The notes below the pieces were generated by a model, which had not been told where the DNA came from, searched no databases, and worked only from the letters and a program-made list of their open reading frames with translations. From an uncultured archaeon (GTDB taxonomy: Archaea > Nanobdellota > Nanobdellia > Pacearchaeales > GW2011-AR1), in assembly GCA_902385625.1 (NCBI GenBank), contig CABMGE010000027.1, forward strand, positions 19,173 through 83,172: 64,000 nt of DNA, given 5' to 3'. Below are positions 1-64,000 of this stretch, in pieces. Made by a program: the position numbers and the translations under genes. Each line of letters opens with the position of its first letter. Position 1 is the first letter of the stretch.

Positions 1-349
1 CAGAATAGTCAAGATCAAGAGTTAACATTTCAAGTTCAAGAGTTCCAAGCATTTCATAAATTTCACTTAAAACTTCCTTGTCTCCGCTATCTAGTTTTTT
101 TATTAGTTTAAAGAAAAACATCGGAGCATTACTAGGATTGAGAATAATATCTGCAAATCTAGAGTATCCAGTTATCTTTTCTGCAATCGTCCTTCTTATT
201 TTTCTTAGCAAAAAATCAGTCTCAGCCTCTGTTTCCTCAATATCAAAAAGTTTGTTTAATTCATAAAACTCTGGGAGTCCATGTTTTAGCCTAATTTTTT
301 CATACTCTTCCTTGAGTTTGTCTAGATTACAAGAATCATCATTAGTCAT
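1..349 (-). CDS. Partial CDS running off the left window edge (MTNDDSCNLDKLKEEYEKIRLKHGLPEFYELNKLFDIEETEAETDFLLRKIRRTIAEKITGYSRF...), unknown function
   Basis: Reverse strand is open from ATG at 349 to position 1; absent from the ORF track because it is truncated. Confidence 0.75.
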   Translation of the reverse strand, partial: MTNDDSCNLDKLKEEYEKIRLKHGLPEFYELNKLFDIEETEAETDFLLRKIRRTIAEKITGYSRFADIILNPSNAPMFFFKLIKKLDSGDKEVLSEIYEMLGTLELEMLTLDLDYS

Positions 350-571
350 AATAAAAAACCGTAAAAGATGCTTTATAAACTTTCTCAATGTTAAAAAAAG
401 TCAAAGTTTCTGCAGATCTGCCCTTTTTTAAAGTTTTAATTTTTTTAACTCACCGAATTCCAAAAAGTACGAAATTCATAAGATTTAAATAATCAAGTCT
501 TTTCTTTTTTATATAATTCAGGTTATTTTTATATCGATAAAAAATAACTTTGAAAAAAATCTACCTCTAAA

Positions 572-1171
572 ATGAAAAAAACAAAAAATACTGAAAAAGT
601 GAATCTAAAAAAAATTGAAAAAACCTTAATTGAAGTAGGACTAAAAATAGCAAAAAGAGGAGAAGGTGCTTTATTTGTAGTAGGAAAGGTAGAATATAAA
701 CCTCTAGTAGATCAAACAGTGCCTGCATTTGATATAACCAAAAATCCAAAATTACTTGAGTCTCTTGCAATAATGGATGGAGCAGTTATAATCGGGAAAG
801 ATGGACTCATGGAAGCATATGGTGCAATGATTAAAGCAACCAAAACATTCAAGAATTTTGGAACAAGACATAGTGCTGCATTAAGTGCTTCAAAAAAAGG
901 AAATATTGTTATAGTTATATCTGAAGAAGATAGAAAAGTTAGAATCTTAAAAAGTGGAAAGATGATAATGCAACTTGATGCACTTCAAAAAGGAGTTGAG
1001 GATTCTGTTCCACATGCAGTAGACATTTTAGAATCAGTTGGAGTAGGAACAATAGGAACTATTGGAACAAGTTTACTAATACCAACACTTGGAATAGCAT
1101 TGGTTCCTGGAATTGTAGTATTTGGAAGTACTTATTATCTTGCAAAAATGTTATCAAAAAAACTCAGATAA
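572..1171 (+). CDS. dacZ: DisA_N-type diadenylate cyclase (c-di-AMP synthase, archaeal DacZ-like)
   Basis: DGAVIIGKDG and GTRHSAALSAS motifs followed by IVIVISEEDRKVRI, matching the DGA and RHR-type DAC signature. Confidence 0.85.
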   Translation: MKKTKNTEKVNLKKIEKTLIEVGLKIAKRGEGALFVVGKVEYKPLVDQTVPAFDITKNPKLLESLAIMDGAVIIGKDGLMEAYGAMIKATKTFKNFGTRHSAALSASKKGNIVIVISEEDRKVRILKSGKMIMQLDALQKGVEDSVPHAVDILESVGVGTIGTIGTSLLIPTLGIALVPGIVVFGSTYYLAKMLSKKLR

Positions 1172-1205
1172 TTCTAGTATTTTCTTATTATATTATTGAT
1201 TTAAA

Positions 1206-1225
1206 TTTTTGTTGTCAAACAAAAA
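1206..1225. other. Stem-loop TTTTTGTT-GTCA-AACAAAAA, intergenic
   Basis: Perfect 8-bp inverted repeat downstream of the DAC gene. Confidence 0.5.
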
Positions 1226-1287
1226 GGTTTATAATAGAGTTTGACTTTATTATTTATAGGATTGTTATTAATAAAAAAGGAGGGAAA

Positions 1288-1506
1288 ATGGCTAAAAAAA
1301 TGGCAAAAGTAAGACCTGTTTCAGTTTTAGTTAGTATTGCTGTTTGGCTTACAGGAGTATTAGTTTCTCTGGCAGTAGGGTTTGGAATGATTGATCAAAT
1401 TCTTACAGTTAGGTGGATTCCTGTAATTGTAACAGTTTGGGCAGGATGGGTAGTTGTAATACTAACAGTACTAAGTGTAATACTTGCGATAATAGAAAGA
1501 ATATAA
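1288..1506 (+). CDS. Small two-TM membrane protein
   Basis: ORF with two hydrophobic segments; GGAGGG just before ATG. Confidence 0.7.
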   Translation: MAKKMAKVRPVSVLVSIAVWLTGVLVSLAVGFGMIDQILTVRWIPVIVTVWAGWVVVILTVLSVILAIIERI

Positions 1507-1585
1507 ATAATTTTTTATTTTTTTAATAACCGCAATATTTTTATATGCTTTTTTGTTATAATATCTATAAAAAAGGTGAAATAAT

Positions 1586-1945
1586 ATGATAAATTTTATT
1601 ATAGTAATAATTCTGATAGTAGTTGCAGTAGTTGCAATAAAGATGAATCATCTTAGACATAAGTCTGGAATAGTTGTTCTCATTTTAATAGCTCTTTTCT
1701 TCTATGTTACAGTAACTTTTGTAACAAATAAAAATAATATTGATCTTACTACTTATGATGGTTTCATGAGTGGAATGAAAGTATATGGAGGATGGCTTGT
1801 AAACGGTTTTCAAAACATAAAATCAATAACAGGAAATGCAGTAAAAATGGATTGGACTGCAACAAATGCAAGCATTTCAGATAACCCTAAAACCAATTTA
1901 AAATCCCCCTCAGCTACAAAGGCAAGTGTGACAGTTCATAAATAA
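1586..1945 (+). CDS. Small membrane-anchored protein
   Basis: ORF with two N-terminal hydrophobic segments; ribosome-binding-like AAAGGTGA upstream. Confidence 0.7.
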   Translation: MINFIIVIILIVVAVVAIKMNHLRHKSGIVVLILIALFFYVTVTFVTNKNNIDLTTYDGFMSGMKVYGGWLVNGFQNIKSITGNAVKMDWTATNASISDNPKTNLKSPSATKASVTVHK

Positions 1946-1982
1946 TTCTTTTAAAAGTCCTTCTTTATCATTAATAATCAGA

Positions 1983-2009
1983 TTTATTTGAAATTCATTT
2001 TCAAATAAA
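1983..2009. other. Stem-loop TTTATTTGAA-ATTCATT-TTCAAATAAA
   Basis: Perfect 10-bp inverted repeat between the 119-aa gene and tRNA-Thr. Confidence 0.5.
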
Positions 2010-2093
2010 ATAGTATCTTTATCTCAGGAATTATTAATTCCAGATAGAACAGAATGATTAGTTTTTTAAATTAAGATAAATTAAGAGTTTTAT

Positions 2094-2168
2094 GCCGCAG
2101 TAGCTCAGTCTGGCTAGAGCGTTTCATTGGTAATGAAAAGGTCCTGAGTTCGATCCTCAGCTGTGGCT
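2094..2168 (+). tRNA. tRNA-Thr (GGT)
   Basis: Acceptor GCCGCAG/CTGTGGC, anticodon loop TTGGTAA flanked by TTTCA/TGAAA, T-loop GTTCGATCC. Confidence 0.95.
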
Positions 2169-2242
2169 TTTATTTTTTTAGAGTATTAGACTTCTAAATT
2201 CTTAAAAATGGCTTTACAATAGTTTTGCATCTACAAAATAAA

Positions 2243-2279
2243 AATTGTTTTTAGCTCAATTTATTTGAGATAAAAACAA
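2243..2279. terminator. Stem-loop GTTTTTA-g-CTCAA-tttat-TTGAG-a-TAAAAAC between convergent tRNA-Thr and cupredoxin-like gene
   Basis: Long inverted repeat with one internal mismatch. Confidence 0.45.
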
Positions 2280-2292
2280 CAAACTTAAACTA

Positions 2293-2312
2293 TTTTATAC
2301 AAATGTATAAAA
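2293..2312 (-). terminator. Terminator-like hairpin TTTTATAC-AAAT-GTATAAAA, 6 nt after the stop of the 131-aa gene
   Basis: Perfect 8-bp stem; similar hairpins follow stops near 55875 and 61775. Confidence 0.5.
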
Positions 2313-2318
2313 TATGTC

Positions 2319-2714
2319 TTAAAACGGCTTGACAATAATCTTGCCTTTTTTATAAGAAGGTTTTACACAACCATATTCATAAAGACCATTATGATCAAAA
2401 GTATAAGTATAATTTTGACCTCTAAATAATTTTATAGGAGCAGTCATATTTAAGGATTCAAAAGAAAGTTCCTGGACATTGGAATCTTTGTTCTTCCAAA
2501 TTACAGTATCTCCTCGCGCAATAGTGAGTTCAGGAGGCAAAAATCCAATAGCAGTTATCTCCACTATATAGACCTTTGATTTACATAAAGCATTATTAAC
2601 AGTTCCAACAGAAAGAGTTCTCTTACCATTAAGAGTAATTACAAGATATACTGCCATTAATGAAATTAAAATTAAAACTAGTATGCATATAAAAATCCAA
2701 GTTCTAGGTTTCAT
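2319..2714 (-). CDS. Membrane-anchored cupredoxin-like domain protein with degenerate copper site
   Basis: LTIARGDTVIWKNKDSNVQELSFES...YTFDHNGLYEYGCVKPSYKKGKIIV pattern of plastocyanin/azurin-like domains. Confidence 0.7.
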   Translation of the reverse strand: MKPRTWIFICILVLILISLMAVYLVITLNGKRTLSVGTVNNALCKSKVYIVEITAIGFLPPELTIARGDTVIWKNKDSNVQELSFESLNMTAPIKLFRGQNYTYTFDHNGLYEYGCVKPSYKKGKIIVKPF

Positions 2715-2797
2715 ACTTCTTTTATTAATTGTTTAAGACACAGACTAAATAATATAAGCAAAACTCTTTTTAAAGCTTATGAAAATAGAGCATAAGC

Positions 2798-5044
2798 TTA
2801 ATTTCTCACAATAGAAAGTATCTGAGCTATTAAATAACCATATCCTTGTTTTTGCAAGAATTGTCTTATTACCTCAGTGGTTGCATATCCAGTATTAACT
2901 CCGCCACCTATAGAAGTTACTCCAACAAGTCTTCCATTATAAAAAAGACCTCCTCCACTTTCCCCACCAATTACTCCTTCATCATTTTGAGTCCAGATTC
3001 TTCCAGTACCAACCTGAGTAATAAGTGTTTCGGTTTGCTTAAAAGGACCAGCATTAGGACATCCAATTCTTAAGGCATATCCTCCCTCTTGAGGATCTCG
3101 CCCAGCAGAAGCAATAGGAACATAAGAAATCTTATCAATCTTAGTATCAAGCCTAATTAATGAAAGATCCCATCCACTCCCACTTTGAGAATCACTATAA
3201 CCTCCAAGAACAGTTCCAGAGTATTTTTTTCCATCAACAAAGTCCGCAGTTACTTTTTGGCCCTGAGTATCTGTAACATGCCCTGCAGTAAGAATTAAAG
3301 GATAACCCTCTTTATCCACTCCAACCACAGTCCCAGAACCTGCAATACCATAACCATCAACATGTAATCTAACACTTGCAAGAGGGGGATTTTTTCTTCT
3401 TTCTTCTTCTTCAATTCTTAGTCCCTCAACAGTTCTCTGAAGCGCAGCAATTGAATCTTTTCCATCATCCTGACTAATATAATTTGCAAGCTGTTCTTTA
3501 ACATTAGAATTTATGCTTTCATCATAAAACTTTTGCTGTTCAGGAGTTAACTGATTAAAAGCAACACTCGAGGACACATAAAAATCACCTTTAGCTTTAA
3601 AAAAATCCAAAGAACCTTTAAATGTACCCACTGGAACAGATGCATACTGATTACGATTATTTGAATAAACCTCAAAATCCTTTAACTTGTTCCCTTCATT
3701 ATCAACAAAAACAATCCTAGAATCAGGAGAAGACTTTCCATATTTAAAATCACTTTCAATTTGTTTTGTAGGATCAAAATAAAGCTCTCCACCCTCGCCA
3801 TAAAGACTATTTCTATCAAGAGTCGCAATACTTTCCCCACTTATTTTAATACTTGCAACATTTCCAGTTTCTGCCTTTTCAATAAAAACTTTTCCCTTAT
3901 TTGCCTGTACACTGGCAGTATTTTCAGAAGTTATACCAATTCCATAACGATTAGTTTCTGCAAAAAATACAGCAGGACCTTTTGCATTAAGTGAGGTAAG
4001 AATCATAGTATCTTTTCCATTACTATTCTTTCCAATAAAAATTGAGTCTAAATCCTTACTAATTTTATCTTTATCAAAGACTAAATAAACGTCTTTATTG
4101 TTTGCATTTTGAATAAAAAAATCGTTTTTTCCCTCGCTATTTTTTATAACTGCATTTTTATCATTAAAATAAAATCCATTATCTTTAAAATATAAAGTAC
4201 TAGTACCTCCGTTGGTTTCAAATAAATCACCATTAGGAAGAACAAGTGCTCCTCCGGATTTTGTACTAAATGAAAAAATAGTATCAGATTCTGCATCTTC
4301 GGTTTTTTTAGGTTCTTCTAGCTTTGTACCATCAGGAATAGTTATCCCTACTTTATTTCCATCTATACTAACTTTTGAATTAGCCGCAAGTTTATACTTA
4401 TATCCTCTTAAAACAATATCAGTCTGGCTGTCAACCTCAAAATTAGCATTTATAACTTTGCCTTGGGAGTTTATGTTAAAAGATCCCCCATCTTTTATAT
4501 TTGAAAAACTCTGTCTTTTAGAAAGATCTTTTTCAGGATAAAAACTAAAAGATCCTCCTCGAACATCAAGACTAACTTCCCCATTTTCAAGTTTTAATTG
4601 TGTCCCTGATTTAACTTCATGTTTATATCCATTAAGTGGAAAAGTCCAGTCTTCAGAAGCCTTAAAATCTGCTTTAATGAATTTTCCTTTAGAGTCAAAA
4701 TAAAACTTTCCACCAGGTTCAACACCTACATTATACGCCCAGTCTTCTCCTGATTTAGATAAAAGTGATCCATCTTTTTTAAATTCAACAACAATTCCTG
4801 TTCCACTTGAATCGGTTTTTATATTCACATTTTTTGCAGTTCCTATTTCGCTACCAGGATCACTAGAAAGACTTATTGTCTTGTAATTATCCCCCAGATC
4901 ATAACCATTCCCCCCCAAACCTTGGGCTTCAGGATTTCCCTCAATGTAAATACTTGATAATGCAAAAGTAAAACTTATTGTGAATAAAATTATTATAAAT
5001 ACCATGAATAAATTCAACTTTAATCTTAAGTTATTCGATTTCAT
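2798..5044 (-). CDS. Exported protein with N-terminal beta repeats and C-terminal trypsin-like serine protease domain
   Basis: Signal peptide; triad context ILTAGHV, WDLSLIRL, GESGGGLFYNGRLVGVTS. Confidence 0.85.
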   Translation of the reverse strand: MKSNNLRLKLNLFMVFIIILFTISFTFALSSIYIEGNPEAQGLGGNGYDLGDNYKTISLSSDPGSEIGTAKNVNIKTDSSGTGIVVEFKKDGSLLSKSGEDWAYNVGVEPGGKFYFDSKGKFIKADFKASEDWTFPLNGYKHEVKSGTQLKLENGEVSLDVRGGSFSFYPEKDLSKRQSFSNIKDGGSFNINSQGKVINANFEVDSQTDIVLRGYKYKLAANSKVSIDGNKVGITIPDGTKLEEPKKTEDAESDTIFSFSTKSGGALVLPNGDLFETNGGTSTLYFKDNGFYFNDKNAVIKNSEGKNDFFIQNANNKDVYLVFDKDKISKDLDSIFIGKNSNGKDTMILTSLNAKGPAVFFAETNRYGIGITSENTASVQANKGKVFIEKAETGNVASIKISGESIATLDRNSLYGEGGELYFDPTKQIESDFKYGKSSPDSRIVFVDNEGNKLKDFEVYSNNRNQYASVPVGTFKGSLDFFKAKGDFYVSSSVAFNQLTPEQQKFYDESINSNVKEQLANYISQDDGKDSIAALQRTVEGLRIEEEERRKNPPLASVRLHVDGYGIAGSGTVVGVDKEGYPLILTAGHVTDTQGQKVTADFVDGKKYSGTVLGGYSDSQSGSGWDLSLIRLDTKIDKISYVPIASAGRDPQEGGYALRIGCPNAGPFKQTETLITQVGTGRIWTQNDEGVIGGESGGGLFYNGRLVGVTSIGGGVNTGYATTEVIRQFLQKQGYGYLIAQILSIVRN

Positions 5045-5047
5045 TAT

Positions 5048-5923
5048 TTAATCATACTTGTTTGCAAAATAAAATAAATAATCTGCATTTTTTATTTTTG
5101 ATTTTTCATCAAGGATTCCAAATACAATTCCTTCTTTTGAGTTAGTCATTTTAATTTTCATATCATATTTATTTGACAAATTAGTAAGACAGCTCATGCA
5201 AATAGCATCTTGTTTTTCCATTTGCTTAGTCATAAGTTCTGTTATAAGAGAATGAATTTCATTGAGCCTTACCGGAATAACTGCTTCAAAATCCCGAATA
5301 GAATAAGTCTTTTCTCCCTTGGATATTTGTAATGGATAATTAACTAAAAAACTGACTTTTCCATTTTCAATAACTGCAGTTGTCCGAGCTTCTCCAGAAG
5401 TTACATTAAAATCAGGAAAATTTTTAAAATCATTTATGCAAAAATAAATAAAACTATCCATATATTTGGAAAGTTCATCTTCCATATTTTCTTTAGAAGG
5501 CATTAAATTTTCTTTTTCAATTAATTCTTCAGTCGGAGTTGCAGGCCCAGGAAGAGAAGGAACAATAGAAGATGAAGAATCATTAATTCTATAACCCTTA
5601 TCATAAAGATAAAATGCAAGACCTTCGTCAGAAATTTCATCAAAATTCATTTTAGGTTCAGGAGGAACAACAAATCCCCCAGTCTTTCCAATCTGATAAA
5701 TAGCATCATTCCCAACAGTTCTCACACACTCAGTTACAAAATTGTTTATAGGCTTAATATCTGGATCAATATTGGTTCCGGAAATTATAACCTTATTATT
5801 AGTAGATCTAAAAGTTAAAAACGTTGCAAGTCCTGCAACTATGAGTATTCCAAGAATAACAAATATAGTTACTTGAGAACGTTTGCAATTAAAAACCCCT
5901 CTCTTTTTCCAAACCTCTTTCAT
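5048..5923 (-). CDS. Pilin-like/class III-type N-terminus QVT protein, paralogue of 10831-11655
   Basis: N-term KRSQVTIFVILGILIVAGLATF; shared organisation with the 274-aa protein (CxxC 'CMSC'). Confidence 0.65.
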   Translation of the reverse strand: MKEVWKKRGVFNCKRSQVTIFVILGILIVAGLATFLTFRSTNNKVIISGTNIDPDIKPINNFVTECVRTVGNDAIYQIGKTGGFVVPPEPKMNFDEISDEGLAFYLYDKGYRINDSSSSIVPSLPGPATPTEELIEKENLMPSKENMEDELSKYMDSFIYFCINDFKNFPDFNVTSGEARTTAVIENGKVSFLVNYPLQISKGEKTYSIRDFEAVIPVRLNEIHSLITELMTKQMEKQDAICMSCLTNLSNKYDMKIKMTNSKEGIVFGILDEKSKIKNADYLFYFANKYD

Positions 5924-5984
5924 AAAATAAACAGGAAAATTACATTAATAAATGTTTTGAAAAAATAATTAAGATCAATTAAAA

Positions 5985-8663
5985 TTATCTTACGAACTTA
6001 CCATTCTGAATATAAATTGTTTTAGGAAACTCTTGAATATTTAAATTATAAAGCGCAGATGCCTGTGAACCTGTAATATAAATTCCATTTGAATTAGCTC
6101 CCTTGCCACAAGACTTACACCAAGAAGGTTCTGAAACCACTACAGGAATGAGTTTACCAGAAGATAACTCATTTAGTTTTTCTCCAGTAGCATATTTTAT
6201 ATTTGGACCACCAAAATTATTTTGACCTATATTTGAACTAAAAAAGCCCTGTCCATCAGGAACATATGTTCCTGCTGCACCCTGAGCACTAACCAACCTT
6301 CCTTTTGAAAAAAGATCTGATTCTGATTGACCATATTTAATCTGAGTTCCAGTTGCAGATGTTCCTGAACTGCTTCCAGCACCTGCTCCAGCACTAGGAT
6401 CACCAGAAGGAGCTTGAACTGAATCATCTCCACCAAGTAACTGAACAGGATCTTTATTCTGAGTATTTGAACCAGGAGTAGTTCCGGGATTGTTTCCAGG
6501 ATTACCTGTACTAAATTGACCATTAACCTGAGTTTTTCCTCCAGGAGTAACTCCAGGCCCAGTAGTACCAGCTCCAGCAATCTGAATTCCAAGACTTCCT
6601 AAAACCTGTGCAAATCTGCTTCCAGAACTAACACCTGCAGCAGTTGGATTAATAACAAGACCACCTAAAGGATCGTTTTCATATCTAACCTTCTGTGCTG
6701 CTCCACCACTAACTTCAACAATTTGATTTGCACCAAATCTTGAAACTTCAATGTTCTTGCTATTTGAAACATCTACTTTAATAGGAGAAGTTCCTGCATA
6801 ATTTCCTATAACTTCCATTCCATCTACACCATTTACAGTTATTTTAATTCCATTTATACCTGTAGATCCAGGTAATGGAAGATTAGTTCCTGCATAAGGA
6901 TTTAGAGAATCAATAGGAGTAGCTGGAGAAGGACATCCGCCAGGACCGCAACTACTACCTGAACTGCAACCGCCAGGCCCACAAGTACCTTTTGTAGTTG
7001 TAGGAGTTTGTGCAGAATTAATTATTGCATTTTCAGCACTAACATAACCAGTTAAACCTGCTGGAGCTTTTTGATTAAAATTAAGAAAGGCAACTTCCTG
7101 ATTTCCAATAGTTCTAAGTGATAAAACTTTAACATCTTTTGGATCTAATGGTTTTCCGCTAGAGTCATATGGATTATAATTATCTTGTAAAACAATACGA
7201 ACATCAACATTTTTTCCAGAATCTACCTGATTAGGATTTTTATCATCTCCAAAATTTTTTAAATTTACAGAAAAACTTCCCCCTTGTTCACTATTCTTAG
7301 TAAAAAAATTATTTCCAGCCCTTACCCAACCCTGGCCTGAAGAAGAGGTAATACCTAAATTTTTATCACTTATCTTAACATCTAATGCAACATTCTTTTC
7401 ATCACCATAATAAGGATTAAAAGTCATCCCATTTATTTTAACATTTCCAAAGTCCTGATTAGCAACTCCTCCAGATCCTGATCCAATATCAAATTCCATA
7501 AAACCTTTTATATTTCCTAAATCAGATCCTGTAAACTTCAAAGTTCTTCCAGTACTAGATCCAGTTAAACTAAGACCATCATTACTATCAGCAACAATTT
7601 TATTAGACCATATCTGTGCATTAGAGAGTTTTAAAAAATCTTTTCCTTTATATTGTAAAGTAAGTTCTTTACTATCTTTATCATAACCTAATGCAAGATT
7701 CTTTGAATTTCCAATATCTAATTTTTCAAGGCCAGTATATTTCTTTTTAGTAGGCCCAGTTGTTGCCCCTTTTGCAAAATCTTTTGAATTAGATTTAGCT
7801 GCATCAGGAAGTGCTTCATGAGAAATTGCAATTGCAAATCTCTCGCGAACTTCACTCATGCCCTTCATAGGATCATTTAAAGAAGTAATTAAATTTTTTA
7901 TTCCAGCTTCATCAGGAGTTTTTCCATCCTTGCCTTGCAAAGATTTCCACATATCATTAAAAAACTTATTTGTTTTTTCAAAATTTTTATCTCCAGTAGA
8001 ATACTGTTTATATGCAGATAAAAGAAAATCCTTTCTTACTGCCTGCAAATCTTTTATTGAAGTCGCAGTATCTTTTGCATTTGAACTTATAGCTTCTCCC
8101 CCTGTATTTTTCTCTGTAAAAGCAACTTTTAAAAATTTTAATCTTTCTTCATCAGGAAGTTTTTTAACTAAATCATCAAGTTTTCCTGCATCTTTTAATT
8201 TTGCAGCAGTTTTTGCAGCATTATCCCAAGTGAGTTTAGTCCATAAATCTGCAAATTGTTTATCTTCGAGTTTAAGGGTATTAGTTATATCTAAACTTTT
8301 TGAAGATAACATTTGAGTCCATAACTGATCAAGTTTAGAATTAGAAAATCCTGGCTTTGTCTGTGAAATAAGTCCATTAACACCATTCCAAAAAGATTTT
8401 GGATCTGTTTTAAGAAGTTCAGCAGCTTTATCAGGATATTTATACCATTCTTCAGGTTTTTTTACATCAAACTGAGGAGTAGTTGGAGCAGCAGGAGCAG
8501 CTCCAGTAGCCGCAGTTGTAGGAGTTGTTCCATAACCTCCAAAATTTCCAATACTAATTGGAGCTTGAGAAATAATATTTGAAATACTAAAAACAATAAC
8601 TAGAATAAATATAAAAAACATCACAGATAATGTTTTCTTTCTTTCCAGACCTTCTTTTTTCAT
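5985..8663 (-). CDS. Large exported protein with duplicated CGPGGC motif and C-terminal WCxxC thioredoxin-like domain
   Basis: N-terminal hydrophobic segment; TCGPGGCSSGSSCGPGGC; EPSWCKSCGK...FPKTIYIQNGKFV. Confidence 0.7.
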   Translation of the reverse strand: MKKEGLERKKTLSVMFFIFILVIVFSISNIISQAPISIGNFGGYGTTPTTAATGAAPAAPTTPQFDVKKPEEWYKYPDKAAELLKTDPKSFWNGVNGLISQTKPGFSNSKLDQLWTQMLSSKSLDITNTLKLEDKQFADLWTKLTWDNAAKTAAKLKDAGKLDDLVKKLPDEERLKFLKVAFTEKNTGGEAISSNAKDTATSIKDLQAVRKDFLLSAYKQYSTGDKNFEKTNKFFNDMWKSLQGKDGKTPDEAGIKNLITSLNDPMKGMSEVRERFAIAISHEALPDAAKSNSKDFAKGATTGPTKKKYTGLEKLDIGNSKNLALGYDKDSKELTLQYKGKDFLKLSNAQIWSNKIVADSNDGLSLTGSSTGRTLKFTGSDLGNIKGFMEFDIGSGSGGVANQDFGNVKINGMTFNPYYGDEKNVALDVKISDKNLGITSSSGQGWVRAGNNFFTKNSEQGGSFSVNLKNFGDDKNPNQVDSGKNVDVRIVLQDNYNPYDSSGKPLDPKDVKVLSLRTIGNQEVAFLNFNQKAPAGLTGYVSAENAIINSAQTPTTTKGTCGPGGCSSGSSCGPGGCPSPATPIDSLNPYAGTNLPLPGSTGINGIKITVNGVDGMEVIGNYAGTSPIKVDVSNSKNIEVSRFGANQIVEVSGGAAQKVRYENDPLGGLVINPTAAGVSSGSRFAQVLGSLGIQIAGAGTTGPGVTPGGKTQVNGQFSTGNPGNNPGTTPGSNTQNKDPVQLLGGDDSVQAPSGDPSAGAGAGSSSGTSATGTQIKYGQSESDLFSKGRLVSAQGAAGTYVPDGQGFFSSNIGQNNFGGPNIKYATGEKLNELSSGKLIPVVVSEPSWCKSCGKGANSNGIYITGSQASALYNLNIQEFPKTIYIQNGKFVR

Positions 8664-8713
8664 TTATTAATAAAATAACCGTAATTTAAAAATCTTTGTA
8701 AGCGAAATAACTT

Positions 8714-10765
8714 TTAGTTTCTAGGTATCCAAGGATTAGTCCGATCATTTCTATCAGGACCGACCCTATATGCAATAACCTTATTATCTTGAATTTGTAA
8801 CTGAGTTGGATAGGAATAAGTATCTTTAGAAGGGGCTATGGAAGGATCTGGTTGAAATCCTAATTGAGCTGCTTGTTGTCCAGTTACATATAAACCATCA
8901 CTTTTTACATTTTTAGCACAAGTTGGACACCAACTAGGTTCGGTCATTTCTACCTCGAGTACTTTTCCTTTAGAAAGATCAGCAACACTACTATCTTTTA
9001 CATAATTTATATCAGGTTTACCTTGAAACATATTTTTTCCTACAGGATCTTGATAAACCTCATAAGAAGGTTTAGTCTCAATACCAGTAGTTTCTTTAGG
9101 AGTTTCTGAAGCAGCCCCTTCATCTCCTCCAAGTAAAACAACTGCTTTCCCTTTTTCAGCGCTAACAGAAGCAGCAACCCCTTTATCTTCCTCAGTAACT
9201 CCCTTAAGAGCATCTTCTACTCCTTTAACAAGACCAGCCAATTCTTTTCCAGCTTCGCCAGAAGTAGCATCTTTACCAGGAAGTTTATTTGGATCACCAG
9301 TTGCAACTCTCTGATTTCCAGCAGAACTTACAGCATTTAAATCTGCTTTGGATAAAGCCCATTGAGAAACATCACCACCATTTGCATGCATCCATAAATT
9401 TCCATAAGCATCATAATATTTTATATCTCCAGTTCCAGAAGCATATATTTTATGTTCAAGAGCTTTTGCATAATCATTCATAGTAACAGGATTTGTTTTA
9501 TCATTATTGTTTACAACAATATAATTATCCTTTCCAATAAATATCTCATTTGCTCCTAAACTTTTTTGAAACGCAGCATCTTTGCTAATATCTTTGGTTC
9601 TGTCCATGCTAACTGACTCTCCATTGCTAACTGAAAAAGAATAATCAATAAACTGTGTCTTTGCATCAGCCAGGTTATAATCAATTTTAGGAACTGCAAA
9701 TCTAACTCTTCCATCATCAACAGTCATTTTTCCATTAGGATCAATTGTAAAAGAAGCAAACCCATTTTTTCCACCCTCTCCTTGAGGCTGAACAAAAGAA
9801 TATCCGGATTTAGAGTCTCCAATTAATAGAGAAGGTATTTTTGAAAGATCATTTCTCATATCTGCAAGAGTATTATATGTCTGAGGATTATTATCAATCA
9901 TTGTAGCCTTAAGGCTGTTCCCATCTTTCCCAGTTTTTAATTCAAATACAAAACTTCCATCTCTTTCTCCAAACCCTGCATTAATTGATTTTTTTGCACC
10001 TTCATAAGAAAGTTGCACTTTTTCATCAAGGCTAAGACCTGGACTGATGTCTAAATATTGAGTTTTCCCACCTTTGACAGTTTGACCTATTACCAAATTG
10101 CCTTTTGGAGGAACAATTTCAGATTTCATAGTAGTTTTACCATTAGCATCTTTTACAGGATTATATTTTACAGAACCAATATCGCTAGATATACTTTTTA
10201 CATTTTTATTAAGAGTCACTTCACCATTAGGTTTACCATCTTTTGTAAATTGAAGTTTAATAGAATTTGTTTTTCCCTCTTTATTTTTTTCAACTTTTAA
10301 TCCAACTCCAGCAGGCAGATTACTTACATCTAGATTTTTTCCAAATTGATCTTTAAAGGCACTTTTTAAAATATCTCCTTGAACAGATTTTCCAGAACTA
10401 TCTGATTTGCCTTCTGCTTCTTTAAAGAATTTTTGAGATTCCTCCGTAGGAAGAGCAGCATAAATTTTAGCCTTTTGATCAGCTGTAGCTCCAGACCAAA
10501 TCCTTACCTTATCCTCGATTTTTCCATCACTCCAAGTCTTTATTGCAATATCCTTCATAGGCTCTCCATTAACCTTTTGTTCTAAGACAAATACAAATGT
10601 AGTGGGAGTATAGGTATCAAGATAGCCATGCATAGGAGTTCTATCTTCATCAGAAGTCGGAGCTATTACTCCTGCCGAAATAAAGCAGATTAACAAAATT
10701 AAAAATAAGAATCCTGCGAATAATTTTAATTCATTTTTACCCAAAACATCTCTTTTATTTTTCAT
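8714..10765 (-). CDS. Large exported protein with C-terminal WCxxC thioredoxin-like domain, paralogous C-terminus to 5985-8663
   Basis: Signal peptide; EPSWCPTCAKNVKSDGLYVTGQQAAQLG...YPTQLQIQDNKVI aligns to the 892-aa neighbour. Confidence 0.7.
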   Translation of the reverse strand: MKNKRDVLGKNELKLFAGFLFLILLICFISAGVIAPTSDEDRTPMHGYLDTYTPTTFVFVLEQKVNGEPMKDIAIKTWSDGKIEDKVRIWSGATADQKAKIYAALPTEESQKFFKEAEGKSDSSGKSVQGDILKSAFKDQFGKNLDVSNLPAGVGLKVEKNKEGKTNSIKLQFTKDGKPNGEVTLNKNVKSISSDIGSVKYNPVKDANGKTTMKSEIVPPKGNLVIGQTVKGGKTQYLDISPGLSLDEKVQLSYEGAKKSINAGFGERDGSFVFELKTGKDGNSLKATMIDNNPQTYNTLADMRNDLSKIPSLLIGDSKSGYSFVQPQGEGGKNGFASFTIDPNGKMTVDDGRVRFAVPKIDYNLADAKTQFIDYSFSVSNGESVSMDRTKDISKDAAFQKSLGANEIFIGKDNYIVVNNNDKTNPVTMNDYAKALEHKIYASGTGDIKYYDAYGNLWMHANGGDVSQWALSKADLNAVSSAGNQRVATGDPNKLPGKDATSGEAGKELAGLVKGVEDALKGVTEEDKGVAASVSAEKGKAVVLLGGDEGAASETPKETTGIETKPSYEVYQDPVGKNMFQGKPDINYVKDSSVADLSKGKVLEVEMTEPSWCPTCAKNVKSDGLYVTGQQAAQLGFQPDPSIAPSKDTYSYPTQLQIQDNKVIAYRVGPDRNDRTNPWIPRN

Positions 10766-10830
10766 TTTCTTTTTTCTTAAATAACTTTGATATTTATATT
10801 TTTTATTATCTTCTAATAATATCTTTAAAT

Positions 10831-11655
10831 TTAACCTGTTGATGCAGGACTTGGAATTGAAGATATTTCCTCATTGTTTCCCGCATTATATTTATTTAAC
10901 CATTCAAAATAATAGGGTTCAGAGGTAGTTCGATTATCCATTAAAAGCATTAAAAGTGAATTGTCTTTTGCATTAAAGCTGTAAACATATAAATCTTTTT
11001 CTTCAGCCATATCAGCAACGCAAGTTATACAAATCATATTTGGATCTGCCTTATGTGAATCAGTAATATATTTTCCAATTTCAATTATATCAGAGAGTTT
11101 AGAATTCTCATTTACACTAGCATCCTTCATCTCAATCCTCATCGTATTACCTTCCTTGCTAATTGTAACCGGCATATCAATTAAAAAATTAACACTTCCT
11201 TTTTGTATTGAAGCTTTTGTTTTAGAAGTTCCATGTTTTATATCAAAACCAGTTGCATTAACTCCGCGAAAGCATTCTAAAAATTCTTTTTCATACTCTT
11301 TGCCAAGTTCTTTTTCAATAACAGTTTTGTCAGGCATTAAAAAACTTCCCTGATAATAATAGTAAGGAATAAAAGTCCATCCCAAATCAAAAGACTTTTC
11401 AGGTTTATCAGAATATCCTCCCTGAATTCCGATTTTTTCAAGGGAGCTTTTTGCAGAATATTCAGTACAAGTCACAATTGAACTTCTCAAATTATCCATA
11501 GTGGGCTTTATATCCTCTCTTAAAAAGAAATCGTTATTTGAACTGCCTGAATTTTTAGTAAAAAAATAATAACCAGCTCCTCCACCTGCCACAACTAAAA
11601 TTGCAATTATTATAAAAACCGTAACCTGTCCGCGATTCAAAACCCCTCTTTTCAT
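10831..11655 (-). CDS. Pilin-like QVT protein (RGQVTVFIIIAILVVAGGGAGYYF)
   Basis: Basic residue + QVTVF + hydrophobic helix; CITC motif equivalent to CMSC in paralogue. Confidence 0.65.
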   Translation of the reverse strand: MKRGVLNRGQVTVFIIIAILVVAGGGAGYYFFTKNSGSSNNDFFLREDIKPTMDNLRSSIVTCTEYSAKSSLEKIGIQGGYSDKPEKSFDLGWTFIPYYYYQGSFLMPDKTVIEKELGKEYEKEFLECFRGVNATGFDIKHGTSKTKASIQKGSVNFLIDMPVTISKEGNTMRIEMKDASVNENSKLSDIIEIGKYITDSHKADPNMICITCVADMAEEKDLYVYSFNAKDNSLLMLLMDNRTTSEPYYFEWLNKYNAGNNEEISSIPSPASTG

Positions 11656-11761
11656 AATAATTATTAGAGATCATAATTTATAAACTTTTCATAAGAAGGT
11701 TCAACATGTTGTATTATTAAAGACCACACGAAATTATAAAAAAACATGATTATATTCTTGC

Positions 11762-13465
11762 ATGGTTAGCACTGATTACAAAATATTAAAAGAAATAATA
11801 TTAATCTTATTTTTTTCTATATTTATTATAGCAGTATCAGAAGTTTCTGCAGTACAAACATTTAGCATAGTCGCAAATACAGGTTCAGGGGGAAATATTA
11901 CTCCAGCAGGAACAACAATAGTAAACTCCGGGGACAATCAAATCTATACAATAACTCCTAATTCATATTTTTATGTCTTAAATGTATTTGTAGATAATTT
12001 TTCTATAGGGCCGATTCAAAATTATACATTTGCACATGTTTCAGCAAATCACACAATTTCAGCAACATTCACAAATTATCCTACAATGACATTCAAATAC
12101 ATTAATTCATCAGCAAGTCAGGGAGGAACAATTTCTCCTCTTGGAACCATATCATTTACTCCAATAATGAAAAATCAAGCATATACAATAACTCCTGATC
12201 CAGGATTTGGAATTGCAAATGTCTTAGTGGACGGCGTTTCTAAAGGAGCACTATCAACCTATTCATTTACTAACTTTTCAGGAGACCATGAAATATATGC
12301 TATGTTTGGATCTCCCCCTACAACAAGTGATGATTTTAATGAAAAAAAACAAGCCATATGCCAAAAAACAAATCAAACAATAACCCTAAGTGAACAATGT
12401 GGAACCTCTGGATGCAACTGGACAAAATATTGCTTAGAAAAGAATTGTAATCCTGCAAATGGAACTATCTATAATGGGCCTGTAACAATTGGAGAAGGAA
12501 AAACCTATTTCAGATATCAAACTAAATCAAATTCAGGCATAATGCAAAACATTACTGAAAGGATCTTTGTAATCGATCCAACTTGTTTTTCAAATCCAAG
12601 CATGAGTGTTAATACTGCAACAGAGAATGAAATAAATGATACAGATTATTATATTAGTTTTAATCCAACACTTAATGGAACAATACAAATGTCAGTTAGA
12701 AAAACTAAATCAGAACCTGATTTAAATCCGAATTCAGGAGTCACTTCTTTAGGAAAATATCTTGAAATTATTGCACCGCAATTAGTTGGAAACATTTCAA
12801 ATGCAACAATAAAAATAATGTTCTCTAATGATGAAATTTCTGCAGCAGGAATAGAAAAATCAACTTTAAAATTATGGTTCTATAATCTAGCAACATCAAG
12901 TTGGCAAGTAATAGACTCCCTGAGTGGAGGAATTAATGAAACAGACAACTATGTCTGGGCAAACACAAATCACTTTTCAATCTGGGGAATATTTGGAAGC
13001 ACCCCTGCTCCTCCAGAAAATCCTCCTGCACCTTCAGGAAGTGGTGGGGGAAGCGGAGGTGGTGGTGGAGGCGGTGGAGGAAGTAGCATAAGCTGTACAA
13101 CTAATTGGAAATGCACTGAATGGAGTCCATGTATAGAAAGCAGACAAACGCGAAGTTGTTCAAAAGCAAATGAACATTGTTCAGTTAGTGAAAGTAAACC
13201 AATTGAAAGCCAAGAATGTATTGTAAAACTTGCTTCAAATTATACAAAAAATGATTATGCAGAGAATATTACACAAATCCCTGCAAACTTAAGTGATTCA
13301 AATACTAGTTCAGGAATTTCAGGAATAACAGGAGCAGTTATTGGTGCAGTTAACAAAAACAAAAAAGCAATAATGGGAATTGTAATTACCTTAATAATTA
13401 TTATAGTAGCCTCATTAATCTCATTTAGAGAAAGAAAAACATCTAAAAAACATATTAAAAAATAA
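11762..13465 (+). CDS. Surface protein: two InlB/Listeria-type beta repeats, poly-Gly linker, Cys-rich TSP1-like segment, C-terminal TM
   Basis: Repeats GGNITPAGTTIVNSGDNQIYTITPNSYF / GGTISPLGTISFTPIMKNQAYTITPDPGF; GGGSGGGGGGGGG; CTTNWKCTEWSPCIESRQTRSC; ITGAVIGAV plus TM and KKHIKK. Confidence 0.8.
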   Translation: MVSTDYKILKEIILILFFSIFIIAVSEVSAVQTFSIVANTGSGGNITPAGTTIVNSGDNQIYTITPNSYFYVLNVFVDNFSIGPIQNYTFAHVSANHTISATFTNYPTMTFKYINSSASQGGTISPLGTISFTPIMKNQAYTITPDPGFGIANVLVDGVSKGALSTYSFTNFSGDHEIYAMFGSPPTTSDDFNEKKQAICQKTNQTITLSEQCGTSGCNWTKYCLEKNCNPANGTIYNGPVTIGEGKTYFRYQTKSNSGIMQNITERIFVIDPTCFSNPSMSVNTATENEINDTDYYISFNPTLNGTIQMSVRKTKSEPDLNPNSGVTSLGKYLEIIAPQLVGNISNATIKIMFSNDEISAAGIEKSTLKLWFYNLATSSWQVIDSLSGGINETDNYVWANTNHFSIWGIFGSTPAPPENPPAPSGSGGGSGGGGGGGGGSSISCTTNWKCTEWSPCIESRQTRSCSKANEHCSVSESKPIESQECIVKLASNYTKNDYAENITQIPANLSDSNTSSGISGITGAVIGAVNKNKKAIMGIVITLIIIIVASLISFRERKTSKKHIKK

Positions 13466-13540
13466 ACCATGCCCCCACCGCCGACCATCCCTTTGTGGGA
13501 AATTTTGGGGACCCAAAGATTAATGAAGTATCCTTTTAAA

Positions 13541-14101
13541 TCAGTTTAACTCTATACTATTAGCTATTTTTTTTGCTTCGTTTAATTCTAAAATTGCCCC
13601 CGAAGTATTGGAACTATCCTTCGGCAGAGTAAATGATACTAAAAGAAGATGATGACCTTTTCCAATAAACCACCAATGCATAAGAAGGGGTTTATTATCC
13701 TCAATAGGCTCATCAATATACTCCATAACATATTTAGAATTTTCAGTATAAATCAGGGAATTTTTAAATTTATAACTTTGTTCCTCAAAATAGGACTTTG
13801 AAATAGTATCAGAAGTTGTATTTAACAAAGTAATTCTTAAAGTTCCTAAACCCTTATTTTTATAAAGCATTAAAGTACCTTCTTCATCAAATCCTTGGTT
13901 CCAATTTTCAGGAAATAGTAAAGTGAATTCATTTCCTGGAGAAATAAATTTCTTGAAATTTATGGGATTTATTTCATCTAAATTTTTATTCTTTTGAGGC
14001 AAATTAATATTATTTATAGAATATACCAAAAAGACTATAACAATTAAAAGTAAGACCAAGATAATGATTATAGATAAGATTAATAAATTTCTTCGATTCA
14101 T
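13541..14101 (-). CDS. Membrane-anchored PsbP-like domain protein
   Basis: N-terminal TM; FISPGNEFTLLFPENWNQGFDEEGTLMLYKNK typical of PsbP-like proteins. Confidence 0.55.
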   Translation of the reverse strand: MNRRNLLILSIIIILVLLLIVIVFLVYSINNINLPQKNKNLDEINPINFKKFISPGNEFTLLFPENWNQGFDEEGTLMLYKNKGLGTLRITLLNTTSDTISKSYFEEQSYKFKNSLIYTENSKYVMEYIDEPIEDNKPLLMHWWFIGKGHHLLLVSFTLPKDSSNTSGAILELNEAKKIANSIELN

Positions 14102-14260
14102 ATTTTTTTATACGAACCGCCCTATAAATAATTTTACTCTTATTTTTATTACCTATGGGAAGTATCATCCACCCACTCCAACGGATATACTGTGTCTCGA
14201 CAAGATTTAATAATTTTTATTAAAAAAGCGTGTCCCCCCGTTTTAGACAAAAAGTATTAA

Positions 14261-14333
14261 TGCCCCCACCGGGATTCGAACCCGGGTCACAGCCTTGAGA
14301 AGGCCGTATGCTTGGCCTCTACACTATAGGGGC
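14261..14333 (-). tRNA. tRNA-Glu (CTC)
   Basis: Reverse complement GCCCCTATAGTGTAGAGGCCAAGCATACGGCCTTCTCAAGGCTGTGACCCGGGTTCGAATCCCGGTGGGGGCA; anticodon loop TTCTCAA. Confidence 0.95.
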
Positions 14334-14451
14334 ATAAGATAACAACCCAAAAATCGTTTATAAACCTAATTATTAAATGACAAATTTCAAGATTGATCAT
14401 TATAAATCATCATCATAAAGGTTAAAAATACGGTTTTTCTTATAAAATATC

Positions 14452-14604
14452 ATGGAAGACAGAAAAAAAGATGTTTGCCAAAAATGCAATAATACAGGCA
14501 TGATAAAAGATAAAGATGGTTCTATACATACATGTTTTGACTGCCTAACATCAGGAAGACTAGAACAGCATGGAAAGCCAAAAGATTCTGGAATAAGAAT
14601 ATAA
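14452..14604 (+). CDS. 50-aa zinc-ribbon-like protein MEDRKKDVCQKCNNTGMIKDKDGSIHTCFDCLTSGRLEQHGKPKDSGIRI
   Basis: Two CxxC pairs; upstream TATA-like sequence; below ORF-track length cutoff. Confidence 0.75.
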   Translation: MEDRKKDVCQKCNNTGMIKDKDGSIHTCFDCLTSGRLEQHGKPKDSGIRI

Positions 14605-14622
14605 TTTTAATTAACTTGAATT

Positions 14623-15468
14623 TTAAATATATGAAGATTTTTCTAAAAAGGCCCAAAACTGCGGCCAGCTTTTATTAACACAATTAGGATACAAAAAATT
14701 AGCATCTTTATTTCTAAGAGCAATGGATTGCACAACTCTATGATCTTTTGAACTAACTTCATTTTGCAAAAGGCACTTTTCCATTTCAAGAATTCTATTA
14801 CTTTCATGACCAATCAGACTAGGCCATTTCTTCTCTCCTTCAAATTGAGTCATAATTCCAAAAGCCCTGGCAAAACAATAATCCTCTGCTTGTTCAGGTA
14901 CAAAATCAATTTTTCCAGTTTTAAGAAATCCAAGATAAGCTAAAGCTTGACTGAATATAGTATTATCATATCTAACTTCCCATTTTTTACCAAGAAGGCG
15001 AGAATTCTTCCAATGATCTATTGCATCATAAGTTAATTGAAGTTTATATGGAGGATTAATAATTCTTTCAGAATTTCCCATAAGCACAGAAGCACTTGCA
15101 AATTGCGAAGTATTATTATCAAGACTTAAAAGTTTTTCAAGGGAAAAATTAACAATTTCAGGATTATCACAAATAGATCTGTCTTTTAGTGTTCCTCTTA
15201 GAATAAATTCTCTTTCTTCTTTTAATTTCCAGGATGCAAATTTAAAAAACCGATAAAGAGTTCCTGATTCACCAACATCCAAAGAAAGATTAGATCTCCA
15301 CTGAATAGAAACATCATGCAAGGATTTAAGATCATCACTTAAACTTTCATAATTTTCTTTTAAAAAATCAATGCAATCATTATATCCATAGATTAAATCA
15401 AGAAAACCCATTCTTATAATCCAGGATTTATCATAGGGAATATATCCATTCTCAATTAACTTATCCAT
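14623..15468 (-). CDS. Divergent, shortened EPSP synthase-like protein
   Basis: DKSWIIR, GESGTLYR, LRGTLKDRSI, NTSQFASA, PPYKLQLTYDAI, HESNR, KDHRV, NKSWPQFW appear in the order of EPSP synthase motifs. Confidence 0.7.
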   Translation of the reverse strand: MDKLIENGYIPYDKSWIIRMGFLDLIYGYNDCIDFLKENYESLSDDLKSLHDVSIQWRSNLSLDVGESGTLYRFFKFASWKLKEEREFILRGTLKDRSICDNPEIVNFSLEKLLSLDNNTSQFASASVLMGNSERIINPPYKLQLTYDAIDHWKNSRLLGKKWEVRYDNTIFSQALAYLGFLKTGKIDFVPEQAEDYCFARAFGIMTQFEGEKKWPSLIGHESNRILEMEKCLLQNEVSSKDHRVVQSIALRNKDANFLYPNCVNKSWPQFWAFLEKSSYI

Positions 15469-15579
15469 AAAAAAAGATAATTTAATTAATTTTTAAAAAT
15501 ATGTATAATGAATAATTCCATTCAATAACATCATACAGAGATAATATTAATATTTAAAAAAATTTCTTTCTGAAATAAA

Positions 15580-15627
15580 ATAATTTTTCTTTATCCCCTC
15601 AATTTATAGGGGAGATAAATGTAAAAT
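15580..15627 (+). repeat. Copy A of dispersed hairpin element
   Basis: ATTTTTCTTTATCCCCTCAATTTATAGGGGAGATAAA; aligns to the reverse complements of 29341-29388 and 46399-46446. Confidence 0.65.
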
Positions 15628-15690
15628 TATATCAAATAAACAGTATAAACTTCAATTAAAAGATACCTTAAAAATATCCTTGTCTAAGGA

Positions 15691-15942
15691 TTAAGCGACT
15701 TTATACACCTTATATCCCTTGTTAGCTTTTTCACTTATCTTAATTCCAACACCATCTCCTTTTTTTGCAGAGTCTACATTTTTTCCATTAATCTGAATAC
15801 TATCAACAACCTGGGTAAAGTCTTTGTCTCCTCCAACAATTCGTATAGTGTCTCCAAGTTTTAAATTACCTTCTAGTTTAAGTGCAACTACTCGGGCATT
15901 TTCAAAAAAATTAAAAACTTCTCCAATTAATTTTCCTTCCAC
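15691..15942 (-). CDS. Stand-alone EF-Tu domain 2-like beta-barrel protein
   Basis: GEVFNFFENARVVALKLEGNLKLGDTIRIVG...VDSIQINGKNVDSAKKGDGVGIKI. Confidence 0.8.
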   Translation of the reverse strand: MEGKLIGEVFNFFENARVVALKLEGNLKLGDTIRIVGGDKDFTQVVDSIQINGKNVDSAKKGDGVGIKISEKANKGYKVYKVA

Positions 15943-16121
15943 TTTAAAACTCCCGGGATTTTTGAATTTAAACTCCCTTTATTTAATAAAACCAAGGAAA
16001 TATTTAAAGTTTTGTAATTTTTTAAAAACATTTTAAAAATTGCCTAAATTTTATATTCGAGATTTTTAGAAATAATTAAAAAAACAAAAAGGTTTTTATA
16101 TTGATTTTTTATTACTTAACT

Positions 16122-17573
16122 ATGAAACTAAAATTTAATAATAATATTCTAATCCTTGGATATGGATCTGTCTCAAGATGCACTCTTCCAATTCTATTAG
16201 ATCACATAGATGTAGCTCGGGAAAAAGTTACAGTTATTGATTTTGAGGATAAATCTGAGGAAATAAAACCATTTACAAAAACAGGAATAAAATTTGTAAA
16301 AGAAAAAATAACTCCTGGAAATTTAAAATCAGTTTTAGACAAATATGCAGGAAAGAATGCATTAATAATTGATCTTGCATGGAATATAGGTGCAATGGAT
16401 ATTTTAACCTGGTGTCATAATAACAATACAATTTATGTAAATACTTCAGTGGAGCTATGGGATCCATACAAACAAGAAGATATTTTTGAAAAAACACTAT
16501 ATTGGAGACAGATGCAAATAAAAGAATTAAAGGAAAAATGGGGAGATAATTCAGTTACAGCAATCCTAGATCATGGAGCAAATCCAGGACTTATTTCACA
16601 CTTTATAAAAAAAGGACTATTAGATATCACAGACAGGGCAATCAAAGATAAAAAATTCTCTGAGACAAAAATAAAAGAACTAATGAAACATAAAGAAAAC
16701 AAGGATTTTCCAAATCTTGCAAGAGTTCTTGGAGTAAAAGTAATACATTGCAGTGAAAGAGATACTCAGGTTACAAATAAACCAAAAGAAATAAATGAAT
16801 TTGTAAATACCTGGAGTATTGAAGGATTTAGAGAAGAAGGAATAGCCCCTGCTGAAATGGGATGGGGAACACATGAAAAAAAACACCCTCCTCTAGCATA
16901 CCAAGCACCATATGGTCCAAGAAATCAAATATTCCTTGCACAAATGGGAATGAATACTCGTGTAAAATCTTATGTGCCTGAAATCGGACCAATTGAAGGA
17001 ATGGTTGTAAGACATGGAGAAGCATTTGGAATCTCAGACAGACTAACAGTATATGATAAAGATGGACATCCAATTTACAGGCCAACAGTTCACTATGCAT
17101 ATATGCCATGTCATGAAGCTCTTGCTTCACTCGATGAACTTCGAGCAAGAAATTATGTTCTTCAGCCAAAACTCAGAATAATGGGAAATGAAATAACTTC
17201 AGGAAAAGATATCTTAGGTGCTCTTATAATGGGTCACCCTTATAACTCCTGGTGGACAGGAAGTATTTTAAGTATTGAAGAATCAAGAAAATTATCTCCA
17301 GGTCAAAATGCAACAACAGTTCAAGTTGCAGCAGGAGTTGTTTCAGCTGTAAAATATATGATTGAAAATCCAAATAAAGGAATTTTAATTCCAGATGATA
17401 TTCCACATGATTATATATTGAGTATTGCAAAACCATATCTTGGAGAGCTTCACTCAAAACCATATGATTGGACCCCTCTAAAAAGCAGACCAATATTTTT
17501 CAAGGAAAATCCAGAACATTTAATTCTAGATAAAGATCCATGGCAATTTGAAAATTTTAGGCCTCTGCCATAA
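16122..17573 (+). CDS. hss: Homospermidine synthase (bacterial-type, saccharopine dehydrogenase fold)
   Basis: ILILGYGSVSRCTLPILL, LDHGANPGLISHFIKKGLL, VKVIHCSERDTQV, EFVNTWSIEGF, PAEMGWGTHE, RPTVHYAYMPC; TATA-like TTTTATAT about 25 nt before the ATG at 16122. Confidence 0.93.
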   Translation: MKLKFNNNILILGYGSVSRCTLPILLDHIDVAREKVTVIDFEDKSEEIKPFTKTGIKFVKEKITPGNLKSVLDKYAGKNALIIDLAWNIGAMDILTWCHNNNTIYVNTSVELWDPYKQEDIFEKTLYWRQMQIKELKEKWGDNSVTAILDHGANPGLISHFIKKGLLDITDRAIKDKKFSETKIKELMKHKENKDFPNLARVLGVKVIHCSERDTQVTNKPKEINEFVNTWSIEGFREEGIAPAEMGWGTHEKKHPPLAYQAPYGPRNQIFLAQMGMNTRVKSYVPEIGPIEGMVVRHGEAFGISDRLTVYDKDGHPIYRPTVHYAYMPCHEALASLDELRARNYVLQPKLRIMGNEITSGKDILGALIMGHPYNSWWTGSILSIEESRKLSPGQNATTVQVAAGVVSAVKYMIENPNKGILIPDDIPHDYILSIAKPYLGELHSKPYDWTPLKSRPIFFKENPEHLILDKDPWQFENFRPLP

Positions 17574-17615
17574 AAATAGCTTATACAACTTTATTATTTT
17601 GATTCAGAATTAAAA

Positions 17616-18749
17616 CTATTCTACCTCTGTAATTCTTGAAAGTTTGTAAGCTGTTACAAATCCACTTATTTTAGGATTTGATTCATCAATTACATATTCT
17701 GGAAGACTCATTAATCTTTGGAGCTTTCTTATATTTCCTTCTTCGCTTACAGCTGCAATTCCTTCACCAATAATTCTTTTTGCAGCATCATTATCATACA
17801 AGCTTCCATTTTCGTAGTTTGCAACAATTTCAAGATGTGCAAGTTTTCCTGGTGTTGTCAACCACTGGCCCATTTTATTTGCAAGATATACTTTCCCTTT
17901 TCCTTTTGTTTTTTTATCAAGTTCTATTGCGCTACGATAAGAAGGATATTTTTCTTTTTCAAACTCTGCTACTGCTTTTTCAATAGTTTTTGTAGCATCG
18001 GCTGTATCAATTACTGCTTCTTGTTTTTTGACATAAGGATCAACCTTTCCTGCTTCTATAAATTTTTGATTATTTTCTCCAAAATGTTCATATGCAAGTC
18101 TTGATACTGTTTCTCTATCGGTTAGAACTGCAAGTTTATCAAGTGCAGCATTAAGAAAATCATCATGATACTCAAGGAGATCTTCTAAGTCTTCGCCAAA
18201 ATATTTCATTGTTCCTTCTACAATCTGATTTGGATCTATTAAATCCCTAAATTTATCAACAAGAGGAAAATAATGCTCTACCATTTCACTATCAATATCA
18301 TGAGGGCAAAATACCAGGCTATATCCGCTGTTTACAAGATCAGTTGCACTTTTCTTTATTTCAGGAACATCTAGAAATCTTCTAAGAGCACTGGATATTG
18401 ACTCCATTCCTAAAATGTTTAGCGGCTCAATTTGTGCATATGCTTCCATCATTACCTGTGTTCCTGAATGAAGGGCATCAAGAAGATCAGACATAAGTTC
18501 TGTATTCTGTGTTTTTCTAAAATATGCTGTAAGATTTTCCTGGCTTAAGAAAGCGCAAATATGAGTTGAATCAATCCCGCAACCAGATTCTTCACCGGTC
18601 ATATTAACTATTGCAGAATAAATAACAGCTTCACTTATTTTGTCTTCTGTTTTTCCCGAGTCAAAACCTTCTGTTTTTGCAAGTTTTATTACTCCAAGCG
18701 GCTTTCCGCTTTTTACAAGTAATTCAAGTGCAAGAGTTTTTTGTTCCAT
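17616..18749 (-). CDS. Conserved-looking alpha-helical protein, unknown function
   Basis: Long ORF, soluble composition. Confidence 0.7.
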   Translation of the reverse strand: MEQKTLALELLVKSGKPLGVIKLAKTEGFDSGKTEDKISEAVIYSAIVNMTGEESGCGIDSTHICAFLSQENLTAYFRKTQNTELMSDLLDALHSGTQVMMEAYAQIEPLNILGMESISSALRRFLDVPEIKKSATDLVNSGYSLVFCPHDIDSEMVEHYFPLVDKFRDLIDPNQIVEGTMKYFGEDLEDLLEYHDDFLNAALDKLAVLTDRETVSRLAYEHFGENNQKFIEAGKVDPYVKKQEAVIDTADATKTIEKAVAEFEKEKYPSYRSAIELDKKTKGKGKVYLANKMGQWLTTPGKLAHLEIVANYENGSLYDNDAAKRIIGEGIAAVSEEGNIRKLQRLMSLPEYVIDESNPKISGFVTAYKLSRITEVE

Positions 18750-18879
18750 AATATTTTTTTAGATGAAAAAAGGGTTTTTAATATTTTCTATCATCTAGAA
18801 TATGGAATATAAGTCATTTTGTTGCAATCTAAATATCTAGCCATTTTTAATAGAAAGTAAAAAAGCCTTTAGATAGTAC

Positions 18880-19074
18880 TTATATTTTCTTTCCCGCAAA
18901 TCTCTTTTTCATGGCAGTAGTAGGAAAAAGCTTTGCATATAAACTTCCCTGCCACTTAAAGAATTTATCAATGCAACTCTGGCATATGTCTGCAGAACAA
19001 GATTCATCAATTACAAAATGATTAAAATTAGCATCATACTTTTCAATTGGTTTTTTACATAAAGTGCAATCCAT
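18880..19074 (-). CDS. Small Zn-binding protein (CxxC ... CxxC)
   Basis: MDCTLCKKPIEKYD...CSADICQSCIDKF. Confidence 0.7.
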   Translation of the reverse strand: MDCTLCKKPIEKYDANFNHFVIDESCSADICQSCIDKFFKWQGSLYAKLFPTTAMKKRFAGKKI

Positions 19075-19088
19075 TGGATATTCTAAAA

Positions 19089-19367
19089 TTAGTATTTCCT
19101 CTTTTTATTTTTTCTGCAAAAAAATCCATAAATCCAACCGATTAATATACCTGCGATTATTAAAACATAAAACATAGGAGAATAAAAGACAGCACTGAAT
19201 AAATTTCCAGTATAGCATGCAACACCCTTTCTAGCAACAGGATCATAACAATCAGCAATTGAATTAAAGCTTAAACGATTAAAGTGATAGATGACATGTA
19301 AAGTAAAAGAAATAATAAAACCTGCAATTCCACCCTTGAACCAATAAGACAATTTTTTCCACCACAT
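19089..19367 (-). CDS. Two-TM membrane protein
   Basis: Hydrophobic segments, basic C-terminus. Confidence 0.65.
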   Translation of the reverse strand: MWWKKLSYWFKGGIAGFIISFTLHVIYHFNRLSFNSIADCYDPVARKGVACYTGNLFSAVFYSPMFYVLIIAGILIGWIYGFFCRKNKKRKY

Positions 19368-19417
19368 TTTCCAGTATTTTTAATTAATAACTATATATAA
19401 ATCTTCTTAAGAAAAAA

Positions 19418-19490
19418 TAGCCCCGCCAGGATTCGAACCTGGGTCACAAGGTTCAGAACCTCGTATACTTGACCACTGTACTACGGGGCT
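19418..19490 (-). tRNA. tRNA-Gln (CTG)
   Basis: Reverse complement AGCCCCGTAGTACAGTGGTCAAGTATACGAGGTTCTGAACCTTGTGACCCAGGTTCGAATCCTGGCGGGGCT; anticodon loop TTCTGAA. Confidence 0.95.
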
Positions 19491-19603
19491 AATAAAGTTT
19501 ACCGCCTGTACTTTTTATAAAGAAAAACCTCACTCTTTTAAATATTTGCTTATGTTTCTCAGCTCCAATAATCTTTTTAAACCTGAAAAATAAAAACATA
19601 CAT

Positions 19604-20470
19604 ATGAATATAGGAATGATAGGAGTGGGATTTGTCGGAGGAGCAACAGCAGAAGTTCTAAAACCATTCCATAACTTGTATTTATATGACAAGTATAAAT
19701 CTCCTTATAATAAAGAAGAAAATTTAGAAAACATTGCAAAATATTCTGAAAGTGTTTTTATTTGCGTTCCAACACCAATGCAAAAAAGCGGGGCAATTGA
19801 TTATACAAATATACATAACTCGGTAAATGAGTTAAATAATAAAGTAAATAACTTAAAAAGAAACCCAAAAGATTTACTGATAATAATCAGATCAACAGCG
19901 GTTTCAGGAACAACAGACGAGCTTGCAGAAAAATATGCATTTAGATTTGCATTTAATCCTGAATTTTTAAGGGAAAAAAATGCACTTGAAGATATGAAAA
20001 ATACAGATAGAATTGTAATCGGTGCAAATACTAATGAAGATAGGGAAAAAGCAGCATCAATTTACAGGCCAGTTTTTCCAAATGCAAAGTATGTTCTTAC
20101 AGATAGAAAAGAAGCAGAAATGATAAAATACATGGCAAATATAATGTTGGCAGGACAAATTGCACTTGCAAATGAATTCTATCAAATATGCAATGTTCTT
20201 GGAATTGATTATAATGAAGTAAAAGATGCTGTACTGCTTGATAAAAGAATTGGAAGAAACTTGGATGTTCCAGGTCCTGATGGGGATTTGGGTTTTGGGG
20301 GAAAATGTTTTCCAAAAGATCTTAATGCAGCAATACATCTTGCAAGACAAAACATGTACAGGCCATATTTACTTGAGGAAATATGGAGACTAAATGAAAA
20401 AGTAAGGAAAAATCAGGATTGGCTTAGTATTGAAGGAGCGACTTCTGAAAAAAATTTTAAGGAAAAGTAA
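19604..20470 (+). CDS. Short UDP-glucose/GDP-mannose 6-dehydrogenase family protein
   Basis: MNIGMIGVGFVGGATAEVL, FICVPTPM, FNPEFLREKNALEDM, GFGGKCFPKDLNA. Confidence 0.85.
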   Translation: MNIGMIGVGFVGGATAEVLKPFHNLYLYDKYKSPYNKEENLENIAKYSESVFICVPTPMQKSGAIDYTNIHNSVNELNNKVNNLKRNPKDLLIIIRSTAVSGTTDELAEKYAFRFAFNPEFLREKNALEDMKNTDRIVIGANTNEDREKAASIYRPVFPNAKYVLTDRKEAEMIKYMANIMLAGQIALANEFYQICNVLGIDYNEVKDAVLLDKRIGRNLDVPGPDGDLGFGGKCFPKDLNAAIHLARQNMYRPYLLEEIWRLNEKVRKNQDWLSIEGATSEKNFKEK

Positions 20471-20630
20471 AATTAATATTCTTTTATAATAAAATAGTTT
20501 TTTAAAGTAAATTTTAGGTTACATTCCCACTGACTAAATTAAAAAACATAGCTAAAACATTAAAATTCATATTAAATAAGATAGTACTTTGTCTTCCAAA
20601 AATAATGAATTTTGACCAAAATAACAATTA

Positions 20631-20646
20631 ATAAGGTTTATAAACC
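20631..20646 (+). promoter_or_regulatory. TATA/BRE-like promoter element of the eL41-like gene
   Basis: AT-rich TATA-like stretch about 25-30 nt upstream of ATG 20666. Confidence 0.5.
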
Positions 20647-20665
20647 AATTTTTTCTTCTATTCCT

Positions 20666-20776
20666 ATGAAAAGATCAAGCCGTAGATGGAAGAAGAAGAA
20701 TCAGATGCGTTGGAAATGGCAAAGAAAAAGACTTAGACGTGTCATGAGAAAGAGAAAACAAAGAAAATCATTCTAA
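20666..20776 (+). CDS. rpl41e: Ribosomal protein eL41-like (36 aa)
   Basis: MKRSSRRWKKKNQMRWKWQRKRLRRVMRKRKQRKSF; resembles eukaryotic eL41 [25 protein letters not shown]; below ORF-track cutoff. Confidence 0.8.
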   Translation: MKRSSRRWKKKNQMRWKWQRKRLRRVMRKRKQRKSF

Positions 20777-20897
20777 TCATATTTTTAGTTCTAAAGGCAT
20801 TAAAGATCTTGAATTTTGGAGTTGTATAACTGTTAAAAACCAATAACACCGTTACCTTATCAATCCCCAACAATAATATTTATAAAACAACTTTCAT

Positions 20898-21890
20898 ATG
20901 AGTTTCTATCTAAAAAAGATGGAAGACTCAACAACGATTTGGACAGAAAAATATAGGCCTAAAAAATTTGACGAAGTTGTAGGCCAGAACGAAATCGTAA
21001 AAAGAGTCCAAAATTTAGCCAAATCAATGAATATTCCACATATGCTTTTTGCAGGTCCTGCAGGAACAGGTAAATCTACTCTTGCTTTAATTGTTGTAAA
21101 GGAATTATTTGGAGTGCATTGGAAAGAAAACTATCTTGAATTAAATGCTTCTGATGAAAGAGGAATAGATGTAGTAAGGCAAAAAGTAAAAGATTTTGCA
21201 AGAACAAAGGCAATAGGAAATGTTCCATTTAAGGTTATTTTTTTAGATGAAGCAGATGCACTGACAAAAGAAGCTCAGCAGGCGCTTAGAAGAACAATGG
21301 AAAATTTTACAAGCACATGTAGGTTTGTAATGTCCTGCAACTATTCTTCTAAAATAATTGATCCAATCCAGTCAAGGTGCGTTGTCTTCAGATTCAAGCT
21401 CCTTGAAAAAAAAGAAATAGAAAAAAGGATAAGAGTAATTATTGAAAAAGAGAAATTGCAAGCCGATGATAAAACTATAGAAAAATTATATGAAGTAAGT
21501 GAAGGAGATTGCAGGCGTGTAATTAACCTTTTGCAAGCATCAGCATCAATATCTCAAAATATAACTCCAGAACTTGTAAGTACACTTATTTCAGGAGCAG
21601 AGCCTGCAGAAATAAAAATAGTTCTTGAATATTCTCTAAGCGGAGATTTTTTAAAAGCCAAGGAAAAACTGCTTGATGTAATGCTAAAAGAATCTGTCTC
21701 AGGAACAGATGTTATAAAATCCATTCAAAAAGAAATATGGAATCTTCAAATAGATGATGAATTAAAAGTTCGTCTTACAGAAAAAACAGGAGAAGTTGAA
21801 TTTAGAATGGTAGAGGGAAGTGATGAGTTTATTCAACTAGAGGCACTTCTTGCAAGTTTTGTGCTTGCTGGAAGAGGCGTTATTAAATAA
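20898..21890 (+). CDS. rfcS: Replication factor C small subunit (likely start at internal ATG 20919)
   Basis: WTEKYRPKKFDEVVGQ, GPAGTGKSTLAL, LDEADALTKEAQQALRRTME, SCNYSSKIIDPIQSRC. Confidence 0.97.
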   Translation: MSFYLKKMEDSTTIWTEKYRPKKFDEVVGQNEIVKRVQNLAKSMNIPHMLFAGPAGTGKSTLALIVVKELFGVHWKENYLELNASDERGIDVVRQKVKDFARTKAIGNVPFKVIFLDEADALTKEAQQALRRTMENFTSTCRFVMSCNYSSKIIDPIQSRCVVFRFKLLEKKEIEKRIRVIIEKEKLQADDKTIEKLYEVSEGDCRRVINLLQASASISQNITPELVSTLISGAEPAEIKIVLEYSLSGDFLKAKEKLLDVMLKESVSGTDVIKSIQKEIWNLQIDDELKVRLTEKTGEVEFRMVEGSDEFIQLEALLASFVLAGRGVIK

Positions 21891-21908
21891 ATAATTTTAG
21901 GTAATAAA

Positions 21909-22274
21909 ATGATTGCAGATCTAACTGAAAAGTATTTGAAAGAATTGTTTTTCGAAGATTTAGATTTTTTTAATCAGGCAATAAAATATGAACCAAGTCC
22001 AGTAATTCCAGAAGTTAAAGATCTACCAGGTTTAAAAATTAGGGATTACACAAGGGAGTATTCAATTGTTACAGAAAGAAAAGACAAAACAAATTTTGGA
22101 GAGCCTACAAAACCCTACTATATTACAACAATATGGGATTTGGAAAAGCAAATACAAGCACATGAAGGCAAAGAAATAGACACAGTATTTGCACATGCAA
22201 AAACAGATTCTTTCAAAGAGGCAATGCAAAAGCACTACTCTTCACTTCAACACCTAAATAACTCAGGATATTAA
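21909..22274 (+). CDS. Hypothetical protein
   Basis: ORF in apparent rfc operon. Confidence 0.6.
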   Translation: MIADLTEKYLKELFFEDLDFFNQAIKYEPSPVIPEVKDLPGLKIRDYTREYSIVTERKDKTNFGEPTKPYYITTIWDLEKQIQAHEGKEIDTVFAHAKTDSFKEAMQKHYSSLQHLNNSGY

Positions 22275-22285
22275 AAAACCAAAAA

Positions 22286-22696
22286 ATGAAACTATTTATT
22301 GCATGCTCAAAGCATTTCTATACAAGAATTCCAGAAATAAAAGAAGAACTAGAAAGATATGGACATAGAGTTTCTCTTCCAAATAGTTATGATGCTCCAA
22401 TGAAAGAAGAAGAGATGAAAAAAAATGGGCTTGAAGCACATATAGAATGGAAAGCAGAAATGTTAAGACGTGATAAACAAAACATATTTCCAAATGATGG
22501 AATACTTGTTTTAAATTTTCAAAAAAATGGGCAACAAAATTATATCGGAGGAGCAACATTTCTTGAAATATATAAAGCATGGGAAATGAACAAAAAATTA
22601 TTTTTATATAATCCAATACCTGATAGTATATTCAAGGATGAATTAACTGGAATGAATCCGCAAATATTAAATGGAGACTTAACAAAATTAAAATGA
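22286..22696 (+). CDS. Nucleoside 2-deoxyribosyltransferase-like protein
   Basis: MKLFIACSKHFYTRIPEIKEELERYGHRV...ILVLNFQKNGQQNYIGGATFLEIYKAWEMNKKLFLYNP. Confidence 0.65.
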   Translation: MKLFIACSKHFYTRIPEIKEELERYGHRVSLPNSYDAPMKEEEMKKNGLEAHIEWKAEMLRRDKQNIFPNDGILVLNFQKNGQQNYIGGATFLEIYKAWEMNKKLFLYNPIPDSIFKDELTGMNPQILNGDLTKLK

Positions 22697-22794
22697 TAAA
22701 TTCAATAAAAAATATAAGATCGATAGATGAATTTATTTCAGATATTGGTCACAAATTGTGCTTTAGCACAAATAATGCAGGAGCATTACTCTAA
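22693..22794 (+). CDS. Possible 33-aa micro-ORF MINSIKNIRSIDEFISDIGHKLCFSTNNAGALL overlapping the preceding stop (ATGA)
   Basis: ATG overlaps the TGA of 22286-22696; ends 5 nt before the rfcL ATG. Confidence 0.35.
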   Translation: MINSIKNIRSIDEFISDIGHKLCFSTNNAGALL

Positions 22795-22799
22795 ATAAA

Positions 22800-24020
22800 A
22801 TGACATTACCTTTAATTGAAAAATATAGAGCAAGCAAGTTCTCTGAAATAAAAGGCCAGGATATGGCAATACATGAAATAAAGACATTTTTCAATGGTTT
22901 CCCAAAAAAAAGAGCCTTAATTCTTAATGGCCCTGTTGGAACAGGAAAGACTTCAATGACAATTGCCCTTGCAAATGAATACAATCTAGAGTTATTTGAA
23001 CTAAATGCAAGTGATCTAAGAAATAGATCAAAACTTGAAGAAGTACTAAAACCAGCTTCAACCCAGCAATCACTTTTTAAAAAAGGAAAAATAATACTCA
23101 TGGATGAAGCAGATGGAATAACTGCCTCAGACAATGGAGGACTTCCAGAACTTCTGGTTTTAATAAGCAAATCAGGTTTCCCAATAATAATCACTGCAAA
23201 TGATATATGGCAAAGAAAATTTTCATTGCTAAGACAAAAATGTCAGATTGTTAATTTAAAAGAATTAAAAGAACCAACTCTTGTTGAAATAATAAATGAA
23301 ATATTAAAAAAAGAAAATAAACATCTGAAAAAAGAAACAGTAAATTTAATTGTAAAAAATGCCAAGGGAGATGTTAGGTCAGCATTAAACGATCTTCAAA
23401 CAGCAATAAGCCTTGGAGAAGATACGCTTTTATCAGAGCTGTCAGAAAGGGAAAAACAAGTAACAATCTTTGAAACCTTAAAGAAACTATTCCAAAGTCC
23501 GTTTAGTTCTGATACATTAGAAATATTTGATAATACCAGTATGGAACTTGATGAAATTGCACTATGGATTGAGGAAAATATTCCTGCAGAATATGAAGGA
23601 AAAGCACTTGCAAAAGCCTATGAGTCTTTAAGTAAATCAGATATATTTAAAGGAAGAATTTACAGGCAGCAATATTGGAGATTTTTAGTATACCAAAATT
23701 TTTTCCTTTCATTTGGAGTTTCATCTGCTTCAAAAGTAAAGTCGCAAAAATTCACCCAATACAGACCACCTTCAAGAATACTAAAAATATGGCTTGCAAA
23801 TCAAAAAAATGCAAAAAAGAAATCTATTGTATCAAAGTATGCGCAAATGTCCCACATGTCAAAGAAAAAAGCAATGAAAGAGAGTTATTTCCTTCCATTT
23901 ATAATTGACAAAAAAACAGAGGACAAATTAGATCTTGATGAAAAAGAAAGGGAATATCTACAAGATAAAAGAGGAGCAATAATTGTATCATCAGGACTAA
24001 ACAAATTTAGAATTAATTAA
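22800..24020 (+). CDS. rfcL: Replication factor C large subunit
   Basis: LIEKYRASKFSEIKGQ, NGPVGTGKTSM, LFELNASDLRN, ILMDEADGI, KGDVRSALNDLQ. Confidence 0.95.
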   Translation: MTLPLIEKYRASKFSEIKGQDMAIHEIKTFFNGFPKKRALILNGPVGTGKTSMTIALANEYNLELFELNASDLRNRSKLEEVLKPASTQQSLFKKGKIILMDEADGITASDNGGLPELLVLISKSGFPIIITANDIWQRKFSLLRQKCQIVNLKELKEPTLVEIINEILKKENKHLKKETVNLIVKNAKGDVRSALNDLQTAISLGEDTLLSELSEREKQVTIFETLKKLFQSPFSSDTLEIFDNTSMELDEIALWIEENIPAEYEGKALAKAYESLSKSDIFKGRIYRQQYWRFLVYQNFFLSFGVSSASKVKSQKFTQYRPPSRILKIWLANQKNAKKKSIVSKYAQMSHMSKKKAMKESYFLPFIIDKKTEDKLDLDEKEREYLQDKRGAIIVSSGLNKFRIN

Positions 24021-24120
24021 AAAATAATCTAATTTCAGAAAAATTAATTATCTTTCAGAGTCATTTAAACACTGTTTTCTATAAACAAAAGCTTATAAAT
24101 TAATAATTCCAGATTAAAAA

Positions 24121-24696
24121 ATGGAAGACAATTGGAGAACAATTTTAAGACCAGGATATTTTGGAAAAAAGCGAGAAGAAATCTGTGAACAGTTTAACAA
24201 AGAATATGGAAAAAATAACTGGAGACTTATGTGGGAATTTGGAGGAACAGTAGTTCCATTTTATAATCCCCCTGAAATAAGTGCTTGTGATTATTATGAA
24301 GACGGTTATTTTATGGATTCATTCAAAAGACAAGACTTATGGCAGGAATTATGTAAAACTGCAAAAGAGGTATATGATCATGAAGAGTCAAACATAAATG
24401 CAGGTTTAGATTATAACAATCAAGAGCCAAAAAAACCAGTTCATCTCCAGGACATAACAATAAGAAGAGTTGTAAAAAAACGCGGATGGAGTTTCTCAGG
24501 AAACAATCTAATACAAATAAGAAGTCATAGCGACAAATGGGGAAAACTTTTAAGTCCTGGAAGAGTTCCTTTTCACATTCCAGAAATAGTTTACCAAGGA
24601 GAAATACAGAACATTTCAAGCGGAAGAATCTGGTATGACCAAAATTCAATCGAATGGGCTTATCAACAAGCAAAAATACTTCAAATCAAAGACTAA
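24121..24696 (+). CDS. Hypothetical soluble protein
   Basis: ORF with good upstream TATA-like sequence (GCTTATAAATTAATAAT). Confidence 0.65.
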   Translation: MEDNWRTILRPGYFGKKREEICEQFNKEYGKNNWRLMWEFGGTVVPFYNPPEISACDYYEDGYFMDSFKRQDLWQELCKTAKEVYDHEESNINAGLDYNNQEPKKPVHLQDITIRRVVKKRGWSFSGNNLIQIRSHSDKWGKLLSPGRVPFHIPEIVYQGEIQNISSGRIWYDQNSIEWAYQQAKILQIKD

Positions 24697-24726
24697 TTTA
24701 TTATTTAATAAAAAAGTATAAACTAA

Positions 24727-26223
24727 TTATCCAAGACCATTGAAAATAATTTCCTTACCATTAAATGCTTTTAGTTTTATTCCGGTTTTTCCATCACTTC
24801 TTTTCTCAAGTTTTCCAACTACTTTTGCTTCAAGATCATGTTCGCAAATCATGGCTATTGCAGAACCAGGTAGAGAAGTTGTAACAAAACCTTCATTTCC
24901 CATAGGCCATTTTTCATAACAACTTTCAATTGAAGAACAATAAGAAGCCATTAAAACCTCTCTCCAATCAGGATCAAATAACTCTTCATTGGAATTTTTT
25001 CCTATTTCAACATATAATCCATGCCTTGCAATAGGCTTTGCAAGTTTACCATTAAAAGCCCCTCCACTCATATGATAAACGCTTGTTGCAAGCCCAGCAT
25101 CGAATAATTCCTTAAAAACCGGGTAAAATATAGTAGAAGGTTCTGCAAGGTACTTTCCAAATATCTTGCCCTCATCGAGATTATTCCAATGTCTTCCAAA
25201 TAATCTCTCCATTAACTCCCTTTTAACAGTTATACCATTAGAACGTGGATTTGGTTTTCCTCTTATTGAAATTAAACTGTCTCCAGGTCTTGGACTTGGA
25301 AGACTTGCAAGTCTTCTTACATCAATAGTACTTACAACAGAACCGCTAATATTAAATGGACTGAAATAACCCTTTATTCTATCACCAACATTTTCATCCT
25401 GCATTATAGAAACAATTCCAAGCTCCTTTGCTTTGCTATTTGCCCTATTTATTATATCTTCAACAGGAACATTTCCAGAGTATTCAATCAAACCTGAAAT
25501 TACCTGGGGAGTTGCTCCGAGTTTAATACAATCATCCAGATTCATTGCAAAAAAATCAATTACACCTTCACTATATTTTTCAAATCTCTCATAAAACTCA
25601 GTCTTTGTGCCAATTCCATCAGAATTAATAATCACTGGTTTTCCTTTAGGATCAAAAACACCAAAACAGTTTTCTTTTTCACTCTTTTCATCATAATAAC
25701 TAAATGATCCTGGAACCTTTTTTAAAAATTGAGAATTTCTAGAAATAAAACCAATTCCAGTTGAAGTAATATTACACTCACAATTAACTCTTTTTCCAAG
25801 GTTTGCAAGCTCTCCATTGAGTATTGGAACTCTATAATGTTTAGCTGCATCTCTAAGTGATTCGCCAACAACCCTTACAAGTCCTTCATCAGTACTAGAA
25901 GCATCAATTACATTAGCAATTCCTACAATTTCAGATTGAATAGAGTTTCCAGCATTAATAATATTTTTAACAACTGACTGTGAATATTTCACCAAATCTT
26001 TTTCTTTAGAGTCCCCACCCTGAGAATAAACAACACAAAGAGAGTTAGAAGGAACATGTATAGCATTAATCCCGTTTTTTCCAGGAATAACACAATCCAG
26101 ATATGGAAAAGAAGTTTTTTTACCAAAAAAATTAAAACTCTGAGTTTCAGAGGCTAGTTCTGCAAGTAACTGAGACATCTTGTCTTTTTCCTTTATATCA
26201 AGCATATACTGTTCTTCTTTCAT
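24727..26223 (-). CDS. PurM-superfamily (AIR synthase-like) ATP-dependent enzyme
   Basis: NSDGIGTKTEFYERF, DFFAMNLDDCIKLGATP, RSNGITVKRELM, SGGAFNGKLAKP; longer than canonical PurM. Confidence 0.7.
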   Translation of the reverse strand: MKEEQYMLDIKEKDKMSQLLAELASETQSFNFFGKKTSFPYLDCVIPGKNGINAIHVPSNSLCVVYSQGGDSKEKDLVKYSQSVVKNIINAGNSIQSEIVGIANVIDASSTDEGLVRVVGESLRDAAKHYRVPILNGELANLGKRVNCECNITSTGIGFISRNSQFLKKVPGSFSYYDEKSEKENCFGVFDPKGKPVIINSDGIGTKTEFYERFEKYSEGVIDFFAMNLDDCIKLGATPQVISGLIEYSGNVPVEDIINRANSKAKELGIVSIMQDENVGDRIKGYFSPFNISGSVVSTIDVRRLASLPSPRPGDSLISIRGKPNPRSNGITVKRELMERLFGRHWNNLDEGKIFGKYLAEPSTIFYPVFKELFDAGLATSVYHMSGGAFNGKLAKPIARHGLYVEIGKNSNEELFDPDWREVLMASYCSSIESCYEKWPMGNEGFVTTSLPGSAIAMICEHDLEAKVVGKLEKRSDGKTGIKLKAFNGKEIIFNGLG

Positions 26224-26317
26224 TTTTATTAAAATAAAAAAGAACTTTTAAACAAAATCACACTGGAAAATATATTAAGAACTATCTACAAAATCATTTA
26301 AAGCTCTAAGATGATTA

Positions 26318-26683
26318 TTAATAATCTTCACCACTAATTTGTTCATCTTCAGAATCTAAGTCCAATGGTTTTTGCTTTTCATTTGGATTTATTTTATCAG
26401 TTATCTTTTCGATTGTTCCAAACTTTCCAGAAGTAAGTTGCTTTTCTCCTTGAAACTCGCTAACATAGCCATTATTAACCTTAATAACATCTCCATTTTT
26501 AAATCTTGTAACATCATCGTTCCAAAGAGTTAATTTTATATTTCCAGAATCATCACTAAGAATTGCATTTGCAACCTTCAAATCTTTTCCAAATTTGGTA
26601 AATGTTCTTGTGTCTCCAATATCTTTTATAGTGCCTTGTACTTCAACATTTCCCTGATTTGTTTTTAGTTCAGATATTTTCAT
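26318..26683 (-). CDS. OB-fold single-strand DNA-binding/RPA-like protein
   Basis: VEVQGTIKDIGDTRTFTKFGKDLKVANAILSDDSGNIKLTLWNDDVTRFKNGDVIKVNNGYV. Confidence 0.85.
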   Translation of the reverse strand: MKISELKTNQGNVEVQGTIKDIGDTRTFTKFGKDLKVANAILSDDSGNIKLTLWNDDVTRFKNGDVIKVNNGYVSEFQGEKQLTSGKFGTIEKITDKINPNEKQKPLDLDSEDEQISGEDY

Positions 26684-26766
26684 GATAATTATTGTTATTA
26701 AGATTATTTAAAGCTATGTAAAAAAAATTAAAATAGACCTAAGTCAATAGAAAATTTTAAAAAAAT

Positions 26767-26782
26767 AAAGATAAAAATCTTT
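26767..26782 (-). terminator. Hairpin AAAGAT-AAAA-ATCTTT, 3 nt after the stop of 26786-27814
   Basis: 6-bp perfect stem adjacent to stop. Confidence 0.35.
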
Positions 26783-26785
26783 TTC

Positions 26786-27814
26786 TTAACCGCAACTTGC
26801 ACCAGTAGAAGCTCCAGCACTAGCACCAAAGCCAGCAGTCATTGCACTAGTTGAAAGGTTTTGTGAACATTCACTAGGTTTAGTATTATATGCATTACAT
26901 ATTGCTTCTTTTATTGCATTAGCTGTTCTATCAACTTGAACTTGAACTCCGTTTATAACAAAAGTTGGAGATCCGCCAATTCCAAGTTTACTAGCTTGTG
27001 CACCTTGAGCATCATAGATTTTCTGTGCATCTGTTTTAATACAAGAATCTATCTTAGATTTATCCAATGCAAGTGTAGTATAAATCTTTGCAACTAAAGG
27101 ATCAACACAAGTTGCTTCTCCATTACAAGAGCCAATTGCACTGTTTTCATCAAATGATTTTAAGTATTTGAATAGCTTATCTCTTCCATAAAGCTTTTCA
27201 ATACATACTTGTCTGTATGATTCAGCTTTTTCAAAATCGCCATGCATTGCACCAATTGCAACAATGCCAATATCTGCTTTAGTTTTTAATAAATCATAAA
27301 CAGGTATTAATGCTTTTTCAAATTGTAATCCATAAGGACAATATGAGAATATAAATGCTTCAACTTTTGGTTTGTCAGACTTAGGAACATCTTGTTGTTG
27401 AGGGGGGTTCGAAGGATTATCAGTAGTTTTAGGAGTTAAAGGTATTAAACTTGGTATAAGATTTTGTCCATCTTGAGTAACATAAACAGGAACTTCTTGT
27501 CCTTGCATTGAAAGAACAACTTCATATAAAGCACCTTGTTTGCTTACATTAATAAGAGTAGCATCAATTCCTTGGGCTTTTGCAAAGTCTACAACTTTTT
27601 GACCTGCAACAGCAGAACTTACTGAACTACCTCCAGCAAGATTAGTGTATAAAATAAAAGCAAGTAATATTATAACAACAACTCCAAGTACTGCACTAAA
27701 TATTTTCCAGTCATTTCTTCTTTTATGAGTTGAATGCTCAGAATGCTCTGCATGCTCAGAATGTTCTTTATGTTCTGAATGATGCTCTTTATGTTCCTTC
27801 TTTTCTTCAGCCAT
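26786..27814 (-). CDS. Membrane-anchored DsbA/thioredoxin-fold protein with His-rich N-terminus
   Basis: MAEEKKEHKEHHSEHKEHSEHAEHSEHSTHKRRND + TM; VEAFIFSYCPYGLQFEKAL; GIGGSPTFVINGVQV. Confidence 0.85.
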   Translation of the reverse strand: MAEEKKEHKEHHSEHKEHSEHAEHSEHSTHKRRNDWKIFSAVLGVVVIILLAFILYTNLAGGSSVSSAVAGQKVVDFAKAQGIDATLINVSKQGALYEVVLSMQGQEVPVYVTQDGQNLIPSLIPLTPKTTDNPSNPPQQQDVPKSDKPKVEAFIFSYCPYGLQFEKALIPVYDLLKTKADIGIVAIGAMHGDFEKAESYRQVCIEKLYGRDKLFKYLKSFDENSAIGSCNGEATCVDPLVAKIYTTLALDKSKIDSCIKTDAQKIYDAQGAQASKLGIGGSPTFVINGVQVQVDRTANAIKEAICNAYNTKPSECSQNLSTSAMTAGFGASAGASTGASCG

Positions 27815-27961
27815 ATTTTGTTTAATTTATAGACCTTTTTAAATCTTGCGAATTTTATTCCTATTTATTTTTCAGGATTTCTCTTGGATTTTTTTAAAAG
27901 TAAACAATAATAATTAATATAAACCCAAGTATTCTACTAGTTATAAAGAGGAGAAAAAAAG

Positions 27962-29269
27962 ATGGGATATGATATTATTCTTGGAAGAGATAAAGAAGAC
28001 AAGAAGCTATTTGGAAATAAAGGGATTATCTATCTGGGAAAAGGATATGTTCAAATGGGAAACTATACTTCTCTTTCAAATAGAATCTGGATGGATGTTG
28101 TAAGAACTCATGTAATTCTAATTGCAGGTAAAAGAGGTGGAGGAAAATCTTATTCAATAGGAGTGATTGCAGAAGAACTTTCAGATCTTCCTCCAGAAGT
28201 AAAGAAAAATATTGCACCAATTATATTTGATACAATGGGAATATTTTGGACAATGAAATACAAAAATGATAAAGAGTTGGAGTTACTCGAAGAATGGGGA
28301 TTAAAATCAAGAAACCTTCCAGTAACAGTATGGGTTCCTGCAGGATATTATGAAGAATATCTAAAAAAAGAAATTCCTGCAGACAAGAGATTTGCACTTG
28401 CAGCATCAGAATTGGAAATCGAAGACTGGCTTTCGATTTTTGAACTTGATATGATTTCATCAGTATCAGTTTTATTGCAAAAAACAATTTCAAAACTAAA
28501 AGCTTTGGGAAATTTTGATCTTGACGATATAATAACTGAAATAAAAAATGATAAAGAATTAGATATATCTACAAAAAATTCAGGAGCAGCATTATTTGAA
28601 GCAGCAAAATCATGGAGAGTTTTTGCAAAGAAAAATGAAAAGGCAACAAAAATAAGCGAGTTAGTAGTGGCAGGAGAAACAACAATTTTAGATCTTTCAG
28701 TTTATTCCTCAGTTGCAACATTCAATGTAAGAGCACTAGTAATTGGACTTATCTCAAAAAGATTATTTGATGAAAGAATGCTTGCAAGAAAAAAAGAAGA
28801 AATAGTATCAATACAACATGGACTTAATTCCTCTTTTGAAGAAACAAAAGAAATGCCTCTTGTCTGGATGTTTCTAGATGAGGCCCATGAATTTCTTCCA
28901 ATGAATGATAAGACCCCTGCAACAAATGCACTAATACAATTGCTAAGAGAAGGAAGACAGCCAGGAATATCAATGGTACTTGCAACTCAGCAGCCAGGAG
29001 TAATTCACAGAGATGTCATGACTCAGTCAGATATAGTTATATCCCATAGACTAACAAATAAAGAAGATCTTTCAGCACTAAATACCATGATGCAGAGTTA
29101 TTTAATCGAAGGTATAACAAAAACTATGAACAATCTTCCAGAACTAAAAGGTTCTGCAATTCTTTTAGATGATAACTCTGAAAGAATCTACCCAATAAGA
29201 ATAAGGCCAAGATTTACCTGGCATGGTGGAGAAGCCCCAAAAGCAATTAAAAGAGAAGATCGAGATTGA
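27962..29269 (+). CDS. herA: HerA/DUF87-type ATPase
   Basis: VILIAGKRGGGKSYSIGVIAEEL, WMFLDEAHEFLP, LLREGRQPGISMVLATQQPG. Confidence 0.88.
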   Translation: MGYDIILGRDKEDKKLFGNKGIIYLGKGYVQMGNYTSLSNRIWMDVVRTHVILIAGKRGGGKSYSIGVIAEELSDLPPEVKKNIAPIIFDTMGIFWTMKYKNDKELELLEEWGLKSRNLPVTVWVPAGYYEEYLKKEIPADKRFALAASELEIEDWLSIFELDMISSVSVLLQKTISKLKALGNFDLDDIITEIKNDKELDISTKNSGAALFEAAKSWRVFAKKNEKATKISELVVAGETTILDLSVYSSVATFNVRALVIGLISKRLFDERMLARKKEEIVSIQHGLNSSFEETKEMPLVWMFLDEAHEFLPMNDKTPATNALIQLLREGRQPGISMVLATQQPGVIHRDVMTQSDIVISHRLTNKEDLSALNTMMQSYLIEGITKTMNNLPELKGSAILLDDNSERIYPIRIRPRFTWHGGEAPKAIKREDRD

Positions 29270-29340
29270 AGAACCGTATAATCTTTAGATTATCATTCCA
29301 GAATTCTTTATTATTCTTGCACGTCTGATTCATTATGGTT

Positions 29341-29388
29341 TTATTTACTCTCTCCCCGAATATTGAGAGGGATAAAGAAAAATAAATA
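29341..29388 (-). repeat. Copy B of dispersed hairpin element, between convergent genes
   Basis: Reverse complement TATTTATTTTTCTTTATCCCTCTCAATATTCGGGGAGAGAGTAAATAA aligns to copy A. Confidence 0.65.
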
Positions 29389-29437
29389 GTTTTTAGAGGT
29401 TATAATTTAATTAAAGACCATAATAATTCATCAGAGA

Positions 29438-30229
29438 TTATTTCTTTTCTTCAAGCACAGCCATCACACCAAGATGATCTGAAACTTTCCTGTCAAGAAC
29501 ATAATAATCTTTAAACTCAAGTTTAGGTGAAGCAAATACCCAGTCAATCCTCTTCCTAGGTTTTCTTGAAGGAAAAGTTTCAAGTCCTTTTTCCAAAGGA
29601 TTATATGCATTTATATTAAGACCAGTACAAATCTTGTCCAGAAGTTTTTCTCCATTCCATTCAGAGTTAAAATCTCCTCCAACTATAAGGGGCATTTTTC
29701 TTGTCTCTTCGTGAATAGTCCTTACAAGAGAGTATGCATTTTTTTGTCTTGCTCTTTTTGGGAAAAGATGAAGAGCTACAAAATGAGCAGAAACAAAATC
29801 AATAGGATGTTTATGAAATTCAGGAATATTAATAGTTCCCTTGGTAAAGCCCTTTCCTCTGAAAGGAATAGTATCAAAAAAATTGTAAGACAGAGAATTT
29901 TTAACAGGATATTTGGAAATTATTGCAGTACCATATAGAAAAAAATTATTTTCAGGATCTATTTTAGCATCTTCACCGGAAAAATAAGGATATCCTGAAA
30001 TTTCTGATAGTTCAGAAAGATGATCAAATCTTCCAGAAAGTATTGAATATCTCTCTGCCTCTTGCATAAGGATTACATCCGGACCTTCATGATTTATCAT
30101 ATCAGATACCTCGCGAAGATTATCTCTTACTTTTTTTCTAGAAACAATTGGTTTAAAGAGATAAGGCGGACATATCCCCCTTCCATGATAAAGATTAAGA
30201 CTCATTACCTTAAGATAAGATTTCATCAA
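29438..30229 (-). CDS. Endonuclease/exonuclease/phosphatase (EEP) family protein
   Basis: VMSLNLYHGR, PDVILMQEAER, IVGGDFNSEW, RIDWVFAS, VSDHLGVMA. Confidence 0.9.
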   Translation of the reverse strand: MMKSYLKVMSLNLYHGRGICPPYLFKPIVSRKKVRDNLREVSDMINHEGPDVILMQEAERYSILSGRFDHLSELSEISGYPYFSGEDAKIDPENNFFLYGTAIISKYPVKNSLSYNFFDTIPFRGKGFTKGTINIPEFHKHPIDFVSAHFVALHLFPKRARQKNAYSLVRTIHEETRKMPLIVGGDFNSEWNGEKLLDKICTGLNINAYNPLEKGLETFPSRKPRKRIDWVFASPKLEFKDYYVLDRKVSDHLGVMAVLEEKK

Positions 30230-30271
30230 ATTAAACTAACTAAACCATTTATAATATTTTTGATGATATAG

Positions 30272-30574
30272 TCATATAAACCTATAACCATACTTATTCA
30301 AATCAACCTTCCCATGTTTAACTTCAACCCTGTCTTTTTTTAAAAGTTCAATTTTCTTTTGAACTCCTTTTGCATATCCACCAATACTGCCATTACTGCA
30401 AACAACCTTGTAACAAGGAATATTAATTAAATCGCAATTTTTATGCATTGCATTCCCAACAGCACGATAGGCTCTTGAACCAAGTTTTCTTGCAATCTCC
30501 TTATAGGTTACAACTTTTCCTTTTGGAACCTTTTTTAAAAGCAAATAGCATTTATTATTAAAATTTTTAATCAT
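30272..30574 (-). CDS. ogt: Methylated-DNA--[protein]-cysteine S-methyltransferase family (6-O-methylguanine methyltransferase domain)
   Basis: PKGKVVTYKEIARKLGSRAYRAVGNAMHKN...IPCYKVVCSNGSIGGYAKG. Confidence 0.88.
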   Translation of the reverse strand: MIKNFNNKCYLLLKKVPKGKVVTYKEIARKLGSRAYRAVGNAMHKNCDLINIPCYKVVCSNGSIGGYAKGVQKKIELLKKDRVEVKHGKVDLNKYGYRFI

Positions 30575-30666
30575 TTTTTATGAGTAAATTTTTAGTATGG
30601 AATGAATTTAGATTAAAATTTTCTATTTTTGATCAAATTTACTTTGGTAAAAATAGCTAAATTATC

Positions 30667-30686
30667 TAACTTATGACAATAAGTTA
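30667..30686. other. Stem-loop TAACTTAT-GACA-ATAAGTTA
   Basis: 8-bp perfect inverted repeat upstream of the DUF2207-like gene. Confidence 0.45.
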
Positions 30687-30727
30687 TATACATCAAATTA
30701 TTTAAACCATATCAATATGAATAATAT

Positions 30728-32428
30728 ATGAAAGAAAGAAACCTCGCAATAACTATAACTTTAATTTTAGCAATACTTGGAATAATTCTAGGAGTTTTAT
30801 TTTCATCAGGAATCTTGTTTTCAAATAATTTTACAAATAGTTATTATGAGTTTAATTTTTACAAATCAGACTTAAAAATAAATGGAACTCATGTAGAAGA
30901 AAAACTTTACTATACTCCTGATAAAAATTACCATACATTATTTAGAAATTTCGAGTCATTAATAACACCTAAAGGAGATTATTCTGTTAAAAACTCAGTT
31001 ATTATAAATTCAGTAAATTGTGGGGCAGGAAATCCCTACTATAAGATATCAGGTTCCTGCTATACAATGCCTGATTTTCAAACACAAAATTCTTGTAAGC
31101 CTTATACTGAAAATAATGAATATGGTTGTACATTTGGAGATACTCTGGGTTTTGAAGAAGGAAATAACTTTTGGATTTCTTCAGAGTTCACATTAAACCC
31201 AGATAATCTTTTTAAAATAAATGGAAAATACTACATTAAATTTATAGCATACGGAAGAAATAAGCACAAAACATTAACAACAGAGGATAATCTTAGAATC
31301 ACAGGTAATGCAGTTTATACAAATAAATACCTTTCAAAAGAATATGTTATAATCTATATACCTTATGAAGGGGAAATAAATAATTTTAACATAATTGAAA
31401 AACCGAATTTTGAATATGACTCAATTCCCAAGAAAAAGCAAAGCATGATTATTATCATAATAACCAGCATATTCTTTATTCTACTGCATCTAATTCCATC
31501 AGTATTATTCTTCTGTTCCTGGTACTTTTTTGGAAAGGAATTAACAGAAGAAGATGTTCCAAGTCAACTAAGCCAGAGCCCAACTGACAGAAAACCCTGG
31601 GAAGTAGCCAGCTTTTTTAATCCCCCTTTTGGAAGAATAGACTCAAATTTCTTTTCAACAATGCTCTTTGATTTTTATAGAAGAAAAATTATTGATTTAA
31701 AACTTGTTAAAAAATTTTTTGGAAACAATCTATTAATCAAAATAAATGAAAATAAGGCAACAAATTTAGATAACATAGAAAAAGAATTCCTAATAATTCT
31801 TAAAAAATTAAAAGAATCATGCCCTAAAAAAGAAGTAAGTAATGATTATTTTAACCTAAACAAATCATTAAGTTCATATAAAACAAAATTGGAAATGAGT
31901 TCTATTTATCAGACTTTTCAAAAAAGCATTGATGAAGAATCAAAAAAATATCTTGAGAAAAAAGGACTTCCTTTTTTTATGATTTCAAGTTTGATTCTAT
32001 GTTTTATTTCTTTTTTCACAGTTATAACCATATTCTTTTTATCATTTATATCAATATTTATAGTAATTATTTTGTCTGTTGGAAGTTCTCTTCTGATAAA
32101 ATACAAAAAAGATTTTTATATAGAATATCAAAAATGGCAATCATTCAAAAAATGGCTTAAAGGTTCTCCTGCAATGAGGGAAAGTAAGTTTAAAGGAGTG
32201 GTATTATGGGAGAAATATTTGGTTTATGGAACAGCTCTCGGAGTGTCAAAACAGGTTTTAAAAGAATTAAAAAATGAAGGAATAATAGACGATAGAAGAT
32301 ATAATTTTTATTCAGGAGTCTATGTAGCATCAAATTCATTTGCAACTTCCTCAGGTGGAGGCCATGGCGGAGGATTTGGAGGAGCAGGCGGAGGAGGAGT
32401 TGGCGGTGGTGGCGGTGGCGGAAGATAA
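30728..32428 (+). CDS. DUF2207-like membrane protein with Gly-rich C-terminus
   Basis: N-terminal TM, central TM pair, ends SSGGGHGGGFGGAGGGGVGGGGGGGR. Confidence 0.75.
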   Translation: MKERNLAITITLILAILGIILGVLFSSGILFSNNFTNSYYEFNFYKSDLKINGTHVEEKLYYTPDKNYHTLFRNFESLITPKGDYSVKNSVIINSVNCGAGNPYYKISGSCYTMPDFQTQNSCKPYTENNEYGCTFGDTLGFEEGNNFWISSEFTLNPDNLFKINGKYYIKFIAYGRNKHKTLTTEDNLRITGNAVYTNKYLSKEYVIIYIPYEGEINNFNIIEKPNFEYDSIPKKKQSMIIIIITSIFFILLHLIPSVLFFCSWYFFGKELTEEDVPSQLSQSPTDRKPWEVASFFNPPFGRIDSNFFSTMLFDFYRRKIIDLKLVKKFFGNNLLIKINENKATNLDNIEKEFLIILKKLKESCPKKEVSNDYFNLNKSLSSYKTKLEMSSIYQTFQKSIDEESKKYLEKKGLPFFMISSLILCFISFFTVITIFFLSFISIFIVIILSVGSSLLIKYKKDFYIEYQKWQSFKKWLKGSPAMRESKFKGVVLWEKYLVYGTALGVSKQVLKELKNEGIIDDRRYNFYSGVYVASNSFATSSGGGHGGGFGGAGGGGVGGGGGGGR

Positions 32429-32488
32429 GTTTTCACATTCTTAAAGCATAAACAAAATAGAAATATCTCTCTAACTAAGACTTACTTT

Positions 32489-32884
32489 TTACAATCCATC
32501 AATAATTCCCTTAAGATTATAAGAAGTTATATAATTTTTATCTATATCATTTATTGATCCAGGGTTGCGCTTTAAAAAATTATCAGGACAAAGTACAAGT
32601 CGTTCCGGAGTATAATTAAGCTTTTTATATTTCTCTCCAGAGATTAAATGATCTCCCTCTGAATTTTCTTTAAATCTAACTCCAAATAAAGTAGGAGGAT
32701 TATTTGAAATAAGAAAACCAACTAACTTTTCACCAACTATAACTCTTCCTTTAGTATTTTTGTCTCCAGAAAGAACATTCGTAATTAAAACACTATCAAC
32801 AAGCTGTGAAAGATCAGAATAATCACGAATAGGTTGTATTTCACTTCTTCCTAAATTAAGCCTATAAGTCTCAACAGTTGACAT
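32489..32884 (-). CDS. Hypothetical protein, last gene of the AAA+ operon
   Basis: ORF, 8 nt downstream of the next gene. Confidence 0.7.
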   Translation of the reverse strand: MSTVETYRLNLGRSEIQPIRDYSDLSQLVDSVLITNVLSGDKNTKGRVIVGEKLVGFLISNNPPTLFGVRFKENSEGDHLISGEKYKKLNYTPERLVLCPDNFLKRNPGSINDIDKNYITSYNLKGIIDGL

Positions 32885-32892
32885 TTTTACTC

Positions 32893-33726
32893 CTATTCAT
32901 TTTTTATATGAAGTCCTGAAACATAAATTAATGCTTCTTTACTCATATAATCAGTGAGTAGTCTCATTTGTATTAATTTCTCTGTATTTAACCATTCACT
33001 TGCTTTGCTAATATTCTGCTTGTTATACATATCAAAACCAAGTTCATCAAATCTCTTGAAAAGTTTAGAAAGTTTTTCAGTATTTTCATGAAAATTATTT
33101 GCATTTTCTTTTCTCTCATTCTCATAGAGTTTCATAAATAGTGAAGAATAACCGCCAATATTTAATCTATTTAAATCAAAACCAAGGGATTTTAGAGAAT
33201 TTAAATTATTTTCAGAATGTTGAAATAATCTTTGTGCAGAACTTATACTGTCATCTTTATTGTTGTCATAAATATTTGCTGCAAAATTAAGATAAGAATC
33301 ATTAGAAAATACATAAACCCTGTTATCAGGAGTATTATGATACTGATTTAAGGGTTTTCCAAAATTAGAATTAAGAGTCAAGCTATCTCTAACTAAACCT
33401 TTTTCTAAATTACCAACATTTGTTAAATGGCCAAGTAAATTTGAAAAAAGTTTAAGTTTATTATTGGAAATGGCATTTTTATAAAAAACAGAATAATAAA
33501 CAGGACTGTCCACAGGATAGTTGGGAAAAACAACTGCATCTAAAACATTTGCAATCGGAAGAAGATCTTCAATTTTTACTGCATGCATGTCTTTTTTAGA
33601 AAGTCCTTCAAGATACTCTAAAAAACCTGCATCTTCTTCAAATCTTCCAAGTCTTTCTCGAAGTTTTTCATTTTTGTCTTTAGATAAAAATAATTCAAGT
33701 CCCTGGCAAGTTTGTTCCAGATTCAT
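32893..33726 (-). CDS. Hypothetical protein, AAA+ operon
   Basis: ORF overlapping upstream gene by 4 nt. Confidence 0.75.
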   Translation of the reverse strand: MNLEQTCQGLELFLSKDKNEKLRERLGRFEEDAGFLEYLEGLSKKDMHAVKIEDLLPIANVLDAVVFPNYPVDSPVYYSVFYKNAISNNKLKLFSNLLGHLTNVGNLEKGLVRDSLTLNSNFGKPLNQYHNTPDNRVYVFSNDSYLNFAANIYDNNKDDSISSAQRLFQHSENNLNSLKSLGFDLNRLNIGGYSSLFMKLYENERKENANNFHENTEKLSKLFKRFDELGFDMYNKQNISKASEWLNTEKLIQMRLLTDYMSKEALIYVSGLHIKNE

Positions 33727-35579
33727 TGTTCCTCCACCTCTCTAATTTCTTCAAGTCTTTCAGAAATAGACTTTTCATGTTTTCTATTTCTTAAATATCC
33801 AATTCCTTTTTTTCCTCCGTAATATATCCCAAATCCAGCTCCAGCATAAATCATAAGCCATGGAAGTAAACCAAGCTGTATTCTTTCTCGAAGTAATGGA
33901 GAAGACTTAAATTGATCTTTAAATTCATCAGAAATTCCATATTCTCTTGCCAAATCTTCCGCATAAGGTCTTCCTGTTGTTGTAAGTATTCTTATAATAT
34001 CATGTTTTGCAGCAAGAGTTGATTCCTGGGTTAGTGCTCTGCTTAAATTCTGGATATTTAAATCTTCAAATAACATAATATCACTTCTCTGATCATTAAT
34101 AAGCCCTAAAAGTGAATGCTTTCCATTTCCGCGATGAACCTGGTCAGGAATCATATTTTCTATTGCAGCACAAAGCCTGAATAATTTTTTCCCCTGGTTA
34201 GTATCTTTTGAAGGAGACATAAATGAATAATTTATAGTAAATGTAGTATCTTGATCAAGCCTTGAGTCTCCAGATAACTGCTCGATTTCCATTCTTTCAT
34301 CATGAGTTGTTCTGCAAACAACACTCCCGATTAGTTCTTTATTTTTATCTATTTTCCCATCTCCATTTAAATCAAGATAATAAGAATATAAAATATCTTG
34401 GCCATATCTTAAAACAAAGTCACCAATTGTAATTTTTGCTATATCTCCAAATTTATCTCTGAGTGTATATCCGCCGTTGTTGTATTTATCAAAAGGATAA
34501 AGAGTATCGTCTCCACTTCCAAAACTAAATTCACTAAGACCAGGATATCTTCCAGGCCATAAATCCCACTGATTATCTATTCTAAGCCTTTTTTCGTCTC
34601 TTGATCCTATCCAATAATGAAGTGCTCTTTTAAAAAAACCAGGATTCTCTCCAAGATAAACAGTGCCACCCTGAGGCAATATTTTCAAATATCCATCTTC
34701 AAAAGTAGAATAAATTGTTTTCTTACTCATTTTCTCTTCAATAGCACGAATCTCATTAACAAGATCTTCTCTTTCTTTTCCACCAGTTGCTTCAGAACTG
34801 TCTATTTTCCTTATTTTATCTAAAAGTTCTTTTGCAAGTTGATTATTATTCGGATCTTTTCCATAATCTTCAAGTGAGGTTCCAGATCTAAAAGTTTCTT
34901 TTCCAAAAAACCAGCCTAAAGGAATAGTTCTTCTTTCAACAAGTCTGTTTATAACTTCCCGAGTTTTATCAGGATGATCAATTACATCAATGTCTATTTC
35001 AGTAAGTCCCCTTTCAGGAGCAGTTTTATAAACAACATAATTTTGCGGAGATTTTGAATTAGAACCTAAAACAACCTCTGCAAACTGTTCTCGAAAATTC
35101 AAGCTTCCACCAATTCTAAGTCCAGCCTGAAATTTCTCAGGTTTTTGAGTTGATGATGCAATTCTTATTTTTTGGGAATTATCAAGATTATAGTAATCGA
35201 TATCTCCTCTTCTCTCTCTTGTTGCTTCAAATAAATAAGTTCCAACTTTACTTTCAACTCCTCCACCAGCATAAAATTTTGTAACAGACTCTCTGTCTGC
35301 CCTTGTACCAGTACTTTTATCTTTATTTCCTGCAACATAAGTAACATTAGAAGATCTGTATAAAACATTTCTTTCAGGATAATTTTGTCTTTTTGTAAGA
35401 AAATCTTTTGTTAAATAAAGACTAGCTGCTCCACCAATTAAAGCAACAGCTGCTCCTGCATAAGCTGCCCTTTTCAAATATTTTTTTGCATTGCTCCATC
35501 TACCTTCAGGTCTTTCCTCAAGAGGTTTTTCTCTGTTTGCTTTTATTTTTGCGAGTCTATCGCTAATGCTTTCTTCCAT
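33723..35579 (-). CDS. Double-anchored membrane protein (TM near each end, large central domain with DxNxDG Ca-binding-like loop), AAA+ operon
   Basis: N-term AAYAGAAVALIGGAASLYL; C-term LPWLMIYAGAGFGIYYGG; YYLDLNGDGKIDKNKE; matching tails ESISDRL/KSISERL. Confidence 0.8.
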   Translation of the reverse strand: MEESISDRLAKIKANREKPLEERPEGRWSNAKKYLKRAAYAGAAVALIGGAASLYLTKDFLTKRQNYPERNVLYRSSNVTYVAGNKDKSTGTRADRESVTKFYAGGGVESKVGTYLFEATRERRGDIDYYNLDNSQKIRIASSTQKPEKFQAGLRIGGSLNFREQFAEVVLGSNSKSPQNYVVYKTAPERGLTEIDIDVIDHPDKTREVINRLVERRTIPLGWFFGKETFRSGTSLEDYGKDPNNNQLAKELLDKIRKIDSSEATGGKEREDLVNEIRAIEEKMSKKTIYSTFEDGYLKILPQGGTVYLGENPGFFKRALHYWIGSRDEKRLRIDNQWDLWPGRYPGLSEFSFGSGDDTLYPFDKYNNGGYTLRDKFGDIAKITIGDFVLRYGQDILYSYYLDLNGDGKIDKNKELIGSVVCRTTHDERMEIEQLSGDSRLDQDTTFTINYSFMSPSKDTNQGKKLFRLCAAIENMIPDQVHRGNGKHSLLGLINDQRSDIMLFEDLNIQNLSRALTQESTLAAKHDIIRILTTTGRPYAEDLAREYGISDEFKDQFKSSPLLRERIQLGLLPWLMIYAGAGFGIYYGGKKGIGYLRNRKHEKSISERLEEIREVEEQ

Positions 35580-35599
35580 TTTGTATTTTAAGCTCCTTG

Positions 35600-36463
35600 T
35601 TAATATTTGTCGTATTTACTTCTAAGATCTGCTCTTTCTTTATCTCGTGCATCTTTCTCAGCTTGTATTCTTGATTGTCTTCTTTTTCTTAATGCATCAA
35701 CAGCAGAACTAAAAGTATTTCCAACACTTTCAACAGCATCAGCTATTTTCTCTCCATAGTTATTCACAGGTTTAGCTTCAGAATCAGATTTAATATCTGT
35801 ACCATCAGCGCAAACATTTGCTTCTATAACTTCAGGAGTTATTTCTATTTTAGCAGTAGGGGAATAATTTCTTATGATCTCAAGCAACTTTCCATCAGCA
35901 GTTAACTCTTTTGCCATTTTATCAAGATCTTTTTCATCTCTTGATCTTGTAATAACATCTTTTGCATAAACTAGTCCTCGTCCAACCTGAAATCCAGCCC
36001 ATAAAGATGGTGCCTGATAAAATGTTTCTCCAAATGCAACAACTCCGTCTCCCTTTCCAGTTAAAAGACTTGATGCAACTACACCAATATCTCCTAAAAA
36101 TTCAAGGCCAAACGCAGCAGTTAATTTTCCTCTCCATGAAAGATTGTTTATTCTTTCATCTTCTTTATATGATTCAACAGTATCTTTAACTCTTGCATAA
36201 AAAGACTGAGTTTTTGGTTCAGAAGATATTCCGTTTCTTGTAAAATAATCTCTTGCTTTCATAACTGAATCACAGAATCTTTCTTCAGATGAATTAGATT
36301 CAACTGAATTATTTGCAATATATTCAAGTGCTTCAACTTCTGCAAGTTTATCTTTTACTCTCTGTTCAGTATATCTTGCTGCATTTCTAGAGAACAATCT
36401 ATCTCCAATTGTAATAGAAACTCCTGCAAGAAAATGTGCAGACGCTTCATTATACCATGTCAT
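35600..36463 (-). CDS. Hypothetical protein with possible membrane segment, AAA+ operon
   Basis: ORF in gene string. Confidence 0.75.
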   Translation of the reverse strand: MTWYNEASAHFLAGVSITIGDRLFSRNAARYTEQRVKDKLAEVEALEYIANNSVESNSSEERFCDSVMKARDYFTRNGISSEPKTQSFYARVKDTVESYKEDERINNLSWRGKLTAAFGLEFLGDIGVVASSLLTGKGDGVVAFGETFYQAPSLWAGFQVGRGLVYAKDVITRSRDEKDLDKMAKELTADGKLLEIIRNYSPTAKIEITPEVIEANVCADGTDIKSDSEAKPVNNYGEKIADAVESVGNTFSSAVDALRKRRQSRIQAEKDARDKERADLRSKYDKY

Positions 36464-36464
36464 T

Positions 36465-37769
36465 TTACTTAATACCTCCTTTCAAGGAACTTAAAACTTG
36501 AGAGCAAACATATCTTTGTCTGTTAAGTGGAAACCCTGGAAAATCAACTCTGAATTTTCTTGGATTTGATTCATAAACTCTTGTTACATCACTGGAATCA
36601 AGTTCCGCAAGCATATGATTAACTATTTCAGGCTTTCCAAAAGGCTTTTTTGTGGCAACAGAAAGTTTTAATTTTGTTTCAGGAGTTGTATGTTTTACTG
36701 CATCTTCAATTTCAGTGCTGGTATTATCCATAAGGCCTGCAATGTTTCTAAGTTCTCTCCAGCATTCAGGAAGTTTTCCAGAGTGTTCAATTACTTTCCT
36801 TTTCTTTTCATAAGGAGGAAGACTAACAACATCAATACCTTCTTCTAGTAAAACTTCATTTTCAATTTCAGAAATTCTCTGTTCAATTAATCCAGAGTCA
36901 TATTTCAAAAATTTATATCTATGTAATGTTTTAAGCAAATCTTTATCATGAAGGTCAAGGCCAATTACTTCTTCTCCAAGATCCCTGACTTCTCCCTGAT
37001 GGTGAAAAACATAAATAGCATTTAAGTCATCATCATTTTTGAAATTTCTAAGGCTATGGATTCCTCTAAAAAATTCAACATAAAAACAATGAACTTCTCT
37101 TTTGATTGGAAAAATATCTGAAATATTTCTAAGATCTACATTTCCAACTTTTCCAACAAGACCCCTCATTTGGGAAATATATTCCTCATTTAATGCATTA
37201 TCAGTTCCAAAACTGTTTTTTTCTCCAAGTCTATCAGACATTTCCTTAAGTTGCCCCATTAATTGTCCTGCTCCATCAAGACTATCAAGGCTTATTTTAA
37301 CTGTTCGAAGTTGCATTAAATCATAAGGTGATTGAAAAACAGTTATTCCATTATCAAGTTCTCCAAATAAAGCATCTGACTGGGTTAAATCTTCAATAGT
37401 ATGTCTTGCCTGACGATAAACCTCATCATATAATCCCTCTTCATAAGAAGTTTGAGGTGCAATTAATGGAGCATCTTTTTGATCAGGAGACAAAACAATC
37501 ATATATCTATTTGCAGATTTTATATTAAGATAATTTTCTCCAAATTCAAGCCTGTCTTGATATTTTCTTTTTAAATGATCACATACTTCAGGAGAAAGTC
37601 CTCTTTTATCAACTCTAAATGAATCAAGTTCACTTTCAAAACCAAAAACTTTTGAAAGAACTGCATTATATCTTTGAGCAAGTTCTCCATCTACATGAAA
37701 AAGTCCTTGATTAATAAGTCCAAGCTTTTCAAGATCAATATCCCTTTCAGGAATAATTATGTCAGTCAT
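36465..37769 (-). CDS. Hypothetical soluble protein, AAA+ operon
   Basis: ORF overlapping AAA+ gene by 4 nt. Confidence 0.75.
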   Translation of the reverse strand: MTDIIIPERDIDLEKLGLINQGLFHVDGELAQRYNAVLSKVFGFESELDSFRVDKRGLSPEVCDHLKRKYQDRLEFGENYLNIKSANRYMIVLSPDQKDAPLIAPQTSYEEGLYDEVYRQARHTIEDLTQSDALFGELDNGITVFQSPYDLMQLRTVKISLDSLDGAGQLMGQLKEMSDRLGEKNSFGTDNALNEEYISQMRGLVGKVGNVDLRNISDIFPIKREVHCFYVEFFRGIHSLRNFKNDDDLNAIYVFHHQGEVRDLGEEVIGLDLHDKDLLKTLHRYKFLKYDSGLIEQRISEIENEVLLEEGIDVVSLPPYEKKRKVIEHSGKLPECWRELRNIAGLMDNTSTEIEDAVKHTTPETKLKLSVATKKPFGKPEIVNHMLAELDSSDVTRVYESNPRKFRVDFPGFPLNRQRYVCSQVLSSLKGGIK

Positions 37770-39616
37770 TGTGAAGTTCCTCCATTAGTGGATCCAAATC
37801 TTTTTACTACCTCTTGTCTGACTTTCAAACTATGCAATTCTTTTGCAACATCACTTTCAAATTTATCAGAAGCATATTTTTGTTGTGTTTCATATGCTCT
37901 TTCAAGTTCTTCTGCAATAATTTCTCCAGTTATTTTTACGCAGAGTCCCTCAAGCATTTTTACTCTGTCAGAATATTCTTTATTAAAGAAAACATCTGGA
38001 TTTGTATACCAATCTTCTGGAATTTCATAATCATTAATTCTTTTTTTAACAGCATCTGAAACAGCATCAATGGGCCTTCCTGTAAATCTTGGATTTTTTT
38101 GCTTGAATTCATGACAAAGTTGTCCTAAATCCTGGAGTGTCATTCCACCCTTGAATTTATTCTTTAGCCCTTCAAAAAATCCTGTTTCTTTTACAACAGT
38201 TCCTGTTTCTCCCTTTCTCATCTCATAAGGCTTATAATCTTTTCCAGGACCAACTTGAATTATTCCTTTTTTTATCCAAGATCCAAGTTTGTCTGAAATT
38301 ATATCTGAATAATCATACCATTCTTGAGGTCCATCCACTTCATATTGTGCAGTATATCTTTGAAGAAGTGCAGGATCAATAGAAGTTGGTGCATTTGTAG
38401 CAGACCACCATTGTATGCTTCCTTGTTTTCTAAGTGTTACATCAGTTCCAGCAAGTGCCTGCATAAGTACATTTAAAATATCTTTATCAGCACCACCGCT
38501 ATTTGAATCTCTGTCTCCTGAAAACATAAGGTCTATATCATCGATTAGTACAATATTAAGTCTATCTGCTCTTCTTGTTTGTTCGACAATTGCATTAACT
38601 CTTTCTGCAGTTTCTCCATAATACTTGCTTTTAACCTTAGGATCAATTGCTAAAAATTCATAAGTTAAATTTCCTTGATTTTTCTTTTTCCAAAATTCAC
38701 TTAACTGTTCACATCTTTGTGCAAGTCTGGTTCTTCCCATTGAAAATAAAGTTGACTTTCCAGTTCCAGGAAGTCCATAATAAAGAACACTCCAAGATAA
38801 CCCTCCAACTTCTATAATTGGATTTTTCTTGGCAATTAAATCATAAAGAGCAATCCTATCCATATCTCGAAGCATTTCTTTTTTAGCGAGTACATTTCCT
38901 GCAATTTGATGTGGAAGAACAGGAATAAAATCAGGTCCTTTTGATTTTGCTTTTTCTTCATGGCTTGCTTCAAACCCACTTATTGTGTATTTATCTGCAA
39001 TAACAAAATTAGTGTCTTTAACAAGATCAACTAACCTTGAATTAAATATTGGTTTTTTTGAGAGTGCATTGTCCCCAAGTTTTTTAAAAAAATCATAAGA
39101 TGCTTTTGGGAAATCAATTCCTTTTTCAAATACTTCTTTTCTTTTTCCCATATTTACAAGTCCATGATACCAGGATAAAACTGAATTCAAAACTTCGTCT
39201 TTTCTCAAATCAAATTTAAAATCCATAGGAGTTGTAAATGGAATTGGCTCTTGTCCTTCAAGCATTAAGCCAAGCCTATTAGTTGTAAGTGAACTTGCAG
39301 CAAACATTGAGTATGCTCCAAGAAATGATCTTTTTTCAGCATCAGTAACTCCGGAATTTATTTCCTTTGCTCGATCTTCAAGAATTGCATACATTTCATA
39401 ATAAAGTGAAAGACCTTCGCGAACAGCTTCCATAGTGTCTACTACTTCTTTTGCCATTAATTTTTCATTACTAGTCCCAATTCCCTTTAAAAGTTCAGTC
39501 AAATCAAGAATATCAGTTCCACCTTTATCGATCATAGACATTTTCTGATCTACTTTTGCTAAGTGTTGTTCAAGACTTTTCTTTGTTATTTTAATGGCTG
39601 CACCAACTTCTGGCAT
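37766..39616 (-). CDS. Classic-type AAA+ ATPase
   Basis: Walker A YYGLPGTGKST, pore-loop-like SKYYGETAERV, Walker B NIVLIDDIDLMF, sensor WWSATNAPTSIDPALLQRY; likely start is internal Met at 39616. Confidence 0.92.
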   Translation of the reverse strand: MPEVGAAIKITKKSLEQHLAKVDQKMSMIDKGGTDILDLTELLKGIGTSNEKLMAKEVVDTMEAVREGLSLYYEMYAILEDRAKEINSGVTDAEKRSFLGAYSMFAASSLTTNRLGLMLEGQEPIPFTTPMDFKFDLRKDEVLNSVLSWYHGLVNMGKRKEVFEKGIDFPKASYDFFKKLGDNALSKKPIFNSRLVDLVKDTNFVIADKYTISGFEASHEEKAKSKGPDFIPVLPHQIAGNVLAKKEMLRDMDRIALYDLIAKKNPIIEVGGLSWSVLYYGLPGTGKSTLFSMGRTRLAQRCEQLSEFWKKKNQGNLTYEFLAIDPKVKSKYYGETAERVNAIVEQTRRADRLNIVLIDDIDLMFSGDRDSNSGGADKDILNVLMQALAGTDVTLRKQGSIQWWSATNAPTSIDPALLQRYTAQYEVDGPQEWYDYSDIISDKLGSWIKKGIIQVGPGKDYKPYEMRKGETGTVVKETGFFEGLKNKFKGGMTLQDLGQLCHEFKQKNPRFTGRPIDAVSDAVKKRINDYEIPEDWYTNPDVFFNKEYSDRVKMLEGLCVKITGEIIAEELERAYETQQKYASDKFESDVAKELHSLKVRQEVVKRFGSTNGGTSQ

Positions 39617-39621
39617 TTTAT

Positions 39622-40710
39622 TTAGACAATGTCTCCTCCTTTTGTAATTCCATAAACTCTGCAAGAATTTCCATATTCATCATTATTTCCAAGTTCTTGC
39701 TTTAGTCTAAACGGAACAATCATTTTTGTTTCAGAGTCTACTGGCCCAAAAACTTCTCTTTCAGTTTTTTTCTTTGAAATTATATTGATTAGCCTGTCAA
39801 AAAGAGTGTTTCCACCATATTGCCTTACTCTTTCGCTCATAACTCTTTCAATTGTAAATTTTAAAACAGATGGCTCTTCAACTCCGTAGAGTAATTGATT
39901 CATCTCAGGACTATTTTCAGTTAGAGAATTATAAAATGGCCCAATAGTATATTTTTCTAGAAGTTTTGGATGAACTTCCTCTATTTCATTGTCGATATGT
40001 CTTGCAAATGCACCTATATCAAAAAATCCAAAATGAGTCTGGTAAATTATTGTTTCCAGTTGTTTATTGGATTTTTCTTCAAGAGGCTCGAATCTTTTGT
40101 TTTGAGTTAGATACATTCTGTATAAAACAGGAACTTTTGAAGTCCTTTCAATACAACTCCATTCAAGAGTATACATTCTTCTTCCATTCTGTTCTTTTGC
40201 AAGTTTCGGTTCATTTAAATGAAATTCATTAAGTAAGTTTGTTTTGTCAATCATCGAATAAAAATTAAATCTCTTAAGCAGAGTTTGGGAATTTACTACA
40301 GAATCATTTCTAAGTATTGCATTTCTTATGCTGTTTACTATTCCATCTCTTGAAGGAAGGCAATTTAAAACTTCTCCAGATTCAGATTTATTTCTCTCAA
40401 GCATATATAAGTCTTTTTCAGTGGGAAATCCAGAGTTCCTGCATGCAATTGTAAGTGCAAAGTCAACTCTATCCTGACCCTGTAACTGATATTTGAGTTT
40501 CAAAGCCTCAATACTATTTTTAACAACTTCAATATAAGGGATAACAAATTCTCCTCCTTCATTTCCCTCAAGAGTAAGAATCTGGGATAAATGTCCAAGC
40601 CGGGTATTAAGTCTATCAAGATAAAGCGCAGCATCAGAATCATCTATAACTTTTAATTCAGGTTCAGAGGATAACCTGTTCACTAGCTCAGGAGTTTTTG
40701 TTATTTCCAT
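39622..40710 (-). CDS. Hypothetical soluble protein, AAA+ operon
   Basis: ORF in gene string. Confidence 0.75.
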   Translation of the reverse strand: MEITKTPELVNRLSSEPELKVIDDSDAALYLDRLNTRLGHLSQILTLEGNEGGEFVIPYIEVVKNSIEALKLKYQLQGQDRVDFALTIACRNSGFPTEKDLYMLERNKSESGEVLNCLPSRDGIVNSIRNAILRNDSVVNSQTLLKRFNFYSMIDKTNLLNEFHLNEPKLAKEQNGRRMYTLEWSCIERTSKVPVLYRMYLTQNKRFEPLEEKSNKQLETIIYQTHFGFFDIGAFARHIDNEIEEVHPKLLEKYTIGPFYNSLTENSPEMNQLLYGVEEPSVLKFTIERVMSERVRQYGGNTLFDRLINIISKKKTEREVFGPVDSETKMIVPFRLKQELGNNDEYGNSCRVYGITKGGDIV

Positions 40711-40728
40711 CTTAGAATAAGATAATAT

Positions 40729-41862
40729 TTAATTTGCTGAAGGAACTGGCGCAGCAGCTTCAGGCGAATCGTATTTCTTTTCAAGGGCTGCAATTCTTGT
40801 ATCATAATCAGCTCTCATTCTTTTCTGAGCTTCTCTATATGCAGCTAGTTTATCGGCTTCAATTAGAGGTCTTTCAGCTCTCTGTGCAGTTTCATCGAGG
40901 ATTCCAGCAGCAGAAGCAAGAACAGCCTGAGTTGATTTATCTGTAGCGAATTTCATTCCCTTATCATATTGTGAAGCAGCTTTCATGCTAAGTGCAGTTT
41001 TAATTGCAGTAGGTGTTGCAAGATAAAGTTCAGTAACATGATTTATATTTTCTTCAAGTCTTGTCTTGAATTGTATAAGTGAGTCAACTATGTCCTGGTA
41101 AGCCTTAAGATGAGTTTTTTGTATTGGTAAAGCTTGCTTTGCAGTGTCAACAATAGCAAAATAATAATTTGTTTTCTTTTGAGCTTCTGCAAACTGTGAA
41201 TCAAGTGCAGCTTTCTTTTCAGCAAGTTGAGCATATTCAGTTCCAGTCGCAGCATCCATTTTATCCTGAAGATCTTTAACTTGTCTTTCAAGTCCTTCTT
41301 TTTCAGCAAGTCTTTGTTCATACAAAGGTTGATTTTCTTTAAGCTTTGTAGTTGTAATCTTTACAGTTGCATCTATTCTCTTTGTTTTTTCTAAATTTTC
41401 AACAGTAGCTCCATATAATTTTTGAACCATGAAATTACCATAGTCAAGTATAGTTTGTAATTGAAGGTTTACATCAGCATTATCAATTCTTTTTCTTACC
41501 ATTTTATCAGCACTTCTTGTACTGATTTTTGAAACCCATTTTTCAAGTCCTTGATACTGACAAGTACTTCCGAAGAATTGTCCTAAATCATTTAATTCTA
41601 AGTATAAGCTTTGAGCAAGATCAGTTATCTCGCCCTTGAATTTTTTTCCTCTTTCAATTCCTTGATCTAGTTTTGAGAGTTCCTTAACATCCACAGCTTT
41701 GTTTCCTGAAAGCATGTCTTGTAGTGTAGATTCATATTGAGAAAGAGCTTGTCTGTCAGATTCTTCTATTTCAATTTGTTTTTTGTCTAGTTCTCGGAGC
41801 TTCTGTTTTTGTCCAGAGTCAATTTCTAGTTGCTCAAAAATGTCGATTGATTTTTGTGCCAT
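40729..41862 (-). CDS. Coiled-coil protein, first gene of the AAA+ operon
   Basis: Extended heptad-like KENQPLYEQRLAEKEGLERQVKDLQDKM...AQLAEKKAALDSQFAEAQKKTN. Confidence 0.8.
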   Translation of the reverse strand: MAQKSIDIFEQLEIDSGQKQKLRELDKKQIEIEESDRQALSQYESTLQDMLSGNKAVDVKELSKLDQGIERGKKFKGEITDLAQSLYLELNDLGQFFGSTCQYQGLEKWVSKISTRSADKMVRKRIDNADVNLQLQTILDYGNFMVQKLYGATVENLEKTKRIDATVKITTTKLKENQPLYEQRLAEKEGLERQVKDLQDKMDAATGTEYAQLAEKKAALDSQFAEAQKKTNYYFAIVDTAKQALPIQKTHLKAYQDIVDSLIQFKTRLEENINHVTELYLATPTAIKTALSMKAASQYDKGMKFATDKSTQAVLASAAGILDETAQRAERPLIEADKLAAYREAQKRMRADYDTRIAALEKKYDSPEAAAPVPSAN

Positions 41863-42035
41863 TGTATTATGTTGTTATGTTTTATATCCTTTCTATTATA
41901 TTTATTGAGAATAACTAAAAAAAATCACTTTTTAAAACTTGTGTATAAAATATTACTATCAATCAATAACAAAATAACCTATATTCTAAATTATATATTT
42001 TTAATAATACATATAAAATTATCAAATATTTTAAA

Positions 42036-42299
42036 CTATTTTAAAACTCTATAACCTACAATTTCTTTTCCCTTGTATATCGGAACTTCCTTTCCAAGTT
42101 TTGTCTTATTTGTACTGTTGCTCATTACAAGAATTATTCCAACTCCAACAATAATAACCCCTCCAATAAGAATATATTTTGAAAAAGTTGAAGGAATACT
42201 GGATAAAATAGGAGCTGAGGACATTATTTTAGGAGTAGATATGGCTATTGCACCAAGACCTGCGAGTGATATTAAATATCCAAAAACTTTTGCATTCAT
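42036..42299 (-). CDS. Small two-TM membrane protein (start at internal Met MNAKVFGYL)
   Basis: Hydrophobic segments; GAGGGAAAA upstream on the minus strand. Confidence 0.65.
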   Translation of the reverse strand: MNAKVFGYLISLAGLGAIAISTPKIMSSAPILSSIPSTFSKYILIGGVIIVGVGIILVMSNSTNKTKLGKEVPIYKGKEIVGYRVLK

Positions 42300-42430
42300 T
42301 TTTCCCTCTTTATTATAATTAACCTGACGATTAATATATTTAAATATGTTTTGATTTTTATCCTCTCCCCAGAATTTTAAAAACATCCAAAAAACAATTA
42401 GTTTAAAAATAATCTTTCATTGAATTATTT

Positions 42431-43213
42431 ATGGCTGACTATGATATACTTGGAAATATTGCAATAATAAAAGGAGAGGGAAAAACAAAAGAGGAAAAGT
42501 TAAAAGAAGCAGAAGAGCTTATGAAAAGAGCAAGTATAAAAACCGTTCTTGAAAAAGCAACTAATGTTCACGGTCGTCTAAGAACAATTAAAACAAAACA
42601 TCTTCTTGGGAAAAAAACCCTGGTTGCAGAACATAGGGAAAATACAGGTTTATTTAAATTTAATGTGGAAAATTGTTATTTTTCACCAAGACTCTCAAAC
42701 GAAAGACAACTAATTTCAGGAAAAATCAAATCCAAGGACAAGGTTCTGGTCATGTTTGCAGGAGTTGGAGTATATCCAATTGTCATATATAAATATTCAA
42801 AACCTGCAAAAATAATCGGAGTTGAACTAGGCAAGGAATGTTGCAAATATTTTAAGGAAAATTTAAAGCTTAATAAAATACCCTTGGATAAAGTTGAAGT
42901 TATTCAGGGAGATGTTAAAAAAAAGATAAATGAAAAATTTATCAAGGAAAATGGTAAGTTCGAGGTAGTTGTCATGGCAAGACCCAATCTAAAGGAGACC
43001 TTCTTAAAACAAGGACTAATTGCTTCAAAAAAAGGAACACGCCTGTTTTATTACGGATTTTGCAAGGATGATGAAATAAAAAGAATGACTGACGAATTAG
43101 AAAAAGAAGCAAATAAAAATAAAAGAAAAATAAAAATTGAAAAAATTATTCCAGCTGGAGAAATTGCACCCTATAAACATAGATATAGAGTTGAAATAAA
43201 TGTAATTAAATAA
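42431..43213 (+). CDS. trm5: Trm5-family tRNA (guanine37-N1)-methyltransferase
   Basis: NCYFSPRLSNERQLI, KVLVMFAGVGVYPIVI, GVELGKECCKYFKENLKLN, VVVMARPN. Confidence 0.88.
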   Translation: MADYDILGNIAIIKGEGKTKEEKLKEAEELMKRASIKTVLEKATNVHGRLRTIKTKHLLGKKTLVAEHRENTGLFKFNVENCYFSPRLSNERQLISGKIKSKDKVLVMFAGVGVYPIVIYKYSKPAKIIGVELGKECCKYFKENLKLNKIPLDKVEVIQGDVKKKINEKFIKENGKFEVVVMARPNLKETFLKQGLIASKKGTRLFYYGFCKDDEIKRMTDELEKEANKNKRKIKIEKIIPAGEIAPYKHRYRVEINVIK

Positions 43214-43368
43214 TCCAAGCTTTCGCTTAGATGTAAGAAAGATTTTTGTCTTAAATAAATCAAACTAAAAATTCATTATCTTTGATGAATTTGCTACAAG
43301 AAATTGTAATTAATAAAGCTTAAAAACAAGGATTAATTAATTCTAGAATACGATTTTAGGAATTAAAA

Positions 43369-44277
43369 ATGCAAGAGGGAGACATAAAAAAGGGGTGGAA
43401 TATCTATCTGTACTATTGGACAATATTTGCATTTATCTTTTTCTTTTTGATAAACTATTATTCTAAAAATATAAAAATAAATTTTGAAAATATCGGGCTG
43501 ATGATATCAGTTCTTTCATTTCTGTTTGGTTTTCTTGTAAATATCAATTTTTCAATGATAATGTCAAGAATGAACTATCTAAAAAATGATCTCGCTTCAG
43601 AAACAGGAAGACTGGTATCATTGTATTCATTATCAAAACATCTTGGAGAAAAATTCCATGAAAATATAAAGGAATTAATTGATGAATATACAATACATAC
43701 ACTTAGAAATTATAATAACTACGAAGTTGGAAGGGGCATATTTTACAGGATTCATAAAGAATTTGAATCAATTGAAGTAAAAAATGATTTTCAAAAAATG
43801 ATGGCAGGCTCTTTTTTGTCAAACCTCAATGATTGGGAGCAGGTAAGAGAAAGACTCGAATATCTAACTGGAAAAGGAACAGAATGGTCTTTAAAATTTT
43901 CTGCTTATCTTCTTGGAATAATACTGATAATTCTTTTATTCTTAAATAGAGGGGACATGTTCACAGATAGCCTCTTTATAATCCTCTCAACAGTCATAGT
44001 ATTCATCTTTTTAATAATTGAAGATTATGATGATCTAAGAATCGGAGACTATCAGATAAATATAAGCAATTCAGAACAACTATTTGACTTAATCGGAAAA
44101 GAAAGATATTATCCGCAAAGCATTTTAAATAAAGTTCAGCTAGAAAAAGGAAAAGTATACAGAATAGGAGTGTATAATACAGAAGGAAAAGAGGAAAGAA
44201 TTTTTAAAATAGCCTATACTCCGCACCTGCATCTCAAAATTGCAAGAATAGAAAGGAATTTGCAGAGGGAAAAATGA
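43369..44277 (+). CDS. DUF4239/bestrophin-like membrane protein
   Basis: Paired TM segments at both ends, conserved-looking LASETGRLVSLYSLSKHLG. Confidence 0.5.
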   Translation: MQEGDIKKGWNIYLYYWTIFAFIFFFLINYYSKNIKINFENIGLMISVLSFLFGFLVNINFSMIMSRMNYLKNDLASETGRLVSLYSLSKHLGEKFHENIKELIDEYTIHTLRNYNNYEVGRGIFYRIHKEFESIEVKNDFQKMMAGSFLSNLNDWEQVRERLEYLTGKGTEWSLKFSAYLLGIILIILLFLNRGDMFTDSLFIILSTVIVFIFLIIEDYDDLRIGDYQINISNSEQLFDLIGKERYYPQSILNKVQLEKGKVYRIGVYNTEGKEERIFKIAYTPHLHLKIARIERNLQREK

Positions 44278-44525
44278 TAAACAAAATATTAATTAAAAAC
44301 CTGGATAGTTTTGCAAGATATGAAACTTTTATTTTTATAGGAGTAATAATGAGTATTGGAACACTTTTAAAACTCCTTAGATTTTATGATTTTTCTTCAG
44401 ATTGGTTTTGGCTACTTGCAGGAGTAGGACTTGTAATAGAAGGGTGTATTTCACTAGTAAAGCAAAAAAGATTTGATAGAAAATATAAAATAATAGAAAT
44501 CAACGAGTCTGAAATTAAAAAATAA
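44274..44525 (+). CDS. Small two-TM membrane protein
   Basis: Overlaps the upstream gene (ATGA). Confidence 0.7.
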   Translation: MINKILIKNLDSFARYETFIFIGVIMSIGTLLKLLRFYDFSSDWFWLLAGVGLVIEGCISLVKQKRFDRKYKIIEINESEIKK

Positions 44526-45592
44526 TGACATCAAAAATTATTAACAAAATAGATAAAAAATCTGGAAAAGCTCCTGGAACTGTTACTTATATAGGGAAAA
44601 ATAATTTGACAAAAGTTTCTATTGATGTGATAGATTTTACAAAAAACAGTATAGAAGAATTCTCTGCTAAGAATGTAGAAGAAATTTTCAGATTTAAGGA
44701 AAAAAAGAGTTCCACCTGGATTAATATAAGTGGAGTGCATGATACAGAGATAATTAAAAAGATAGGGGCTCATTTTGGATTGCATCCCCTTCTTTTAGAA
44801 GATGTTGCAGATACAAATCAAAGACCTAAAATAGAGGAGTTCAAAAACGAATTATTTTTTGTTCTTAAAATGATATACTTTGACAAAAAAATAAATGAAA
44901 TCAGAACAGAACAAGTAAGTATTATCCTAGGAAAAGGTTTTGTAATTTCATTTTTAGAGGATCCTGGAGATATATTTGATGGAGTAAGGGAAAGGATAAG
45001 AAAAGGCAAGGTAAAAATAAGAAACTCTGAATGCGACTATCTAGCTTATTCACTAATTGACGCAATTATTGATAACTATTTTATAATATTGGAAGGTATT
45101 GGAGAAAAAATAGAACAAATAGAAGACGAAGTAATCAAAACTCCTGGCCCTGAAACACTGAAAGATGTTTATTCATTAAAAAGAGAATTAATTTTACTAA
45201 GAAAATCTGTCTGGCCAATTAGAGAAGTAATAGGAACTATGCTAAGAGAGGATTCTAAGTTCATAAAAAAAGAAACACGTGAATATTTAAGAGACCTTCA
45301 TGATCATACAATAAGAGTAATTGAAACTCTTGAAACCTTTCGCGATATGCTTTCAGGAATGCTTGATTTATACACCTCAAATGTTTCAAATAAAATGAAT
45401 GAAGTAATGAAAGTCTTAACTATTATTTCAACATTATTTATCCCCTTGACATTTATTGTAGGAGTCTATGGGATGAATTTCGAGCATATGCCAGAACTCA
45501 GCTTAACCTGGTTTTATCCAAGCCTCTGGGTTTTAATGATAATAATATCGCTTGGAATGCTTTTGTATTTTAAAAAGAAAAAATGGATATAA
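44525..45592 (+). CDS. corA: CorA-type Mg2+/Co2+ transporter
   Basis: HPLLLEDVADTNQRPKIEE, C-terminal TM with YGMNFEHMPEL. Confidence 0.95.
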   Translation: MTSKIINKIDKKSGKAPGTVTYIGKNNLTKVSIDVIDFTKNSIEEFSAKNVEEIFRFKEKKSSTWINISGVHDTEIIKKIGAHFGLHPLLLEDVADTNQRPKIEEFKNELFFVLKMIYFDKKINEIRTEQVSIILGKGFVISFLEDPGDIFDGVRERIRKGKVKIRNSECDYLAYSLIDAIIDNYFIILEGIGEKIEQIEDEVIKTPGPETLKDVYSLKRELILLRKSVWPIREVIGTMLREDSKFIKKETREYLRDLHDHTIRVIETLETFRDMLSGMLDLYTSNVSNKMNEVMKVLTIISTLFIPLTFIVGVYGMNFEHMPELSLTWFYPSLWVLMIIISLGMLLYFKKKKWI

Positions 45593-45684
45593 AACTAAAA
45601 TAAAAGATTAATTGACCTATATTAACCAAACTAATAAAATATATATACTAGTTTTACTTTATTTAGTAAATACAAAGGAGAAAA

Positions 45685-46332
45685 ATGGTATCAACACCCC
45701 TAAAATTCGCTGGAAAAGGAGTTGCATATATTGTTCTAACAGCAGCAGGCGTAGTTGTTGAAAAATATGCCTCAAAAAAGCTAGAAGAATTTAATCAATA
45801 TGCAACTGAGCATGGAGGATATGAAAAAGTTGCAAAAAACAATATCCGTGCAGTAGAAATAAAAACCCGAAGAGCAGCGCATCATGCAAAAAGATGCTTG
45901 GATGAAACACTTGAACCAGTTATAGATGAAGTAAAAAAGACAGGAAAAGAGGTTCATGAAAGCTTTTCAAATGTATTATATGGATATATTCCAAGAAAAG
46001 AAGAATTAGAATCAGGCGGAAAATATGAAGGAGTTGGAACTAATTTTAAAGGACCTATTTTAACAAGATCTCGCTGTGAAAGTTGCTTAGAGTTCCTTAG
46101 TCACGCAAATGAAACAATTCCTGAAGATCAACCTCTCAAGCAAACAGTTGTAAATGATATAAGAAGAAGTGCAAGTAATAACACAAAAGAGCTAGAAGGA
46201 TTTTATCAAGATGTATTTTCCTGGCAATTTTCAGATATTAATAAAATAAGAGCACTAATGGACTGTGTTGATCTGGCAAATGATTATTTAAAAGAACCTG
46301 CATCAACATTATCTGGAGAAAAATATTCTTAG
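45685..46332 (+). CDS. Hypothetical protein with N-terminal hydrophobic helix
   Basis: ORF with TATA-like AAATATATATA upstream. Confidence 0.7.
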   Translation: MVSTPLKFAGKGVAYIVLTAAGVVVEKYASKKLEEFNQYATEHGGYEKVAKNNIRAVEIKTRRAAHHAKRCLDETLEPVIDEVKKTGKEVHESFSNVLYGYIPRKEELESGGKYEGVGTNFKGPILTRSRCESCLEFLSHANETIPEDQPLKQTVVNDIRRSASNNTKELEGFYQDVFSWQFSDINKIRALMDCVDLANDYLKEPASTLSGEKYS

Positions 46333-46398
46333 ATTTGAAATCTATTCTTTCTTTGAAAAAAAATCATATTTAAAGATTAATTTATAAAAATAGATTAT

Positions 46399-46446
46399 CT
46401 TTATTTGTCCTCCCTAATTTTTTGAGGAGGATAAACAAAAATAATC
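46399..46446 (-). repeat. Copy C of dispersed hairpin element, between convergent genes
   Basis: Reverse complement TTATTTTTGTTTATCCTCCTCAAAAAATTAGGGAGGACAAATAAAG aligns to copies A and B. Confidence 0.65.
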
Positions 46447-46523
46447 AGGTAATGATTAAAGTATAAAAGATTCAAATAGAGTGCATAGTCAGTTATAAAA
46501 TTTTCAAATATAGATTATATTTA

Positions 46524-47345
46524 CTAACTTATCTGACCTTGTAAATATTTTCTTCTTTTTTCAAGTCTTTTTCTTTCTCTCTTTCTTATATGATCAGGAA
46601 TTCCAGGAGCATTATCAAGATCTTCTAGTTGCTTTCCAATCTGAGCAAGAGCCCTTACTGTCCCTTCGCGATCAGCATCTTTCCATTTCTGCTTATCAAA
46701 TGCTCTATGTATTGTACCATCTAAAAGCAAGAATACAAAGGCAATAAGCATTGTCCAAAAATAAACACTCCCGTAGGATTCAGCCTCAGTTGTAAGCCAT
46801 AACCCCAAGTAAATAACAATAAAAAATATCCATCCAATCTTTCTTACAGCAGAGTTATTTGAAACATTATGTAAGAAAAATAAATAAATTATAAATGGAA
46901 GTAGTCCTACAAGTGCAATTCCAAGTATTTGATATTGCATTAAAATAGTATTAAGCCATATAAAATTCAAATATCTTACAGCTAGAAGTGGAACAATTAT
47001 TGCTACAACTCCGAGAATTTTCTTTTGCTCATTAAAAATATCTATTTTTTTAAGGGACAAATAAACCATTGAAAGAATAAGTAAATAAATTAAAAACTTT
47101 TCAAAAAGTAGCATACCAGTATAATCATTTCCACCAAGTAGAGCCTGTAAAAAAGGTTCTGACCAATTAACAAAAAAATCAATCAACTGCTGGCTTCCTT
47201 GTCTTATAAATGAACTGCTTCCACCATAATTATTGTAAGATGGATAATATGGAGCAGCAGATATGTTTACTAGTGTTCCAAGGATAAATGCTACTAAAAA
47301 GAAACTTAAAAAACCCAGTACAAACACCAACTTTTTTCTATTCAT
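46524..47345 (-). CDS. Multi-TM membrane protein, paralogue family member 1
   Basis: LAVRYLNFIWLNTILMQYQILGIALVGLLPFIIYLFF aligns with the two neighbours; basic coiled-coil C-terminus. Confidence 0.8.
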   Translation of the reverse strand: MNRKKLVFVLGFLSFFLVAFILGTLVNISAAPYYPSYNNYGGSSSFIRQGSQQLIDFFVNWSEPFLQALLGGNDYTGMLLFEKFLIYLLILSMVYLSLKKIDIFNEQKKILGVVAIIVPLLAVRYLNFIWLNTILMQYQILGIALVGLLPFIIYLFFLHNVSNNSAVRKIGWIFFIVIYLGLWLTTEAESYGSVYFWTMLIAFVFLLLDGTIHRAFDKQKWKDADREGTVRALAQIGKQLEDLDNAPGIPDHIRKRERKRLEKRRKYLQGQIS

Positions 47346-47406
47346 AAAACATTCAAATAAAACAAGTTTATAAATATTTTCAATCTGAAATAAAATATAC
47401 GAAAAA

Positions 47407-48186
47407 TTATCTATTCAAAGCAACCATCTGTTTAGCAAGTCTTTTCTTTGTTGCAGCATGTTCTGCAGGAGTTATAGCTCCATTTGCAAGTAAATTATCA
47501 TTTCTAACCATTTTTTCAATAACTATTTGCCTTCCATCATCTCTTGCACTATATCTGTCTAGTTTCATTTTATAGAAAAACCTTTGAAGAGTTCCATCAA
47601 AAATAATCATTAATAAGCAAGCAAGTGCAGTTACAGGGTAAACATAAGTTGCATCTCCAAGATCATATCTTGTAAACCAAAGACCAATAAATATAACTCC
47701 AAAAAATATCCAAGCAACACTTCTTACTGTTTTATATTTTGGACCTTGCATACCAATATTGACAATAAAAAAATAAACAGCAAATGGAAGACCTGCAGAA
47801 ATTGTTACTCCAAGTGCCTCATAAGGAAGAAGCATAGTCATAAGCCATTGCGCATCTGACATATATTTTACTGCAAGAATTGAAACTGCAATACTAACAG
47901 TCCATAATACAACTACATACTCATAAAATATTTCAACTCGACTAAGTGCAAGCCATACAATTGATAAAATAATTATAAAGAAAAGAATCTTTGCAAAAAA
48001 ATAAGGAGAATCAGTAGTCTCTCCTATAATAGGAGTAATTATAGGACCAATAGCTGCAAGTCCTCCATCCATAAAAGTTTTAACTTTTTCACCAACAGAT
48101 GAAAATCCAGTCTCTGCAGAAACAGATCCTATTAAGAATGATGAAATTACGAGTGATATAAATAATAATGCTACACCTTTTTTCAT
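47407..48186 (-). CDS. Multi-TM membrane protein, paralogue family member 2
   Basis: LAVKYMSDAQWLMTMLLPYEALGVTISAGLPFAVYFF. Confidence 0.8.
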   Translation of the reverse strand: MKKGVALLFISLVISSFLIGSVSAETGFSSVGEKVKTFMDGGLAAIGPIITPIIGETTDSPYFFAKILFFIIILSIVWLALSRVEIFYEYVVVLWTVSIAVSILAVKYMSDAQWLMTMLLPYEALGVTISAGLPFAVYFFIVNIGMQGPKYKTVRSVAWIFFGVIFIGLWFTRYDLGDATYVYPVTALACLLMIIFDGTLQRFFYKMKLDRYSARDDGRQIVIEKMVRNDNLLANGAITPAEHAATKKRLAKQMVALNR

Positions 48187-48342
48187 AAATTATAAAGAAG
48201 TTAGTTATTTATAAATATTACTATAATTTTTTATATTTTTAAAAGTAAATTAATATCGATCATAACTTGCAAATATTTATCACTGATTTTGCATATCAAA
48301 ACATAAAGAAACATTTTTAAATACTCCATACATAAAACTAAT

Positions 48343-49173
48343 ATGAAAAGAGAGTTTAAAAAAAGAGCATTGGTCTTAAGTCTAGTTCTATTAGCATTAT
48401 ATATTAATTTAACACTAATTAGTGCAGCACCAAAAGATACAGTAGCAAATTTTGCAAGCTGGACATATGAGAATGTTAGTTTTTCAGGTGAGAGTTTTAG
48501 ATTTTATTCAGCTCAAATTCTAATGTTGATTTTAGTTTCATTGATTCTATTCGCAGTTTCTGATTTTATTCCATTCCTTGAAGGTGCAAGTGATTGGATA
48601 AGAATCTTAATTTCATTAATAATAGGTATATTATCTGTAATGTATCTTGGAAGAGAAGAAATTTATACAGCACTTATGAGCTATCAAGCACTTGGTATTA
48701 CCCTCACAACAATAATCCCATTAATAGTTCTTGCATCAATAACAATCAGATGGGATACAAGACATCCAGAGTATTCATGGGTACCAACAGTCTTGTGGGT
48801 TGCATATTTTGTTTCATTTATAATAAAATATTATGAAAGTTTCCTTGCTTGGTATGGCGGCATGCCTGATCCAAATGGAATAGGAACATTCGGATTATTA
48901 TTTATTGGACTTACTGGAGCAATTAGTATACTAATGTTAATTGCAGGTGGAAAAATTTCAAGAATGATATTTTTAAGAAGACTAAAAGGACTGATAACCA
49001 AAGGAGAATTAAATACAGAAACAGAAATAACAGGAAGAATTAACCAATTAAGGCAATATATTATTGCAACACCAGAACTAGCCGATGAATATGAAGCTAT
49101 AATAAAACAGTTGGAAAAAGCCAGGAAAAAAATAGGAAAAGAAGAAGGACTAGTTGGCGGAGCAGGAATATAA
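48343..49173 (+). CDS. Multi-TM membrane protein, paralogue family member 3
   Basis: LSVMYLGREEIYTALMSYQALGITLTTIIPLIVL; C-terminal helical tail. Confidence 0.8.
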   Translation: MKREFKKRALVLSLVLLALYINLTLISAAPKDTVANFASWTYENVSFSGESFRFYSAQILMLILVSLILFAVSDFIPFLEGASDWIRILISLIIGILSVMYLGREEIYTALMSYQALGITLTTIIPLIVLASITIRWDTRHPEYSWVPTVLWVAYFVSFIIKYYESFLAWYGGMPDPNGIGTFGLLFIGLTGAISILMLIAGGKISRMIFLRRLKGLITKGELNTETEITGRINQLRQYIIATPELADEYEAIIKQLEKARKKIGKEEGLVGGAGI

Positions 49174-49211
49174 ACACTAAATTTTAAAAACTCCTTCTTA
49201 TTAATTATTTT

Positions 49212-49928
49212 ATGAAAGCAAAAAAAGAAGTGTTATTATTTGGATTATTATTTTTATTATTGGGAGTATTCATTATAAATGCTGCAGATGAACCTTCTAT
49301 GCCGAGTATTCCGGTTATTGGAGGGCTAATGAATTCAAACGAGTCCTCAAGTCTTCCAGAAACATTTGAAAAATTTCAACAAGTTGCAAATAATCTTTCA
49401 GAAGAAGAATCAAGAAAAGCATATTTACAACAGGAATGGACAAAAATCCTTGCAGAAAATCCAGTTTTAGGGCCTGTTCTTTATTACACTGAAGGATTTT
49501 TTTCAATTACAGATCCTTTTTGGGAACTTGTATTAAAACAGAAATTCTCATGGTCCTGGTTATTTATCCTATCACTTGGAATGTGGATAATGCTAATATT
49601 TATTTTCTATTCAACAGCCGAGCCATTTACACAAGCAAACTTTTGGATCAACATTGTTATAGCATTCTGTATTGCCTGCCTTGTTGGACTATCAGGAGGA
49701 ATAAAAGAGGGAGTAAGTTTGTTAATTTCCCCACTTCAAAATATCTGGACAGTCTTGTTAGTAATCTTTATTTCATTTTGCATAATAATAATTTACAAGG
49801 GATTAATGAAGAATCTTAAGAAAGGCATGGAAGAAAAAGGCAAAAAAGATAGATCTGAAATAAGAGAAATGAAAGAAAATACACATGAAAAAATAATAGA
49901 TACAAAACTTAAGGCAGAAGGATTGTAA
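49212..49928 (+). CDS. Multi-TM membrane protein with charged C-terminal tail
   Basis: Signal/TM segments; GMEEKGKKDRSEIREMKENTHEKI. Confidence 0.75.
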   Translation: MKAKKEVLLFGLLFLLLGVFIINAADEPSMPSIPVIGGLMNSNESSSLPETFEKFQQVANNLSEEESRKAYLQQEWTKILAENPVLGPVLYYTEGFFSITDPFWELVLKQKFSWSWLFILSLGMWIMLIFIFYSTAEPFTQANFWINIVIAFCIACLVGLSGGIKEGVSLLISPLQNIWTVLLVIFISFCIIIIYKGLMKNLKKGMEEKGKKDRSEIREMKENTHEKIIDTKLKAEGL

Positions 49929-49940
49929 ATATTTATCTTA

Positions 49941-49964
49941 AATAAGTAAGCCCGAGTACTTATT
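49941..49964. terminator. Hairpin AATAAGTA-AGCCCGAG-TACTTATT between convergent genes
   Basis: Perfect 8-bp stem. Confidence 0.5.
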
Positions 49965-49986
49965 GTTTATTTTAGCAAAATTAATA

Positions 49987-51006
49987 TTAAAAAAGAGTTT
50001 TCTGTGCTTTTTGTTTTTCCAGTTCATCAAGTTTAGCAAGCTGACTATCGATTCTCTCTTCTGAAAACTCATATCTAAGTAAAATATCTTTAATCTTTTT
50101 CCGATCAACCTTTGGAAACTCTATTTTAATACTCAAATCAACATTTGGATTATCTATCTCAGAATAAATCTCTTCCCATTTAAAATCCATTATATATTTA
50201 TCGCTCTTGCTAAGTTCTTCAAATATCTTCTCTTTTGTCTTATGTTCTTTTACAAATTTCAAGCTTTTCTTTGGCCCAAGTCCCTTAACTCCTCCAGGAT
50301 TATAATCAGTACCGCATAAAATTCCAAGACAAATTAATTGCTCTTGATTAATTTCAAGTTCTGAAAGGACTTTTGAAAGTTCAATTACTTGTGGAAAAAC
50401 TTCACGATAACCTGAAATAGTTTTTCTCTTTCTGGCCATTGAAAGATTTTGTATAAGTTTTGGAGCACGAAACATTAAACAATCATAATCTTGAGAAGCA
50501 GCAGCATAAACTATGCCTTTCTCAGCCATATAACTTGCTTCTGCCTCGCCTTCTCCTGGAGCTTGAACAATTGCAATTCCCATGGCAGTCAATAATTCCT
50601 TGCTCTCCTTAATTTTTTGCTCATCAAGAGAAACATCTGCTCTGGAATATTTACCCATTGATTCAATATCTTCTCTTGCAAGAGCATCCTTATATTTTTC
50701 TTTCATTTCCTCTTTCATACCATTTCTAAGTTCACGAGTCTTATTTTTTAGTTCAGGAGCTTTTCCATCAAAAACATAAATTAGTTTTATTCCTTCATTA
50801 ATCATATTCATATTTCGATAAAATAAACCAGAGATATGGGAAGTAACATTTCCCTTAGAGTCCTTTAGAGGAGTTCCATCAGGCTGCCTAATAGTAGTAA
50901 GAAACTGATAAATTGCATTAAATGCATCAACTGCAATTACTTTTCCCTTCAAATCCTTAAACTGGATTTCTTTTTTTGTAATTATCTCTCCAATTTGTAA
51001 ACCCAT
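49987..51006 (-). CDS. fen: Flap endonuclease 1
   Basis: KVIAVDAFNAIYQFL, YVFDGKAPELK, APGEGEAEASYMA, ASQDYDCLMF, GTDYNPGGVKGLGPKK; terminal QKTLF PIP-box-like. Confidence 0.97.
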   Translation of the reverse strand: MGLQIGEIITKKEIQFKDLKGKVIAVDAFNAIYQFLTTIRQPDGTPLKDSKGNVTSHISGLFYRNMNMINEGIKLIYVFDGKAPELKNKTRELRNGMKEEMKEKYKDALAREDIESMGKYSRADVSLDEQKIKESKELLTAMGIAIVQAPGEGEAEASYMAEKGIVYAAASQDYDCLMFRAPKLIQNLSMARKRKTISGYREVFPQVIELSKVLSELEINQEQLICLGILCGTDYNPGGVKGLGPKKSLKFVKEHKTKEKIFEELSKSDKYIMDFKWEEIYSEIDNPNVDLSIKIEFPKVDRKKIKDILLRYEFSEERIDSQLAKLDELEKQKAQKTLF

Positions 51007-51042
51007 TAAAAAATTAATAAAGAAGGATTAATAAAATTATTG

Positions 51043-51444
51043 TTAATGTTTTTTCTTAAATTCAGATAGCACTCGTCTTGCTCTTTCAAGATAATTTCTT
51101 GAGTCTCCGCCATATTGTTCTGCAAGAAAACTTGCAACTTCAATTTCTTCAGCAGCCATTTTATTGTCTCCAGTTAAAAGAGTTCCATTTTCTTCCCTAT
51201 ATTCACTTGGAATTCTTAGTGCATAACTTTCTGCACCTCCAAAATCATTCCTAAGTGTTCCCATAACAAGCCTTGCCTTTTGAGGAATCTTTCTAAATAA
51301 ATAATTTCCAACAGCTCCAGCAGGAGTAGTTGCAACGCTTCCACCAATTTTATCAATCAAATTATATTCATGAACTCCAAGATCTTCTTTTGGCAAAGCT
51401 ATAACAAATCTTCCTTCAGTTCGGTCTTCTAATTTTTTTGCCAT
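51043..51444 (-). CDS. Hypothetical protein in FHA operon
   Basis: ORF adjacent to FHA genes. Confidence 0.7.
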   Translation of the reverse strand: MAKKLEDRTEGRFVIALPKEDLGVHEYNLIDKIGGSVATTPAGAVGNYLFRKIPQKARLVMGTLRNDFGGAESYALRIPSEYREENGTLLTGDNKMAAEEIEVASFLAEQYGGDSRNYLERARRVLSEFKKKH

Positions 51445-51445
51445 T

Positions 51446-51898
51446 TTATTGATTCCCCTTGGAATTATTTAAGGGTTTTGGTTCATAAGGAACTGTTTCA
51501 AGAATAGAACTAATTTTATCTACAAGATCTGGATCTCTTGAATTTTTATCAGTATGAAAAACTTGAAATCCATAACTCCCAAGACTCAGTATATCTCCAT
51601 TCTCAATTATAGTTCCAAGTGAAGACTCAACTCTCTCGCCATTAACATAAGTTCCATTTTTGCTACCATTATCAACAACATAAGGCTGGGAACTATCAAC
51701 ATAAATAGTACAATGATTTCTAGAAACATAAGATAAAAATCTATCTGCATAATCAGAGTCCTGATCAATTGTTTCTTCTTCAGCGCCGATTACAAGGTCT
51801 GCTGATTTGCCTCTACCAACTGTAACATTTCCAACTTCAGGAATTTCAATAACCTTTTCAGGATTTTCTCTTATTAAATCTACAAGATAAATTTTCAT
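51446..51898 (-). CDS. FHA-domain protein
   Basis: VTVGRGKSADLVIG...VSRNHCTIYV...VVDNGSKNGTYVNGERV. Confidence 0.92.
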   Translation of the reverse strand: MKIYLVDLIRENPEKVIEIPEVGNVTVGRGKSADLVIGAEEETIDQDSDYADRFLSYVSRNHCTIYVDSSQPYVVDNGSKNGTYVNGERVESSLGTIIENGDILSLGSYGFQVFHTDKNSRDPDLVDKISSILETVPYEPKPLNNSKGNQ

Positions 51899-52314
51899 TT
51901 TACCCTCGAATCCTCAAAAGCATTTGATAAAATACCCTTAAGACCTGAAAAAATATTATCAGATTCTTGTTTAACTACAACATCAAAATCGTAATGATCC
52001 TTTTCTGTAAGACCAAGTCCTAAAACATCTCCGTTTCCTAAAACAACTCCTTCTCCATTAATTTTTCTCCCATTAACATATGTGCCATTAGTACTAGTGT
52101 CATAAGCAAATAATCTGGAATTAATAACTGCAACCACTACATGATTTCTAGAAAGATTACTATCAAGTAAAGGAATACAAGTCCTAACTTCTAGTCTTTT
52201 ACGAGTTGAACCAGGATTTCTTCCAATAACAAGTTCATCACCATCTTGAACAAGTTCAGAATATTTCTTTCCATTAGCCCTATCTTTTAACATAAAATGA
52301 ATGTATTTTGCCAT
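51895..52314 (-). CDS. FHA-domain protein
   Basis: LVIGRNPG...NLSRNHVVVAV...YDTSTNGTYVNGRKI. Confidence 0.92.
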   Translation of the reverse strand: MAKYIHFMLKDRANGKKYSELVQDGDELVIGRNPGSTRKRLEVRTCIPLLDSNLSRNHVVVAVINSRLFAYDTSTNGTYVNGRKINGEGVVLGNGDVLGLGLTEKDHYDFDVVVKQESDNIFSGLKGILSNAFEDSRVK

Positions 52315-52471
52315 TTTTAATTGTTATATCACGAGTTTACTTCCTTATTGTATTATTCAATAGAACTATATAAATCTTTCTATAATGTAACTACTACGGG
52401 GTAACATCATATTAGATTTATGAACAGACATTTAAACTAATCTTTAAATATTCAGTTAACCTTTTTTTTAA

Positions 52472-54958
52472 ATGAATACATCAGTTAACTTCATTCCAAT
52501 TGATTATGATTATTTTGACTTTAATGGTAAAACTTACGCAAAAATAACAGGCAGAACAGATACAGGTAAAAAAACAGTCATAATTGATTCTTGCGATATC
52601 TATTTTTGGGCTGTTTTAAAAGAAAAAATTCCTGATAAAAAAATAAAGCAAATACAGGAAAAAATAGAAAAAATAAAAGTGGAAAAAGAAAACAGAACGT
52701 CTTACGTTATAAAAACAGAAGTCCATAATAAAAATTTTCTTGGAAAAGAAGTAAAAGCAATAAAAATATTTGTAACAAATCTAAAAGACGCTCATGCAAT
52801 TGCAGATCAAATGGGATTTAAAGAAATTGATAAAAGAAGGGAATATGACCTTAACTTTATTACAAAATACATTCTTGAAAGAAAATTAAAGCCCCTATTA
52901 AAATACAAAGTTTCAGGAGAAATTCTTAATAATACCAATGAGTTTGGTGGAATTGACCAAATCCTTGATGCAGACTTATGCATAAAAACCGAGAAAATAG
53001 AAGAACTAAAAGAACAAAGCAGTTTTAATCCAAAAATACTTGCTTATGATATAGAAACTGATGAATTTGAAATAGGAAAAGGACAAATCTTAATGATTTC
53101 GCTTGTAGGAGACAAATTCCGCAAGGTTTTGACCCACAAGGTCAAAAGTTCTAAACTTCCATTTGTAGAATGTTTTAAAGATGAAGAAGAAATGTTAAGG
53201 GCATTTATTAAAAATATAAAAGAATATAGTCCGGATATTTTAACAGGTTATTTTTCTGATGAATTTGATCTTCCATATTTAAGGGCAAGAGCAGAAAAGA
53301 ATAGAATTAAACTAAATATTGGGATTGATAACTCCCAGCCAATATTTTCAAGAGGTAGAATGCTCACTGGAAAAATTAAAGGAATTGTTCATATAGATAT
53401 GTTAAAGTTCATAAAAACAAATTACTCCCAATATCTAAATTCTGAAACCTTATCACTAAATGATGTAGCAAGCGAACTTTTAGGAGAAAAGAAAAAAGAC
53501 TGGATTCACAAACACTCATCAAAAATAAACCATGATGAATGGGAAGATTATCTAGACTACAATCTTCAGGATTCAATACTAACATACAAGCTTGCAGAAA
53601 AAGCCTGGCCAGATATGCAGGAATTTACAAGAATAATTCAAGAGCCATTATTTGACATAACAAGAGATGGTATGTCTGCACATGTTGAAAACTACATAAT
53701 ACATAACCTTGAAAAATATAATGAGATTATTGAAAAAAGACCAATGCATGATGAAATAGGAGAGCGAATTGAAAGGGAAAAATATGTCGGTGCATTTGTC
53801 TTTCAGCCAAAAGCAGGATTATATGAAAATATATGCTTTTTTGATTTTACATCTTACTGGCCTTCAATTATAGTTAGTTTTAATCTTTCCAGATCAACAC
53901 TATTATCTAAAAAAGAAAAAGATTCACTTGAAGTAGATATTTCAGGAAAAAAAGTATACTTTTCAAAGGAGCCAGGATTTTTTCCACTAATGCTTGGAGA
54001 GATTATTGAAAAAAGAAAACAATACAAAGGAGAATATAATAAAAATCCAAATCCAATAACAAAGGCAAGGTCTAATGCATTTAAACTTCTTGCAAATGCA
54101 AGCTATGGTTATCAAGGATTTTTCGGGGCAAGATATTATTGCCCAGAAGCCTCTGCATCAGCAACTGCAATATCAAGAGATTTTACAAAAAAAACAATTG
54201 ATCTTATTAATACCAAGGGTTATGAAGTCATTTACAGTGATACAGACTCAATAGCATTCAAATTAAACAAGCACACGCAAAAAGAGGCTCTTGTTCTTCT
54301 TGCAGAAATAAACAAAAATCTTCCTGGAATAATGGAACTTGATTTAGAAGACTTTTATAAAAGAGGAATCTGGGTTACAAAAAGAACAGGAGATTTCGGA
54401 GCCAAAAAGAAATATGCACTTATTGATGAAAAAAACAAGCTTAAAATAAGAGGATTTGAAACAGTAAGGAGAGATTGGTGCGAACTTGCAAGAGTTACTC
54501 AAAATATAGTTTTAGACCATATTTTAAAAGAAGGCAATGAAAAAAAAGCTCTCGAGTATACAAAAGAAATAATAAAAAAATTAAAAGAAAGAAAAATTCC
54601 ATTGCAGGAACTAATAATAAAAACCCAGTTAAAAAAACCAATTGAAGAATATAAGTCAGAAAGTCCGCATGTTACAGTTGCAAAGAGAATGAAAGAACTT
54701 GGAATGCCTGTAGACATTGGAATGTTAATGCAGTATTTTATTTGTGAACCTGAAGCAAAAAATAAAACAAAAGCAGGAAAAACAAAGGGACCAATAAGGG
54801 AAAGAGCAAGACTCGCAAGCGAACCTTGTGAATATGACCTTGAATATTATCTTAAAAATCAAATATTACCTGCAGTTGAAAATATCTTCGAAGTTTTCAA
54901 GATTAATACAAAAGAGCTCCTTGATGGAAAAAAGCAGATGAAATTAGGGGATTTTTAA
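52472..54958 (+). CDS. polB: Family B DNA polymerase
   Basis: Exo YDIETDEFE; DFTSYWPSIIVSFNLS; NASYGYQGF; YSDTDSIAF; TGDFGAKKKYAL. Confidence 0.97.
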   Translation: MNTSVNFIPIDYDYFDFNGKTYAKITGRTDTGKKTVIIDSCDIYFWAVLKEKIPDKKIKQIQEKIEKIKVEKENRTSYVIKTEVHNKNFLGKEVKAIKIFVTNLKDAHAIADQMGFKEIDKRREYDLNFITKYILERKLKPLLKYKVSGEILNNTNEFGGIDQILDADLCIKTEKIEELKEQSSFNPKILAYDIETDEFEIGKGQILMISLVGDKFRKVLTHKVKSSKLPFVECFKDEEEMLRAFIKNIKEYSPDILTGYFSDEFDLPYLRARAEKNRIKLNIGIDNSQPIFSRGRMLTGKIKGIVHIDMLKFIKTNYSQYLNSETLSLNDVASELLGEKKKDWIHKHSSKINHDEWEDYLDYNLQDSILTYKLAEKAWPDMQEFTRIIQEPLFDITRDGMSAHVENYIIHNLEKYNEIIEKRPMHDEIGERIEREKYVGAFVFQPKAGLYENICFFDFTSYWPSIIVSFNLSRSTLLSKKEKDSLEVDISGKKVYFSKEPGFFPLMLGEIIEKRKQYKGEYNKNPNPITKARSNAFKLLANASYGYQGFFGARYYCPEASASATAISRDFTKKTIDLINTKGYEVIYSDTDSIAFKLNKHTQKEALVLLAEINKNLPGIMELDLEDFYKRGIWVTKRTGDFGAKKKYALIDEKNKLKIRGFETVRRDWCELARVTQNIVLDHILKEGNEKKALEYTKEIIKKLKERKIPLQELIIKTQLKKPIEEYKSESPHVTVAKRMKELGMPVDIGMLMQYFICEPEAKNKTKAGKTKGPIRERARLASEPCEYDLEYYLKNQILPAVENIFEVFKINTKELLDGKKQMKLGDF

Positions 54959-54962
54959 ATAA

Positions 54963-55487
54963 CTATAACTTTCTAAATTTTAATTTTCCTGTTTGACCCA
55001 TTTCATTTCCTGAAGAAAATAAGAAATCTAAATTATGAGTATTAAAATAAATTTCTTTTAAAATATTTGGATCTAATTCTTTAACTTCGTCCATAGGGGT
55101 AATTCCCCGATTTAAGATAATTTGTAAATCATCTGCAGGCGTCCACATCATAGCAAATTGATATTGACCCAAATAACTTCCTTCAATATTATCTCTTCCC
55201 AAAATAGGATTCTCAGCCATAGCAGACCACATAACTGGAGCAATTCCAGAATTAAAGGGTACTAATTTTAAAAATGCAATAGAATCTTGTTCAGGAAAAT
55301 GTAATCCCAATAATAATTTATCTTTTCCATATCCAGGATTTTTTACATCAAGAGAACTATTAGAATCTCTAACCAAACCAGCTAATTTATTATCAGAAAA
55401 ATAAGAAATCTCTCCAACTTGAGAACCTTCTCTTCCATCTAAAACATAATTCCCTCTTAACTCATACCTTCCAATTACTTCAACCAT
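54963..55487 (-). CDS. Hypothetical protein (likely start MVEVIG at 55487)
   Basis: ORF, internal Met better placed. Confidence 0.65.
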   Translation of the reverse strand: MVEVIGRYELRGNYVLDGREGSQVGEISYFSDNKLAGLVRDSNSSLDVKNPGYGKDKLLLGLHFPEQDSIAFLKLVPFNSGIAPVMWSAMAENPILGRDNIEGSYLGQYQFAMMWTPADDLQIILNRGITPMDEVKELDPNILKEIYFNTHNLDFLFSSGNEMGQTGKLKFRKL

Positions 55488-55543
55488 ATTAAAGTAGTTA
55501 ATTAATATATTTTTAAACATTATCAAGAATTATAATATATAAT

Positions 55544-55747
55544 TCACTCTCCCCAAAAACTGACATGATATTCTCCTTTTTCAGTATCTTGATTGTATAA
55601 TATGAGGTCCATTGCATAATACATTGCATTTTTATTTTCCTTTAATCTTTCAATTAAAAGTATTAATTTAGAAAAATCAGAATTTCCAACTCTTCCAATT
55701 AGTTTTAAATTCATTTCATTTGCGCGATTTTTATTTATTTCTTTCAT
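55544..55747 (-). CDS. 67-aa orphan family, copy 1
   Basis: MNLKLIGRVGNSDFSKLILLIERLKE...YHVSFWGE; paralogous to 56613-56825 and 59320-59523. Confidence 0.8.
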   Translation of the reverse strand: MKEINKNRANEMNLKLIGRVGNSDFSKLILLIERLKENKNAMYYAMDLILYNQDTEKGEYHVSFWGE

Positions 55748-55846
55748 TAGCCAATCCTATTTATTTCCCAAGATGAGTTAATATAATAATTTTTTTATCA
55801 AATTTTAGATGAATTTACTTCATATAAAATTGCAATATTTTTTTTT

Positions 55847-55868
55847 AATTTATACCTGAGTATAAATT
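55847..55868 (-). terminator. Hairpin AATTTATAC-CTGA-GTATAAATT, 6 nt after the stop of the metallopeptidase gene
   Basis: Perfect 9-bp stem. Confidence 0.5.
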
Positions 55869-55874
55869 ATTTCT

Positions 55875-56405
55875 CTAAGCAGCCATACTATAATCTCTTC
55901 CAGAAAGTCTGTATCCAGTTTTAGATGCTGCAAAATCATCAGCCCTTTTCTCATTATAAATTCCCATAGAATGAGCAATCTCATGCCAATATACAAATTT
56001 CTCGACTTCAGGAGATAAATTATCTGCAATATAAATTGTATGAGTACTGGGGTCATAAAGTCCAAGTGCTTTCCATCCATAACCATGTGGAAGAGAAGAA
56101 GAATCAACATAATGCACCTTGGCATCACGACTTTTGCTGGATTTATTTCTCCCGCTGCTCTTTTCTTCGAGTTTTGAAATAGGAATATCTCTGTGATAAT
56201 TATCCCTTATGCTCTTTCCAAAACTTTCAAGTAATTCAATTATAGAGTCTCTTGAGTCAAAATCAATCTCTTTTCCTGCTTTTTCAAATAAATCATCAAA
56301 AAGATCCTTCCTATAGTCGTTTTCTAGAAAGCTTACTCTAGATTTATCCACACAGTTATAAGAAGTATGATTAAAATCATTTTCAACTCCATAAATTCTT
56401 TCCAA
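55875..56405 (-). CDS. ImmA/IrrE-like zinc metallopeptidase domain protein
   Basis: WHEIAHSMGIYNEKRADDFAASKTGY (HExxH ... ExxAxxFA). Confidence 0.7.
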   Translation of the reverse strand: MERIYGVENDFNHTSYNCVDKSRVSFLENDYRKDLFDDLFEKAGKEIDFDSRDSIIELLESFGKSIRDNYHRDIPISKLEEKSSGRNKSSKSRDAKVHYVDSSSLPHGYGWKALGLYDPSTHTIYIADNLSPEVEKFVYWHEIAHSMGIYNEKRADDFAASKTGYRLSGRDYSMAA

Positions 56406-56612
56406 AAGAAAACTACAATTTTGAAAAATGTCTAAAATAGGATCGCATTCACAAGTCCTTTCCCTTTTTTTCCTTGTTGTTTTACTAATCTTTTACTCCC
56501 AACACCTTATTCGAGAAAAAATAAAGTTTAAGATATTTAAATCTTAGTTTAAACTAAAAAGGGAATACAAAATAAGTAAAAAGAAAAAGCAGGAGGAAAA
56601 TGAGACTAAAGT

Positions 56613-56825
56613 TTAAGCGAGATCATTATCTCCCCAAAAGCTAACTGAAATTTCCCCATCATTCTCTTCGTTTAAAATTAACCTTTCAATCATATAATAC
56701 TTTACATTCTCTTTTTCACCAAATCTCTTAATTAAAAGTGTAACAAGTGAAAGATTATTTCCAATAACTCTTCCAATAAGTTTTAAATTCATTTCCTCTG
56801 CTTGTTCTAAATTTATTTCTTCCAT
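56613..56825 (-). CDS. 70-aa orphan family, copy 2 (start trimmed from 56894)
   Basis: MEEINLEQAEEMNLKLIGRVIGNNLSLVTLLIKRFGEKENVKYYMIERLILNEENDGEISVSFWGDNDLA. Confidence 0.8.
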   Translation of the reverse strand: MEEINLEQAEEMNLKLIGRVIGNNLSLVTLLIKRFGEKENVKYYMIERLILNEENDGEISVSFWGDNDLA

Positions 56826-56994
56826 GATAAAATTTGACACCTCTAAAAAACTTTTAACTACATTTGTAACAAAAGAATCCCTAAACAGAAACAACTGAAA
56901 TCATTTAATAAATATAATAATTATAAGCATAAGAGGTTTATAATGCTTTTTAGTCGGAAAAAAACATCTCAAAAAATATTTTTGATTTCCTTTT

Positions 56995-58365
56995 TTACCA
57001 AGAAAACTTATCTAAATCCCGCTCCCTTAATTTTTCTATTCCAACTCCTGCACCAAGGCCTGCTCCAGAACCAACGAGCCCTGAAAAAATACTGCATAAA
57101 GCAACCATCCAACCCCTAAATCTTTCCATTTCAAATCCTTTTGTAAAATTCTTTTCATAAAGTTCCCTGGTTATTTCAACTACCTCATCCCCAAGATCAT
57201 CATAATTTTTAGAACCCTTATTTGTTTCCTCAATAAAACAGTTTATTTTTGCCCTTAATTCAGGAAGACTTTTTTCAGTATGATCCAGGCTTTGAATAGC
57301 CTCATCAATACAGCGATGCAAGTTAGTTATATGATCTCTTGCAGTATAAGCAACTCTGTATTCATTTGGCCCAGAATCATATGAGCTATATGTCTTGTAA
57401 TGATGATTTTTAGCACTTGATTTAGAACCATTCCATAAAATAGAATCATTTTTCATCTGATTCCAGATTGGATAGGCTTTAGCAATCTGATTTTCAATAG
57501 TTGAACCATCTCTCCAAGTGTTTGCAATTTCCATTAATTGAACAGGGGTAAGTACAACATCCTCTTTTCCTTTTTTTCTACTAGCTATTGCTGCATTTTC
57601 CCCATCAGGATTTGTCTTAGAAGCAGTAAAGACTTTTTCTTTTATCTGAATTTCTGGAAATTTGGATAAAATTTCATCAAGTGATCTAGAAGCAGCTTCA
57701 CCATTTTCAGAGTGATACCAGTAATAATGATCAGTGTCATCATAAACTTGTCTTGTTCTCATCTCCTGAGTTGTATAACTGTTACCTTTAGAATCTGTAT
57801 GAAAAACTGTTTCAAAATAAACCTCAGTATGATAATTGTCATTATGTCTTTCTGTCCATGACTCATCAAACTTTTGATAAATATAAGGACAGGAATCTTT
57901 TATCTCTTTTAATGTTTGAAGTTGCTTTCGAACAAAAACAGAACTTTCAGGAACTATTTTAAATAAATCTTCAAGTTCATATTGATGTTTCTTTTTTCCA
58001 GAATCAAATCTGTTTTTTAATTCTTCTGCAAATTTTTTATAAACATCTCCACTTTCTGAATTTGAGTCATTCCAGCATTCAAAAACTTTCATGCAAAGAT
58101 CATTAAGTCCAGCAAGATAGTAGGTTCTCGCCATTCCAGTTTCATCATTTCTTCCAATACCTTCTGCAAAAATTCTTCCTTGTTTTTGTGCATCAATTTC
58201 AATTTGATGTATCTCTGAAAATCCAAGTGCAATCTTGGATTCTCTTGTTTTTTCATGATTATAACTAAAAATTCCTCCGAAAAGTCCCATTGTTATTCCA
58301 AGAAGACCAGTTCCAATTATTCTTGTAAGAGGAATTCCTTCATCATATGAATCATACATTCCCAT
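56995..58365 (-). CDS. Double-anchored membrane protein (TM near both ends), unknown
   Basis: RIIGTGLLGITMGLFGGIFSY near N-term; MVALCSIFSGLVGSGAGLGAGVGI near C-term. Confidence 0.75.
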   Translation of the reverse strand: MGMYDSYDEGIPLTRIIGTGLLGITMGLFGGIFSYNHEKTRESKIALGFSEIHQIEIDAQKQGRIFAEGIGRNDETGMARTYYLAGLNDLCMKVFECWNDSNSESGDVYKKFAEELKNRFDSGKKKHQYELEDLFKIVPESSVFVRKQLQTLKEIKDSCPYIYQKFDESWTERHNDNYHTEVYFETVFHTDSKGNSYTTQEMRTRQVYDDTDHYYWYHSENGEAASRSLDEILSKFPEIQIKEKVFTASKTNPDGENAAIASRKKGKEDVVLTPVQLMEIANTWRDGSTIENQIAKAYPIWNQMKNDSILWNGSKSSAKNHHYKTYSSYDSGPNEYRVAYTARDHITNLHRCIDEAIQSLDHTEKSLPELRAKINCFIEETNKGSKNYDDLGDEVVEITRELYEKNFTKGFEMERFRGWMVALCSIFSGLVGSGAGLGAGVGIEKLRERDLDKFSW

Positions 58366-58366
58366 T

Positions 58367-58840
58367 TTACTTGTCCCAACCCATATTTTTAACAGTATTT
58401 TTCATGATACTAACCATCTGAGGAGAAAGGTTAAATCTGCCAGCATTATAGTCAATACTTTTTGAAATACTTCCGTTATTATGTCTTTCACTAGCAGCTT
58501 TCCAGTCAAAAAACATTTCAAATAAGTCAAATAAATCCATCCCATCAACTCCATTTTCAAAATGCTCTGGATGATGAGAATTATTGCCATAATGATGTTG
58601 TAATGCAGGTTTCATTTCTTCAAGAAAACCCTTATATTCCGGGCTTCCATAAGTAACTCCTGCAAGTAAAGGAGTAAGTCTATCAAAATAAGATTTTTCA
58701 GGATCCTCAAGTTTTGAACTATCATGACCTTCAGTCCTTCTAACCAACTCTTCTGCAGCAGCAATTAATAGTTCTTCTACTCTGGCTATATGTTTCTTTG
58801 TTTCATGCCTGCTATCATAATTTGCTATTTGATCATTCAT
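58367..58840 (-). CDS. DUF5662-like HD-type protein
   Basis: HDSSKLEDPEKSYF...ALQHHYGNNSHHPEHFENGVDGMDLFDLFEMFFDWKAASERHNNGSISKSIDYN. Confidence 0.8.
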   Translation of the reverse strand: MNDQIANYDSRHETKKHIARVEELLIAAAEELVRRTEGHDSSKLEDPEKSYFDRLTPLLAGVTYGSPEYKGFLEEMKPALQHHYGNNSHHPEHFENGVDGMDLFDLFEMFFDWKAASERHNNGSISKSIDYNAGRFNLSPQMVSIMKNTVKNMGWDK

Positions 58841-58987
58841 CTTAATATTATCAGAACTCTTTTCTTTTAGTTTAAGATTTAAAAACTTAGAGATTAAATG
58901 GTTTAAAAATATAATGGTTTGAAAGAATCTTAATTATATCCTTTGCCATAAATAAATATTTATAAACCTGGGTGCATTAATAATTAA

Positions 58988-59314
58988 ATGAAAAGAGAAA
59001 ATTATGGAGAATTTGCAGCAGACACAAGAATAGTTTCTCTTCCAGAATATAATTCTAGTTATCTTGCATGTAAAGAAGGAGTTTATCACTTAAAATCAGA
59101 AGCAAGAGATTGCAAGGTACGTTATCATGAGACTCCCATTTTCCCAAAAAAATCAGAACTTCCAATAGGTGCAGATGGAAAGCCAATTTCTATAGAAAGA
59201 CAGGATGAAATAATAAGAATTGCAGTAGAAAGAGCAAAAAGAAGAACACAGGCACCAGTTTTAACCCTGCAAAGAGATTTTAATAAAGGAACCTTAGCTG
59301 AAAAAGTTGCATAA
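58988..59314 (+). CDS. Hypothetical protein
   Basis: ORF with upstream TATA-like TATTTATAAACC. Confidence 0.65.
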   Translation: MKRENYGEFAADTRIVSLPEYNSSYLACKEGVYHLKSEARDCKVRYHETPIFPKKSELPIGADGKPISIERQDEIIRIAVERAKRRTQAPVLTLQRDFNKGTLAEKVA

Positions 59315-59319
59315 AACTT

Positions 59320-59523
59320 TTAATCTTTCCAAAAACTTACTTTAAAATATCCTTCTTGAGTATTTTGATTATAAAAAATAAAATCCATTAAATAATATTT
59401 AATTGCAGTGTTGTCCTTGGCTCTTTCGATCATTAAAATGACTTTTGAAAAGTCAACACTGGAAATTCTTCCAACAAGCTTCAAATTTTTCTCGCGAATT
59501 TGATTAAAAGTTATCTCCCTCAT
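59320..59523 (-). CDS. 67-aa orphan family, copy 3
   Basis: MREITFNQIREKNLKLVGRISSVDFSKVILMIERAKDNTAIKYYLMDFIFYNQNTQEGYFKVSFWKD. Confidence 0.8.
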   Translation of the reverse strand: MREITFNQIREKNLKLVGRISSVDFSKVILMIERAKDNTAIKYYLMDFIFYNQNTQEGYFKVSFWKD

Positions 59524-59551
59524 TTTAAAAAATATTATTTCAAACTAGGAA

Positions 59552-59953
59552 TTATTTCCACATCAAGTCTTCAATATAATCCTTAATAGGTTCCCAGTAA
59601 AAATCGTTCCAGCCTGCACTTAAATCTTCAAATAATTCATCTGGAACATTTACTTGGGTAAATATTAACTCTGTTTGTTTAGGGCCCTTTGACTTAAGTT
59701 CAAATGTAACATCTGAAAAATGTTTTTCAGGAAAGTCAGCACAAGCCCACTTTTGAACAATTTTCTTTCCAGGAACAAGTTCAACATTAGTTCCAAAAAT
59801 ATAATCATCCCAAGCACTAAATTTTCCACCAATCTTTTGAGTATTTGAAGCTTTTGCACCAGTAATATTTGAAAGTTTACGAGAATTAACTAGGTATTCA
59901 TAAAGATCATTTGCACTTGCATTAAAAACAACTGTCTGCTTAATGGTTTTCAT
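59552..59953 (-). CDS. SRPBCC/AHSA1-like domain protein
   Basis: IKQTVVFNASANDLYEYLVNSRKLSNITGAKA...SAWDDYIFGTNVELVPGKKIVQKWACADFPE. Confidence 0.9.
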   Translation of the reverse strand: MKTIKQTVVFNASANDLYEYLVNSRKLSNITGAKASNTQKIGGKFSAWDDYIFGTNVELVPGKKIVQKWACADFPEKHFSDVTFELKSKGPKQTELIFTQVNVPDELFEDLSAGWNDFYWEPIKDYIEDLMWK

Positions 59954-60115
59954 AAGATAACAAAAATTTACAGCTTTTTAAGACTTTCTCTTTTAAAAAA
60001 AGGATTTTGATGTATATAAAAAGACAACTAAAAGTTAAAAGGAAAACCTATTTTAAATTATAAGATACAGATCTACCCTTCACAAACCTTATATTTTAAA
60101 GGGTATTTATATAAT

Positions 60116-60586
60116 ATGAAAAAACAAACCGCAACACTTGCAGCAGGTTGCTTCTGGCATGTCCAAAAAGCGTTCTCAAAAATACCCGGAATAATAAAAA
60201 CCAGAGTAGGCTATACAGGAGGAACATTAAAAAATCCGAATTATAAAGAAGTGAGTTCTGGAAAAACAGGACATGCAGAAGCAATTGAAATTGAGTTTGA
60301 TAGTGAAAAAATAACCTTTGAAAAAATTCTGGAAATATTTTGGAATATACATAATCCTACAACATTAAATAGACAAGGAATGGATTTTGGAACAAACTAT
60401 AGATCTGCTATCTTTTATCATGATGAATATCAGAAAGATGATGCAATTAGATCAAGAGACAAATATCAAAAGAAAATTAATAACACTATAATAACTGAAA
60501 TAACCAAAGTATCTAAATTCTACCCTGCAGAAGAATACCATCAAAATTATCTTGAGAAAAATAAACAAGCAACATGCCACATATAA
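60116..60586 (+). CDS. msrA: Peptide methionine sulfoxide reductase MsrA
   Basis: [58 protein letters not shown]. Confidence 0.97.
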
Positions 60587-60978
60587 TGATAATCCAAAAA
60601 TCAATTCCAAATGAAGAATGGAAAGAGATTCTAACTCCATTACAATACAAAATTTTAAGAGAAGGTGGAACAGAAAAGGCATTTACAGGAGAATTATTGA
60701 ATAATCATGAAAAAGGGGTTTATGTATGTGTTGCATGTGGAAATGAATTATTTTCTTCAGAAACAAAGTATGATTCAAAAACAGGATGGCCTAGTTTTTA
60801 TTCTCCAATATCAGAAAACAGTTTTATAATAAAACCAAATTCAGGAAGTATAAACGCCTCAGAAGTTATCTGCGCAAAATGTGGAGGACACCATGGTCAT
60901 GTATTTACAGATGGACCAGAACCAACAGGTCTTAGATTTTGTATGAACTCTGCAGCCCTTAAATTTAAGAAAAAATAA
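60586..60978 (+). CDS. msrB: Peptide methionine sulfoxide reductase MsrB
   Basis: [57 protein letters not shown]; start overlaps MsrA stop (TAATG). Confidence 0.97.
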
Positions 60979-61353
60979 TTATTTTATTTCAATGGTCTCA
61001 AGCCAATAATATTTTTTAAAAAATTCATCTCTATGAATATTAGCAATAACTTCAGTTAGATCTGTAAAACTCATTCCATTCATCCCACAAGTCCTTATCC
61101 CCTGTTTTTTATCCTGGTCAAATAAGCCTAAAAGATCTTCTTCATTTTTGAAAATATAAGAATTAGTTGGATAAACCCTTTTTCCCATTTTAAGTAAATA
61201 TCTCTGCAAATCTACTTTAAACTCCCTGCATATTCCAACATTTCTATGGTTTGGAAATACATAATAAACTGCAAAATTAGGAAATCTATCTTCAGAAAAA
61301 TTAACATAACTCATTTCCACAGGTTTAAACTCCATGACTTCTAGAGGTTGCAT
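60979..61353 (-). CDS. Hypothetical protein
   Basis: ORF convergent with msrB. Confidence 0.65.
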   Translation of the reverse strand: MQPLEVMEFKPVEMSYVNFSEDRFPNFAVYYVFPNHRNVGICREFKVDLQRYLLKMGKRVYPTNSYIFKNEEDLLGLFDQDKKQGIRTCGMNGMSFTDLTEVIANIHRDEFFKKYYWLETIEIK

Positions 61354-61421
61354 AAATAATTAAGAAAATATAGTTTTATAAATTAAATTGTAAAGAAAAG
61401 CAATAATTAAATTATCCCAAT

Positions 61422-61616
61422 CTATCGATCTAGTTCAATTGCGTTCTTTAAGAATTTTATTAACATAAATACAATTAAGAGTCCAATACCAATATAACTA
61501 AGAAAGTATAAGTCTGGAATAGCAAATCCGATAAATATCATTATGAAAGAGGCTACCAAAAACCAAAAACTAAACTGGTAGCTAAATGAATCATGAAAGT
61601 CCTTTCTTGAATTCAT
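61422..61616 (-). CDS. Two-TM membrane protein
   Basis: Hydrophobic ORF. Confidence 0.6.
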   Translation of the reverse strand: MNSRKDFHDSFSYQFSFWFLVASFIMIFIGFAIPDLYFLSYIGIGLLIVFMLIKFLKNAIELDR

Positions 61617-61740
61617 AATTTAACAAGGTAATAAGAGTATTAATAATTTATGGCAAAACATCACTTATGTAAAAAAAGCTTAATTATATCCAAAAATTGT
61701 TCTTGATTTAATTTACTTAAGGCAAAAACATTGATCAGAC

Positions 61741-61767
61741 TAATTTATACTTGCAAAGTATAAATTA
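61741..61767 (-). terminator. Hairpin TAATTTATACTT-GCA-AAGTATAAATTA, 7 nt beyond the duplicated stop codon
   Basis: Perfect 12-bp stem. Confidence 0.55.
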
Positions 61768-61774
61768 TATTAAA

Positions 61775-61802
61775 TTATTTATGTAAAAACTGCATGATAT
61801 GA
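61775..61802. repeat. 28-bp direct repeat, copy 1 (duplicate of the 3' end of 61880-62242)
   Basis: TTATTTATGTAAAAACTGCATGATATGA identical to 61880-61907. Confidence 0.9.
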
Positions 61803-61879
61803 TGAGTTTAGCTAAAAACTATTTTTGTTGAATTCATTTCATACAAAAATAGCCATATTTACTAACCGAGAATACGAGG

Positions 61880-61907
61880 TTATTTATGTAAAAACTGCAT
61901 GATATGA
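61880..61907. repeat. 28-bp direct repeat, copy 2, coding for the C-terminus of the 120-aa gene
   Basis: Identical to 61775-61802. Confidence 0.9.
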
Positions 61908-62242
61908 AGAGTCATAATTGCACAGCCAAAAGCAATTCTAAATGTCCTAGTAAGTTGCATTTTTATTGTTGAATTAGGATGTTCAAATATTCTTGCAAAA
62001 CCCTCAATAAACAAAAAAAGAGCTGCAAAAAATGCCAAAAAATCAATTGTTATGGGATCAAGATAGCTGCAACCAATACTAATCTTATTCTGCCCATATA
62101 ACTGAACTAAAACAATAATTGTTATTACAACTAAACAAAATATAAATGTAAATATGAGTGTTTTTTTAAGTCTGGCTTCTTCAACTCGTTCAAGACCTTT
62201 TATTGCTTTGTTAACCTGACTCCTCTTTTTCATAATATACAA
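61880..62242 (-). CDS. Three-TM membrane protein
   Basis: Hydrophobic ORF. Confidence 0.7.
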   Translation of the reverse strand: MYIMKKRSQVNKAIKGLERVEEARLKKTLIFTFIFCLVVITIIVLVQLYGQNKISIGCSYLDPITIDFLAFFAALFLFIEGFARIFEHPNSTIKMQLTRTFRIAFGCAIMTLHIMQFLHK

Positions 62243-62277
62243 AAGAATAAATAGATATTTAAACCTAATCTATAAAA

Positions 62278-63171
62278 TTATTTTGAACTCTTCCAGGTAA
62301 GATATAAGTTTTTGATAAAAAGTAGAGATAACGGAGTGAAAACTAAATTGCCAAAAAATTCAAAAATCATGGATATAAACCGATTTAAAATATACAAATT
62401 AACATCAATAGAAGTAGGATTCAATAAATAATTAGGATTTATAATAAACCTAATAATTAGATAAATTAAACTTAAGGCAATAAGAATAATAAAAGCTATT
62501 AAAAAAAACAAGAATATATATCCAAAAGTTTTCCACCATCTACCACGAACCAAGTTACTGCTTAATTTAATAGAATGAATTATTCCCTTATTTTCTCCAA
62601 TCAAAATATAAGCAGAAAATAACCATCTCACAACCAAATAGGCATAAAGTAATATTACTGCGATTACTAACAAAATAAGTAGAATAACTGTTATTATTGA
62701 AATTGGGTTTTGAATACCCAAATAAATGATTAAGATAACCCCTAATGCAAAGAATATAAATGCAATAAGGATTATTGAAAAAAATATAATTAACATTAAT
62801 AATGATAAACCTAGGTATTTCCAGAAGTATTTTCTTCCACCTGCTAAACTCTCTTTAAACTTAACGAGTTTCTTTCTGGATAATGAACTGTAAATAATAG
62901 AAGCATGCAACCAAACACCCAAAATACCAATAATCAAAGAAAATAAAAACAATATTAAATATTTAATTACAAGAGTGGCAGAAAATACTCGAATCGCATC
63001 AGGATTTGCTGCATAAGTAATAACATCTCTCATAAAAACTATCTGAACTAGAAATAATATTAACGAAGGAATAATCGACAAAAGTAAGATAATAAGAAAA
63101 TATACCTTCCAGTTATATCTATATTCCTTCCAGGAATCTGAAAGTATCTCCCCAAAACCTTTTTTTATCAT
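62278..63171 (-). CDS. Multi-TM membrane protein
   Basis: About six hydrophobic segments; YRYNWKVYFLIILLLSIIPSLILFL. Confidence 0.75.
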   Translation of the reverse strand: MIKKGFGEILSDSWKEYRYNWKVYFLIILLLSIIPSLILFLVQIVFMRDVITYAANPDAIRVFSATLVIKYLILFLFSLIIGILGVWLHASIIYSSLSRKKLVKFKESLAGGRKYFWKYLGLSLLMLIIFFSIILIAFIFFALGVILIIYLGIQNPISIITVILLILLVIAVILLYAYLVVRWLFSAYILIGENKGIIHSIKLSSNLVRGRWWKTFGYIFLFFLIAFIILIALSLIYLIIRFIINPNYLLNPTSIDVNLYILNRFISMIFEFFGNLVFTPLSLLFIKNLYLTWKSSK

Positions 63172-63205
63172 TATATTTAATTAATAGCCAGGTTCTATTT
63201 AAACT

Positions 63206-63832
63206 TTATCTTTCTTTATCAATAAGAGGAACAAAAACAAATCCAGGATACTCAGTTATCTCATTTTCCCGATATTTTTTCTTTAGTTTTATAATCGAAT
63301 TTCCAACAGGAATAACTAAGACTCCATTGTAATTAAGTTCCTTGATTAGTTCCTGATTAATTTTATCTGCAGATGCACTTACAATAATTCGATCATAAGG
63401 GGAATATTCTTCTAAACCTTTTGATCCATTGCGATTAAAGATCATAATATTTGGTTTTTCTCTTAAAATCTCTTGTGATCTTAAACTAAGGTCGCGAATT
63501 AATTCTATCCCATAAATCTTACAATTTTTACATATTACATTTATCAAAGCCAAAACATAACCACTTCCACTTCCAACCTCAAGAATTTTCAAAGGTCTTG
63601 ATTTTTCAGATACTCCTAAATTGGTTATTTCAAGTAAACTTAACATAAAGGCAATTGTATATGGCTGTGAAATAGTAGCCCCGAATCCAATAGGAAGAGG
63701 AATATTTTCATAAGCCTGTTTTTTAAACTCCTGTGGAATAAAATCTTCCCTTTTAACTGCATTGAAAGCAGTTATAATCTCATTGGAAAAACCCGATTGA
63801 TTTAAATGATTTAATAATAACTTCTTATTCAT
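63206..63832 (-). CDS. pcm: Protein-L-isoaspartate O-methyltransferase family
   Basis: VKREDFIP, ENIPLPIGFGATISQPYTIAFML, LKILEVGSGSGYVLALI, YDRIIVSASADKI. Confidence 0.9.
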   Translation of the reverse strand: MNKKLLLNHLNQSGFSNEIITAFNAVKREDFIPQEFKKQAYENIPLPIGFGATISQPYTIAFMLSLLEITNLGVSEKSRPLKILEVGSGSGYVLALINVICKNCKIYGIELIRDLSLRSQEILREKPNIMIFNRNGSKGLEEYSPYDRIIVSASADKINQELIKELNYNGVLVIPVGNSIIKLKKKYRENEITEYPGFVFVPLIDKER

Positions 63833-63930
63833 CAGACTAAAAAGGAATTATATTTTATTAATCAAGGTAGTTTAATTAATACGACTTATAAAAAAGAAGA
63901 ATAACAATAAAATGTCTTCTTTTTTAAAAA

Positions 63931-64000
63931 CTATAACTTTCCTAAAACTTCTTTCAAATAAACTTGTTGTGTTTCAAGGACAGGACTTATTATTTTATAA
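63931..64000 (-). CDS. Probable C-terminus of a CDS entering from the right edge (...YKIISPVLETQQVYLKEVLGKL*)
   Basis: Open reverse frame to stop at 63931-63933; truncated. Confidence 0.45.
   Translation of the reverse strand, partial: YKIISPVLETQQVYLKEVLGKL

What the first reader, a model, noticed from the sequence alone, without database searches (positions are those of the whole stretch)
5048..11655. Duplicated two-gene module: pilin-like QVT protein plus giant exported WCxxC protein
Seen: 274-aa and 291-aa proteins share the RxQVTxF+helix N-terminus and a CxxC near the C-terminus (CITC / CMSC); 683-aa and 892-aa proteins share the C-terminal block SKGKVLEVEMTEPSWCPTCAK...SDGLYVTGQQAAQL / SSGKLIPVVVSEPSWCKSCGK...SNGIYITGSQASAL. 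All four are in one same-strand run but in the order small-large-large-small, so this is not a simple tandem copy. Inference: a surface assembly with small membrane-anchored subunits and large redox-tipped exported subunits.
Basis: partly seen in the sequence, partly recalled or inferred. Interest (0 to 1): 0.7.

Follow-up and report, generated by a model that had tools for sequence, protein, structure and literature searches.

The report
Pilin-like carriers with swappable exported enzymes
In tiny DPANN archaea (Pacearchaeota and Woesearchaeota), a widespread unnamed family of pilin-like membrane proteins is almost always encoded directly upstream of a large exported protein whose tip enzyme varies from copy to copy, which suggests a modular surface-effector system that nobody has tested.

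Summary
The four proteins are real, but the module is parsed wrongly. Relatives carry the two modules separately. The small 'QVT' family has no Pfam or NCBIfam model, yet occurs in 244/282 sampled genomes of the phylum. It reaches 15 copies in this Pacearchaeota genus. In this genus, 79 of 86 QVT genes are followed on the same strand by an exported protein (68 of ≥400 aa), against 90/493 control genes. QVT has a class III prepilin-like N-terminus ([RK][GAS]|Q[VIL][TS]xF, Phe replacing Glu+5), and the genus has pilus ATPase/TadC genes and a prepilin peptidase. Partners are Sec-type soluble proteins sharing a stem but differing at the C-terminus: zincin, trypsin, caspase, CAP, HINT, GGACT. Here the tip is a shortened thioredoxin-like domain, probable rather than proven. 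Near-identical QVTs carry unrelated partners. Zincin partners are followed by a dedicated membrane-anchored protein (8/8). Best reading: QVT is a pilin-like anchor or carrier for swappable exported enzymes, like TcpB–TcpF. Pilus involvement, toxicity and redox activity are inferred.

The parts
10831..11655 (-). QVT274: pilin-like small membrane-anchored protein, head of module 1
   Evidence: class III prepilin-like N-terminus RGQVTVF; invariant Q10, C63, C128 across 82 homologues; AF2 mean pLDDT 90.6; no Pfam/NCBIfam family
8714..10765 (-). 683-aa exported partner 1a with shortened thioredoxin-like C-terminal domain (WCPTC)
   Evidence: N-terminal hydrophobic signal sequence; C-terminal block shared with 892-aa protein, E 4e-15
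8717..9115 (-). C-terminal thioredoxin-like domain region of the 683-aa protein
   Evidence: alignment A4; hhalign of A4 to a genuine Pacearchaeal thioredoxin, probability 91.6%, E 8e-7
5985..8663 (-). 892-aa exported partner 1b (paralogue of 683 aa) with shortened thioredoxin-like C-terminal domain (WCKSC)
   Evidence: orthologue-like 836-aa protein in G079 next to a QVT gene (L059)
5988..6299 (-). C-terminal thioredoxin-like domain of the 892-aa protein
   Evidence: AF2 pLDDT 80, pTM 0.74; the 50 best Foldseek PDB matches listed are nearly all thioredoxins or thioredoxin-fold proteins but E >= 0.07 and TM about 0.4
5048..5923 (-). QVT291: pilin-like small membrane-anchored protein, head of module 2 (not tail of module 1)
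   Evidence: 3 bp before the 748-aa gene; nearest QVT among sampled modules is the one heading the trypsin module of G079 (L060)
2798..5044 (-).
   Evidence: PF13365 E 3.4e-11, residues 569-709; related QVT+trypsin modules in G079 (L060) and G071 (L079)
2319..2714 (-). 131-aa membrane-anchored cupredoxin, recurring third gene; copper His ligands lost in this copy
   Evidence: PF13473 E 9e-8; homologues follow QVT modules in G079 (L059:593-1000) and G071 (L079:15648-16025); alignment

Best explanation
The locus holds two neighbouring copies of a modular surface-protein system of Nanoarchaeia. Each module is a QVT protein followed by one or more large exported proteins. Shown by sequence: QVT carries a class III prepilin-like N-terminus with Phe instead of Glu at +5; the partner genes are adjacent and nearly always downstream; partners are soluble beyond their signal peptide; and their C-terminal tips are exchanged for different enzymes, here a shortened thioredoxin-like domain (module 1) and a trypsin-like peptidase (module 2). 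Inferred: QVT is trimmed by the A24 prepilin peptidase, sits in the membrane or in a type IV-pilus-like assembly as a minor pilin-like anchor or carrier, binds its neighbour's product after Sec export, and displays or releases it at the cell surface to act on other cells or host material.
For: Adjacency in own genus: 79/86 QVT genes followed by a same-strand exported ORF, 68 of >=400 aa, median gap -4 bp; controls 90/493 and 32/493. Wider DPANN set: 81/94 versus 130/591. Signal motif in 173 of 190 members: R/K at -2, G/A/S at -1, T/S at +3, F at +5 in 161. Q, C63 and C128 invariant in 82 members. Prepilin peptidase PF01478 in 20/20 and T2SSF platform in 19/20 genomes of the genus; own genome has one locus with a secretion-ATPase-like ORF, two T2SSF ORFs and flanking pilin-like ORFs. 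56 of 61 complete partners have no hydrophobic segment past residue 70. 83 of 281 partner homologies stop well before both C-termini. Near-identical carriers with unrelated cargo: L057 pair, normalised similarity 0.94 versus 0.03; L010 pair 0.74 versus 0.02. Precedent: minor pilin TcpB binds the Sec-secreted TcpF encoded in the same operon (PMC9565799).
Against: Glu+5, usual in class III pilins, is absent; the predicted QVT fold has no credible Foldseek match to any solved pilin (best TM about 0.15); QVT genes are not in the ATPase/TadC locus. Many partner tips (39 of 66 modules by motif, most of those still unmatched after Pfam) have no recognised enzyme, so 'effector' is not general. No interaction, export or processing has been measured.
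Confidence: 0.5

Rival explanations
1. Polymorphic-toxin-like conflict system: the exported partners are effectors with exchangeable C-terminal toxin or peptidase tips, used against competing or host cells, with dedicated protective genes; QVT is the delivery part.
For: Shared stems with different C-termini; Hint-type, caspase, trypsin, zincin, CAP and GGACT tips; copy-number differences of 1 to 15 within one genus; zincin-tipped partners of one subtype are followed by a conserved C-terminally anchored protein family in 8/8 loci and nowhere else among 715 ORFs, a possible immunity or inhibitor gene.
Against: No classical nuclease, deaminase or pore-forming toxin domain was found; most modules have no obvious small immunity gene; trypsin and thioredoxin tips act outside the cell and need not be toxic; the Hint matches are partial and two are truncated near the ORF end.
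Confidence: 0.2
2. Plain surface enzymes and adhesins: QVT is a single-pass anchor for extracellular enzymes used to digest or remodel host surface and scavenge peptides; no pilus machine and no antagonism.
For: Proteases dominate the recognised tips; Pacearchaeota are thought to be symbionts with few biosynthetic genes (general knowledge); universal core copies sit next to giant cysteine-rich proteins.
Against: A simple anchor does not explain the strict Q+1, T/S+3, F+5 motif at a prepilin-like cleavage position, nor an own pilin-like N-terminus with E+5 on the 1229-aa core partner.
Confidence: 0.22
3. Extracytoplasmic disulfide or redox module: the WCxxC tips and CxxC of QVT relay electrons, with the cupredoxin as partner.
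For: Probable thioredoxin-like tip, with canonical WCGPC in the G072 copy; cupredoxin in two loci with such tips (the window and G079); CxxC in 53 of 88 small QVTs.
Against: The tip is in 4 of 206 genomes of the order; QVT's CxxC is shared with modules whose partners are proteases; the window's cupredoxin has lost its copper histidines; the domain lacks most of the helix after the active site.
Confidence: 0.08

Closest known systems
Type IVb pilus minor pilin plus secreted protein (TcpB-TcpF of Vibrio cholerae, CofB-CofJ of ETEC; PMC9565799)
   Same: a pilin-type protein and a Sec-exported soluble protein encoded together, cognate pairing
   Different: no sequence or fold relation found; QVT has a class III-like archaeal signal lacking E+5; cargo far larger with exchangeable enzymatic C-termini; many dispersed copies; the TcpF hook was not tested here
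Archaeal type IV pilins with class III signal peptides and DPANN 'dark matter' pilins (PMC4858521, PMC6393860)
   Same: K/R-G/A-Q-x-S/T cleavage-site motif and hydrophobic helix; dispersed class III genes outside the main pilus locus are known; nanoarchaeal pilus ATPases were reported without identifiable cognate pilins
   Different: Phe at +5 instead of Glu, larger conserved globular domain with an invariant cysteine pair, linkage to giant exported cargo
Polymorphic toxin systems (PMC3482391)
   Same: shared stem with recombined C-terminal enzymatic domains, Hint-type domains, a cargo-linked accessory gene
   Different: no recognised toxin domain in most partners, no bacterial delivery domain, immunity unproven
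PilY-type pilus-tip proteins in archaea (DUF2341; PMC4858521)
   Same: large exported protein associated with pilins
   Different: no DUF2341 match listed among partner C-terminal parts; enzymatic tips instead of adhesin

Membership tests
Class III (archaeal type IV) pilins | positively charged N-terminus, G/A before Q+1, S/T at +3, hydrophobic helix | tested here: met
   173 of 190 QVT members counted; R/K at -2 in 155, G/A/S at -1 in 171, T/S at +3 in 165
Class III (archaeal type IV) pilins | Glu at +5 | tested here: not met
   F in 161 of 173, never E
Class III (archaeal type IV) pilins | genome encodes prepilin peptidase and pilus ATPase/platform | tested here: met
   PF01478 20/20, T2SSF 19/20; ATPase-like ORF next to the platform genes, by inspection
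Class III (archaeal type IV) pilins | fold similar to solved pilins | tested here: not met
   confident model (pLDDT 90.6), no pilin among Foldseek PDB matches
Class III (archaeal type IV) pilins | cleavage and filament incorporation | not testable with these tools
   needs experiment
Thioredoxin-like domain (tips of 683 and 892 aa) | [W]CxxC after a strand and a downstream cis-Pro strand | tested here: met
   WCPTC, WCKSC, WCDEC, ACGPC, WCGPC with conserved Pro
Thioredoxin-like domain (tips of 683 and 892 aa) | profile-level similarity to thioredoxins | tested here: met
   hhalign probability 91.6% (single comparison); A2 search of the order picked up a true thioredoxin in G170, E 2e-4; best PDB profile hit is a thioredoxin but E 0.6
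Thioredoxin-like domain (tips of 683 and 892 aa) | complete thioredoxin fold (TM > 0.5) | tested here: not met
   TM about 0.4, E >= 0.07; helix after CxxC shortened
Polymorphic toxin system | shared N-terminal stem with different C-terminal domains | tested here: met
   83 of 281 partner homologies exclude both C-termini
Polymorphic toxin system | recognised toxin domains | tested here: inconclusive
   peptidases, caspase, CAP and Hint-type matches, but no nuclease/deaminase/pore-former; most tips unmatched
Polymorphic toxin system | cognate immunity gene downstream | tested here: inconclusive
   only for one zincin subtype: an accessory membrane protein 8/8, function unknown
TcpB/TcpF-type pilus-dependent secretion | minor pilin binds N-terminal secretion signal of cognate cargo | not testable with these tools
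   no multimer prediction; partner N-termini were only listed, not tested for a common motif

The most novel reading that the evidence does not exclude
A previously undescribed, class-wide archaeal surface-effector system in which pilin-derived carriers lacking the assembly glutamate each hold a giant exported protein with an exchangeable enzymatic or toxin tip, some with dedicated protection genes: the main host- or competitor-facing arsenal of Woesearchaeota and Pacearchaeota.
Probability: 0.3. Interest if true: 0.85.

Novelty: new variant of a known kind. Interest (0 to 1): 0.62.

Why it matters
How DPANN archaea attach to and exploit their hosts is poorly understood, and PMC4858521 reports nanoarchaeal pilus ATPases with no identifiable cognate pilins. 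A carrier family present in most sampled genomes, unnamed in Pfam and NCBIfam, with linked enzymatic cargo gives concrete genes to test: which cargo is displayed, whether pili carry it, and whether the accessory genes protect the producer.

Tried and rejected
Deaminase reading of SEPSWCxxC (it resembles the PCxxC half of a deaminase site): dropped by inspection because no HxE/CxE motif was seen upstream; the hhalign, model and Foldseek results all point to thioredoxin. Zinc finger: a single weak PDB match, dropped. Arc_PepC_II as the prepilin peptidase: no match above cut-off in the genus; PF01478 found instead. QVT as a solved pilin fold: no PDB match. RuBisCO and other cytosolic hits in the partner scan were treated as neighbours swept in by the distance rule. 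G023 and G170 hits of the C-terminal profile are not module members: G170 is a stand-alone thioredoxin, and the G023 hit examined lies in an ORF I could not relate to the domain. Co-folding of QVT with partners was not possible.
Full report
Observation. All four ORFs are real and at the stated coordinates on the minus strand. The small pair and the large pair are each homologous; the C-terminal block of the large pair gives E = 4e-15. Pfam and NCBIfam name none of the four. Intergenic gaps in transcription order are 65, 50, 61 and 3 bp, then 83 bp to the cupredoxin. The run therefore continues past the reported end with a 748-aa exported protein bearing a Trypsin_2 domain (E = 3e-11) and a 131-aa cupredoxin.

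Correct parsing. The genome is 1.34 Mb, 88% complete; the named records matched by the family are Pacearchaeota, Woesearchaeota and other Nanoarchaeota, and several same-genus contigs match Pacearchaeota records by length. In the relative G079, QVT+trypsin (L060) and QVT+thioredoxin-like+cupredoxin (L059) lie on different contigs, and in G071 the order is QVT+trypsin+cupredoxin (L079). The window thus holds two independent modules side by side: [QVT274, 683, 892] and [QVT291, 748] plus cupredoxin. The small-large-large-small order is a consequence of cutting off the last large gene.

The QVT family. The own genome has about ten copies on C7, C13, C14, C15, C20 and C27. The family is in 56/56 sampled genomes (56 genera) of the taxonomic family, 20/20 genomes of the genus with 1-15 matches each, and 244/282 genomes sampled in the phylum. 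In 82 aligned members Q10, C63 and C128 are invariant, and F14, G79, G80 and F252 nearly so. The N-terminus reads [RK][GAS]|Q[VIL][TS]xF in most of 173 counted members, which is the class III prepilin pattern with Phe in place of Glu at +5. The AF2 model (82 rows) is confident, pLDDT 90.6, with an N-terminal helix 8-35 and an alpha/beta domain, and has no credible Foldseek match in the PDB.

Partners. I called ORFs in 63 sequences (the window, six own-genome loci, and loci of ten or so relatives of the genus). Of 86 QVT genes with a downstream ORF, 79 are followed by a same-strand ORF with an N-terminal hydrophobic segment and 68 of these are at least 400 aa; 493 control ORFs in the same loci give 90 and 32. 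In 79 loci from the public genome scan the numbers are 81 and 72 of 94, against 130 and 35 of 591. The two sets share some contigs and are not independent. 'Exported' rests on a hydropathy threshold, not on a signal-peptide predictor. Of 61 complete partners 56 have no hydrophobic stretch beyond residue 70, so most are soluble once exported and need something else to hold them.

Tips. Pfam on partner C-terminal parts finds Trypsin_2, Peptidase_C14 (E 1e-15), CAP (5.9e-9, at the very C-terminus), GGACT (6.7e-10, at the very C-terminus) and Hint-family domains; motif inspection adds HExxH zincins in nine modules. Of 281 partner homologies, 83 cover the N-terminal or middle part but not the last 120 residues of either protein. 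QVT genes that are nearly the same can head unrelated partners: the two QVTs on G079 contig 7 have normalised similarity 0.94 with partners at 0.03, and the two on own contig 20 have 0.74 with 0.02. Overall, QVT and partner similarity still correlate (rho 0.41, 0 of 999 permutations), driven at least in part by orthologous core modules.

Thioredoxin-like tip. The C-terminal block is found in four genomes of 206 in the order (own, G064, G072, G079), always near a QVT gene. The active-site variants are WCPTC, WCKSC, WCDEC, ACGPC and WCGPC, followed by a conserved Pro-strand. hhalign to a genuine thioredoxin gives 91.6%. The AF2 model has pLDDT 80, and nearly all of the 50 best PDB matches listed are thioredoxins or thioredoxin-fold proteins, but with E >= 0.07 and TM about 0.4. 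I call it thioredoxin-like with a shortened helix after the active site, probable and not proven. G064 carries a neighbouring ORF with a fuller thioredoxin match (PF00085 E 0.0019, below cut-off).

Machinery. All 20 genomes of the genus have an A24 prepilin peptidase and 19 have T2SSF platform proteins. The own genome has a secretion-ATPase-like ORF with two T2SSF-type ORFs, flanked by other pilin-like ORFs (the ATPase was recognised by inspection). QVT genes lie elsewhere. [quoted passage not shown]

Accessory genes. Eight zincin partners of one subtype are each followed by a homologous ~200-250 aa protein with a C-terminal membrane anchor; among 715 ORFs the profile finds these eight and only two weak others (E 0.001 and 0.013), and leave-one-out scores are E <= 5e-25. 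It could be an inhibitor or immunity protein, or a docking protein. The cupredoxin follows QVT modules in three genomes; in the window it lacks the copper histidines that the two relatives keep.

Mechanism and confidence. Shown: family, adjacency, signal motif, solubility prediction, tip exchange. Inferred: prepilin processing, physical pairing, surface display, target. The closest working model is the TcpB-TcpF type of pilus-linked secretion (PMC9565799), which this resembles in layout only. Failing the E+5 and fold tests lowers the claim that QVT is a pilin, not the claim that it works as a membrane carrier.

Noticed in passing
L009:989-1735, L062:195-875, L068:2407-3063, L075:9868-10482, L081:2843-3475, L104:5320-5928, L105:9458-10045, L109:4256-4846: Conserved C-terminally membrane-anchored ~200-250 aa protein directly after HExxHxxDF zincin-tipped partners, absent elsewhere among 715 ORFs; candidate immunity, inhibitor or docking protein.
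   Followed up: partly
2319-2714: Cupredoxin whose histidine copper ligands are replaced (NVQELS; CVKPSYK) while homologues after QVT modules in G071 and G079 keep them.
   Followed up: partly
L009:9409-13098 (1229 aa) and homologues in L069, L112: The giant cysteine-rich core partner itself has a pilin-like N-terminus (KTAGMSYLEISILIV, Glu at +5).
   Followed up: no
L083:8482-11979 and L098:5462-9100: Partners ending about 60 residues into a Hint-type domain; in L083 a downstream exported ORF (13200-13607) looks like the rest of a Hint domain, so frameshift or split gene is possible.
   Followed up: no
L069:2224-6191, L105:9458-11610, L109:2662-4211: Zincin-type QVT loci also carry several other pilin-like small exported genes (KKAQxxIQEMAFM, KKAIGMSFNWIFAI, KKAQGSSIGISFS).
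   Followed up: no
window 5985-8663 (892 aa); L057:417-2063; L058:3386-5293; L073:185-1945: CGPxGC motifs occur in four partner proteins and in no other ORF of the 715 examined.
   Followed up: no
11762-13465: 567-aa exported protein with marginal PGF-pre-PGF match (25.3 bits, cut-off 28) and C-terminal anchor, divergent from the QVT locus.
   Followed up: no
32489-41862: Same-strand run of eight ORFs including an AAA ATPase (37766-39664) and a DUF6638 protein (36465-37769).
   Followed up: no
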